Shown piece after piece: positions 1 to 64,000 of a stretch of 64,000 nt of DNA. Position numbers and translations under genes: made by a program. The stretch's first letter is position 1. Every line of letters starts with the position of its first letter. This DNA comes from Pegea sp. RAD2-039 (Eukaryota > Chordata > Thaliacea > Salpida > Salpidae), in contig JAQGEQ010000376.1 of the NCBI GenBank assembly GCA_034620365.1, positions 112,001 to 176,000 of the forward strand. The letters are read 5' to 3'. Below the pieces are notes generated by a model. It saw only the letters and a list, made by a program, of their open reading frames with translations. It did no database searches and had not been told where the DNA came from.

Positions 1-548
1 GAATTCCATACTTAGTAAGCTGTTAATAATATTTATATTTGCTAAGTAAATAAATAAGTTTTAAATAATTATTCAATGCTAATAAGTTTAAATAACTTTT
101 AAAGGACACTAAACAGTAATTTGGCTATTTTCGAATTTTATTTAATATATAATTATTATTTAGATGTAATATAAAACAGGTAGTAAACGTATAATATGGA
201 AAAATATTAGAAAAAAAAATTAGAACTTTTTTTCAAACTTTTATAAAACTCAAAAGACACATATTATTGTAAACAGAGCTTTTCAGCAATTTAACAAAGT
301 TATAAATAAGTTTATTGTAATAAGACCATCAGGACATCGAATTTCTTACACAAAAGAAGATAGGCAAAATAAGTTAAAATATAAAACAAAGCTTTTAAAA
401 ACACTCATTGTAAAAGTACTTACTAAACTTTTATTGATTATAAAAAAAATATCTTCAACTTTTAAAGTTTGTCCATGTAGCACATGAGTATTTGTTTACC
501 TAAGAAATTGAACGAAAATGGCTATTTTCAAATTATATTTTAAAACTT

Positions 549-567
549 AAGCACTTAAAAAGTGCTT
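549..567. other. 8-bp perfect hairpin in leader
   Basis: aagcactt-aaa-aagtgctt, followed by a T run. The stem is kept in type I leaders even where the loop changes (ttg in unit 7) and is weakened in type II leaders. Terminator-like in shape, but in this eukaryotic setting no role can be assigned. Confidence 0.3.
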
Positions 568-783
568 TTTAGCTGATTTCAATACCTTTTAACCACCTAA
601 ATAGTATTTCTAAATAATTTTATTTTAAATTTGAGATACATTAGGGCTGAAAAATTTTTATAAATCAAAAGCTTCCACTATAATATTGAAAATCAGTTTG
701 AAGTTATTGCAAAAGTCTATATGAAAACATAACAATAATTTAAATAAAAATTTTTTGTCCAGCAATCAAATGATTATGGTTTA

Positions 784-1005
784 CTAAATAATAAATTGTG
801 AATTCAATTTAAGCTGTTGCAACCACGATGGAAAAATGTAGTAGAAGCAGGACAACAAAACTAAGAGTAGAAGATGTCCACAAACAGAAATGGTACACTT
901 TCTGCTTTTATATTGGCTCTTCCCTGCAGCAACGTAGTTCTCGATAGAACCCTGCTGGATTTCCATGTTTGAAACATTTACACCAAAGGCGCAGGCGGAA
1001 TACAT
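784..1005 (-). other. Minus-strand ORF with hydrophobic stretch (type I leaders)
   Basis: ATG-started 73-codon minus-strand frame (MYSACAFGVNVSNMEIQQG..., then a hydrophobic HLLLLVLLSCFYYIF run) in units 1, 2 (8029-8250), 4 (26830-27051) and, shortened, 7 (50324-50536). It is broken in unit 5 and absent from type II leaders. A second frame over the same bases is also long. It could be an exon of the same lost gene as the 'TDWKF' block. The hydrophobic run would be a single membrane segment if translated. Confidence 0.25.
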
Positions 1006-1262
1006 TTTTTTATGATTGAAATTAAAGTGTCTGGGTTTGTAACCAGTCCCCTGGCATCAATGATCTTCACGCTGGAAAGCACAGTCAACTTGGTGTCATC
1101 CTTTATAAAAGAAGAAAATAATTTTAGTTGATGGAAACTTGTTATCTTGTTTGCGTCAAACTTCCAGTCTGTTAAGTTCTGGAGCGTCTTCAAGACGTGT
1201 TCACGTTCGGTGTCTTTATGCAGAAGACAGTTTGAAGGTGATACAAGTCTTTCTTGCTGTTT
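978..1262 (-). other. Minus-strand exon-like block 'TDWKF', unit 1
   Basis: A 94-codon minus-strand frame with no stop, containing HKDTEREHVLKTLQNLTDWK, then KITSFHQLKLFSSFIKDD, then IIDARGLVTNPDTL, and ending after IPPAPLV. The usual in-frame start would be TTG, so it would have to be an internal exon. The plus strand is also open here (1139-1399, no ATG). A relic of a protein-coding exon captured in the repeat is my preferred reading; the family is not recognised. Confidence 0.35.
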
Positions 1263-2489
1263 TTACCCAGTTTCTCGGTACTTACTGCTGCTGGTGTGTC
1301 AATGAGTCAGACAGGACACCTTTCTTTCAAAAGCTCTTAGAAGATAAAATCTCGTTTGAAGATTTTGTTGTTAAAATAAAATTAAAAATATTTAAATAGA
1401 ATTTTCTGTGAAACTTTAGTTTGAACAAAATCTTCTCTCTTATGGATTCATCAGGTTATAAATTAGGCAAGTCATAGTTTTTAATTTATATGAATATAAT
1501 TATCGAATATTTTAAAATGTAAATAGCAATATCTAGTTGTAAACGTCATGCAAATTACTACAGCGAAATGGTTTGCATAGTTTTATTTAAAGTAAACTTG
1601 AGACTAAAAAGAGTACATAGTATTATTTTAAAAGCTACTTTTCTATATTTAGTTTCTGTAAACATATTTAAATCCATTAAAGAAATTAAAAGACCTAAAC
1701 TTCAGTAAACCGTTTTGATGCACTATCTACTAAAACCAAACAAACAATCAAAATTATGCCAAGTTAGTAATTATGTAGAAGAAATTTTAGGTTTTAAATT
1801 TTTTTACAGCAAACAAAGAATTAAATATTTTTCAACAAAATTATTTAATTAAACTTGAAAAGAAATAGAAAATGAGAAAATAACGAAAGCTTTATCAATT
1901 GTCATATACACATATGTACAAAAATTGTGGTCAATTTAGGTCAATAAATTGAGACTTCTAAATTAAATATTATTCTAAAACTGGAATTTAATATAAAATT
2001 ATGATTTCAAAGCTAGTTAGAAGAACCAAAATTATTTGAATCAAAAATATATTTATCAAAAAAATAAAACTAAAATACTTTTAAAAGTCATATGTTATGG
2101 TGTGATTCGCCTCAAAAATTTAAATGTTTTCATAAAAGTTGCAAAGCCATTTTCAAGTGTTTTCTAGCAAAACGTAATTTTAAATTCTACTAAGTTAACT
2201 CTAAAACTCTTTTGTAGAAGTTTTTTAGAAAATTGCTGATTTTAAGAAGGTTTATTAAATTGTAACAACATTAGACTGCAAATTTGCTTCTGAAACATTT
2301 CTTATCTATAAATAAATTTATTAAAGTTAAAGTTTACGCAAAAATGAGTTTGGCTTGTAAAGCTTTCAAGTTTACAACTATTTAGCTACAGCGGTTTATC
2401 TCCCTTTATTGATTAATTAGTTAACTAAGCAAAACATAACTAATATTACCAGGAAGATGTAACTAAGATGCAGTTGATTATATAAACAT

Positions 2490-2635
2490 GTTAAAAAATG
2501 CTACTTAATATTGAAAATATTCTTAGAACTATTGGAGAACAATTCAGGAATCTTAATAAGTTTATGCTTTTTGTTAAAACTCAAGAATTATCTTATTTTC
2601 ACTTACCTTTAAAAAATGTTTCCCAAATGTTTTGA
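2490..2635 (+). pseudogene. Broken 69-codon-type ORF, unit 1
   Basis: A 5-bp loss (one ttttg of two in the ttttgttttg stretch) after VSQMF brings in an immediate TGA. Confidence 0.3.
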
Positions 2636-3643
2636 TCTTTTTTCTAAATTTGAAATCAAAAATACATTTTTAAATGTAAATCTAACAAGCTAGTAACAAT
2701 AGAGCATTTCAGTTGCACTAAATAAAATAATATTTGTTCTAATATTTACATTTTTATCTAGTGGAAAGAATAATTATCAATTAATATTTAAACATTATAA
2801 CGTGGACAAATATTTTGATTGAACACTCTTTTTAGTATTGTGATACTAAAGTAAAAACCTAATTTTACAAAAATCTCCATTCTTAAAATCATGATTAAAT
2901 GAATAGAGAAAGGAATTTTTACTAAAGTATTTTCTACAGTTTATAAATTGTAATATTTTAAATATTTCTTTGTAGTCTGAAACTCAAAGAAGCAATTAAA
3001 TTTTGTAAAGTAGTATGTGTTGTGCTTAATGATAATTATATATCTTTTTTGATGTTTAATATATCTTAAAATTAGTAAATTGTAACTTTTATGTAGGAAC
3101 GTAAGTTAACAATCAGAAATAGTAAAAAAATTTAATTATAGATAATTTATATGTATAAGTTTAATACTTATCTTAGTCGAAGAATTAATACAAAATGAAA
3201 GATTGTTGTGATAAGATTAGAGGGAAAAACTAAATAAACAGAAGATTTCTTTTTTAATAATTTTTTATGTAATTTTAAAGCTAAGAAGTTACAGTATCTT
3301 GTACTTCAGTTGTATGTTTAAAGTAACTGTAAGCTAATGTTTTAATCAAGTTGGTTTTTCCTGTAATTAATTATTAACTAGGTATAATTTTTTTGTAAAC
3401 TCTTCTCCAAGTTGAGCAAAATTTCTTTACCACTTTTTTCAAAAAGAATTTATGGTGCTTAATTTAAATTGGTTAACACTAATATTTAAAATAAAATATG
3501 CTCTATATTTATCAAGACTTTTCACTTCATGAATAAAAAAATTGGCATTAATGTTTTGAAAGTAAAATTAAATCATTACTTTACATTTCAGTTACTTTTT
3601 GTTAAGTTTTGTGAAATTTTGAGCCTTGAAAACGTCTATTAAG

Positions 3644-4455
3644 ATGAGACCTAACGTAAACTTTGAGGTATAAGTGAGTTTTAACTGTTACTCATTCAAC
3701 ATTAAATAATTGATTAAAATGCTTAAAATTATTTTTTTTAGTCGAGATTTAAAGGTTCTTTGTCGTTTTATAATTTAATAATTATCAAATTATTGTTTTT
3801 TAATTTTCTATAAACTTATTTTTCATTTTACTTTCATTGTATGCCTACATTTGATTTCTAAGACTAGCACGTTTTAATACCGATTTTAAATTTATATTTT
3901 TCTTTATAGAACAGTGACCAACTTACTGATGAGGAACTCAATTTAGTTGTTAAAATTCTTGAATTTGCAGCAAAGGACTACAGTAACATGGATTTTATGG
4001 TAAAACTTACAAACCATAAAGCTATTTATAAGCTTATTATGAAAAAATATGTTTAATTAATAATTAGAATGTAAAACAAGTTTTTTTCTCCGGACTTTTA
4101 AATTTTGCCATGTTTGCAGGAATTGCGCGACGTAACTGAGGAAATGATGAATCTTCTGTTTAGATTCGAGGAAATTGGAACAAAAAATGCATTTGAAATA
4201 TTGATGAAGCAACTGGTAATTACTTCTTTTTTAACAGAAAAAACATCTGACATTGTTTGATATATATTTTTTAGTCGTGATGCTTTTTATTTACCAGGTT
4301 TGTCTAAATCTTTATTTAATTTAAATGACCTATAAAACGAACTTAAATATCATTTTTTAAATTTAATGTTTAGTTAATGCCGTTAAACAAAACAGATATT
4401 TATTTAAACTTGAAAAACTTTTTAAATATTTTAGGAGTCTAATCTTCCTGAATAA
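3644..4455 (+). CDS. Small four-exon helical protein, paralogue A (unit 1)
   Basis: Unrecognised gene. Coding exons 3644-3667, 3910-3999, 4120-4215 and 4435-4455 join in phase 0 to give 76 residues ending in stop TAA. All introns are GT-AG (244, 242 or so, 120 and 219 bp class). The start ATG (context aagATGaga) is the first in frame after an in-frame TGA that is kept in every unit. Protein: N-terminus MRPNVNFE, then predicted amphipathic helices at about residues 13-31, 39-54 and 60-70. It has no Cys, no signal peptide and no membrane segment, so it is probably intracellular unless an upstream exon adds a leader. The C-terminal half (IG at 57-58, AFEIL at 62-66) vaguely recalls death-fold domains; this is only a hypothesis. 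An upstream 5' UTR exon is possible: a gtaagt donor at 3101 and an acceptor ending at 3591. AATAAA lies at 4524. No function can be assigned. Confidence 0.75.
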
Positions 4456-5982
4456 GAAGACTTCATCTCATAAGGTTAACTTATTATAATTTTTATTAGC
4501 TTATTTATTCAATTTTTCCTACCAATAAAAGTATTTTTTATTTGTTATAAATTTATTCTATAAATATAATTTTTCTATTAAAAGTTGAAAGAATCTCATG
4601 ATCATAAAAATCTTTGAAATATAACAAACTTATATTATTATACAAAAAAAGGCAAGTAAATTAAAGTTTCATTTTGGTTTATAACTTATTATAAATTATC
4701 ATTTTAAAGATAAGCTAAAGGAATTTTGCTTTAAATTGACAAAATCATATCCATTAACTAAATTAATTTCTACAACTAAATGAAATTTTATTTATTAGAA
4801 ACATCATTCAACATATGGAACTGGTTCTGAGGATATTTCTTCCACATTTCTTGATGATATCTTCAGACTTTTGTTTTGTTGAGCTTGTTGTTTCCAAATC
4901 AATATATACAAATGATGGAGAAATTTCTTTATGTTTATTATCACTGAGTTATAATTTAAAAATTTAGAGAGTTCAGATTTTGATCAAATGAATTGATTGA
5001 CATCAAAGTTTTTTTAGTTTGTTTGTTAAAAATAGTAATTAAACGAGCAACTTTAATTATTCTAAAAGAAGTTATAAAACATGTGTCAACTCCAATACAA
5101 TTACAGTACTAGATATAAAGAAATTGCAGAGGTGTAGTCGAACAAATCAAGAAAAATAATAAATTAGTTTATTTCAAAAATCTTTTTAACAAGTAATACA
5201 ATCAGATTAGAAACATGAAAAGAAAGTTGTCAACAAGAAAATAATTTCATCAGCAGCCTTGATGCTATTAAACAGAGTCTTGTATTGAGTTTTGTTATTC
5301 AGCTAATTTCGTAGTTTCACTGCAAGTTTCCAACAAAACCGAAGCAGCCAAAACTCGTCATCAATGTCTTTAGCCAGATTAAATAATTTAAAGAGAAAAA
5401 AAAACTTAAAATGTGAAATAGTATCGAAACGACTACAAAAAAAAAATGATTTAAACTTTTAAGTGTTTAATGTAAAAAGATGTAGAAGTATAAGTATAAA
5501 AGTGATTGTAGCAGAAGAGGTGAATTTTCTAATATTAAATGACATCATTAAGCACAAAAGACGCTGTAAAGATAACTGGAGTAAAAGAAAACAACAAAAT
5601 TTCATTTTGAAAGCAAAACACTCATCAGAAATTATTTTTTGTTCGAATTTAAATTTTTCAAAATTGATCTTGGTTTGCTGCGCTTTAGTTGGCTGATGAA
5701 ATCCTCTATGAAATCAAAGTTCTTTCAAAAAATGATGAAACTTGTCATTGCATCTTTCACCTTATAGATGTTTTCTTGTATTGCTAAAAAAATAAAAGGA
5801 TTTTGGTTTTTTGCTTTATAATTGGCAACTAGTCAAAAAATTGGTTTATTTAAGGAAATGATTAAAATATTTCTTAACTACTTACTTAGTTAGATTGTCA
5901 CAAAGTTTTATTCTCTTGATTGAAAGTTGTTTCCATCTTTATTAAGCATGAAGGGAGCCGTAGATTTACTTTTGAAATCATG

Positions 5983-6295
5983 TGACGTCATTGATACGCT
6001 AAAATGGCGTTGGATGACGTCAGTATTATTCAAATATACTTTAACTGAATATACTTACTTATGCTTCGCTGGTTAGCATTCAGCATTTTAATTATGAATC
6101 TTTTACCATGATGTAATAAAAGTGCAGTTTCATTTTGTCATGCTTATCTCATGATTGCTGATGACGTCATCTTTGAATATACAAGAAGTTGAGCACAAAT
6201 CTTTCAGTTTCACAGAAATAATTTACAATTACGGCTACAACATCCATAAGCATTTTTTTTCAGTTTTGACTTTAGTTCAATCAATGGTGACGTCA
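5983..6295. promoter_or_regulatory. Cluster of four CRE (TGACGTCA) palindromes, unit 1
   Basis: Perfect TGACGTCA at 5983, 6015, 6162 and 6288. This octamer is the classic CREB/ATF (bZIP) site. Four copies in 313 bp of A+T-rich DNA is far beyond chance, and CpG-containing sites are otherwise rare here. The start-to-start spacings of 32, 147 and 126 bp approximate 3, 14 and 12 helical turns. The cluster lies 1.5 kb downstream of the small gene and 4.6 kb upstream of the next copy, so it could be a shared enhancer or the promoter of an unannotated transcript. The moderately conserved segment tatgcttcgctggttagcat lies between sites 2 and 3. Confidence 0.7.
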
Positions 6296-6583
6296 CACAG
6301 CAACGACACTCGTACTTGTGTAAGAACTCTGTTCAGAGAAAATAATAATAATCATCTTATTATGATACTAATAAGAATTATCTTATAAAGTCATGAAATT
6401 TTAGTAGAAAAGTTGGAAATAAATAAATTTATAAGGTATAAGTATATATATAAATATATATAAGGTATAAAGAACAAAAGGTTTACTTCATTTATCAGAA
6501 AAAATTTCATGTTAGAAATCTTTGTAGTAAACCTAACACCTCCTTAATATTATAATTTTATTAGTGGTCAAAATTTAATAAAA

Positions 6584-6748
6584 GGCAAACTGGTTGCAAC
6601 ACCTAGCTCCAAGGTACTTTTTACAAGGAAGTACTGGGTTCAACCCAGGTTGAGACATATTTATAAAACTCCTGACAAAAACCTCAAAGAAACTCAGGAG
6701 AATGCTTGTTAGTGAGATGCGTTCTCTTTAGGCACGCTCTTTCGCATG
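6584..6748 (+). mobile_element. tRNA-derived SINE-like segment, unit 1
   Basis: A box-A-like tagctccaagg (6604-6614) and a box-B-like gggttcaaccc (6636-6646) stand about 32 bp apart, as in tRNA-headed pol III elements. They are followed by a non-tRNA body ending near cacgctctttcgcatg and an A+T-rich tail. It forms part of the type I tail rather than an independent insertion in this array. Confidence 0.5.
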
Positions 6749-8222
6749 TATAAATATAAAATATAAATATACAAAAGATGTAAACAAGCTTATAATTATT
6801 TAACAAATCAAAAACATTACTTTATTTATTTCTAAGTATTTCATGATAGAAATCTTTGTAGTATACATAACAACTCCATAATATTATAATTTTCTTAGTG
6901 GTCAAAAATTTAGAAAAATAACATATGCAAATTTAAAAAAATAATAAAAATAAAGACATATGTGGTGAATGACCTTTAATTTAATAACATTCTAAATTTT
7001 ACATGAATACAAGAGTGTAGTTTCATACATTGGTATATATTATAGTCTTACCTCTTACATTTACAAAAATAGAAATAAATTTTGAAATATTAGCAACTAT
7101 TATATTAGGTTGAACAGATTATTTATACATCAAACCGGGCCAGTTTGCTGGTATAGTTTTATTTAAAAATTAAACAACATTCATCATAGTTCAAGCTATC
7201 AAATAGAATTTTAACTTTTCAAATATTTTTATAGACAATACTTTAGAATTCCATACTTAGTAAGCTGTTAATAATATTTATATTTGCTAAGTAAATAAAT
7301 AAGTTTTTAATAATTATTCAATCCTTATAAGTTTAAATAACTTTTCAAGGACACTAAACAGTAATTTGGCTATTTTCGAATTTTATTTAATATATAATTA
7401 TTATTTAGATGTAATATAAAACAGGTAGTAAACGTATAATATGGAAAAATATTAGAAAAAAAAATTAGAACTTTTTTTCAAACTTTTATAAAACTCAAAA
7501 GACACATATTATTGTAAACAGAGCTTTTCAGCAATTTAACAAAGTTATAAATAAGTTTATTGTAATAAGACCATCAGGACATCGAATTTCTTACACAAAA
7601 GAAGATAGGCAAAATAAGTTAAAATATAAAACAAAGCTTTTAAAAACACTCATTGTAAAAGTACTTACTAAACTTTTATTGATTATAAAAAAAATATCTT
7701 CAACTTTTAAAGTTTGTCCATGTAGCACATGAGTATTTGTTTACCTAAGAAATTGAACGAAAATGGCTATTTTCAAATTATATTTTAAAACTTAAGCACT
7801 TAAAAAGTGCTTTTTAGCTGATTTCAATACCTTTTAACCACCTAAATAGTATTTCTAAATAATTTTATTTTAAATTTGAGATACATTAGGGCTGAAAAAT
7901 TTTTATAAATCAAAAGCTTCCACTATAATATTGAAAATCAGTTTGAAGTTATTGCAAAAGTCTATATGAAAACATAACAATAATTTAAATAAAAAATTTT
8001 TGTCCAGCAATCAAATGATTATGGTTTACTAGATAATAAATTGTGAATTCCATTTAAGCTGTTGCAACCACGATGGAAAAATGTAGTAGAAGCAGGACAA
8101 CAAAACTAAGAGTAGAAGATGTCCACAAACAGAAATGGTACACTTTCTGCTTTTATATTGGCTCTTCCCTGCAGCAACGTAGTTCTCGATAGAACCCTGC
8201 TGGATTTCCATGTTTGAAACAT

Positions 8223-8507
8223 TTACACCAAAGGCACAGGCGGAATACATTTTTTTATGATTGAAATTAAAGTGTCTGGGTTTGTAACCAGTCCCCTGGC
8301 ATCAACGATCTTCACGCTGGAAAGCACAGTCAACTTGGTGTCATCCTTTATAAAAGAAGAAAATAATTTCAGTTGATGGAAACTTGTTATCTTGTTTGCG
8401 TCAAACTTCCAGTCTGTTAAGTTCTGGAGCGTCTTCAAGACGTGTTCACGTTCGGTGTCTTTATGCAGAAGACAGTTTGAAGGTGATACAAGTCTTTCTT
8501 GCTGTTT
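8223..8507 (-). other. Exon-like block 'TDWKF', unit 2
   Basis: Open over the same 94 codons as unit 1, with two replacements (I to V before DARG; A to V near the end). Confidence 0.33.
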
Positions 8508-9773
8508 TTACCCAGTTTCTCGGTACTTACTGCTGCTGGTGTGTCAATGAGTCAGACAGGACACCTTTCTTTCAAAAGCTCTTAGAAGATAAAATCTGTT
8601 TTGAAGATTTTGTTGTTAAAATAAAATTAAAAATATTTAAATAGAATTTTCTGTGAAACTTTAGTTTGAACAAATTCTTCTCTCTTATGGATTCATCAGG
8701 TTATAAATTAGGCAAGTCATAGTTTTTAATTTATATGAATATAATTATCGAATTTTAATATTTTTAAATGTAAATAGCAATATCTAGTTGTAAACGTTAT
8801 GCAAATTACTACAGCGAAATGGTTTGCGTGGTTTTATTTAAAGTAAACTTGAGACTAAAAAGAGTACATAGTATTATTTTAAAAGCTACTTTTCTATATT
8901 TAGTTTCTGTAAACATATTTAAATCCATTAAAGAAATTAAAAGACCTAAACTTCAGTAAACCGTTTTGATGCACTATCTACTAAAATCAAACAAACAATC
9001 AAAATTATGCCAAGTTAGTAATTATGTAGAAGAAATTTTAGGTTTTTAATTTTTTTACAGCAAACAAAAAATTAAATATTTTTCAACAAAATCATTTAAT
9101 TAAACTTGAAAAGTAATAAAAACTGAGAAAATAAGGAAAGCTTTATCAATTGTCATTTACACAGTTGTACAAAAATTGTGGTCAATTTAGGTCAATAAAT
9201 TGAGACTTCTAAATTAAATATTATTCTAAAACTGGAATTTAATATAAAATTATGATTTCAAAGTTAGTTAGAAGAACAAAAATTATCTGAATCAAAAATA
9301 TATTTATCAAAAAAATAAAACTAAAATACTTTTAAAAGTCATATGTTATGGTGTGATTTGCCACAAAAATTTTAATGTTTTTATAAAAGTTGCAAAGCCA
9401 TATTCAAGTGTAAAATTTTAATTTAACATTTTCTTATAAAAGTAATTTTCTAGCAAAAGGTAATTTTAAATTATACTAAGTTAACTCTAAAACTCTTTTG
9501 TAGAAGTTTTTTAGAAAATTGCTGATTTTAAGAAGGTTTATTAAATTGTAACAACATTAGACTGCAAATTTGCTTCTGAAACATTTCTAATCTATAAATA
9601 AATTTATTAAAGTTAAAATTTACGCAAAAATGAATTTGGCTTGTAAAGCTTTCTAGTTTTCAACTATTTAGCTACAGCGGTTTTTCTCCCTTTGTTGATT
9701 AATTAGTTAACTAAGCAAAACATAACTAATATTACCAGGAAGATGTAACTAAGATGCAGTTGATTATATAAAC

Positions 9774-9983
9774 ATGTTAAAAATGTTACTTGATAATGAA
9801 AATATTCTTAGAATTCTTGGAGAACAATTCAGGAATCTTAATAAGTTTTTGCTTTTTGTTAAAACTCAAGAATTATCTTATTTTCACTTACCTTTAAAAA
9901 ATGTTTCCCAAATGTTTTGTTTTGATCTTTTTTCTAAAATTGAAATCAAAAATACATTTTTAAATGTAAATCTAAGAAGCTAG
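9774..9983 (+). CDS. 69-codon ORF upstream of the small gene, unit 2
   Basis: ATG-started frame whose first half is amphipathic (MLLDNENILRILGEQF, then FLLFVKTQELSYF). Intact versions in units 2, 4, 5, 7 and 8; broken in units 1, 3 and 6. An in-phase gtaaat donor lies after NTFLN near its end, so it could be a 5' exon. However, the minus strand also offers a clean 42-nt exon here (9892-9933, attttag acceptor, aag/GTAAGTG donor). The presence of broken copies in units whose small gene is intact argues against an essential role. No family recognised. Confidence 0.3.
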   Translation: MLKMLLDNENILRILGEQFRNLNKFLLFVKTQELSYFHLPLKNVSQMFCFDLFSKIEIKNTFLNVNLRS

Positions 9984-10935
9984 TAACAATAGTGCATTTC
10001 AGTTGCAGTAAATAAAATTAAATTTGTTCTAATATTTACATTTTTATCTAGTGGAAAGAATAATTATCAATTAATATCTAAACATTATAACGTGGACAAA
10101 TATTTTGATTGAACACTCTTTTTAGTATTATGATACTAAAGTAAAAATCTAATTTTACAAAAATCTCCATTCTTAAAATCATGATTAAATGAATGGAGAA
10201 AGGAATTTTTACTAAAGTATTTTCTACAGTTTATAAATTGTAATATTTTAAATATTTCTTTGTAGTCTGAAACTCAAAGATATAATTAAATTTTGTAAAG
10301 TAGTATGTGTTGTGCTTAATGATAATTATATATCTTTTTTGATGTTTAATATATCTGAAAATTAGTAAATTGTAACTTTTACGTAGGAACGTAAGTAAAC
10401 AATCAGAAATAGTAAAATAATTTAATTATAGATAATTTATATGTATAAGTTTAATACTTATCTTAGTCGAAGAAATAATACAAAATGAAAGATTGTTGTG
10501 ATAGGATTAGAGGGAAAAACTAAATAAACAGAAGATTTCTTTTTTAATAATTTTTTATGTAATTTTAAAGCTAAGAAGTTACAGTATCTTGTACTTCAGT
10601 TGTATGTTTAAAGTAACTGTAAGCTAATGTTTTAATCAAGTTGGTTTTTCTTGTAATTAATTAAATAACTAGGTATAATTTTTGTGTAAAATCTTCTCCA
10701 AGTTGAGCAAAATTTCTTTACCACTTTTTTCAAAAAGAATTTATGGTTAATAATTTAAATTGGTTAACACTAATATTTAAAATAAAATATGCTCTATATT
10801 TATCAAGACTTTTCACTTCATGAATAAAAAAATTGGCATTAATGTTTTGAAAGTAAAATTAAATCATCACTTTACATTTCAGTGACTTTTTGTTAACAAT
10901 TTTTGAATTTTTGAGCCTTGAAAACGTCTATTAAG

Positions 10936-11745
10936 ATGAGACCTAACGTAAACTTTGAGGTATTTGTGATTTTTAACTATTACTCATTCAACATTAAATA
11001 ATTGATTAAAATGCTTACAATTATTGTTTTTAGTCGAGATTTAAAGGTTCTTTGTCGTTTTATAATTTAATAATTATCAAATTATTGTTTTTTAATTTTC
11101 TATAAACATATTTTTCTTTTTACTTTCATTGTATGCCCAAATTTGGTTTCTAAGATTAGCATGTGTTAATACTGATTTTCAAGTTATATTATTCTGTATA
11201 GAACAATGACCAACTTACTGAGGAAGAACTTGATGAACTGGTCAGAGTTCTCGAATATACAGCAGAGGACTATAGCAACATGGATATCATGGTAACACTT
11301 ACAAAACAAGGCTACTTTAAAACCATTTTTAAAAAAATGTTTTTTCATTAATAGTTGGAATGTAAAACAAGTTTTCTTACACTTATAAGTTTTTCCTATG
11401 TTTGCAGGAATTGAACAACATAGCTGTACAAATCATGATAGTGTTGCTTAAGTTGTTGGAAATTGGAAGAAGAGATCTATTTGAAATATTGATGCAGCGA
11501 CTAGTAATTACTTCTTATTTTAACAGAAAAAACAGCAGACATTCTTTTATTTATATTTTTTAGTTGTGATATTTTCTATTTAACAGTTTTATCTAAATCT
11601 TTTTTTAATTGAAATGACATATAAAACGAACTTAAATTTCATTTTCTAAATTTATTGTTTAGTTAACTTAATTTAACAAAACAGATATTTACTTAAGCTT
11701 GAAAAACCATTTTTAATTTTTCAGAATTTCATTCTTGCTGACTAG
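10936..11745 (+). CDS. Small four-exon helical protein, paralogue B (unit 2)
   Basis: Exons 10936-10959, 11202-11291, 11408-11503 and 11725-11745, all phase 0, 76 residues, stop TAG. Exon 1 is identical to paralogue A, but exons 2-4 differ at 35 of 68 residues without any indel. Conserved features are DQLT (11-14), the DYSNMD core (31-36), EIG (56-58) and FEILM (63-67). The third helix reads KLLEIGRRDLFEILM, more like a death-fold C-terminal helix pair than A does. The last exon encodes NFILAD in place of ESNLPE. Intron 1 is about 92% identical to unit 1, so replacement change is concentrated in and around the exons. Unrecognised family. Confidence 0.75.
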
Positions 11746-12492
11746 AAAGACTTCAGTCTTTAAGGTTGATTTATATTATGTTTTATTAGCTTATTTATTA
11801 TATTTTTTAACCGATGAAAGTATTTTCTAATTGTTGTAAATTTATTTAATAAATATTATTTTTCTATTAAAAGTTGAAAGAATCTCATGATCATAAAACT
11901 CTTTAAAATATAACAAACTTATATAATTATACAAAAAAAGGTAAGTAAATGAAAGTTTCATTCTGGTTAATAACTAATTACAAATTATCATTTTAAAGAT
12001 AAGCTAAAGGAATTTTGCTTTAAAATGGCAAAAATAATATCTATTAACTAAATAAATTTCTACAAATAAAAGAAATTTGATTTAACAGAAACAACATTCA
12101 ACATATGGAACTGGTTCCGAGGATATTTCTTCCACATTTCCTTGATGATATCTTCAGACTTTTGTTTTGTTGAGATTGTTGTTTCCAAATCAATATATAC
12201 AAATGATGGAGAAATTTCATTGTGTTTATTATCATTGAGTTTTAAGTTCAAAAATTAGAGAGTTCAGATTTTGATCAAATGAATTGATTGACATCAAAGT
12301 TTTTTTAGTTTGTTTGTTAAAAATAGTAATTAAACGAGCAACTTTAATTATTCTAAAAGCAGGTATAAAACATGTGTCAACTCCAATACAATTACAGTAC
12401 TAGATATAAAGAAATTGCAGAGGTGTAGTCGAACAAATCAAGAAAAATAATAAATTAGTTTATTTCTAAAATCTTTTTAACAAGTAATACAA

Positions 12493-12594
12493 TCAGATTA
12501 GAAACATGAAAAGAAAGTTGTCAACAAGAAAAATAATTTCATCAGCAGCCTTGATGCTATTAAACAGAGTCTTGTATTGAGTTTTGTTATTCAG
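12493..12594 (-). other. Conserved short minus-strand ORF in the gene 3' flank (example from unit 2)
   Basis: Behind a minus-strand attag acceptor the frame reads LNNKTQYKTLFNSIKAADE, then a hydrophobic IIFLVDNFLFMFLI and a stop. The bases to its right also read protein-like (DIDDEFWLLRFCWK), but an invariant TAG separates the two. It recurs in every unit at the same place. In units 1 and 8 a missing base in the A-run changes the hydrophobic end. Probably a relic; not a recognised family. Confidence 0.2.
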
Positions 12595-13277
12595 CTAATT
12601 TAGTAGTTTCACTGAAAATTTCCAACAAAACCGAAGCAGCCAAAACTCGTCATCAATGTCTTTAGCCAGATTAAATAATTTAAAGAGAAAAAAAAACTTA
12701 AAATTTGAAATAGCATAGGAAAGACTACTAAAAGAAATGATTTAAACTTTTAAGTAATCAATGTAAAAAGATGTAGAAGTATAAGAATAAAATTGATTGT
12801 AGCAGAAAAGGTGAATTTTCTAATATTAAATGACATCATTAATCATAAAAGACGATATAAAGATAACTGGAGAAAAAGCATACAACAAAATTTCATTTTG
12901 AAAGCAAAACACTCATCAGAAATTATTTTTTGTTCGAATTTAAATTTTTCAAAATTAATCTTGGTTTGCTGCGCTTTAGTTGGCTGATGAAATCTTCTAT
13001 GAAATCAAAGCTCTTTCAAAAAATGATGAAACTTGTCATTGCATCTTTCACTTTATAGATGTTTTCATGAAATTACTAAAAAAATTAGGGAAATTTTTGG
13101 TTTCCTGCTTGATAATTGGCAACTAGTCAAAAAATTATATTTTTTTAAGGATATAATTAAAATCTTTCTTAAATAATTACTTATTTAGATTGTCACAAAG
13201 TTTCATTCTCTTGATTGAAAGTTGTTTCCATCTTTATTAAGCATGAAGGGAACCGTAGATTTACTTTTGAGATCATG

Positions 13278-13589
13278 TGACGTCATTGATACGATTAAAG
13301 GGCGAAGGATGACGTCAGTATTATTTAATTATACTTTAATATAATATACTTACTTATGCTTCGCTGGTTAGCATTCTACATTCTAATTATTAAATTTGTA
13401 CCATAATGTAATAAAAGCGCAGTTTCATTTTGTGACTTGTATTTTATGATTGCTGATGACGTCATCTAAGAATATACAAGAAGTTGAGCACAAATCTTTC
13501 AGTTTCACAGAAATATTCTACAATTACGGCTACAACATCCATAAGAATTTTTTTCAGTTTTGACTTCAGTTCAATCAATGGTGACGTCA
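13278..13589. promoter_or_regulatory. CRE cluster, unit 2
   Basis: TGACGTCA at 13278, 13310, 13457 and 13582 (spacings 32, 147, 125). Confidence 0.7.
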
Positions 13590-13810
13590 CACAGCAACGA
13601 CACTCGTACTTGTGTAAACACTCTGTTAAGAGAAAAGGTATTTTTAATTAAATGCAAAATTTGAAAGTTTTAATAATTGAAGACTAGTAAGAATGGTTTT
13701 TTTAATTTTATAAATGATATTAGACTCAACTAGATAAAGAAGTTAGAAGAAGGTACTTTTAGGCGTATACAAATAGAAATTTTACTTTTATTTATTTATT
13801 AGAATAAATG

Positions 13811-13861
13811 TGAAGGAGGGTGCCTAAAGAGAGCACCTCTCGTTAACACACATTCTCACAA
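13811..13861 (-). mobile_element. Reversed SINE-tail fragment, unit 2
   Basis: gtgcctaaagagagcacctc and the following bases match the reverse complement of the SINE-like body in the type I tails (there read as ctctttaggcacgc and ttgttagtgagatgc). The tRNA head is absent. So the type II tails carry a truncated copy of the same family in opposite orientation. Confidence 0.45.
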
Positions 13862-14613
13862 ATTAGATAACTTGATGAGAACATTTCCTTATTTTTGCAA
13901 ATCTTTCACTTATATATTAACTTTTCCATTTACTACTCGTATACTATCTTTTACAATTACTAGTGCTACATCTTTTCCTAACATTTTAATTCTTTTGAAA
14001 ACTGTTTATAAAATTGATAAAAACGAACTTGTGATTTGCTGTAATTTTTCCTTTTCTATTTCTTTAATCATGTTAAATTTAATAATGCTGAATCTGTTTA
14101 AACATTAAAATTTGGATTAGAATATTATTTTCTACTAATTAGACGAAGATGTCATACTTATCTCATTCTACTTATCTACAGTAGAATATATACACTTCTG
14201 TTTCAAAGAATTAAAAATTCAGAACTTTTTGTTCAGAAAAATTATTTTAGTTCTGCTTTAATAATCTTTTTAAATTTTGTTTGAAAGTTTGATGTCTTTC
14301 ATTGGGATGATGAGAGTGCGGATTTATAATAAATTAATCTAATGGTTTGCAGTGGAGAAAAGTAAAATCTCTTATGTAGCTAGCCCAGGACTTCTTCTCC
14401 TAAATTTTTGTAGAAGAGTATAATTATGATGTCTTTGATCACATGGAACTATTTTCAAATCCTCCAAATTGTTGATAATATATAAGATAGTATTCAGTTT
14501 GATTTTCCTTCTATTATCTTGACCTATACAAGGTTTGAAAAATGACATACCTTAGTTTATTTGTCCAAAAACATTTGAAAACTATTTGAATCTTCCCTCT
14601 GTTGTTTTCCCTC

Positions 14614-14693
14614 TTATGAAGTAGATTGTTTTTTTGCCAATTGTTTTGTATCACAGGAACTTGGACAGCCGTTTTTGCTTGCTACTTGCATTA
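14614..14693 (-). other. Cys-containing terminal exon-like segment, unit 2
   Basis: On the minus strand a ttacag acceptor (AG at 14695-14694) opens a short frame encoding MQVASKNGCPSSCDTK, then a Lys/Gln/Ser-rich end and stop TAA. The CPxSC core is kept in all six copies, although the intervening codons vary. It could be the last exon of a minus-strand gene encoding a Cys-containing peptide, or a relic. I could not find a convincing preceding exon: the tract to its right has a ttttcag acceptor but stops in all frames. No family recognised. Confidence 0.35.
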
Positions 14694-16464
14694 CTGTAAC
14701 CAATAAGGCTGATAAATCCTTTTAACAAAATTTCTTCATTCAAACTCTTTTGTCAGAAACTCTAAGATATCAAAAACAAATTATTTTGGCTGAAAAATTC
14801 ACAAAAGTAGAAGTTAAAGAAGACTCGATTTTACACAGAATCAAAGCTAGTAAGAAGAAAATGTTCAGTTTTGAAATTTCTGTTTGCTATCTGTAAATTG
14901 AAATAACTAATTTTAAAGGATATTCCGAGAAATGACTCTAAGACTTTTAGATATATTGGAAACTTAGAGAAAATATTAAAAATTAGAAAGTTAGAAACAG
15001 AAAAGTTATTAGCAAATTAATCTTTTTTTTAAAAAACATATCTAAACATTTTACACATTTTTGAGTCTAAACAATTTTTAAAATGTACAATTTTAGTTAA
15101 ATTATTTGCAACTTGTTCATAAAATTTATTATTTTAATTAAAACTTAAAAGGTTAGTAGAATTTCATTTATATAAATAATAATAAAAATATATTACATAT
15201 GAATAATCTTTTAAAGTCATTAAGTTTAAGTAAAAAAAGTTTGATATAAGTAAATGTATAAGGTATAAATATATATAAAAATAAGCATAAGGAACACAAT
15301 TGTTTAAAAATTTACTTAAATCAAGAAATTTACTTTTTTTATCAGAAAATATTTTATAATAGAAATCTTTGTAGCAAACCTGACCCCTCCTTAATATTAT
15401 ATTTTTCTTAGTGGTGAAAATTTGATAAAAATAACATATAAAAAATATTATAAACAGTAAAAATCAAGATATATTTGGTGAAAAACCTCCAATGTAACAA
15501 CCTTATAAATTTGACATAAATACAAGCGCGTAGTTTCATTCTATAGTATAAATTAAATTTTTACCTTCTTAAATTTAAATAAATAGATTAATTTTCGAAG
15601 TATTAACAACATTTTTTTAGGTTCAACAGATTATAATTATTTCTAACAAGTTCAGTCAACTCTTTTAACTTTATATAAAAACTTAACAACATTCATTATA
15701 GTTCAAGCCATCAAATAGAATTTAAATTTTTTAAATATATTTTATAGACAATATACTACGAACCCATACTTGGTAAGCTGTTAATAATATATATGTTTGC
15801 TAAGTACATCATAAGTCTAAATAAAATTATTCAATCTTTTTGAATTTGAATAAATCTTAATTGACACTAAACAATAATATAAACAATTAAAAGAAAAATT
15901 TTAATTTGGTTATTTTTAATTTTAATTTAATATATAATTATTTAGATGCTATAACACAAGAAACACAGTAAAGGTATAATATGGAAAAAATAATACGAAT
16001 TTTTTTCAAACTTTAATAAACAATAAAACAAAATATAATATTTTAAATAGAGTTTTTCAGCACTTAAACAAAATTATAAATTAGTTTATTGTAATAAGAC
16101 GGTTAGGTCATCAAATTTCTTAGCAAAAGAAGATAGACAAATGAAGTTAAAACATAAAACAAAGCTTTTAATTATATTCATTGAAAAACTACTTACTAAA
16201 TTTTTGTTTATTATTAAAAAACTCCCTTAAACTTTTAAAGTTTGTCTATGTAGCACATGAGTTTTTGTTTACTTAAAAAATTGAACGAGAATGGCTATTT
16301 TCAAATTATATTTTAAAACTTAAACACTCGAAAGTGCTTTTTAGCTTATTTTAATAACTTTTAATCACCTAAATAGTATTTCTGAATAATATTATCTAAT
16401 ATTTGAGATCAATTAGTGCAGAACAATTTTTATAAACCAAAAGCTTCAACTTTAATGTTGAAAA

Positions 16465-16719
16465 TCAGTTTGAAGATATTGCAAAAGTCTGTATAAAAAT
16501 CAAACAAGAACTCAAAAAAAAAACTATTTTTATTACTTTTATTAAAAATAAAGTATCTGGGTTTGTAATCAGTCCCCTGGCATCAATGATTTCCACGCTG
16601 GATAGTACAGTCAGCTTGGTGTCATCCTTTATAAAAGAAGAAAATAATTTCAGTTGATGGAAACTTGTTATCTTGTTTGCGTCAAACTTCCAGTCTGTTA
16701 AGTTCTGGAGCGTCTTCAA
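16465..16719 (-). pseudogene. Exon-like block 'TDWKF', unit 3 (type II end)
   Basis: The WKFDANKITSFHQLKLF core and DARGLITNPDTL are kept. The frame then enters a different A+T-rich end (hydrophobic, SSCLIFIQTFAISSN), because type II leaders lack the next block. An upstream TGA appears where units 1 and 2 are open. Confidence 0.3.
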
Positions 16720-18054
16720 GACGTGTTCACGTTCCGTGTCTTTATGCAGAAGACAGTTATAAGTTCATACAAGTCTTTCTTGCTCTTTTTACCCAGTTTC
16801 TCGGTACTTACTGCTGCTGGTGTGTCAATGAGTCAGACAGGACACCTTTCTTTCAAAAACTCTTAGAAGATAAAATCTCGTTTGAAGATATTGTTGTTAA
16901 AATAAAATTAAAAATTTTTAAATAAAATTTTCTGTGAAACTTTAGTTTGAACAAATTCTTCTCTCTTATGGATTCATCAGGTTATAAATTAGGCAAATCA
17001 TAGTTTTTAATTTATATGAATATAATTACCGAATTTTAATTTTTTTAAATGTAAATAGCAATATCTAGTTGTAAACGTTATGCAAATTACTACAGCGAAA
17101 TGGTTTGCATAGTTTTTTTTAAAGTAAACTTGAGACTACAAACTGAGCTTAGTATTATTTTAAAGGCTACTTTACTAAATTTAGTTTCTGAAAACATATT
17201 TAAATCGTCTAAAGAAATTAAAAGACCAATACTTCAGTAAACCGTTTTGATGCACTATCTCCTAAAATCAAACAAACAATCAAAATTATGCCAAGTTAGT
17301 AATTATGTAGAAGAAATTTTAGGTTTTTAATTTTTTTACAGCAAAAAAAAAATTAAATATTTTTCAACAAAATTATTTAATTAAACTTGAAAAGAAATAG
17401 AAAATGAGAATATAACGAAAGCTTTATCAATTGTCATATACACAGTTGTACAAAAATTGTGGTCAATTTAGGTCAATAAATTGAGACTTCTAAATTAAAT
17501 ATTATTCTAAAACTGGAATTTAATATAAAATTATGATTTCAAGGTTAGCTAGAAGAACAAAAGTTATTTGAATCAAAAAAATATTTATCAAAAAATAAAA
17601 CTAAAATACTTTTAAAAGTCATATGTTCTGGTGTGATTCACCTCAAAAATTTAAATGTTTTTATAAAAGTTGCAAAGCCATATTCAAGTGTAAAATTTTA
17701 ATCTAACATTTACTTATAGAAGTAATTTTCAAGCAAAACATAATTTTAAATTCTACTAAGTTAACTCTAAATCTCTTTTGTAGAAGTTTTTTAGAAAATT
17801 GCTGATTTTAAGAAGGTTTATTAAATTGTAACAACGTTAGACTGCAAATTTGCTTCTGAAACATTTCTTATCTATTAATAAATTTTTTACAGTTAAAATC
17901 TACGCAAAAATGAGTTTGGCTTGTAAAGCTTTCTAGTTTTCAACTATTTAGCTACAGCGGTTTATCTCCCTTTATTGATTAATTAGTTAACTAAGCAAAA
18001 CATAACTAATATTACCAGGAAGATGTAACTAAGATGCAGTTCATTATATAAACA

Positions 18055-18180
18055 TGTTAAAAAATGCTACTTAATATTGAAAATAATCTTAGAATTATTG
18101 GAGAACAATTCAGGAATCCTAATAAGTTTTTGCTTTCTGACAAAACTCAAGAATTATCTTATTTTTACTTACCTTAAAGA
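18055..18180 (+). pseudogene. Broken 69-codon-type ORF, unit 3
   Basis: Several replacements (for example LLSDKTQ for LLFVKTQ), then an early TAA after FYLP. Confidence 0.28.
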
Positions 18181-19219
18181 AATGTTTCCCAAATGTTTTG
18201 TTATGATCTTTTTTCTAAAATTGAAATCAAAAATACATTTTTAAATGTAAATCTAACAAGCTAGGAACAATAGAGCATTTCAGTTGCACTAAATGAAATT
18301 AAATTTGTTCTAATATTTACATTTTTATCTAGTGGAAAGAATAATTATCAATTAATACGTAAACATTATAACGTGGAAAAATATTTTGATTGAACACTCT
18401 TTTTAGTATTATGATACTAAAGTAAAAATTTAATTTTACAAAAATCTCCATTCTTAAAATCATGATTAAATGAATAGAGAAAGGAATTTTTACTAAAGTA
18501 TTTTCTACAGTTTATAAATTGTAATATTTTAAATATTTCTTTGTAGTCTGAAACTCAAAGATATAATTAAATTTTGTAAAGTAGTATGTGTTGTGCTTAA
18601 TGATAATTATATATCTTTTTTGATGTTTAATATATCTTAAAATTAGTAAACTGTAACTTTTATGTAGGAACGTAAGTAAACAATCAGAAATAGTAAAAAA
18701 AAAATTAATTATAGATAATTTATATGTATAAGTTTAATACTTATCTTAGTCGAAGAATTAAATCAAAATAAAAAATTGTTTTGATAAGATTAGAGGGAAA
18801 AACTAAATAAACAGAAGATTTCTTTTTTAATAATTTTTTATGTAATTTTAAAGCTAAGAAGTTACAGTATCTTGTACTTCAGTTGTATGTTTAAAGTAAC
18901 TGTAAGCTAATGTTTGAATCAAGTTGGTTTTTCTTGTAATTAATTAAATAACTAGGTATAATTTTTTGTGTAAAATCTTCTACAAGTTGAGTAAAATTTC
19001 TTTACCACTTTTTTCAAAAAGAATTTATGGTGCTTAATTTAAATTGGTTAACACTAATATTTAAAATAAAATATGCTCTATATTTATCAAGACTTTTCAC
19101 TTCAAGAATAAAAAAATTGGCATTAATGTTTTGAAAGTAAAATTAAATCATTACTTTACATTTCAGTGACTTTTTGTTAAAATTTTGTGAAATTTTGAGC
19201 CTCGAAAACGTCTATTAAG

Positions 19220-20032
19220 ATGAGACCTAACGTAAACTTTGAGGTATTGGTGATTTTTTACTGTTACTCATTCAACATTAAATAATTGATTAAAATGCTT
19301 AGAATTATTGTTTTTTAGTCGAGATTTAAAGGTTCTTTGTCGTTTTATAATTTAATAATTATCAAATTATCATTTTTAATTTTCTATAAACTTATTTTTC
19401 ATTTAAATTTCATTGTATGCCTAAATTTGATTTCTAAGACTAGCACGTGTTAATACCGATTTTAAAGTTATATTATTCTTTATAGAACAGTGACCAACTT
19501 ACTGATGAGGAACTCAATTTAGTTGTTAAAATTCTTGAATTTGCAGCAAAGGACTACAGTAACATGGATTTTATGGTAAAACTTACAAACCATAAAGCTA
19601 TTTAAAAGCTTATTATGAAAAAATATGTTTAATTAATAATTAGAATGTAAAACAAGTTTTTTTCTCCGGACTTGTAAATTTTGCCCATGTTTGCAGGAAT
19701 TGCGCGACGTAACTGAGGAAATGATGAATCTTCTGTTTAGATTCGAGGAAATTGGAACAAGAAATGCATTTGAAATATTAATGAAGCAACTGGTAATTAC
19801 TTCTTTTTAAAAAGAATAAACATCTGACATTGTTTGATATATATTTTTTAGTCGTGATACTTTTTATTTACCAGTTTTGTCTAAATCTTTATTTAATTTA
19901 AATGACATATAAAACGAACTTAAATATCATTTTCTAAATTTAATGTTTAGCTAATGCCGTTAAACAAAACAGATATTTATTTAAACTTGAAAAACCATAT
20001 AAATTTTTTAGGAGTCTAATCTTCCTGAATAA
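19220..20032 (+). CDS. Small helical protein, paralogue A (unit 3)
   Basis: Exons 19220-19243, 19486-19575, 19697-19792 and 20012-20032, stop TAA. Differs from the unit 1 product only by K60R, plus one silent Leu change (ttg to tta) shared with units 4 and 7. All splice sites are intact. Confidence 0.74.
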
Positions 20033-21556
20033 GAAGACTTCATCTCATAAGGTTAACTTATTATAATTTTTAATAGCTTATTTATTAAATTATTTAACCA
20101 ATGAAAGTATTTTCTAATTGTTATAAATTTATTCTATAAATATAATTTTTCTATTAAAAGTTGAAAGAAACTCATTATCATAAAAATCTTTAAAATATAA
20201 CAAACTTATATTAATATACAAAAAATGGCAGTAAATTAAAGTTTCATTTTGGTTTATAACTTATTATAAATTATCATTTTAAGAATAAGCTAAATGAATT
20301 TCCGTTTAAAATGACAAAATCATATCCTTTAACTAAATTAATTTCTACAACTAAATGAAATTTTATTTAATAGAAACATCATTCAACATATGGAACTGGT
20401 TCTGAGGATATTTCTTCCACATTTCCTTGATGATATCTTCAGACTTTTGTTTTGTTGAGCTTGTTGTTTCCAAATCAATATATACAAATGATGGAGAAAT
20501 TTCATTGTGTTTATTATCACTGAGTTTTAAGTACAAACTTTAGAGAGTTCAGATTTTGGTCAAATGAGTTTATTGTCATCAAAGTTTTTTTAGTTTGTTT
20601 GTTAAGAATAGTAATTAAACAAGCAACTTTAATTAATCTAAAAGCAGGTATAAAACATGTGTCAACTCCAATACAGTACTAGATATAAAGAAATTGCAGA
20701 GGTGTAGTCGAACAAATCAAGAAAAATAATAAATTAGTTTATTTCTAAAATATTTTATAACAAGTAATACAATCAGATTAGAAACATGAAAAGAAAGTTG
20801 TCAACAAGAAAAATAATTTCATCAGCAGCCTTTATGCTATTAAACAGAGTCTTGTATTAAGTTTTGTTATTCAGCTAATTTAGTAGTTTCACTGCAAATT
20901 TCCAACAAAACCGAAGCAGCCAAAACTCGTCATCAATGTCTTTAGCCAGATTAAATAAAACTAACGAATAAAAAAACTTAAAATTTGAAATAGCATAGGA
21001 AAGACTACTAAAAGAAATGATTTAAACTTTTAAGTGATCAATGTAAAAAGATGTAGAAGTATAAGTCTAAAATTGATTGTAGCAGAAAAGGTTAATTTTC
21101 TAATATTAAATGACATTATTAAGCATAAAATACGATATAAAGATAACTGGAGAAAAAGAATACAACAAAATTTTATTTTGAAAACAAAACACTCATCAGA
21201 AATTATTATTTATTTGAATTTATGATTTTCAAATACAATCTTGGTTTGCTGCGCTTTAGTTGGCTGATGAAATACTCTATGAAATCAAAGCTCTTTCAAA
21301 AAATGATGAAACTTGTCATTGCAGCTTTCACTTTATAGATGTTTTCATGAAATTACTAAAAAAACTAGGGAAATTTCTGGTTTCCTGCTTGATAATTGGC
21401 AACTAGTCAAAAAATTATGTTATTTAAGGATATAATTAAAATCTTTCTTAAATACTTACTTAGTTAGATTGTCACAAAGTTTTATTCTCTTGATTAAAAG
21501 TTGTTACCAACTTTATTAAGCATGAAGGGAACCGTAGATTTACTTTTGAAATCATG

Positions 21557-21867
21557 TGACGTCATTGATACGATTAAAGGGCAAAGGATGACGTCAGCAT
21601 TATTCAATTATACTTTAACTGAATATACTTACTTATGCTTCGCTGGTTAGCATTCAACATTCTAATTATTACATTTGCACCATGATGTAATAAAAGCGCA
21701 GTTTTATTTTGTGACTTGTATTTTATGATTGCTGATGACGTCATCTAAGAATATACAAGAAGTTGAGCACAAATCTTTCAGTTTCACAGAAATTTTCTAC
21801 AATTACGGCTACAACATCCATAAGAATTTTTTCAGTTTTGACTTCAGTTCAATCAATGGTGACGTCA
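21557..21867. promoter_or_regulatory. CRE cluster, unit 3 (first)
   Basis: TGACGTCA at 21557, 21589, 21736 and 21860 (spacings 32, 147, 124). A duplicated fourth segment downstream carries a decayed site, TGACGTAA, at 22159. Confidence 0.7.
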
Positions 21868-22019
21868 CACAGCAACGACACTCGTACTTGTGTAAACACT
21901 CTGTTCAGAGAAAATAATAATAATCATCTTATTATGATAATAATAAGAATTATCTTATAAATTCATGAAATTTTAGTAAAAAAGTTGGAAATAAAAAAAT
22001 TTTGAGATATAAGTATGTA

Positions 22020-22090
22020 TATAAATGTATATAAATAAAATTTATATAAATAATAATAATAATATATATATATTATAATAATATTTTATG
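22020..22090. repeat. AT/AAT microsatellite at tail junction, unit 3
   Basis: A run of aataataataatatatata-type sequence just before the jump near 22138. The same tract stands at about 39850-39895 in unit 5. Such tracts are plausible breakpoints. Confidence 0.5.
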
Positions 22091-22387
22091 ATAGAAATCT
22101 TCGTAGTAAACCTAACACCTCCTTAATATTATAATTTTGACTTCAGTTCAATCAATGGTGACGTAACACAGCAACGACACTCGTACTTGTGTAAATACTC
22201 TGTTAAGAGAAAAGGTATTTTTAATTAAATGCAAAATTTGAAAGTTTTAATAATTGAAGACTGGTAAGAATGGTTTTTTTAATTTTATAAATGATATTAG
22301 ACTCAACTAGATAAAGAAGTTAGAAGGAGGTACTTTTGGGCGTATACAAATATAAATTTTACTTTTATTTATTAATTAGAATAAATG

Positions 22388-22440
22388 TGAAGGAGGGTGC
22401 CTAAAGAGAGCACCTCTCGTTAACACACATTCTCACAAAT
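22388..22440 (-). mobile_element. Reversed SINE-tail fragment, unit 3
   Basis: Same headless reversed fragment as at 13811, in the type II part of the composite tail. Confidence 0.45.
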
Positions 22441-23201
22441 TAGATAACTTGATGATAACATTTCCTTATTTTATTTTTGCAAATCTTTCACCTATATATT
22501 AACTTTTCCATTTACTACTCGTACACAATCTTTTACAATTACTAGTACTACATCTTTTCCTAACATTTTAATTCTTTTGAAAATTGTTTGTTTATAAAAT
22601 TGATAAGAACGAACTTGTGATTTGCTGTAATTTTTCCTTTTCTATTTTTTTAATCATGTTAAATTTAATAATGCTGAATCTCTTTAAACATTAATAGTTG
22701 GATTAAAATATTATTTTCTACTAATTAGACGAAGATGTCATAGTTATCTCATTCTACTTATCTACAGTAGAATATGTACACTTCTGTTTCAAAGAATTAA
22801 AAATTCAGAACTTTTTGTTCAGAAAAATTATTTTAGTTCTACTTTAATAATCTTTTTAAATTTTGTTTGAAAGTTTGATGTCTTTCATTGGGATGATGAG
22901 AGTGCAGATTTATAATAAATTAATCTAATGGTTTGCAGTGGAGAAAAGTAAAATCTCTTATGTAGCTAGCCCAGGACTTCTTCTCCTAAATTTGTGTAGA
23001 AGAGTATAATTATGATGTCTATGATCACATGGAACTATTTTCATACTTCTCCAAATTGTTGATAATATATAGGATAGTATTCAGTTTGATTTTCCTTCTA
23101 TTATATTGACCTATACAAGGTTTGAAAAGTGACATACCTTAGTTTATTTGTCCAAAAACATTTTGAAAACGATTTGAATCTTCCCTCTGTTGTTTTCTCT
23201 C

Positions 23202-23278
23202 TTATGAAGCAGTTTGTTTTTTGCCGTTTTTTGTATCACAGGAACCTGGACAGCCTTTTTTGCTTGCTACTTGTACTC
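23202..23278 (-). other. Cys-containing exon-like segment, unit 3 (first copy)
   Basis: Acceptor ttgttacag, frame VQVASKKGCPGSCDTKNGKK, then QTAS and stop TAA at the same place as in unit 2. No ATG. Confidence 0.35.
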
Positions 23279-24122
23279 CTGTAACAAATAAGGCTCATAA
23301 ATCTCCTTACAAAATTTCTTCATTCAAACTCTTTTGTCAGAATCTCTGAGATGTCAAAAACAAATTATTTTTGGCTGAAAAATTCACAAAAGTTGTAGAA
23401 GCTAAAGAAAACTCATTTTCACCCAAAATCAAAGCTATTATGAAGATAATTTTTTGTTTTGAAATTTCTGTTTGCTATCTGTAAATTGAAATAACTAATT
23501 TAAAAGGATATTCTGAGAAATGACTCTAAGACTTTTAGATATATTGGAAACTTAGAGAAAAAATATTAAAAATTAGAAAATTAAAAACAGAAAAGTTATT
23601 AGCAAATTAATTTTTCATTTAAAAAACATATCTAATTAATTAATAAATTTGAAAGTTTTAATAATTTAAGACTAGTAAGAATAGTTTTTCAATTTTATAA
23701 ATGATATTAGACTCAACTAGATAAGGAAGTTAGAAAGAGATACTTTTGGGCGTATAAATAGAAATTTTACTTGATGATAACATTTGCTTATTTTTGTTTT
23801 GCAACTCTTTCACTTATATTTTAACTTTTACATTTACTACTTGTCTACTATCTTTTACAATTACTAGTATTACTTTGTTTCCTAAGATTTTAATTCTATT
23901 GAAAACTGTTTGTTTATAAAATTGAAAATCAATAATGTGTATTATGCTATAATTTTTCCTTTTCTTTTTTTTAAATTTAATTATCTTCATTTGTCAATAA
24001 TTCCTATTCTTTTGATCTATACTAAGTTTGAAAAATGACATACCTTAGTTTATTTGTCCAAAAACATTTTGAAAACGATTTAGATCTTCCCTCTGTTGTT
24101 TTCCCTTTTATTAAGCAGTTTG

Positions 24123-24184
24123 TCACTTGCCATTTTTTGCATCACAGGAACTTGGACAGCTAGTTTGGCTTGCTACTTTCATTC
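24123..24184 (-). pseudogene. Cys-containing exon-like segment, unit 3 (second copy, shortened)
   Basis: Frame MKVASQTSCPSSCDAKNGK, then an earlier TGA stop (cac tca on the plus strand), cutting the Lys/Gln tail. Part of the second, partial type II tail copy. Confidence 0.3.
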
Positions 24185-24780
24185 CTGTAACAAATAAGGC
24201 TCATAAATCCTTTTTACAAAATTTCTTCATTCAAAATCATTTGTCAGAAACTCTAAGATGTCAAAAACAAATTATTTTTGGCTGAAAAATTCACAAAAGT
24301 AGAAGTTAAAGAAGACTCGATTTTACCCAAAATCAAAGCTAGTAGGAAGAAAATTTTCAATTTTATAATTTCTAATTGCTATCTGTAAATTAAAATAACT
24401 AATTTAAAACGATATTCTGAGAAATGACTATAAGACTTTTAAATATATTGGAAACTTAGAGAAAATATTAAAATTTAGAAAATTCAAAATGATGAAATCC
24501 TCTATGAAATCAAAGCTGTTTCAAAAAATGATGAAACTTGTCATTGCAGCTTTCACCTTATAGATGTTTTCTTGTATTGCCAAAAAAAATTATTAAATTT
24601 TTGGTTTCCTACTTGATAATTGGCAACTAGTCAAAAAATTGGTTTAATTAAAAATATAATTAAAATCTTTCTTAAATACTTACTTAGTTAGATTGTCACA
24701 AAGTTTCATTTTCTTGATTGAAAGTTGTTTCCATCTTTATTAAGCATGAAGGAGATCGCAGATTTATTTTTAAAGTTATA

Positions 24781-25093
24781 TGACGTCATTGATACGCTAA
24801 AATGGCGTTGGATGACGTCAGCATTATTCAATTATACTTTAACTGAATATACTTACTTATGCTTCGCTGGTTAGCATTCAACATTTTAATTATGAAATTT
24901 GTACTGTGATGTAATAAAAGCGCAGTTTCATTTTGTGACGCGTATCTTATGATTGCTGATGACGTCATCTTTGAATATACAAGAAGTTGAGCACAAATCT
25001 TTCAGTTTCACAGAAATATTCTACAATCACGCCTGCAACATTCATAAGAATTTTTTTTCAGTTTTAACTTCAGTTCAATCGATGGTGACGCCA
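24781..25093. promoter_or_regulatory. CRE cluster, unit 3 (second)
   Basis: TGACGTCA at 24781, 24813 and 24960 (spacings 32, 147). The fourth site is mutated to TGACGCCA at 25086. It was brought in with the recombination junction near 24488, which supplies a second copy of the gene 3' flank. Confidence 0.68.
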
Positions 25094-25389
25094 CACAGGA
25101 ACGACACTCGTACTTGTGTAAAAACTCTGTTCAGAGAAAATAATAATAATCATCTTATTATGATAATAATAACTATCTTTAAAAGTCATGAAATTTTATT
25201 AAAAAAGTTGGAAATAAAAAAATTTATAAGGTATAAGTATATATAAATAGGTATTATAAATATATTTAAGGTATAAAGAACAAAAGGTTTACTTCATTTA
25301 TCAGAAAAAATTTCATGTTAGAAATCTTTGTAGTAAACCTAACACCTCCTTAATATTATAATTTTATTAGTGGTCAAAATTTAATAAAA

Positions 25390-25550
25390 GGCAAACTGGT
25401 TGCAACACCTAGCTCCACGGTACTTTTTACAAGGAAGTACTGGGTTCGACCCAGTTTGAGACATATTTATAAAACTCCTGACAAAAACCAAAAAACTCAG
25501 GAGAATGCTTGTTAGTGAGATGCGTTCTCTTTAGGCACGCTCTTTCGCAT
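25390..25550 (+). mobile_element. tRNA-derived SINE-like segment, unit 3
   Basis: Box B here is gggttcgaccc (25442-25452), closer to the pol III consensus GGTTCGANNCC than in unit 1. The minus-strand 60-codon frame over this element is not a gene. Confidence 0.5.
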
Positions 25551-27023
25551 GTATAAATATAAAATATAAATATACAAAAGATGTAAACAAGCTTATAATT
25601 ATTTAACAAATCAAAAACATTACTTTATTTATTTCTAAATATTTCATGATAGAAATCTTTGTAGTATACATAACAACTCCTTAATATTATAATTTTCAAA
25701 GTGGTCAAAAATTTAGAAAAATAACATATGCAAATTTAAAAAAATAATAAAAATAAAGACATATATGGTGAATGACCTCTAATTTAATAACATTCTAAAT
25801 TTTACATGAATACAAGCGTGTAGTTTCATACATTGGTATAAATTATAGTCTTACCTCTTACATTTACAAAAATAGAAATAAATTTTGAAATATTAGCAAC
25901 TATTATATTAGGTTGAACAGATTATTTATACATCAAACAGGGCCAGTTTGCTGGTCTAGTTTTATTTAAAAATTAAACAACATTCATCATAGTTCAAGCT
26001 ATCAAATAGAATTTTAACTTTTCAAATATTTTTATAGACAATACTTTAGAATTCCATACTTAGTAAGCTGTTAATAATATTTATATTTGCTAAGTAAATA
26101 AATAAGTTTTAAATAATTATTCAATCCTAATAAGTTTAAATAACTTTTAGAGGACACTAAACAGTAATTTGGCTATTTTCAAATTTTATTTAATAAATAA
26201 TTATTATTTAGATGTAATATAAAACAGGTAGTAAACGTATAATATGGAAAATATTAGAAAAAAAAATTAGAACTTTTTTTCAAACTTTTATAAAACTCAA
26301 AAGACACATATTATTGTAAACAGAGCTTTTCAGCAATTTAACAAAGTTATAAATAAGTTTATTGTTATAAGACCATCAGGACATCGAATTTCTTACACAA
26401 AAGAAGATACGCAAAAGAAGTTAAAATATAAAACAAAGCTTTTAAAAACATTCATTGTAAAAGTACTTACTAAACTTTTATTGATTATTAAAAAAATCTC
26501 TTCAACTTTTAAAGTTTGTCCATGTAGCACATGAGTATTTGTTTACCTAAGAAATTGAACGAAAATGGCTATATTCAAATTATATTTTAAAACTTAAGCA
26601 CTTAAAAAGTGCTTTTTAGCTGATTTCAATAACTTTTAACCACCTAAATAGTATTTCTAAATACTTTTATTTAAAATTTGAGATACATTAGGGCTGAAAA
26701 ATTTTTTAAATCAAAAGCTTCCACTATAATATTGAAAATCAGTTTGAAGCTATTGCAAAAGTCTATATGAAAACATAACAATAATTTAAATAAAAATTTT
26801 TTGTCCAGCAATCAAATGATTATGGTTTACTAGATAATAAATTGTGAATTCAATTTAAGCTGTTGCAACCACGGTGGAAAAATATAGTAGAGGCAGGACA
26901 ACAAAACTAAGAGTAGAAGATGTCCACAAAAAGAAATGGTACACTTTCTGCTTTTATATTGGCTCTTCCCTGCAGCAACGTAGTTCTCGATAGAACCCTG
27001 CTGGATTTCCATATTTGAAACAT

Positions 27024-27239
27024 TTACACCAAAGGCGCAGGCGGAATACAATTTTTTATGATTGAAATTAAAGTGTCTGGGTTTGTAACCAGTCCCCTGG
27101 CATCAATGATCTTCACGCTGGATACCACAGTCAGCTTGGTGTCATCCTTTATAAAAGAAGAAAATAATTTCAGTTGATGGAAACTTGTTATCTTGTTTGC
27201 GTCAAACTTCCAGTCTGTTAAGTTCTGGAGCGTCTTCAA
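27024..27239 (-). pseudogene. Exon-like block 'TDWKF', unit 4
   Basis: The core is intact, but an in-frame TGA (in cttgtatgatc on the minus strand) closes the upstream part that is open in units 1, 2 and 5. Confidence 0.3.
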
Positions 27240-28586
27240 GACGTGTTCACGTTCAGTGTTTTTATGCAGAAGACAGTTATAAGATCATACAAGTCTTTCT
27301 TGCTCTTTTTACCCAGTTTCTCGGTACTTACTGCTGCTGGTGTGTCAATGAGTCAGACAGGACACCTTTCTTTCAAAAACTCTTAGAAGATAAAATCTCG
27401 TTTGAAGATTTTGTTGTTAAAATAAAATTAAAAATTTTTAAATAAAATTTTCTGTGATACTTTAGTTTAAACAAATTCTTCTCTATTAGGGATTCATCAG
27501 GTTATAAATTAGGCAAATCATAGTTTTTAATTTATATGAATATAATTATGGAATTTTAATATTTTTAAATGTAAATAGCAATATCTAGTTGTAAAAGTTA
27601 TGCAAATTACTACAGCAAAATGGTTTGCATAGTTTTATTTAAAGTAAACTTGAGACTAAAAAGTGAGCTTAGTATTATTTTAAAAGCTACTTTTCTAAAA
27701 TTAGTTTCTGAAAACATATTTAAATCGTCTAAAGAAAGTAAAAGTCCTAAGCTTCAGTAAACCGTTTTGATGCACTATCTCCTAAAATCAAACAAACAAT
27801 CAAAATTATGCCAAGTTAGTAATTATGTAGAAGAAATTTTAGGTTTTTAATTTTTTTACAGCAAACAAAAAATTAAATATTTTTCAACAAAATCATTTAA
27901 TTAAACTTGAAAAGAAATAGAAAATGAGAAAATAACGAAAGCTTTATCAATTGTCATATACACAGTTGTACAAAAATTGTGGTTAATTTAGGTCAATAAA
28001 TTGAGACTTCTAAATTAAAAATTATTCTAAAACTGGAATTTAATATAAAATTATGATTTCAAAGTTAGTTAGAAGAACAAAAATTATTTGAATCAAAAAA
28101 AAATATTTATCACAAAAATAAAACTAAAATACTTTTAAAAGTCAAATCTTATGGTGTGATTCGCCACAAAAATTTAAATGTTTTTATAAAAGTTGCAAAG
28201 CCATATTCAATTGTAAAATTTTAACTTAACATTTTCTTCAAGAAGTAATTTTCAAGCAAAAGGTAATTTTAAATTCTACTAAGTTAACTCTAAAACTCTT
28301 TTGTAGAAGTTTTTTAGAAAATTGCTGATTTTAAGAAGGTTTATTAAATTGTAACAACTTTAGACTGCAAATTTGCTTCTGAAACATTTCTTATCTATAA
28401 ATAAATTTATTAAAGTTAAAATTTACGGAAAAATGAATTTGGCTTGTAAGGCTTTCTAGTTTTCAACTATTTAGCTACAGCGGTTTTTCTCCCTTTATTG
28501 ATTAATTAGTTAACTAAGCAAAACATAACTAATATTACCAGGAAGATGTAACTAAGATGCAGTTGATTATATAAACATGTTAAAAA

Positions 28587-28787
28587 ATGTTATTTGATAA
28601 TGAAAATATTCTTAGAATTCCTGGAGAACAATTCAGGAATCTTAATAAGTTTTTGCTTTTTGTTAAAACTCAAGAATTATCTTATTTTCACTTACCTTTA
28701 AAAAATGTTTCCCAAATGTTTTGTTTTAATCTTTTTTCTAAATTTGAAATCAAAAATACATTTTTAAATTTAAATCTAAGAAGCTAG
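28587..28787 (+). CDS. 69-codon-type ORF, unit 4
   Basis: Starts at the internal Met (MLFDNENILRIPGEQF); the proline in the first predicted helix differs from all other copies. Confidence 0.25.
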   Translation: MLFDNENILRIPGEQFRNLNKFLLFVKTQELSYFHLPLKNVSQMFCFNLFSKFEIKNTFLNLNLRS

Positions 28788-29739
28788 TAACAATAGTGCA
28801 TTTCAGTTGCACTAAATGAAATTAAATTTGTTCAAATATTTACATTTTTATCTAGTGGAAAGAATAATTATCAATTAATATCTAAACATTATAACGTGGA
28901 CAAATATTTTGATTGAACACTCTTTTTAGTATTATGATACTAAAGTAAAAATCTAATTTTACAAAAATCTCCATTCTTAAAATCATGATTAAATGAATGG
29001 AGAAAGGAATTTTTACTAAAGTATTTTCTACAGTTTATAAATTGTAATATTTTAAATATTTCTTTGTAGTCTGAAACTCAAAGATATAATTAAATTTTGT
29101 AAAGTAGTATGTGTTGTGCTTAATGATAATTATATATCTTTTTTGATGTTTAATATATCTGAAAATTAGTAAATTGTAACTTTTACGTAGGAACGTAAGT
29201 AAACAATCAGAAATAGTAAAATAATTTAATTATAGATAATTTATATGTATAAGTTTAATACTTATCTTAGTCGAAGAAATAATACAAAATGAAAGATTGT
29301 TGTGATAGGATTAGAGGGAAAAACTAAATAAACAGAAGATTTCTTTTTTAATAATTTTTTATGTAATTTTAAAGCTAAGAAGTTACAGTATCTTGTACTT
29401 CAGTTGTATGTTTAAAGTAACTGTAAGCTAATGTTTTAATCAAGTTGGTTTTTCTTGTAATTAATTAAATAACTAGGTATAATTTTTGTGTAAAATCTTC
29501 TCCAAGTTGAGCAAAATTTCTTTACCACTTTTTTCAAAAAGAATTTATGGTGCTTAATTTAAATTGGTTAACACTAATATTTAAAATAAAAAAAGCTCTA
29601 TATTTATCAAGACTTTTCACTTCATGAATAAAAAAATTGGCATTAATGTTTTGAAAGTAAAATTAAATCATTACCTTACATTTCAGTGACTTTTTGTTAA
29701 CAATTTTTGAATTTTTGAGCCTTGAAAACGTCTATTAAG

Positions 29740-30550
29740 ATGAGACCTAACGTAAACTTTGAGGTATTGGTTATTTTTCACTGTTACTCATTCAACATTA
29801 AAAAATAGATTAAAATGCTTAAAATTATTGTTTTTTAGTCGAGATTTAAAGGTTCTTTGTCGTTTTATAATTTAATAATTATCAAATTATCATTTTTAAT
29901 TTTCTATAAACTTATTTTTCATTTAAATTTCATTGTATGCCTACATTTGATTTCTAAGACTAGCACGTGTTAATACCGATTTTAAAGTTACATTATTCTT
30001 TATAGAACAGTGACCAACTTACTGATGAGGAACTCAATTTAGTTGTTAAAATTCTTGAATTTGCAGCAAAGGACTACAGTAACATGGATTTTATGGTAAA
30101 ACTTACAAACCATAAAGCTATTTAAAAGCTTATTATGAAAAAATATGTTTAATTAATAATTAGAATGTAAAACAAGTTTTTTTCTCCGGACTTGTAAAGT
30201 TTGCCCATGTTTGCAGGAATTGCGCGACGTAACTGAGGAAATGATGAATCTTCTGTTTAGATTCGAGGAAATTGGAACAAAAAATTCATTTGAAATATTA
30301 ATGAAGCAACTGGTAATTACTTCTTTTTTAACAGAAAAAACATCTGACATTGTTTGATATATATTTTTTAGTCGTGATACTTTTTATTTACCGGCTTTGT
30401 CTAAATCTTTTTTAATTAAATGACATAGAAGACAAACTTAAATATCATTTTCTAAATTTAATGTTTAGCTAATGCCGTTAAACAAAACAGATATTTATTT
30501 AAACTTGAAAAACCATATAAATTTTTTAGGATTCTAATCTTCCTGAATAA
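29740..30550 (+). CDS. Small helical protein, paralogue A (unit 4)
   Basis: Exons 29740-29763, 30006-30095, 30217-30312 and 30530-30550, stop TAA. Replacements relative to unit 1 are A62S and E71D, the latter in the last exon (gattct for gagtct). The minus-strand 65-codon frame over 30153-30350 is a shadow of exon 3 and its introns. Confidence 0.74.
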
Positions 30551-32078
30551 GAAGACTTCATCTCATAAGGTTAACTTATTATAATTTTTATTAACTTATT
30601 TATTAAATTATTTAACCAATGAAAGTATTTTCTAATTGTTATAAATTTATTCTATAAATATAATTTTTCTATTAAAAGTTGAAAGAAACTCATTATCATA
30701 AAAATCTTTAAAATCTAGCAAACTTATTTTAATATACAAAAAAGGCAGTAAATTAAAGTTTCATTTTGGTTTATAACTTATTATAAATTATCATTTTAAG
30801 AATAAGCTAAAGGAATTTCCCTTTAAAATGACAAAATCATATCCTGTAACTAAATTAATTTCTATAACTAAATGAAATTTTATTTAATAGAAACATCATT
30901 CAACATATGGAACTGGTTCTGAAGATATTTTTTCCACATTTCTTGATGATATCTTCAGACTTTTGGTTTGTTGAGCTTGTTGGTTCCAAATCAATATATA
31001 CAAATGATGGAGAAATTTCATTGTGTTTATTATCACTGAGTTTTAAGTACAAACTTTAGAGAGTTCAGATTTTGATCAAATGAATTGATTGACATCAAAG
31101 TTTTTTTAGTTTGTTTGTTAAAAATAGTAATTAAACGAGCAACTTTAATTATACTAAAAGCAGTTTATAAAGCATGTGTCAACTCCAATACAATTACAGT
31201 TCTAACAATAAAGAAAGTGCAGAGGTGTAGTCGAACAAATCAAGAAAAATAATAATTTAGTTTATTTCTAAAATATTTTATAACAAGTAATACAATCAGA
31301 TTAGAAACATGAAAAGAAAGTTGTCAACAAGAAAAATAATTTCATCAGCAGCCTTGATGCTATTAAACAGAGTCTTGTATTGAGTTTTGTTATTCAGCTA
31401 ATTTAGTAGTTTCACTGCAAATTTCCAACAAAACCGAAGCAGCCGAAACTCGTCATCAATGTCTTTAGCCAGATTAATAAAACTAACGAAAAAAAAACTT
31501 AAAATTTGAAATAGTATAGGAAAGACTACTAAAAGAAATGATTTAAACTTTTAAGTGTTCAATGTAAAAAGATGTAGAAGTATAAGTATAAAACTGATTG
31601 TAGCAGAAAAGGTGAATTTTCTAATATTAGATGACATAATTAAGCACAAAAGACGATATAAAGATATCTGGAGTAAAAGAAAACAACAAAATTTCATTTT
31701 GAAAGCAAAACACTTATCAGAAATTATTATTTATTTGAATATAAATTTTTCAAAATTAATCTTGGTTTGCTGCGCTTTAGTTGGCTGATGAAATCCTCTA
31801 TGAAATCAAAGCTCTTTCAAAAAATGATGAAACTTGTCATTGCAGCTTTCACTTTATAGATGTTTTCATGAAATTACTAAAAAAATTAGGGAAATTTTTG
31901 GTTTCCTGCTTGATAATTGGCAACTAGTCAAAACATTATGATTATTTAAGGATATAATTAAAATCTTGCTTAAATACTTACTTATTTAGATTGTCACAAA
32001 GTTTCATTCTCTTGATTGAAAGTTGTTACCAACTTTATTAAGCATGAAGGGAACCGTAGATTTACTTTTGAAATCATG

Positions 32079-32390
32079 TGACGTCATTGATACGATTAAA
32101 GGGCGAAGGATGACGTCAGCATTATTCAATTATACTTTAACATAATACACTTACTTATGCTTCGCTGGTTAGCATTCTACATTCTAATTATTAAATTTGC
32201 ACCATAATGTAAAAAAAGCGCAGTTTTATTTTGTGACGCATATCTTATGATTGCTGATGACGTCATCTTTGAATATACAAGAAGTTGAGCACAAATCTTT
32301 CAGTTTCACAGAAATATTCTACAATTACGGCTACAACATCCATACGATTTTTTTTCAGTTTTGACTTTAGTTCAATCGATGTTGACGTCA
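32079..32390. promoter_or_regulatory. CRE cluster, unit 4
   Basis: TGACGTCA at 32079, 32111, 32258 and 32383 (spacings 32, 147, 125). Confidence 0.7.
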
Positions 32391-32680
32391 CACAGCAACA
32401 ACACTCGTACTTGTGTAAACACTCTGTTCAGAGAAAATAATAATAATCATCTTATTATGATAATTATAAGAATTATCTTATAAAGTCATGAAATTTTAGT
32501 AAAAAAGTTGGAAATAAACAAAATTTATAAGGTATAAGTATATATATAAATATATATAAGGTATAAAGAACAAAAGGTTTACTTCATTTATCAGAAAAAA
32601 TTTTATGTTAGAAATCTTTGTAGTAAACCTAACACCTCCTTAATATTATAATTTTATTAGTGGTCAAAAATTAATGAAAA

Positions 32681-32840
32681 ACAAACTGGTTGCAACACCT
32701 AGCTCCAAGGTACTTTTTACAAGGAAGTACTGGGTTCGAACAAGGTTGAGACATATTTATAAAGCTCCTGACAAAAACCAAAAAACACAGGAGAATGCTT
32801 GTTAGTGAGATGCGTTCTCTATAGGCACGCTCTTTCGCAT
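32681..32840 (+). mobile_element. SINE-like segment with damaged box B, unit 4
   Basis: Box B has decayed to gggttcgaaca (32732-32742). The rest of the body aligns with the elements in units 1, 3 and 6. Confidence 0.45.
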
Positions 32841-34314
32841 GTATAAATATAAAATATAAATATACAAAAGATGTAAACAAGCTTATAATTATTTAACAAA
32901 TCAAAACATTACTTTATTTATTTCTAAATATTACATGATAGAAATCTTTGTAGTATACCTAACAACTCCTTAATATTATAATTTTCTTAGTGGTCAAAAA
33001 TTTAGAAAAATAACATATGCAAATTTAAAAAAATAATGAAAAATAATGACATATTTGGTGAATAACCTCTAATTTAATAACATACTAAATTTTACATGAA
33101 TACAAGAGTGAAGTTTCATACATTGGTATAAATTATAGTCTTACCTTTTACATTTAAAAAAATAGAAAAAAATTTTAAAATATTAGCAACTATTATATTA
33201 GGTTGAACAGATTATTTATACATCAAACAGGGCCAGTTTGCTGGTTTAGTTTTATTTAAAAATTAAACAACATTCATCATAGTTCAAGTTATCAAATAGA
33301 ATTTTAACTTTTCAAATATTTTTATAGACAATACTTTAGAATTCCATACTTAGTAAGCTGTTAATAATATTTATATTTGCTAAGTAAATAAATAAGTTTT
33401 AAATAATTATTCAATCCTAATAAGTTTAAATAACTTTTAAAGGACACTAAACAGTAATTTGGCTATTTTCAAATTTTATTTAATATATAATTATTATTTA
33501 GATGCAATATAAAAAAGCCAGTAAACATATAATATGGAAAAATAATTGAAAAAAAAATAAGAATATTTTTTCAAACTTTTATAAAACTCAAAAGACACAT
33601 ATTATTGTAAACAGAGCTTTTCAGCAATTTAACAAAGTTATAAATAATTTTATTGTAATAAGACCATCAGGACATCGAAGTTCTTACACAAAAGAAGATA
33701 GGCAAAATAAGTTAAAATATAAAACAAAGCTTTTAAAAACATTTATTGTAAAAGTACTTACTAAACTTTTGTTTATTATTAAAAAAATCTCTTTAACTTT
33801 TAAAGTTTGTCAATGTAGCACATGAGTATTTGTTTACTTAAGAAATTGAACGAAAATGGCTATTTTCAAATTATATTTTACAACTTAAGCACTTAAAAAG
33901 TGCTTTTTAGCTGATTTCAATAACTTTTAACCACCTAAATAGTATTTCTAAATAATTTTATTTAAAATTTGAGATACATTAGGGCTGAAAATGTTTATGA
34001 ATCAAAAGCTTTCACTATAATATTGAAAATCAGTTTGAAGTTATTGCAAAAGTCTATATGAAAACATAACAATAATTTAAATAAAAATTTTTTGTCCAGC
34101 AATCAAATGATTATGGTTTACTAGATAATAAATTGTGAATTCAATTTAAGCTGTTGCAACCACGGTGGAAAAATATAGTAGAAGCAGGACAACAAAACTA
34201 AGAGTAGAAGATGTCCACAGACAGAAATGGTACACTTTCTGCTTTAATAATGGCTCTTCCCTGCAGCAACGTAGTTCTCGATAGAACCCTGCTGGATTTC
34301 CATGTTTGAAACAT

Positions 34315-34530
34315 TTACACCAAAGGCGCAGGCGGAATACATTTTTTTATGATTGAAATTAGAGTGTCTGGGTTTGTAATCAGTCCCCTGGCATCAATGA
34401 TCTTCATGCTGGAAAGCACAGTCAACTTGGTGTCATCCTTTATAAAAGATAAAAATAATTTCAGTTGATAGAAACTTGTTATCTTGTTTGCGTCAAACTT
34501 CCAGTCTGTTAAGTTCTGGAGCGTCTTCAA
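34315..34530 (-). other. Exon-like block 'TDWKF', unit 5
   Basis: Core with replacements (FYQLKLFLSF, SSMKIIDARGLI). Open on the same frame as unit 1. Confidence 0.3.
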
Positions 34531-35866
34531 GACGTGTTCACGTTCGGTGTCTTTATGCAGAAGACAGTTTGAAGGTGATACAAGTCTTTCTTGCTGTTTT
34601 TACCCAGTTTCTCGGTACTTACTGCTGCTGGTGTGTCAATGAGTCAGACAGGACACCTTTCTTTCAAAAACTCTTAGAAGATAAAATCTGTTTTGAAGAT
34701 TTTGTTGTTAAAATAAAATTAAAAATATTTAAATAGAATTTTCTGTGAAACTTTAGTTTGAACAAATTCTTCTCTCTTATGGATTCATCAGGTTATAAAT
34801 TAGGCAAGTCATAATTTTTAATTTATATGAATATAATTATCGAATTTTAATATTTTTAAATGTAAATAGCAATATCTAGTTGTAAACGTTATGCAAATTA
34901 CTACAGCGAAATGGTTTGCGTGGTTTTATTTAAAGTAAACTTGAGACTAAAAAGAGTACATAGTATTATTTTAAAAGCTACTTTTCTATATTTAGTTTCT
35001 GTAAACATATTTAAATCCATTAAAGAAATTAAAAGACCTAAACTTCAGTAAACCGTTTTGATGCACTATCTACTAAAATCAAACAAACAATCAAAATTAT
35101 GCCAAGTTAGTAATTATGTAGAAGAAATTTTAGGTTTTTAATTTTTTTACAGCAAACAAAAAATTAAATCTTTTTCAACAAAATCATTTAATTAAACTTG
35201 AAAAGTAATAAAAACTGAGAAAATAAGGAAAGCTTTATCAATTGTCATTTACACAGTTGTACAAAAATTGTGGTCAATTTAGGTCAATAAATTGAGACTT
35301 CTAAATTAAATATTATTCTAAAACTGGAATTTAATATAAAATTATGATTTCAAAGTTAGTTAGAAGAACAAAAATTATTTGAATCAAAAAACATATTTAT
35401 CAAAAAAACAAAACTAAAATACTTTTAAAAGTCATGTGTTCTGGTGTGATTCGCCTCAAAAATTTAAATGTTTTCATAAAAGTTGCAAAGCCATTTTCAA
35501 GTGAAAATTTTAATCTAACATTTTCTTAAAGAAGTAATTTTCTAGCAAAAGGTAATTTTAAATTCTACTAAGTTAACTCTAAAACTCTTTTGTAGAAATT
35601 TTTTTAGAAAATTGCTGATTTTAAGAAGGTTTATTAAATTGTAACAATATTAGACTGCGAATTTGCTTCTGAAACATTTCTTATCTATAAATAAATTTAT
35701 TAAAGTTAAAATTTACCCAAAAATGAATTTGGCTTGTAAGGTTTTCTAGTTTTCAACTATTTAGCTACAGCGGTTTTTCTCCCTTTATTGATTAATTAGT
35801 TAACTTAGCAAAACATAACTAATATTACCGGGAAGATGTAACTAAGATGCAGTTGATTATATAAAC

Positions 35867-36076
35867 ATGTTAAAAATGTTGCTTGATATTGAAAATATTC
35901 TTAGAATTCTAGGAGAACAATTCAGGAATCTTAATAAGTTTTTGCTTTTTGTTAAAACTCAAGAATTATCTTATTTTCACTTACCTTTAAAAAAGGTTTC
36001 CCAAATGTTTTGTTTTGATCTTCTTTCTAAAATTGAAATCAAAAATACATTTTTAAATGTAAATCTAACAAGCTAG
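35867..36076 (+). CDS. 69-codon-type ORF, unit 5
   Basis: MLKMLLDIENILRILGEQF start. Nearly identical to unit 7 (52058) across this whole kilobase. Confidence 0.25.
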   Translation: MLKMLLDIENILRILGEQFRNLNKFLLFVKTQELSYFHLPLKKVSQMFCFDLLSKIEIKNTFLNVNLTS

Positions 36077-37028
36077 GAGCAATAGAGCATTTCAGTTGCA
36101 CTATATGAAATTAAATTTGTTCAAATATTTACAGTTTTATCTAGTGGAAAGAATAATTATCAATTAATATCTAAACATTATAACGTGGACAAATATTTTG
36201 ATTGAACACTCTTTTTAGTATAATGATACTAAAGTAAAAACCTAATTTTACAAAATTATCCATTCTTAAAATCATGATTAAATGAATAGAGAAAGGAATT
36301 TTTACTAAAGTATTTTCTACAGTTTATAAATTGTAGAATTTTAAATATTTCTGTGTAGTCTGAAAATCAAAGAAATAATTAAATTTTGTAAAGTAGTATG
36401 TGTTGTGCTTAATGATAATTATGTATCTTTTTTGATGTTTAATATATCTTAAAATTAGTAAATTGTAACTTTTATGTAGGAACGTAAGTAAACAATCAGA
36501 AATAGTAGAAAAATTTAATTATAGATAATTTATATGTATAAGTTTAATACTTATCTTAGTCAAAAGAATTAATACAAAATGAAAGATTGTTGTGATAAGA
36601 TTAGAGGGAAAAACTAAATAAACAGAAGATTTCTTTTTTAATATTTTTATGAAATTTTAAAGCTAAAAAGTTACAGTTTCTTGTACTTCAGTTGTATGTT
36701 TAAAGTAACTGTAATCTAATGTTTTAATAAAGTTGGTTTTTCTTGTAATTAATTAAATAACTAGGTATAATTTATTTTGTAAACTATTCTACAAGTTGAG
36801 CAAAATTTCTTTACCATTTTTTTCAAAAAGAATTTATGGTGCTTAATTTAAATTGGTTAACACTAATATTTAAAATAAAATATGCTCTATATTTATCAAG
36901 ACTTTTCACTTCATGAATAAAAAAATTGGCGTTAATGTTTTGAAAGTAAAATTAAATCATTACTTTACATTTCAGTGACTTTTTGTTAACAATTTTTGAA
37001 TTTTTGAGCCTTGAAAACGTCTATTAAG

Positions 37029-37837
37029 ATGAGACCTAACGTAAACTTTGAGGTATAAGTGATTTTTAACTATTACTCATTGAACAATAAATAATTGATT
37101 AAAATGCTTACAATTATTGTTTTCAGTCGAGATTTAAAGGTTTTTAGTCGTTTGGTAATTTAATATTAATAAAATTATTGTTTTTAATTTTCTATAAACT
37201 TATTTTTCATTTTACTTTCATTGTATGCCCAAATTTGGTTTCTAAGATTAGCATGTGTTAATACTGATTTTCAAGTTTTATTATTCTGTATAGAACAATG
37301 ACCGACTTACTGAGGAAGAACTTGATGAACTGGTCAGAATTCTCGAATATACAGCAGAGGACTATAGCAACATGGATATCATGGTAACACTTACAAAACA
37401 AGGCTACTTTAAAACCATTTTTAAAAAAATGTTTTTTCATTAATAGTTGGAATGTAAAACAAGTTTTCTTACACTTATAAGTTTTTCCTATGTTTGCAGG
37501 AATTGAACAACATAGCTGTACAAATCATGATATTGTTGCTTAAGTTGTTGGAAATTGGAAGAAGAGATCTATTTGAAATATTGATGCAGCGACTAGTAAT
37601 TACTTCTTATTTTAACAGAAAAAACAGCAGACATTCTTTTATTTATATTTTTTAGTTGTGAAATTTTCTAATAAACAGTTTTATCTAAATCTTTTTTTAA
37701 ATGAAATGACATATAAAACGAACTTAAATTTCATTTTCTAAAATTATTGTTTAGTTAACTTAATTTAACAAAACAGATATTTACTTAAGCTTGAAAAACC
37801 ATTTTTAATTTTTCAGAATTTCATTCTTGCTGACTAG
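37029..37837 (+). CDS. Small helical protein, paralogue B (unit 5)
   Basis: Exons 37029-37052, 37294-37383, 37500-37595 and 37817-37837, stop TAG. Against the other B copy (unit 2) it differs by Q12R, V24I and V50L, with no silent change. The 60-codon minus-strand frame over exon 2 (37258-37440) is a shadow. Confidence 0.74.
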
Positions 37838-39367
37838 GAAGACTTCAGTCTTTAAGGTTGATTTATATTATGTTTTATTAGCTTATTTATTATACTTTTT
37901 AACCGATGAAAGTATTTTCTAATTGTTGTAAATTTATTTTATAAATATTATTTTTCTATTAAAAGTTGAAAGAATCTCATGATCATAAAACTCTTTAAAA
38001 TATAACAAACTTATATAATTATACAAAAAAAGGTAAGTAAATGAAAGTTTCATTCTGGTTAATAACTAATTACAAATTATCATTTTAAAGATAAGCTAAA
38101 GGAATTTTGCTTTAAAATGGCAAAAATAATATCTATTAACTAAATAAATTTCTACAAATAAAAGAAATTTGATTTAACAGAAACAACATTCAACATATGG
38201 AACTGGTTCCGAGGATATTTCTTCCACATTTCTTGATGATATCTTCAGACTTTTGTTTTGTTGAGCTTGTTGTTTCCAAATCAATATATACAAATGATGG
38301 AGAAATTATATTGTGTTTATTATCATTGAGTTTTAAGTTCAAAATTTAGAGAGTTCAGATTTTGATCAAATGAATTGATTGACATCAAAGTTTTTTTAGT
38401 TTGTTTGTTAAAAATAGTAATTAAACGAGCAACTTTAATTATTCTAAAAGCAGGTATAAAACATGTGTCAACTCCAATACAATTACAGTACTAGATGTAA
38501 AGAAATTGCAGAGGTGTAGTCGAACAAATCAAGAAAAATAATAAACTAGTTTATTTATAAAATCTTTTTAACAAGTAATACAATCAGATTAGAATCATGA
38601 AAAGAAAGTTGTCAACAAGAAAAATAATTTCATCAGCAGCCTTGATGCTATTAAACAGAGTCTTGTATTGAGTTTTGTTATTCAGCTAATTTAGTAGCTT
38701 CACTGAAAATTTCCAACAAAACCGAAGCAGCCAAAACTCGTCATCAATGTCTTTAGCCAGATTAATAAAAACTAACGAAAAAAAAACCTAAAATGTGAAA
38801 TAGTATAGGAAAGACTACTAAACGAAATGATTTAAACTTTTAAGTGATCAATGTAAAAAGATGTAGAAGTAGAAGTATAAAATTGATTGTAGCAGAAAAG
38901 GTGAATTTTCTAATATTAAATGACATCATTAAGCATAAAAGACGCTGTAAAGATAACTGGAGAAAAAGAAAACAACAAAATTTCATTTTGAAAGCAAAAC
39001 ACTCATCAGAAATTATTTTTTGTTCGAATTTAAATTTTTCAAAATTAATCTTGCTCTGCTGCGCTTTAGTTGGCTGATGAAATCCTCTATGAAATCAAAG
39101 CTCTTTCAAAAAATGATGAAACTTGTCATTGCATCTTTCACTTTATAGATGTTTTCATGAAATTACTAAAAAAACTAGGGAAATTTTTGGTTTCCTGCTT
39201 GATAATTGGCAACTAGTCAAAAAATTATGTTTATTTAAGGATATAATTAAAATCTTTCTTAAATAATTACTTATTTAGATTGTCACAAAGTTTCATTCTC
39301 TTGATTGAAAGTTGTTACCAACTTTATTAAGCATGAAGGGAACCGTAGATTTACTTTTGAAATCATG

Positions 39368-39975
39368 TGACGTCATTGATACGATTAAAGGGCGAAGGAT
39401 GACGTCAGTATTATTCAATTATACTTTAACTGAATATACTTACTTATGCTTCGCTGGATAGCATTCAGTATTTTAATTATGAAATTTGTACCATGATGTA
39501 ATAAAAGCGCAGTTTTATTTTGTGACGCGAATCTTATGATTGCTGATGACGTCATCTAAGAATATACAAGAAGTTCAGCACAAATCTTTCAGTTTCACAG
39601 AAATTTTTTACAATTACAGCTACAACATCCATAAGCATTTTTTTTCAGTTTTGACTTCAGTTCAATCAATGGTGACGTCACCAGCAACGAAACTCGTACT
39701 TGTGTAAGAACTCTGTGAAGAGAAAATAATAATAATCATCTTATTATGATAATAATAATTAACTTTTAAAGTCATGAAGTTTTAGTAAAAAAGTTGGAAA
39801 TAAATAAATTTTAAGATATAACTATGTATATAAATATATATAAGTAAAATTTATATAAATAATAATAATAATATATATATAATATAATAATATTTTATGA
39901 TAGAAATCTTCGTAGTAAACCTAACACCTCCTTAATATTATAATTTTGACTTCAGTTCAATCAATGGTGACGTCA
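39368..39975. promoter_or_regulatory. CRE cluster, unit 5 (five sites)
   Basis: TGACGTCA at 39368, 39400, 39547 and 39673 (spacings 32, 147, 126). A fifth perfect copy at 39968 lies in the duplicated segment created by the internal tail jump near 39945. Confidence 0.7.
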
Positions 39976-40196
39976 CACAGTAACGACACTCGTACTTGTG
40001 TAAACACTCTGTTAAGAGAAAATGTATTTTTAATTAAATGCAAAATTTGAAAGTTTTAATAATTTAAGACTAGTAAGAATGGTTTTTTTAATTTTATAAA
40101 TGATATTAGACTCAACTAGATAAAGAAGTTAGAAAAAGGTACTTTTGGGCGTATACAAATAGAAATTTTACTTTGATTTATTTATTAGAATAAATG

Positions 40197-40250
40197 TGAA
40201 GGAGGGTGCCTAAAGAGAGCACCTCTCGCTAACACACATTCTCACAAATT
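40197..40250 (-). mobile_element. Reversed SINE-tail fragment, unit 5
   Basis: Same headless reversed fragment as at 13811. Absent from the unit 7 tail, where the corresponding region is deleted or replaced (near 56050-56080). Confidence 0.43.
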
Positions 40251-41010
40251 AGATAACTTGATGATAACATTTCTTTATTTTATTTTTGCAAATCTTTCAC
40301 TTATATATTAACTTTTCTATTTACTACTCGTATACTGTCTTTTAGAATTACTAGTACTACATCTTTTCCTAACATTTTAATTCTTTTGAAAACTGTTTGT
40401 TTATAAAATTGATAAAAACGAACTTATGATTTGCTGTAATTTTTCCTTTTCTATTTCTTTAATCATGTTAAATTTAATAATGCTGAATCTCTTTAAACAT
40501 TAAAAGTTGGATTAAAATATTATTTTCTACTAATTAGACGAAGATGTCATACTTATCTCATTCTACTTATCTACAGTAGAATATATACACTTCTGTTTCA
40601 AAGAATTAAAAATTCAGAACTTTGTGTTCAGAAAAATTATTTTAGTTCTACTTTAATAATCTTTTTAAATTTTGTTTGAAAGTTCGATGTCTTTCATTGG
40701 GATGATGAGAGTGCAGATTTGTAAAAAATTAATCTAATGGTTTGCAGTGGAGAAAAGTAAAATCTCTTATGTAGCTAGCCCAGGACTTCTTCTCCTAAAT
40801 TTGTGTAGAAGAGTATAATTATGATGTCTATGATCACATGGAACTATTTTCATACTTCTCCAAATTGTTGATAATATATAAGATAGTATTCAGTTTGATT
40901 TTCCTTCTATTATATTGATCTATACAAGGTCTGAAAAATGACATACCTTAGTTTATTTGTCCAAAAACATTTTGGAAACAATTTGAATCTTCCCTCTGTT
41001 GTTTTCTCGC

Positions 41011-41087
41011 TTATGAAGCAGTTTGTTTTTTGCCGTTTTTTGTATCACAGGAACCTGGACAGCCGTGTTTGCTTGCTACTTGTATTC
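41011..41087 (-). other. Cys-containing exon-like segment, unit 5
   Basis: Frame IQVASKHGCPGSCDTKNGKK, then QTAS and TAA, behind an intact ttgttacag acceptor. One histidine difference from unit 3. Confidence 0.35.
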
Positions 41088-43009
41088 CTGTAACAAATAA
41101 GGCTCATAAATCCCCTTACAAAATTTCTTCATTCAAACTCTTTTGTCAGAATTTCTGAGATGCCAAAAACAAATTATTTTTGGCTGTAATATTCACAAAA
41201 GTAGTAGAAGTTAAAGAGGACTCGATTTCACCCAAAATCAAAGCTAATGAGAAGAAAATGTTCAGTTTTGAAATTTCTGTTTGCTATCTGTAAATTGAAA
41301 TAACTAATTTTAAAGGATATTCTGAGAAATGACTCTAAGACTTTTAGATATATTGGAAACTTAGAGAAAATATTAAAAATTAGAAAGTTAGAAACAGAAA
41401 AGTTATTAGCAAATTAATCTTTTTTTTTAAAAACATATCTAAACATTTTACACATTTTTGAGTCTAAACAATTTTTAAAATGTACAATTTTAGTTAAATT
41501 ATTTGCAACTTGTTCATAAAATTTATAATTTTAATTAAAACTTAAAAGGTTAGTAGAATTTCATTTATATAAATAATAATAAAAATATATTACATATGAA
41601 TAATCTTTTAAAGTCATTAAGTTTAAGTAAAAAAAGTTTGATATAAGTAAATGTATAAGGTATAAATATATATAAAAATAAGCATAAGGAACACAATTGT
41701 TTATAAATTTACTTAAATCAAGAAATTTACTTTTTTTATCAGAAAATATTTTATAATAGAAATCTTTGTAGCAAACCTGACCCCTCCTTAATATTATATT
41801 TTTCTTAGTGGTGAAAATTTGATAAAAATAACAAAAAAAAATAATATAAAAAGTAAAAATCAAGATATATTTGGTGAAAAACCTCCAATGTAACAACCTT
41901 ATAAATTTGACATAAATACAAGCGCATAGTTTCATTCTATAGTATAAATTAAATTTTTACCTTCTTAAATTTAAATAAATAGATTAATTTTCGAAGTATT
42001 AACAACATTTTTTTTGGTTCAACAGATTATAATTATTTCTAACAAGTTCAGTCAGCTCTTTTAACTTTATATAAAAACTTAACAACATTCATTATAGTTC
42101 AAGCCATCAAATAAAATTTAAATTTTTTAAATATATTTTATAGACAATATACTACGAACCCATACTTGGTAAGCTGTTAATAATATATATGTTTGCTAAG
42201 TACATCATAAGTCTAAATAAAATTATTCAATCTTTTTGAATTTGAATAAATTTTAATTGACACTAAACAATAATATAAACAATTAAAAGAAAAATTTTAA
42301 TTTGATTATTTTTAATTTTAATTTAATATATAATTATTTAGATGCTATAACACAAGAAACACAGTAAAGGTATAATATGGAAAAAATAATACGAATTTTT
42401 TTCAAACTTTAATAAACAATAAAACAAAATATAATATTTTAAATAGAGTTTTTCAGCACTTAAACAAAATTATAAATTAGTTTATTGTAATAAGACGGTT
42501 AGGTCATCAAATTTCTTAGCAAAAGAAGATAGGCAAAAGAAGTTAAAACATAAAACAAAGCTTTTAATTACATTCATTGAAAAACTACTTACTAAATTTT
42601 TGTTTATTATTAAAAAAATCCCTTAAACTTTTAAAGTTTGTCTATGTAGCACATGAGTTTTTGTTTACTTAAAAAATTGAACGAGAATGGCTATTTTCAA
42701 ATTATATTTTAAAACTTAAACATTCGAAAGTGCTTTTTAGCTTATTTTAATAACTTTTTATCACTTAAATAGTATTTCTGAATAATATTATTTAATATTT
42801 GAGATCATTTAGGGCAGAACAATTTTTATAAACCAAAAGCTTCAACTTTAATGTAGAAAATCAGTTTGAAGATATTGCAAAAGTCTGTATAAAAATCAAA
42901 CAAGAATTAAAAAAAAAACTATTTTTATTACTTTGATTAAAAATAAAGTATCTGGGTTTGTAATCAGTCCCCTGGCATCAATGATTTCCACGCTGGATAG
43001 TACAATCAG

Positions 43010-43243
43010 CTAGGTGTCATCCTTTATAAAAGAAGAAAATAATTTCAGGTGATGGAAACTTGTTATCTTGTTTGCGTCAAACTTCCAGTCTGTTACTTTA
43101 TGGAGCTTCTTGAAGATCATATCCAACATGGCCACGATGCTTACATCGACAATAATCTTGTCAACATGTCCAACAATTCCTTCTGTTAAAACTGGGCAAA
43201 GAACTGACACAAATACTCTTGCCTCAAAGTCAGTGAATGACGT
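43010..43243 (-). pseudogene. Long exon version ahead of 'TDWKF', unit 6, with nonsense codon
   Basis: Behind a possible acceptor (ctgaagt..catag read on the minus strand, exon from 43243) the frame runs TSFTDFEARVFVSVLCPVL, then GIVGHVDKIIVDVSIVAMLD, then KKLHKVTDWKF. It ends at a TAG inside DDT*LIV, where the other units have Lys. The KKLHKVTDW part aligns with KTLQNLTDW of the short version, so the two are alternative ends of one ancestral segment. Confidence 0.4.
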
Positions 43244-43257
43244 CTATGTCTGAAGTA

Positions 43258-43400
43258 TGGTTTTGACACGCGCACTGCGCACTCTGGGTTCGATTCTGGG
43301 TAGATAAAATACATCAGGACCCAGGCTTCTTGTAGGTGAGGCATTACTAGACAGCTGGATAAGTTTTCTGATCCTCTTAACTGCCTTCATCCTACTTTAG
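43258..43400 (+). mobile_element. tRNA-like B-box piece unique to unit 6 (and unit 8)
   Basis: gggttcgattc (43286-43296) follows cgcgcactgcgcactct, as in a tRNA anticodon arm and T arm. Unit 8 keeps the same piece with gggttcaattc at 60006. No clear box A. It could be a second, degraded SINE family inserted next to the long exon. Confidence 0.3.
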
Positions 43401-44732
43401 TTGTGTTCACGTTTGGTGTCTTTATGCAGAAGACAGTTAGAAGATTAGACAAGTCTTTCTAGCCTTTTTCACCAAGTTTCTTGGTACTCACTGCTGCTAG
43501 TTTGGCAATGAGTCAGATAGGACACCCCTCTTTCAAAAACTCTTAGAAGATAAAAACTCTTTTGAAGATTTTGTTGTTAAAATAAAATCAAAAATATTTA
43601 AATAGAATTTTCTGTGAAACTTTAGTTTGAACAAATTCTTCTCTATTAGGGATTCATCAAGTTATAAATTAGGCAAGTCATAATTTTTAATTTATATGAA
43701 TATAATTATCGAATTTTAATATTTTTAAATGTAAATAGCAATACCTAGTTGTAAACGTTTTGCAAATTACTAGAGCGAAATGGTTTGCATAGTTTTATTT
43801 AAAGTAAACATGAGACTAAAAATTGTACATAGTATTATTTTAAAAGCTACTTTTCTAAATTTAGTTTCTGAAAACATATTTAAATCTATTAAAGAAATTA
43901 AAAGACCTAAACTTCAGTAAACCGTTTTGATGCACTATCTCCTAAAATCAAACAAATAATCAAAATTATGCCATGTTAGTATTTATGTAGAAGAAATTTT
44001 AGGCTTTCAATTTTTTTACAGTAAAAAAAAATAAATATTTTTCAACAAAATTATTTAATTAAACTTGAAAAGAAATAGAAAATGAGAAAATAACGAAAGC
44101 TTTATAAATTGTCATATACACAGTTGTACAAAAATTGTGGTCAATTTAGGTCAATAAATTGAGACTTCTAAATTAAATATTATTCTAAAACTGGAATTTA
44201 ATATAAAATTATGATTTCAAGGTTAGTTAGAATAAGTAAAATTTATTTGAATCAATAAAGATATTTATCAAAAAATAAAACTAAAATACTTTTAAAAGTC
44301 AAATGTTCTGGTGTGATTCGCCACAAAAATTTAAATGTTTTCATAAAAGTTGCAAAGCCATTTTCAAGTGAAAATTTTAATTTAGCATTTTTGTAAGGAA
44401 ATAACATTCAAGCAAAACTTAATTTTAAATTTCACTAATTTATCTTTAAAACTCTTTTGTAGAAGTTTTTTAGAAAATTACTGATTTTAAGAAGGTTTAT
44501 TAAATTGTAACAATATTAGACTGCAAATTTGCTTCTGAAACGTTCTTTATCTATAAATGAATTTATTAAAGTTAAAGTTTACGCAAAAATGAATTTGGCT
44601 TGTAAAGCTTTCTGGTTTTCAACTATTTAGCTACAGCGGTATATCTCCCTTTATTGTTTAATTAGTTAACTCAGCAAAACTTAACTAATATTGCCAGGAA
44701 GATGTAGTTAAGATGCAGTTGATTATATAAAC

Positions 44733-44940
44733 ATGTTAAAAATGTTATTTGATAATGAAAATATTCTTAGAATTCTAGGAGAACAATTCAGGAATCTTAG
44801 AAATTTTTGCTTTCTGTTAAAACTCAAGAATTATCTTATTTTCACTTACCTTTAAGAAATGTTACCCAAATGATTTGTTTTGATCTTTTTTCTAAAATTG
44901 AAATCAAAAATACATTTTTAAATGTAAATCTAACAAGCTA
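44733..44940 (+). pseudogene. Broken 69-codon-type ORF, unit 6
   Basis: A short deletion (cttagaaattttt for cttaataagttttt) shifts the frame in the middle of the first helix. Confidence 0.28.
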
Positions 44941-45910
44941 GGAACAATAGAGCATTACAGTTGCACTAAATAAAATTAAATTTGTTCTAATATTTACAGT
45001 TTTATCTAGTGGAAAGAATAATTATCAATTATTATGTAAACATTATAACGTGGGCAATTTTTTTGATTGAACACTCTTTTTAGTATTATGATACTAAAGT
45101 AAAAATCTAATTTTACAAAAATATCCATTCTTAAAATCATGATTAAATGAATAGAGAAAGGAATTTTTACTAAAGTATTTTCTAAAGTTTATAAATTGTA
45201 ATATTTTAAATATTTCTTTGTAGTCTGAAACTCAAAGATATAATTAAATTTTGTAAAGTAGTATGTGTTGTGCTTACTGATAATTATATATCTTTTTTGA
45301 TGTTTAATATATCTTAAAATTAGTAAATTGTAACTTTTATGTAGGAACGTAAGTAAACAATCAGAAATAGTAAAAAAATTTAATTATAGATAATTTATAT
45401 GTATAAGTTTAATAATTATCTTAGTCAAAGAATTAATACAAAATGAAAGATTATTGTGATAAGATTAGAGGGAAAAACTAAACAAACAGAAGATTTCTAT
45501 TTTAATAATTTTTTATGTAATTTTAAAGCTAAGAAGTTACAGTATCTTGTACTTCAGTTGTATGTTTAAAGTAACTGTAAGCTAATGTTTTAATCATGTT
45601 GGTTTTTCTTGTAATTAATTAAATAACTAGGTATAATTTTTTGTGTAAACAATCTATTTTGTAAAATCTTCTACAAGTTGAGTAAAATTTCTTTACCACT
45701 TTTTTTAAAAAGAATTTATGGTGCTTAATTTAAATTGGTTAACACTAATATTTAAAATAAAATAAGCTCTATATTTATCAAGACTTTTCACTACATGAAT
45801 AAAAAAAGTGGCATTAATGTTTTGAAAGTAAAATTAAATAATTACTTTATATTTCAGTGACTTTTTGTTAACAATTTTTGAATTTTTGAGCCTTGAAAAC
45901 GTCTATTAAG

Positions 45911-46723
45911 ATGAGACCTAACGTAAACTTTCAGGTATTTGTGATTTTTAACTGTTACTCATTCAACATTAAAAAATTGATTAAAATGCTTAAAATTATT
46001 GTTTTTTAGTCAAGATTTAAAGGTTCTTTGTCGTTTTATAATTTAATAATTATCAAATTATCATTTTTAATTTTCTATAAACTTATTTTTCATTTAAATT
46101 TCATTGTATGCCTACATTTGAATTCTAAGACTAGCACGTGTTAATACCGATTATAAAGTTATATTATTCTTTATAGAACAGTGACCAACTTACTGATGAG
46201 GAACTCAATTTAGTTGTTAAAATTCTTGAATTTGCAGCAAAGGACTACAGTAACATGGATTTTATGGTAAAACTTACAAACCATAAAGCTATTTAAAAGC
46301 TTATTATGAAAAAATATGTTTAATTAATAATTAGAATGTAAAACAAGTTTTTTTCTCCGGACTTGTAAATTTTGTCCATGTTTGCAGGAATTGCGCGACG
46401 TAACTGAGGAAATGATGAATCTTCTGTTTAGATTCGAGGAAATTGGAACAAAAAATGCATTTGATATATTGATGAAGCAACTGGTAATTACTTCTTTTTT
46501 AACAGAAAAAACATCTGACATTGTTTGATATATATTTTTTAGTCGTGATACTTTTTATTTATCGGCTTTGTCTAAATCTTTTTTTTAATTAAATGACATA
46601 GAAGACGAACTTAAATATCATTTTTTAAATTTAATGTTTAGCTAATGCCGTTAAACAAAACAGATATTTATTTAAACCTGAAAAACTTTTTAAATATTTT
46701 AGGAGTCTAATCTTCCTGAATAA
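45911..46723 (+). CDS. Small helical protein, paralogue A (unit 6)
   Basis: Exons 45911-45934, 46177-46266, 46388-46483 and 46703-46723, stop TAA. Exon 1 ends CAG instead of GAG (E8Q), which leaves the donor GT intact. Exon 3 has E64D. Otherwise identical to unit 1. Confidence 0.74.
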
Positions 46724-48250
46724 GAAGACTTCATCTCATAAGGTTAACTTATTATAATTTTTATTAACTTATTTATTGAATTAATTAACCAATGAAAGTA
46801 TTTTCTAATTGTTATAAATGTATTCTATAAATATAATTTTTCTATTAAAAGTTGAAAGAAACTCATTATCATAAAAATCTTTAAAATATAACAAACTTAT
46901 ATTAATATAAAAAAAAAGGCAGTAAATTAAAGTTTCATTTTGGTTTATAACTTATTATAAATTATCATTTTAAGAATAAGCTAAAGGAATTTCCCTTTAA
47001 AATGACAAATCATATCCTTTAACTAAATTAATTTCTACAACTAAATGAAATTTTATTTAATAGAAACAACATTCAACATATGGAACTGGTTCTGAGGATA
47101 TTTCTTCCACATTTCCTTGATGATATCTTCAGAATTTTGTTTTGTTGAGCTTGTTGTTTCCAAATCAATATATACAAATGATGGAGAAATTTTATTGTGT
47201 TTATTATCACTGAGTTTTAAGTTCAAAATTTAGAGAGTTCAGATTTTGATCAAATGAATTGATTGACATCAAAGATTTTTTAGTTTGTTTGTTAAGAATA
47301 GTAATTAAACAAGCAACTTTAATTAATCTAAAAGCAGGTATTAAACATGTGTCAACTCCATTACAATTACAGTACTAGATATAAAGAAATTGAAGAGGTG
47401 TAGTCGAACAAATCAAGAAAAATAATAAATTAGTTTATTTCTAAAATATTTTATAACAAGTAATACAATCAGATTAGAAACATGAAAAGAAAGTTGTCAA
47501 CAAGAAAAATAATTTCATCAGCAGCCTTGATGCTATTAAACAGAGTCTTGTATTGAGTTTTGTTATTCAGCTAATTTAGTAGTTTCACTGCAAATTTCCA
47601 ACAAAACCAAAACAGCCAAAACCCGTCATCAATGTCTTTAGCCAGATTAAAAAAATTTAAAGAGAAAAAAAAACTTAAAATGTGAAATAGTATAGGAAAG
47701 ACTACTAAAAGAATTGATTTAAACTTTTAAGTGATCAATGTAAAAAGATGTACAAGTATAAGAATAAAACTGATTGTAGCAGAAAAGGTGAATTTTCTAA
47801 TAATACATGACATAATTAAGCATAAAAGACGCTGTAAAGATAACTGGAGTAAAAGAAAACAACAAAATTTCATTTTGAAAACAAAACACTCATCAGAAAT
47901 TTTTTTTGTTCGAATTTAAAATTTTCAAAATTAATCTTGGTTTGCTGCGCTTTAGTTGGCTGATGAAATCTTCTATGAAATCAAAGCTCTTTCAAAAAAT
48001 AAGGAAACTTGTCATTTCATCTTTCACTTTATAGATGTTTTCTTGTATTGCTAAAAAAATTGTTAAATTTTTGTTTGCCTGCTTGCTAATTGGCTACTAG
48101 TCAAAAAATTGGTTTAATTAGAAAAATAATTTAAATCTTTCTTAAATACTTACTTAGTTAGATTGTCACAAAGTTTTATTCTCTTGATTGAAAGTTGTTT
48201 CAAGCTTTATTAAGCATGAAGGGAATCGCAGGTTTACTTTTAAAGTTATA

Positions 48251-48562
48251 TGACGTCATTGATAGGCTAAAATGGCTTTGGATGACGTCAGTATTATTCA
48301 ATTATACTTTAACTGAATATACTTACTTATGCTTCGCTGGATAGCATTCAGTATTTTAATTATGAAATTTGTACCATGATGTAATAAAAGCGCAGTTTCA
48401 TTTTGTGACGCTTATCTCATGATTGCTGATGACGTCATCTTTGAATATACAAGAAGTTGAGCACAAATCTTTCAGTTTCACAGAAATATTCTACAATTAT
48501 GGCTACAACATCCATAAGCATTTTTTTCAGTTTTGACTTTAGTTCAATCGATGTTGACGTCA
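48251..48562. promoter_or_regulatory. CRE cluster, unit 6
   Basis: TGACGTCA at 48251, 48283, 48430 and 48555 (spacings 32, 147, 125), although the flanking bases differ at many places from the other units. Confidence 0.7.
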
Positions 48563-48850
48563 CACCGCAACGAAACTCGTACTTGTGTAAACACTCTGTT
48601 CAGAGAAAATAATAATAATCATTTTATTATGATATTTATAAGAATTATCTTATAAAGTCATGAAATTTTAGTAGAAAAGTTGGAAATAAATAAATTTATA
48701 AGGTATAAGTATATATATAAATATATATAAGGTATAAAAAACAAAAGGTTTACCTCATTTATCAGAAAAAAATTCATGTTAGAAATCTTTGTAGTAAACC
48801 TAACACCTCCTTAATATTATAATTTTATTAGTGGTCAAAATTTTATAAAA

Positions 48851-49012
48851 GGCAAACTGGTTGCAACACCTAGCTCCAAGGTACTTTTTACAAGGAAGTA
48901 CTGGGTTCGACCCAGGTTGAGACATATTTATAAAGCTCCTGACAAAAACCAAAAAACACAGGAGAATGCTTGTTAGTGAGATGCGCTCTCTTTAGGTACG
49001 CTCTTGCGCATG
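48851..49012 (+). mobile_element. tRNA-derived SINE-like segment, unit 6
   Basis: Intact gggttcgaccc (48903-48913) and tagctccaagg. The body has minor changes (ggtacgctcttgcgcatg at its end). Confidence 0.5.
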
Positions 49013-50508
49013 TATAAATATAAAATATAAATATACAAAAGAGGTAAACAAGCTTATAATTATTTAACGTATCAAAAACATTACTTTATTTATTTCTAAA
49101 CATTTCATGATAGAAATCTATGTAGTATACCTAACAACTCCTTAATATTATAATTTTCTTAGTGGTCAAAAATTTAGAAAAATAACATATGCAAACTTAA
49201 AAAAATAATGAAAATAAAGACATATATGGTGAATGACCTCTAATTTAATAACATTCTAAATTTTACATGAATACAAGCGTGTAGTTTCATTCATTGGTAA
49301 AAATTATAGTCTTACCTCTTACATTTACAAAAATAGAAATAATTTTTGAAATATTAGCAACTATTATATTAGGTTGAACAGATTATTTATAAATCAAACA
49401 GGGCCAGTTTGCTGGTTTAGTTTTATTTAAAACTTAAACAACATTCATCATAGTTCAAGTTATCAAATAGAATTTTAACTTTTCAAATATTTTTATAGAC
49501 AATACTTTAGAATTCCATACTTAGTAAGCTGTTAATAATATTTATATTTGCTAAGTAATTAAAATAAGTTATAAATAATTATTCAATCCTTATAAGTTTA
49601 AATAACTTTTAAAGGACACTAAACAGTAATTTGGCTATTTTCAAATTTTATTTAATATATAATTATTATTTAGATGTAATATAAAAAAGGCAGTAAACGT
49701 ATAATATGGAAAAATAATAGAAAAAAATATTAGAACTTTTTTTCAAACTTTTATAAAACTCAAAAGACACATAATATTGTAAACAGAGCTTTTCAGCAAT
49801 TTAACAAAGTTATAAATAAGTTTATTGTAATAAGACCATCAGGACATCGAATTTCTTACACAAAAGAAGATAGGCAAAAGAAGTTAAAATATAAAACAAA
49901 GCTTTTAAAAACATTTATTGTAAAAGTACTTACTAAACTTTTGTTTATTATTAAAAAAATCTCTTTAACTTTTAAAGTTTGTCCATGTAGCACATGAGTA
50001 TTTGTTTACCTAAGAAATTGAACGAAAATGGCTATTTTCAAATTATATTTTAAAACTTAAGCACTTTTGAAGTGCTTTTTAGCTGATTTCAATAACTTTT
50101 AACCACCTAAATAGTATTTCTAAATAATTTTATCTAAATTTTGAGATACATTAGGACTGAAAAATTTTTATGAATCAAAAGCTTTCACTATAATATTGAA
50201 AATCAGTTTGAAGTTATTGCAAAAGTCTATATGAAAACATAACAATAATTTAAATAAAAAATTTTTGTCCAGCAATCAAATGATTATGGTTTACTAATTA
50301 ATAAATTGTGAATTCCATTTAAGCTATTGCTTAAATAATTTAAGCTGTTGCAACCACGATGGAAAAATATAGTAGAAGCAGGACAACAAAACTAAGAGTA
50401 GAAGATGTCCACAAACAGAAATGGTACACTTTCTGCTTTTATATTGGCTCTTCCCTGCAGCAACGTAGTTTTCGATAGAACCCTGCTGGATTTCCATGTT
50501 TGAAACTT

Positions 50509-50724
50509 TTACACCAAAGGCGCAGGCGGAATACATTTTTTTATGATTGAAATTAAAGTGTCTGGGTTTGTAACCAGTCCCCTGGCATCAATGATCTTCA
50601 CGCTGGATAGCACAATCAGCTTGGTGTCATCCTTTATAAAAGAAGAAAATAATCTCAGTTGATGGAAACTTGTTATCTTGTTTGCGTCAAACTTCCAGTC
50701 TGTTAAGTTCTGGAGCGTCTTCAA
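50509..50724 (-). pseudogene. Exon-like block 'TDWKF', unit 7
   Basis: Same short version as unit 1, with H-Q-L-R-L-F and a Leu-Ile-Val change before LSSVKII. Confidence 0.3.
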
Positions 50725-52057
50725 GACGTGTTCACGTTCCGTGTCTTTATGGAGAAGACAGTTAGAAGATTAAACAAGTCTTTCTTGCTGTTTTTACCCA
50801 GTTTCTTGGTACTTACTGCTGCTGGTGTGTCAATGAGTCATATAGGACACCCCTCTTTCAGAAACTCTTAGAAGATAAAAACTCTTTTGAAGATTTTGTT
50901 GTTAAAATAAAATTAAAAATATTTAAATAAAATTTTCTGTGAAACTTTAGTTTGAACAAATTCTTCTCTCTTATGGATTCATCAGGTTATAAATTAGGCA
51001 AATCATAGTTTTTATTTATATGAATATAATTATCGAATTTTAATATTTTTAAATGTAAATAGCAATATCTAGTTGTAAACGTTATGCAAATTACTACAGC
51101 GAAATGGTTTGCATAGTTTTATTTAAAGTAAACTTGAGACTAAAAAGTTTGCTTAGTATTATTTTAAAGGCTACTTTTCTAAATTTAGTTTCTGAAAACA
51201 TATTTAAATCGTCTAAAGAAATTAAAAGACCTAAACTTCAGTAAACCGTTTTGATGCACTATCTCCTAAAATCAAACAAACAATCAAAATTATGCCAAGT
51301 TAGTATTTATGTAGAAGAAATTTTAGGTTTTTAATTTTTTTACAGCAAAAAAAAATAAATATTTTTCAACAAAATTATTTAATTAAACTTGAAAAGAAAT
51401 AGAAAATGAGAAAATAACGAAAGCTTTATCAATTGTCATATACACAGTTGTACAAAAATTGTGGTCAATTTAGGTCAATAAATTGAGACTTCTAAATTAA
51501 ATATTATTCTAAAACTGGAATTTAATATAAAATTATGATTTCAAAGTTAGTTAGAAGAACAAAAATTATTCGAATCAAAAAAAATATTTATCAAAAAAAC
51601 AAAACTAAAATACTTTTAAAAGTCATGTGTTCTGGTGTGATTCGCCTCAAAAATTTAAATGTTTTCATAAAAGTTGCAAAGCCATTTTCAAGTGAAAATT
51701 TTAATCTAAAATTTTCTTAAAGAAGTAATTTTCTAGCAAAAGGTAATTTTAAATTCTACTAAGTTAACTCTAAAACTCTTTTGTAGAAATTTTTTTAGAA
51801 AATTGCTGATTTTAAGAAGGTTTATTAAATTGTAACAATATTAGACTGCGAATTTGCTTCTGAAACATTTCTTATCTATAAATAAATTTATTAAAGTTAA
51901 AATTTACCCAAAAATGAATTTGGCTTGTAAGGTTTTCTAGTTTTCAACTATTTAGCTACAGCGGTTTTTCTCCCTTTATTGATTAATTAGTTAACTTAGC
52001 AAAACATAACTAATATTACCGGGAAGATGTAACTAAGATGCAGTTGATTATATAAAC

Positions 52058-52267
52058 ATGTTAAAAATGTTGCTTGATATTGAAAATATTCTTAGAATTC
52101 TAGGAGAACAATTCAGGAATCTTAATAAGTTTTTGCTTTTTGTTAAAACTCAAGAATTATCTTATTTTCACTTACCTTTAAGAAATGTTTCCCAAATATT
52201 TTGTTTTGATCTTTTTTCTAAAATTGAAATCAAAAATACATTTTTAAATGTAAATCTAACAAGCTAG
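52058..52267 (+). CDS. 69-codon-type ORF, unit 7
   Basis: As in unit 5, with LPLRNVSQIF in place of LPLKKVSQMF. Lies inside the tract shared with unit 5. Confidence 0.25.
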   Translation: MLKMLLDIENILRILGEQFRNLNKFLLFVKTQELSYFHLPLRNVSQIFCFDLFSKIEIKNTFLNVNLTS

Positions 52268-53220
52268 GAGCAATAGAGCATTTCAGTTGCACTATATGAA
52301 ATTAAATTTGTTCAAATATTTACAGTTTTATCTAGTGGAAAGAATAATTATCAATTAATATCTAAACATTATAACGTGGACAAATATTTTGATTGAACAC
52401 TCTTTTTAGTATAATGATACTAAAGTAAAAACCTAATTTTACAAAATTATCCATTCTTAAAATCATGATTAAATGAATAGAGAAAGGAATTTTTACTAAA
52501 GTATTTTCTAAAGTTTATAAATTGTAATATTTTAAATATTTCTTTGTAGTCTGAAACTCAAAGATATAATTAAATTTTGTAAAGTAGTATGTGTTGTGCT
52601 TACTGATAATTATATATCTTTTTTGATGTTTAATATATCTTAAAATTAGTAAATTGTAACTTTTATGTAGGAACGTAAGTAAACAATCAGAAATAGTAAA
52701 AAAATTTAATTATAGATAATTTATATGTATAAGTTTAATAATTATCTTAGTCAAAGAATTAAAACAAAATGAAAAATTGTTGTGATAAGATTAGAGGGAA
52801 AAACTAAATAAACAGAAGATTTCTTTTTTAATATTTTTTTATGTAATTTTAAAGCTAAGAAGTTACAGTATCTTGTACTTCAGTTGTATGTTTAAAGTAA
52901 CTGTAAGCTAATGTTTGAATCAAGTTGGTTTTTCTTGTAATTAATTAAATAACTAGGTATAATTTTTTGTGTAAAATCTTCTACAAGTTGAGTAAAATTT
53001 TTTTACCACTTTTTTCAAAAAGAATTTATGGTGCTTATTTTAAATTGGTTAACACTAATATTTAAAATAAAATATGCTCTATATTTATCAAGACTTTTCA
53101 CTTCATGGACAACAAAATTGGATTCAATGTTTTGAAAGTAAAATTAAATCATTACTTTACATTTCAGTGACTTTTTGTTGAAATTTTGTGAAATTTTGAG
53201 CCTCGAAAACGTCTATTAAG

Positions 53221-54033
53221 ATGAGACCTAACGTAAACTTTGAGGTATTGGTGATTTTTAACTGTTACTCATTCAACATTAAATAATTGATTAAAATGCT
53301 TAAAATTATTGTTTTTTAGTCGAGATTTAAAGGTTCTTTGTCGTTTTATAATTTAATAATTATCAAATTATCATTTTTAATTTTCTATAAACTTATTTTT
53401 CATTTAACTTTCATTGTATGCCTACATTTGGTTTCTAAGACTAGCACGTGTTAATACCGATTTTAAATTTATATTATTCTTTATAGAACAGTGACCAACT
53501 TACTGATGAGGAACTCAATTTAGTTGTTAAAATTCTTGAATTTGCAGCAAAGGACTACAGTAACATGGATTTTATGGTAAAACTTACAAACCATAAAGCT
53601 ATTTAAAAGCTTATTATGAAAAAATATGTTTAATTAATAATTAGAATGTAAAACAAGTTTTTTTCTCCGGACTTGTAAATTTTGCCCATGTTTGCAGGAA
53701 TTGCGCGACGTAACTGAGGAAAGGATGAATCTTCTGTTTAGATTCGAGGAAATTGGAACAAGAAATGCATTTGAAATATTAATCAAGCAACTGGTAATTA
53801 CTTCTTTTTAAAAAGAATAAACATCTGACATTGTTTGATATATATTTTTTAGTCGTGATACTTTTTATTTACCGGCTTTGTCTAAATCTTTTTTTAATTT
53901 AAATGACATAGAAGACGAACTTAAATATCATTTTCTAAATTTAATGCTTAGCTAATGCTGTTAAACAAAACAGATATTTATTTAAACTTGAAAAACTTTT
54001 TAAATATTTTAGGAGTCTAATCTTCCTGAATAA
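53221..54033 (+). CDS. Small helical protein, paralogue A (unit 7)
   Basis: Exons 53221-53244, 53487-53576, 53698-53793 and 54013-54033, stop TAA. Most changed A copy: M47R puts a charge in the second helix, and it also has K60R and M67I. The gene lies to the right of the proposed unit 5/unit 6 crossover, which explains why a unit with a B-like middle carries gene A. Confidence 0.73.
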
Positions 54034-55559
54034 GAAGACTTCATCTCATAAGGTCAACTTATTATAATTTTTATTAGCTTATTTATTAAATTTTTTAACC
54101 AATGAAAGTATTTTCTAATTGTTATAAATTTATTCTATAAATATAATTTTTCTATTAAAAGTTGAAAGAAACTCCTTATGATAAAAATCTTTAAAATATA
54201 ACAAACTTATATTAATATACAAAAAAAGGCAGTAAATTAAAGTTTCATTTTGGTTTATAACTTATTATAAATTATCATTTTAAGAATAAGCTAAAGGAAT
54301 TTCCCTTTATAATGACAAAATCATATCCTTTAACTAAATTAATTTCTAGAAATAAAAGAAATTCGATTTAACAGAAACATCATTCAACATATGGAACTGG
54401 TTTTGAGGATATTTCTTCCACATTTCTTGATGATATCTTCAGACATTTGTTTTGTTGAGCTTGTTGTCTCGAAATCAATATATACAAATGATGGAGAAAT
54501 TTCATTGTGTTTATTATCACTGAGTTTTAAGTTCAAAATTTAGAGAGTTCAGATTTTGATCAAATAAATTGATTGACATCAAAGTTTTTTTTAGTTTGTT
54601 TGTTAAAAATAGTAATTAAACAAGCATCTTTAATTATTCTAAAAGCAGGTATAAAACATGTGTCAACTCCAATACAATTACAGTACTAGATATAAAGAAA
54701 TTGCAGAGGTGTAGTCGAACAAATCAAGAAAAATAATAAATTAGTTTATTTCTAAAATTTTTTATAACAAGTAATACAATCAGATTAGAATCATGAAAAG
54801 AAAGTTGTCAACAAGAAAAATAATTTCCTCAGCAGCCTTGATGCTATTAAACAGAGTCTTGTATTGAGTTTTGTTATTCAGCTAATTTAGTAGTTTCACT
54901 GAAAATTTCCAACAAAACCGAAGCAGCCAAAACTCGTCATCAATGTCTTTAGCCAGATTAAATAAAACTAACGAAAAAAAAACTTAAAATTTGAAATAGT
55001 ATAGGAAAGACTACTAAAAGAAATGATTTAAACTTTTAAGTTTTCAATGTAAAAAGATGTAGAAGTATAAGAATAAAACTGATTGTAGCAGAAAAGGTGA
55101 AATTTCTAATATTAGATGACATAATTAAGCATAAAAGACGATATAAAGATATCTGGAGAAAACGATTATAACAAAATTTCATTTTGAAAGCAAAACACTT
55201 ATCAGAAATTATTATTTATTTGAATATAAATTTTTCAAATACATTCTTGGTTTGCTGCGCTTTAGTTGGCTGATGAAATCTTCTATGAAATCAAAGCTCT
55301 TTCAAAAAATGATGAAACTTGTCATTTCATCTTTCACTTTATAGATGTTTTCTTATACTGCTGTAATAATAAAGAATTTTTAGTTTCCTGCTTGATAATT
55401 GCCAACTAGTCAAAAAATTGGTTTAATTTAAAAAATAATTAAAATCTTTCTTAAATACTTACTTAGTTAGATTGTCACAAAGTTTTATTCTCTTGATTGA
55501 AAGTTGTTACTAACTTTATTAAGCATGAAGGGAACCGTAGATTTACTTTTGAAATCATG

Positions 55560-55877
55560 TGACGTCATTGATACGATTAAAGGGCGAAGGATGACGTCAG
55601 TATTATTCATTTATACTTTAACATAATATACTTACTTATGCTTCGCTGGTTAGCATTCTACATTCTAATTATGAAATTTGTACCATAATGTAATAAAAGC
55701 GCAATTTCATTTTGTGACTTGTATCTTATGATTGCTGATGACGTCATCTAAGAATATACAAGAAGTTGAGCTCAAATCTTTCAGTTTCACAGAAATATTA
55801 CGGCTACAATTACGGCTACAACATCCATAAGAATTTTTTTTTCAGTTTTAACTTCAGTTCAATCGATGGTGACGTCA
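55560..55877. promoter_or_regulatory. CRE cluster, unit 7
   Basis: TGACGTCA at 55560, 55592, 55739 and 55870 (spacings 32, 147, 131). The longer last gap comes from a short duplication (tacggctaca repeated) near 55800. Confidence 0.7.
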
Positions 55878-56821
55878 CACAGCAACGACACTCGTACTTG
55901 TGTAAGCACTCTGTTAAGACAAAAGGTATTTATAATCAATTAATAAATTTGAAAGTTTTAATAATTTAAGACTGGTAAGAATGGTTTTTTAATTTTATAA
56001 ATAATATTAGACTCAACTAGATAAACAAGTTAGAAAGAGATACTTTTGTGCATAGACAAATAGAATTCTTATTTATTGATTTCATATGCTTATTTATGTC
56101 TTGCAACTCTGTTACTTATATTTTAACTTTTACATTTACTACTCGTCTAATATCTTTTACATTTACTAGTACTACATCTTTTGCTAACATTTTAATTCTT
56201 TTGAAAACTGTTTATAAAATTGATAAAAACGAACTTATGATTTGCTGTAATTTTTCCTTTTCTATTTCTTTAATCATGTTAAATTTAATAATGCTGAATC
56301 TCTTTAAACATTAAAATTTGGATTAAAATATTATTTTCTACTAATTAGACGAAGATGTCATACTTATCTCATTCTACTTATCTCCAGTAGAATATATACA
56401 CTTCTGTTTCAAAGAATTAAAAATTCAGAACTTTTTGTTCAGAAAAATTTTTTTAGTTCTACTTTAATAATCTTTTTAAATTTTGTTTGAAAGTTTGATG
56501 TCTTTCATTGGGATGATGAGAGTGCAGATTTATAATAAATTAATCTAATGGTTTGCAGTGGAGAAAAGTAAAATCTCTTATGTAGCTAGCCCAGGACTTC
56601 TTCTCCTAAATTTGTGTAGAAGAGTATAATTATGATGTCTATGATCACATGGAACTATTTTCATACTTCTCCAAATTGTTGATAATATATAGGATAGTAT
56701 TCAGTTTGATTTTCCTTCTATTATATTGACCTATACAAGGTTTGAAAAGTGACATACCTTAGTTTATTTGTCCAAAAACATTTTGAAAACGATTTGAATC
56801 TTCCCTCTGTTGTTTTCTCTC

Positions 56822-56898
56822 TTATGAAGCAGTTTGTTTTTTGCCGTTTTTTGTATCACAGGAACCTGGACAGCCTTTTTTGCTTGCTACTTGTACTC
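56822..56898 (-). other. Cys-containing exon-like segment, unit 7 (first copy)
   Basis: Same frame as 23202-23278. The surrounding kilobase is practically identical to unit 3 at a constant offset of 33,620. Confidence 0.35.
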
Positions 56899-57664
56899 CT
56901 GTAACAAATAAGGCTCATAAATCTCCTTACAAAATTTCTTCATTCAAACTCTTTTGTCAGAATCTCTGAGATGTCAAAAACAAATTATTTTTGGCTGAAA
57001 AATTCACAAAAGTTGTAGAAGCTAAAGAAAACTCATTTTCACCCAAAATCAAAGCTATTATGAAGATAATTTTTTGTTTTGAAATTTCTGTTTGCTATCT
57101 GTAAATTGAAATAACTAATTTAAAAGGATATTCTGAGAAATGACTCTAAGACTTTTAGATATATTGGAAACTTAGAGAAAAAATATTAAAAATTAGAAAA
57201 TTAAAAACAGAAAAGTTATTAGCAAATTAATTTTTCATTTAAAAAACATATCTAATTAATTAATAAATTTGAAAGTTTTAATAATTTAAGACTAGTAAGA
57301 ATAGTTTTTCAATTTTATAAATGATATTAGACTCAACTAGATAAGGAAGTTAGAAAGAGATACTTTTGGGCGTATAAATAGAAATTTTACTTGATGATAA
57401 CATTTGCTTATTTTTGTTTTGCAACTCTTTCACTTATATTTTAACTTTTATATTTACTACTTGTCTACTATCTTTTACAATTACTAGTATTACTTTGTTT
57501 CCTAAGATTTTAATTCTATTGAAAACTGTTTGTTTATAAAATTGAAAATCAATAATGTGTAATATGCTATAATTTTTCCTTTTCTTTTTTTTACACTTAA
57601 TTATCTTCTTTTATCGATAATTCCGATTCTTTTGATCTATACTATGTTTGAAAAATGACATACC

Positions 57665-57804
57665 TTAGTTTATTTGTCCAAAAACATTTTGAAAACGATT
57701 TAGATCTTCCCTCTGTTTTTTTCCCTTTTGGTTAGCAGTTTGTTTCTTGCCATTGTTTGCATCACAGGAACTTGGACAGCTAGTTTGGCTTGCTACTTGC
57801 ATTC
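57665..57804 (-). other. Cys-containing exon-like segment, unit 7 (second copy, long frame)
   Basis: Behind the ttacag acceptor the frame starts MQVASQTSCPSSCDANNGKK. Because the usual TCA-TAA is replaced by AACCAAAAG, it runs on for another two dozen or so polar residues (Gln, Arg, Asn rich) to TAA at 57665. It may be the undegraded form or a simple read-through. Confidence 0.33.
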
Positions 57805-59579
57805 CTGTAACAAATAAGGCTGATAAATCCTTTTAACAAAATTTCTTCATTCAAACTCTTTTGTCAGAAACTCTAAGATGTCAAAAACAAATTATTTTTG
57901 GCCGAAAAATTCACAAAAGTAGAAGTTAAAGAAGACTCGATTTTACCCAAAATCAAAGCTAGTAGGAAGAAAATTTTCAATTTTATAATTTTTAATTGCT
58001 ATCTGTAAATTGAAATAACTAATTTAAAAGGATATTCTGAGAAATGACTCTAAGACTTTTAGATATATTGGAAACTTAGAGAAAATATTAAAAATTAGAA
58101 AATTAAAAACAGAAAAGCTATTAACAAATTAATTTTTCAATAAAAAAATATATCTAAACATTTTACACATTTTTGAGTCTAAACTATTTTGAAAATGTAC
58201 AAATTTAGTTAAATTATTTGCAACTTGTTCATAAAATTTATAATTTTAATTAAAACTTAAAAAGTTAGTAGAATTTCATTTATATAAATAATAATAAAAA
58301 TATATTACATATGAATAATCCTTTAAAGTCAAGAAGTTTTAGTAAAAAAAGTTTGATATAAGTAAATATATAAGTTATAAATATATATCAAAATAAGCAT
58401 AAGCAACACAAATGTTTATAAATTTGCTTAAATCAAGAAATTTACTTTTTTTATCAGAAAATATTTTATGATAGAAATCTTTGTAGCAAACTTGACCCCT
58501 CCTTAATATTATATTTTTCTTAGTGGTGAAAATTTGATAAAAATAACTTATAAAAAATAATATAAACAGTAAAAATCAAGATATATTTGGTGAAAAACCT
58601 CCAATGTAACAACCTTATAAATTTAACATGAATACAAGCATGTAGTTTCATACATTGGTATAAATTAAATTTTTAAATTTTTAAATTTAGAAAAATGGAT
58701 TAATTTTTGAAGTACTAACAGTTTTATTCTGGATTCAACAGATTATAATTATTTCTAACAAGTTCAGTCAACTCTTTTAATTTTATATAAAAACTTAACA
58801 ACATTCAATATAGTTCAAGCCATCAAATAGAATTTAAATTTTTTAAATATATTTTTTATAGACAATATACTAGGAACCCATACTTGGTAAGCTGTTAATA
58901 ATATATTTATTTGCTAAGTACATCATAAATCTAAATAAAGTTACTCAATCTTTATGAATTTGAATAAATCTTAATTGACACTAAACAATAATATAAACAA
59001 TTAAAAAAAAATTTTAATTTGGTTATTTTTAATTTTCATTTAATATATAATTATTTAGATGCTAGAACACAAGAAACACAGTAAAGAAATAATATTGAAA
59101 AAATAATACGAATTTTTTTCAAACTTTAATAAACTACTAAAACAAAATATATTATTTTAAACAGATTTTTTCAGCACTTAAACAAAATTATAAATAAGTT
59201 TATTGTAATAAGACCATCAGGACATGAAATTACTTACACACAAGAAGATAGACAAAAGAAGTTAAAATATAAAACAAAGCTTTTAAATATATTCATTGTA
59301 AAAGTACTTACTAAACTTTTCTTTATTACTAAAAAAATCCCCTTAACTTTTAAAGTTTGTCCATGTAGCACATGAGTATTTGTTTACCTAAAAAATTGAA
59401 CGAAAATGGCTACTTTCAAATTAAATTTTAAAACTCAAAACTCTAAAAGTGCTTTTTAGCTTATTTTAATAACTTTTAACAACCTAAATAGTATTTGTGA
59501 AAAATATTATAAAATACTTGTGATAATTCACGGCTAAACACTATTTATAAACCAAAAGATTCCACTATAATGCTGAAAA

Positions 59580-59963
59580 TCAGTTTGAAGATAATGCAAA
59601 AGTCTGTATAAAAACCAAACAAGAATTCAAAAAAAAATTAATTATCATTACTCTGATTGAAATTAAAGTATCTGGGTTTGTAACCAGTCCCCTGGCATCA
59701 ATGATCTTCACGCTGGATAGCACAATCAGCTTGGTGTCATCCTTTATAAACGAAGAAAACAATTTCAGTTGATGGAAACTTGTTATCTTGTTTGCGTCAA
59801 ACTTCCAGTCTGTTACTTTATGGAGCTTCTTGAAGATCATGTCCAACATTGCCACGATGCTTACATAGACAATAATCTTGTCAACATGTCCAACAATTCC
59901 TTCTGTTAAAACTGGGCAAAGAACTGACACAAATACTCTTGCCTCAAAGTCGGTGAATGACGT
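59580..59963 (-). other. Long 'VLCPVL...TDWKF' exon-like ORF, unit 8 (intact)
   Basis: Longest uninterrupted version. From the putative acceptor at 59963 the frame runs through SFTDFEARVFVSVLCPVLTE, VGHVDKIIVYVSIVAMLD, KKLHKVTDWKFDANK and IIDARGLVTNPDTL to a stop at 59580. Composition and codon choice look protein-like and are less A+T-biased than the flanks. It may derive from a host gene or a transposon-encoded protein; I do not recognise it. There is no ATG at the start, so it would be an internal exon. Confidence 0.42.
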
Positions 59964-60837
59964 CTATGTCTGAAGTATGGCTTTGACACGCGCACTGCGC
60001 ACTCTGGGTTCAATTCTGGGTAGATAAAATACATCAGGACCCAGGCTTCGCTTAGGTGAGGCATTACTATGCCAAGTTAGTAATTATGTAGAAGAAATTT
60101 TAGGCTTTCAATTTTTTTACAGCAAACAAAAAATTAAATATTTTTCAACAAAATTATTTAATTAAACTTGAAAAGAAATGGAAAATGAGAAAATAACGAA
60201 AGCTTTATCAATTGTCATATACACAGTTGTACAAAAATTGTGGTCAATTTAGGTCAATAAATTGAGACTTCTAAATTAAATATTATTCTAAAACTGGAAT
60301 TTAATATAAAATTATGATTTCAAAGTTAGTTAGAAGAACAAAAATTATTTGAATCAAAAAAAAATATTTATCACAAAAATAAAACTAAAATACTTTTAAA
60401 AGTCAAATCTTATGGTGTGATTCGCCACAAAAATTTAAATGTTTTTATAAAAGTTGCAAAGCCATATTCAATTGTAAAATTTTAATTTAACATTTTCTTC
60501 AAGAAGTAATTTTCAAGCAAAAGGTAATTTTAAATTCTACTAAGTTAACTCTAAAACTCTTTTGTAGAAGTTTTTTAGAAAATTGCTGATTTTAAGAAGG
60601 TTTATTAAATTGTAACAACTTTAGACTGCAAATTTGCTTCTGAAACATTTCTTATCTATAAATAAATTTATTAAAGTTAAAATTTACGCAAAAATGAATT
60701 TGGCTTGTAAAGCTTTCTGGTTTTCAACTATTTAGTTACAGCGGTTTTTCTCCCTTTATTGATTAATTAGTTAACTAAGCAAAACATAACTAATATTACC
60801 AGGAAGATGTAACTAAGATGCAGTTGATTATATAAAC

Positions 60838-61047
60838 ATGTTAAAAATGTTATTTGATAATGAAAATATTCTTAGAATTCTTGGAGAACAATTCAGAAAT
60901 CTTAATAAGTTTTTGCTTTTTGTTAAAACTCAAGAATTATCTTACTTTCACTTACCTTTAAAAAATGTTTCCCAAATGTTTTGTTTTAATCTTTTTTCTA
61001 AATTTGAAATCAAAAATACATTTTTAAAATTAAATCTAAGAAGCTAG
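60838..61047 (+). CDS. 69-codon-type ORF, unit 8
   Basis: Intact; its end (CFNLFSKFEIKNTF) groups it with unit 4 rather than with units 2, 5 and 7. Confidence 0.25.
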   Translation: MLKMLFDNENILRILGEQFRNLNKFLLFVKTQELSYFHLPLKNVSQMFCFNLFSKFEIKNTFLKLNLRS

Positions 61048-61999
61048 TAACAATAGTGCATTTCAGTTGCACTAAATGAAATTAAATTTGTTCAAATATT
61101 TACATTTTTATCTAGTGGAAAGAATAATTATCAGTTAATATCTAAACATTATAACGTGGACAAATATTTTGATTGAACACTCTTTTTAGTATTATGATAC
61201 TAAAGTAAAAATCTAATTTTACAAAAATCTCCATTCTTAAAATCATGATTAAATGAATAAAGAAAGGAATTTTTACTAAAGTATTTTCTACAGTTTATAA
61301 ATTGTAATATTTTAAATAATTCTTTGTAGTCTGAAACTCAAAGATATAATTAAATTTTGTAAAGTAGTATGTGTTGTGCTTAATGATAATTATATATCTT
61401 TTTTGATGTTTAATATATCTTAAAATTAGTAAACTGTAACTTTTATGTAGGAACGTAAGTAAACAATCAGAAATAGTAAAAAAATTTAATTATAGATAAT
61501 TTATATGTATAAGTTTAATAATTATCTTAGTCAAAAAATTAATAGAAAATGAAAGATTGTTGTGATAAGATTAGAGGGAAAAACTAAATAAACAGAAGAT
61601 TTCTTTTTTAATAATTTTTTATGTAATTTTAAAGCTAAGAAGTTACAGTATCTTGTACTTCAGTTGTATGTTTAAAGTAACTGTAAGCTAATGTTTTAAT
61701 CAAGTTGGTTTTTCTTGTAATTAATTAAATAACTAGGTAAAATTTTTGTGTAAAATCTTCTACATGTTGAGCAAAATTTCTTCACCACTTTTTTCAAAAA
61801 GAATTTATGGTGCTTAATTTAAATTGGTTAACACTAATATTTAAAATAAAATATGCTCTATATTTATCAAGACTTTTCACTTCATGAATAAAAAAATTGG
61901 CATTAATGTTTTGAAAGTAAAATTAAATCATTACTTTACATTTCAGTGACTTTTTGTTAACAATTTTTGAATTTTTGAGCCTTGAAAACGTCTATTAAG

Positions 62000-62812
62000 A
62001 TGAGACCTAACGTAAACTTTGAGGTATAAGTGATTTTTCACTGTTACTCATTCAACATTAAAAAATAGATTAAAATGCTTAAAATTATTGTTTTTTAGTC
62101 GAGATTTAAAGGTTCTTTGTCGTTTTATAATTTAATAATTATCAAATTATCATTTTTAATTTTCTATAAACTTATTTTTCATTTAAATTTCATTGTATGC
62201 CTAAATTTGGTTTCTAAGACTGGCACGTGTTAATACCGATTTCAAAGTTACATTATTCTTTATAGAACAGTGACCAACTTACTGATGAGGAACTCAATTT
62301 AGTTGTTAAAATTCTTGAATTTGCAGCAAGGGACTACCGTAACATGGATTTTATGGTAAAACTTACAAACCATAAAGCTATTTAAAAGCTTATTATGAAA
62401 AAATATGTTTAATTAATAATTAGAATGTAAAACAAGTTTTTTTCTCCGGACTTGTAAAGTTTGCCCATGTTTGCAGGAATTGCGCGACGTAACTGAGGAA
62501 ATGATGAATCTTCTGTTTAGATTCGAGGAAATTGGAACAAGAAATGCATTTGAAATATTGATGAAGCAACTGGTAATTACTTCTTTTTTAACAGAATAAT
62601 CATCTGACATTGTTTGATATATATTTTTTAGTCGTGATACTTTTTATTTACCGGCTTTGTCTAAATCTTTTTTTTAATTAAATGACATAGAAGACGAACT
62701 TAAATATCATTTTCTAAATTTAATGTTTAGTTAATGCCGTTAAACAAAACAGATATTTATTTAAACTTGAAAAACTTTTTAAATATTTTAGGAGTCTAAT
62801 CTTCCTGAATAA
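62000..62812 (+). CDS. Small helical protein, paralogue A (unit 8)
   Basis: Exons 62000-62023, 62266-62355, 62477-62572 and 62792-62812, stop TAA. Replacements K30R and S33R alter the otherwise invariant DYSNMD core to DYRNMD; K60R is also present. Splice sites are intact. Confidence 0.74.
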
Positions 62813-63160
62813 GAAGACTTCATCTCATAAGGTTAACTTATTCTAATTTTTATTAGCTTATTTATTCAATTTTTCCTACCAATAAAAGTATTTTTTATTT
62901 GTTATAAATTTATTCTATAAATATAATTTTTCTATTAAAAGTTGAAAGAATCTCATGGTCATAAAAATCTTTGAAATATAACAAACTTATATTATTATAC
63001 AAAAAAAGGCAAGTAAATTAAAGTTTCATTTTGGTTTATAACTTATTATAAATTATCATTTTAAAGATAAGCTAAAGGAATTTTTCTTTAAATTGACAAA
63101 ATCATATCCATTAACTAAATTAATTTCTACAACTAAATGAAATTTTATTTATTAGAAGCA

Positions 63161-63286
63161 TCATTCAACATATGGAACTGGTTCTGAGGATATTTCTTCC
63201 ACATTTCTTGATGATATCTTCAGACTTTTGTTTTGTTGAGCTTGTTGTTTCCAAATCAATATATACAAATGATGGAGAAATTTCAT
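63161..63286 (-). other. 41-codon minus-strand ORF in the gene 3' flank (example from unit 8)
   Basis: ATG frame MKFLHHLYILIWKQQAQQNK, then NVEEISSEPVPYVE and stop. In units 2, 3 and 6 an extra c (atttccttgatg) shifts this frame. There the overlapping frame (SPSFVYIDLETT...SEDIIKEMWKKYP) is the longer one (12060-12251 in unit 2). The two states of one indel mean at most one is coding. Confidence 0.2.
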
Positions 63287-63848
63287 TGTGTTTATTATCA
63301 CTGAGTTTTAATTTCAAAATTTAGAGAGTTCAGATTTTGATCAAATGAATTGATTGACATCAAAGTTTTTTTAGTTTGTTTGTTAAAAATAGTAATTAAA
63401 CGAGCAACTTTAATTATTCTAAAAGAAGTTATAAAACATGTGTCAACTCCAATACAATTACAGTACTAGATATAAAGAAATTGCAGAGGTGTAGTCGAAC
63501 AAATCAAGAAAAATAATAAATTAGTTTATTTCAAAAATCTTTTTAACAAGTAAACAATCAGATTAGAAACATGAAAAGAAAGTTGTCCACAAGAAAATAA
63601 TTTCATCAGCAGCCTTGATGCTATTAAACAGAGTCTTGTATTGAGTTTTGTTACTCAGCTAATTTCGTAGTTTCACTGCAAATTTCCAACAAAACCGAAG
63701 CAGCCAAAACTCGTCATCAATGTCTTTAGCCAGATTAAATAATTTAAAGAGAAAAAAAACTTAAAATGTGAAATAGTATCGAAACGACTACAAAAAAAAA
63801 ATGATTTAAACTTTTAAGTGTTTAATGTAAAAAGATGTAGAAGTATAA

Positions 63849-63900
63849 GCAAATAATAAGTATAAGTAATATATAATAATAATTAATTATTAAGTATAAG
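63849..63900. repeat. Private A+T-rich expansion, unit 8
   Basis: Repeats of aagtataag and aataataatta inserted in a segment that is continuous in the other seven units (compare 5486-5500). Confidence 0.6.
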
Positions 63901-64000
63901 TATAAAACTGATTGTAGCAGAAGAGGTGAATTTTCTAATATTAAATGACATCATTAAGCACAAAAGACGCTGTAAAGATAACTGGAGAAAAAGAAAACAA

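Follow-up and report, generated by a model that had tools for sequence, protein, structure and literature searches.

Orphan gene families arranged in tandem arrays encode small proteins that lack detectable relatives, change fast and are present in several copies, and tandem duplicates can stay distinct against gene conversion. A third point of reference is provided by the micro-exon genes of schistosomes, which, in the part of the published description considered here, combine very small symmetric exons, for which that part states no size limit, with a signal peptide (PMC4350168).

The locus compared here lies in a window of 64,000 nucleotides, the whole stretch of DNA that we analyzed (G000:C282:112001-176000), in a genome of 105.7 Mb and 387 contigs. 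Across the window, where the G+C content is ~25%, a tandem unit is repeated eight times at start-to-start distances of 7.3 to 10.5 kb, and a small predicted four-exon gene occurs once per unit. The contig holds 11 copies of this gene, eight within the window and three outside it, which fall into class A (seven copies), class B (three copies) and one diverged type C. Six A and two B copies (B exons from 10936 and 37029) lie in the window; one further A and one further B copy, both intact, follow past its right edge, and C is located past its left edge. Genome-wide searches returned at least 18 matches for protein A, 15 for protein C and 11 for the 5′ region, all lying within the 11 known copies, and no paralogue was found elsewhere in the genome with the type C query at E ≤10 or with the type A query at 1e-3. 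Outside the window, the array is flanked by two pairs of inverted near-copies (contig positions 1-8086 against 222759-214663, 97%, and 85550-95894 against 228829-218486, 98%). Frames on the same contig resemble what we take, from labels assigned by eye, to be a C2H2 zinc-finger gene and an SLC6-type transporter, which points to an animal genome.

In copy 1 (class A, plus strand), exons of 24, 90, 96 and 21 nt joined in phase 0 give a spliced translation of 76 amino acids (MRPNVNFE...SNLPE). Exon 1 (3644-3667) encodes MRPNVNFE, with an in-frame stop preceding the ATG (the upstream stop was checked in four copies); exon 2 (3910-3999) contains 30 codons and a predicted amphipathic helix 1; exon 3 (4120-4215) contains 32 codons, with a putative helix 2, a turn IG and helix 3; and exon 4 (4435-4455) ends in the stop TAA. 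The other window copies, all on the plus strand, are copy 2 (class B, 10936-11745; exons 10936-10959, 11202-11291, 11408-11503 and 11725-11745), copy 3 (class A, 19220-20032; exons 19220-19243, 19486-19575, 19697-19792 and 20012-20032), copy 4 (class A, 29740-30550; exons 29740-29763, 30006-30095, 30217-30312 and 30530-30550), copy 5 (class B, 37029-37837; exons 37029-37052, 37294-37383, 37500-37595 and 37817-37837), copy 6 (class A, 45911-46723; exons 45911-45934, 46177-46266, 46388-46483 and 46703-46723), copy 7 (class A, 53221-54033; exons 53221-53244, 53487-53576, 53698-53793 and 54013-54033) and copy 8 (class A, 62000-62812; exons 62000-62023, 62266-62355, 62477-62572 and 62792-62812).

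The initial annotation had described this gene as intact in all eight copies and invisible to single-frame open reading frames, and both statements hold. Exon lengths, all six GT/AG dinucleotides, the frame and the stop are preserved in the eight window copies and also in the two further A/B copies, and the gene is absent among the 12 stop-to-stop frames of at least 75 amino acids in window positions 1-11000. The gene model is open in all 11 copies of the contig, none being broken. The description of the protein as free of cysteine and of the stop position as constant applies to A and B; type C has one cysteine and an exon 4 that extends 18 nt beyond the A/B stop, and its exon 1 measures 33 nt through a 9-nt frame-keeping insertion relative to A; the type C protein has 85 amino acids. 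Some 50 nt before the ATG, an acceptor-like TTTACATTTCAG is found at window positions 3580-3591 and at the counterparts of this site; the window copies retain it, with one base changed in copy 6, it is altered in C, and it possibly represents 5′ UTR sequence or a trans-splice acceptor.

Since class A pairs are ~95% alike, their shared intactness is weak evidence for the gene, and the strongest test available in these sequences is copy C. The same holds for the many flanking indels that had originally been set against the intact frame: within class A they amount to 4-9 gaps per 1.4 kb, and the argument draws its weight from comparing A with B and, most of all, A with C. Between A and C, exon 2 differs at 21 of 90 sites and exon 3 at 40 of 96, both without a single gap. 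Exons 2-4 (207 nt) contain no indel event, compared with 16 events in the three introns (581 nt), and at the intron rate an absence of indels from these exons would have a Poisson probability of about 0.003. A point on the other side is that A/C divergence is higher in exons 3 and 4 (42 and 48%) than in introns 1 and 3 (24 and 29%). The splice dinucleotides of A and B are all present in C as well. The frame and splice sites are thus kept across diverged copies, which supports well the proposal of one protein-coding gene per unit, and on this comparison we regard it as highly probable that the four-exon gene is a real one.

These data also bear on the idea that open frames arose here by chance in repeat DNA that is AT-rich. 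When a single pair is shuffled neutrally, exons 2 and 3 retain an open frame in 6-27% of trials, depending on the pair and direction compared, and the eight intact copies, being so alike, do not amount to eight independent tests. However, chance frames would not account for the conserved splice dinucleotides, nor for gap-free exons adjoining an intron 2 in which the alignment of A with C has 240 gapped columns. We further scanned both strands of an A1, B2, B10 and C alignment for open segments of at least 25 codons. Only exons 2 and 3 were open in all four copies, bounded by AG/GT and diverged by >20%; two other AG/GT-bounded open segments showed a divergence of 7-13%, and a stretch of 39 codons that is open opposite exon 3 lacked conserved AG/GT bounds. 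We consider chance frames a highly improbable explanation.

Two further frames of the unit deserve mention. Window positions 5463-5630 (plus strand) hold a 56-codon open frame, gap-free in A1, B2, B10 and C and 8-10% diverged, and a Pfam search with positions 5463-5693 gave no match. A minus-strand frame, SFVYIDFETT... (window positions about 4800-4955; C282:108811-108984), is open in copy C, but its matches in unit 1 are split between two frames; it represents a second, apparently decayed gene of the unit.

We then considered how the gene evolves. Protein change between A and B is no lower than neutral, with 30 amino acid changes against an expectation of 30.9, and slightly below neutral between A and C (32 against 36-37) and between B and C (28 against 33; P = 0.03-0.08 for the comparisons with C). 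No excess of third positions was found among the variable sites of the eight window copies (8, 7, 9 and 12, 10, 10), and among the seven class A copies the residue is altered in 10 of 13 variable codons. dN/dS across the eight between-type pairs ranges from 0.37 to 0.64 by NG86 and from 0.35 to 0.91 by LWL85, while YN00 gave values for two of the eight pairs only (A1-B2, 1.16; A9-B2, 0.62). The neutral level of A/B change, the altered class A codons and the absent third-position excess are what would be expected of a once-functional gene that is now drifting neutrally, its frame surviving as the copies are young.

Other observations speak against such drift. Within classes, 18 of 231 exon sites are variable, compared with 81 of 581 intron sites (P = 0.017) and with 270 of 1770 sites in introns and flanks (P = 0.002), which is about half the variation; intron 2, with 6 of 120 variable sites, is as invariant as the exons. 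The character of the protein is preserved between the types as well: the net charge encoded by exons 2 and 3 is −8, −9 and −9, where neutral change would give means between −0.2 and −1.8 (P = 0.007-0.046), and the BLOSUM62 score of the observed changes lies above the neutral one (P = 0.002-0.058), both tests comprising six directed comparisons and being conditional on an open frame. Switches between hydrophobic and polar residues are fewer than neutral in the B-C pair only (P = 0.014 and 0.005), and the other pairs display no such deficit (P about 0.10-0.13). Together with the lack of indels in exons 2-4 relative to C and of any broken copy among the 11, these results make neutral drift unlikely in our view. 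They indicate instead, as far as these rates and scores can tell, a gene that is constrained in kind, that is, in acidity and residue type, and fast in sequence. McDonald-Kreitman-like counts (fixed, 36 nonsynonymous to 15 synonymous; within class, 15 to 3; P = 0.36) provide no proof of positive selection.

The initial annotation had noted two paralogue versions, both intact, which is confirmed; it had missed that the two are separated by an island of divergence over the exons. In a 3.4-kb alignment of all 10 A/B units (about 2160-5600), 128 columns with fixed A|B differences (120 when gapped columns are left out) fall into ~1 kb over exons 2-4 (3828-4822 in copy 1 coordinates), and one falls in the remaining ~2.4 kb. 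The A and B flanks are homogenized around diverged exons. Exon 1 has no fixed difference; fixed differences account for 21, 26 and 33% of sites in exons 2, 3 and 4 and for 17.5 and 9% in introns 2 and 3, and their share is higher in exons 2-4 (51 of 207 sites) than in introns 2 and 3 (41 of 339; Fisher P = 2.3e-4). When exons 2 and 3 are compared three ways, 28 nucleotide changes are specific to A, 18 to B and 31 to C, with two sites different in all, so that the exons of A, B and C are similarly old. We infer from this pattern that conversion operates throughout the array, with the coding exons being resistant to it. Alternatively, one old conversion tract may have introduced the B exons once and thereby produced the island, a scenario allowed by intron 2, whose variation within classes is low and whose A|B divergence is near that of the exons.

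What the two forms might do can be approached through the properties of the proteins. All three types are small and acidic (76-85 residues, 9-10 kDa, pI 4.05-4.26), with net charges of −10, −10 and −12 for A, B and C. An alignment of five of the 11 proteins contains 25 invariant columns, among them L13, T14, E16-L18, V22, L25, D31, Y32, I57, G58 and E64-M67. Helices were placed by periodicity, and their positions are accordingly putative; helix 1 is amphipathic, with a hydrophobic moment of about 1.4 in A, and the predicted helix 2 carries charge in A (mean hydropathy −0.26, charge −4), whereas its counterparts in B and C are hydrophobic (1.36 and 1.03). This difference in helix 2 suggests that A and B either have different partners or pair with one another. 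The N-termini are polar (mean hydropathy of the first 18 residues −1.26, −1.41 and −0.73 in A, B and C, by hydropathy only), and as no signal peptide is evident, the proteins are probably intracellular. An upstream exon encoding a signal peptide was also considered and is not supported: type C is homologous to the 5′ region only as far as about window position 3519, 125 nt before the ATG, and in-frame stops lie upstream in all four copies examined.

These features are relevant to the suggestion that the locus encodes a secreted variable protein of the schistosome micro-exon kind, varied by the skipping of symmetric exons. In A, B and C, each of the four exons has a length divisible by three and the junctions are in phase 0, so that exon 2 or exon 3 could be skipped in frame, and the protein changes fast. 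Yet its N-terminus is not signal-like by hydropathy and the main exons measure 90 and 96 nt, and we regard this explanation as very improbable.

The explanation we favor, although we hold it to be only about evenly balanced between right and wrong, is that of a real, fast-evolving gene whose small, acidic, helical proteins exist in two specialized, partner-binding forms. Under this model, tandem amplification to 11 copies would have raised dosage, gene conversion would keep the array units alike, and selection would act against converted copies in which coding exons of A and B are mixed, so that both forms persist. The A, B and C proteins would bind partners via a helix surface, with A and B each having a different partner or pairing mutually. 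It is tempting to go one step further and to speculate that A and B must coexist, either as an obligate pair or as an antagonistic one, for instance an effector and its neutralizer, with selection separating their exons despite conversion; we judge this stronger version improbable. These assessments refer to explanations that overlap, and they are not required to add up to one.

Searches for relatives bear out the earlier statement that no family is recognized, within libraries that are poor in animals. Searches of Pfam, PDB, NCBIfam, PHROGs, viral contigs, GTDB genomes and a set of 5.8 billion proteins returned no relative, and when the unit was searched against Pfam in eight pieces, no match exceeded the cut-off. 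The candidates that did appear, namely, DUF1811, DUF3189, Ariadne, STN1, designed proteins, a Plasmodium domain and several PHROGs, were set aside as chance-level matches, the lowest E value of 0.018 belonging to a designed protein. The large protein set yielded a single relative (46% identity, E = 2e-23) even for a control gene of the same contig, suggesting that these negatives say little about animals, and the genome contig library comprised bacteria and archaea only. The locus could consequently belong to an ordinary gene family of this animal group, present in an existing predicted proteome or transcriptome and mundane in function. The control gene and the composition of the contig library leave room for it, the fact that Pfam, PDB, NCBIfam and PHROGs yielded no match with an E value under 0.018 argues against it, and we view it as a possible but rather unlikely account, which overlaps with the favored one.

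Each unit also contains, on the minus strand, one piece of a further frame (981-1199, 8226-8444, 16540-16725, 27027-27245, 34318-34536, 42935-43396, 50512-50730 and 59652-60083). The longest such frame (C282:186023-186517) spans 165 amino acids, and some copies hold stops. The unit frame is distantly related (20%; E = 3.7e-5 in the genome search, 3e-10 pairwise) to a Tenui_N nucleocapsid-like frame on another contig, and the unit piece itself has no Pfam match; it is possibly an endogenous bunyavirus-like relic. Tenui_N, the phlebovirus/tenuivirus nucleocapsid, has Pfam matches above cut-off at three loci with frames of 286, 322 and 307 amino acids (L035:1882-2850, minus strand; G000 contigs C194, C381 and C1), which are endogenous copies with long open frames, possibly retained in the animal. 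An origin of the four-exon gene itself from a viral nucleocapsid was rejected, the 85-residue type C protein matching one of the three Tenui_N frames with E = 0.24 over 16 residues. An SSU rDNA lies at L032:2257-4047. Degenerate or partial rDNA is marked by shortened matches to SSU and LSU close to one end of contig C1 (L033), and a second locus (L031, contig C125) has 5.8S and, in the expected place of the SSU, a frame that looks zinc-finger-like by eye. Searches with a rotifer spliced leader, with COX1 and with nematode SL1 each gave 0 matches, as did the control for SL1.

The locus presents a probable gene overlooked by single-frame ORF calling and a compact natural case in which coding divergence persists in a homogenized array, with ten copies, an island of ~1 kb and an outgroup copy on the margin. 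Should selection be what maintains the A/B split, its strength against gene conversion could be measured here directly from population reads. Compared with the schistosome micro-exon genes, insofar as the part of their description considered here covers them, the locus shares symmetric exons and fast evolution (PMC4350168), whereas exons of 90 and 96 nt make up 186 of its 231 nt and a signal peptide is not evident.

The likeness to orphan families in tandem arrays consists of a small, fast-changing protein in several tandem copies and the lack of relatives in animal-poor libraries, but here two coding classes are fixed apart inside an otherwise homogenized array. With tandem duplicates that stay distinct despite conversion, finally, the locus has in common a divergence limited to the gene amid homogenized flanks; it differs in that selection is a suggested cause here, next to a single old conversion tract.
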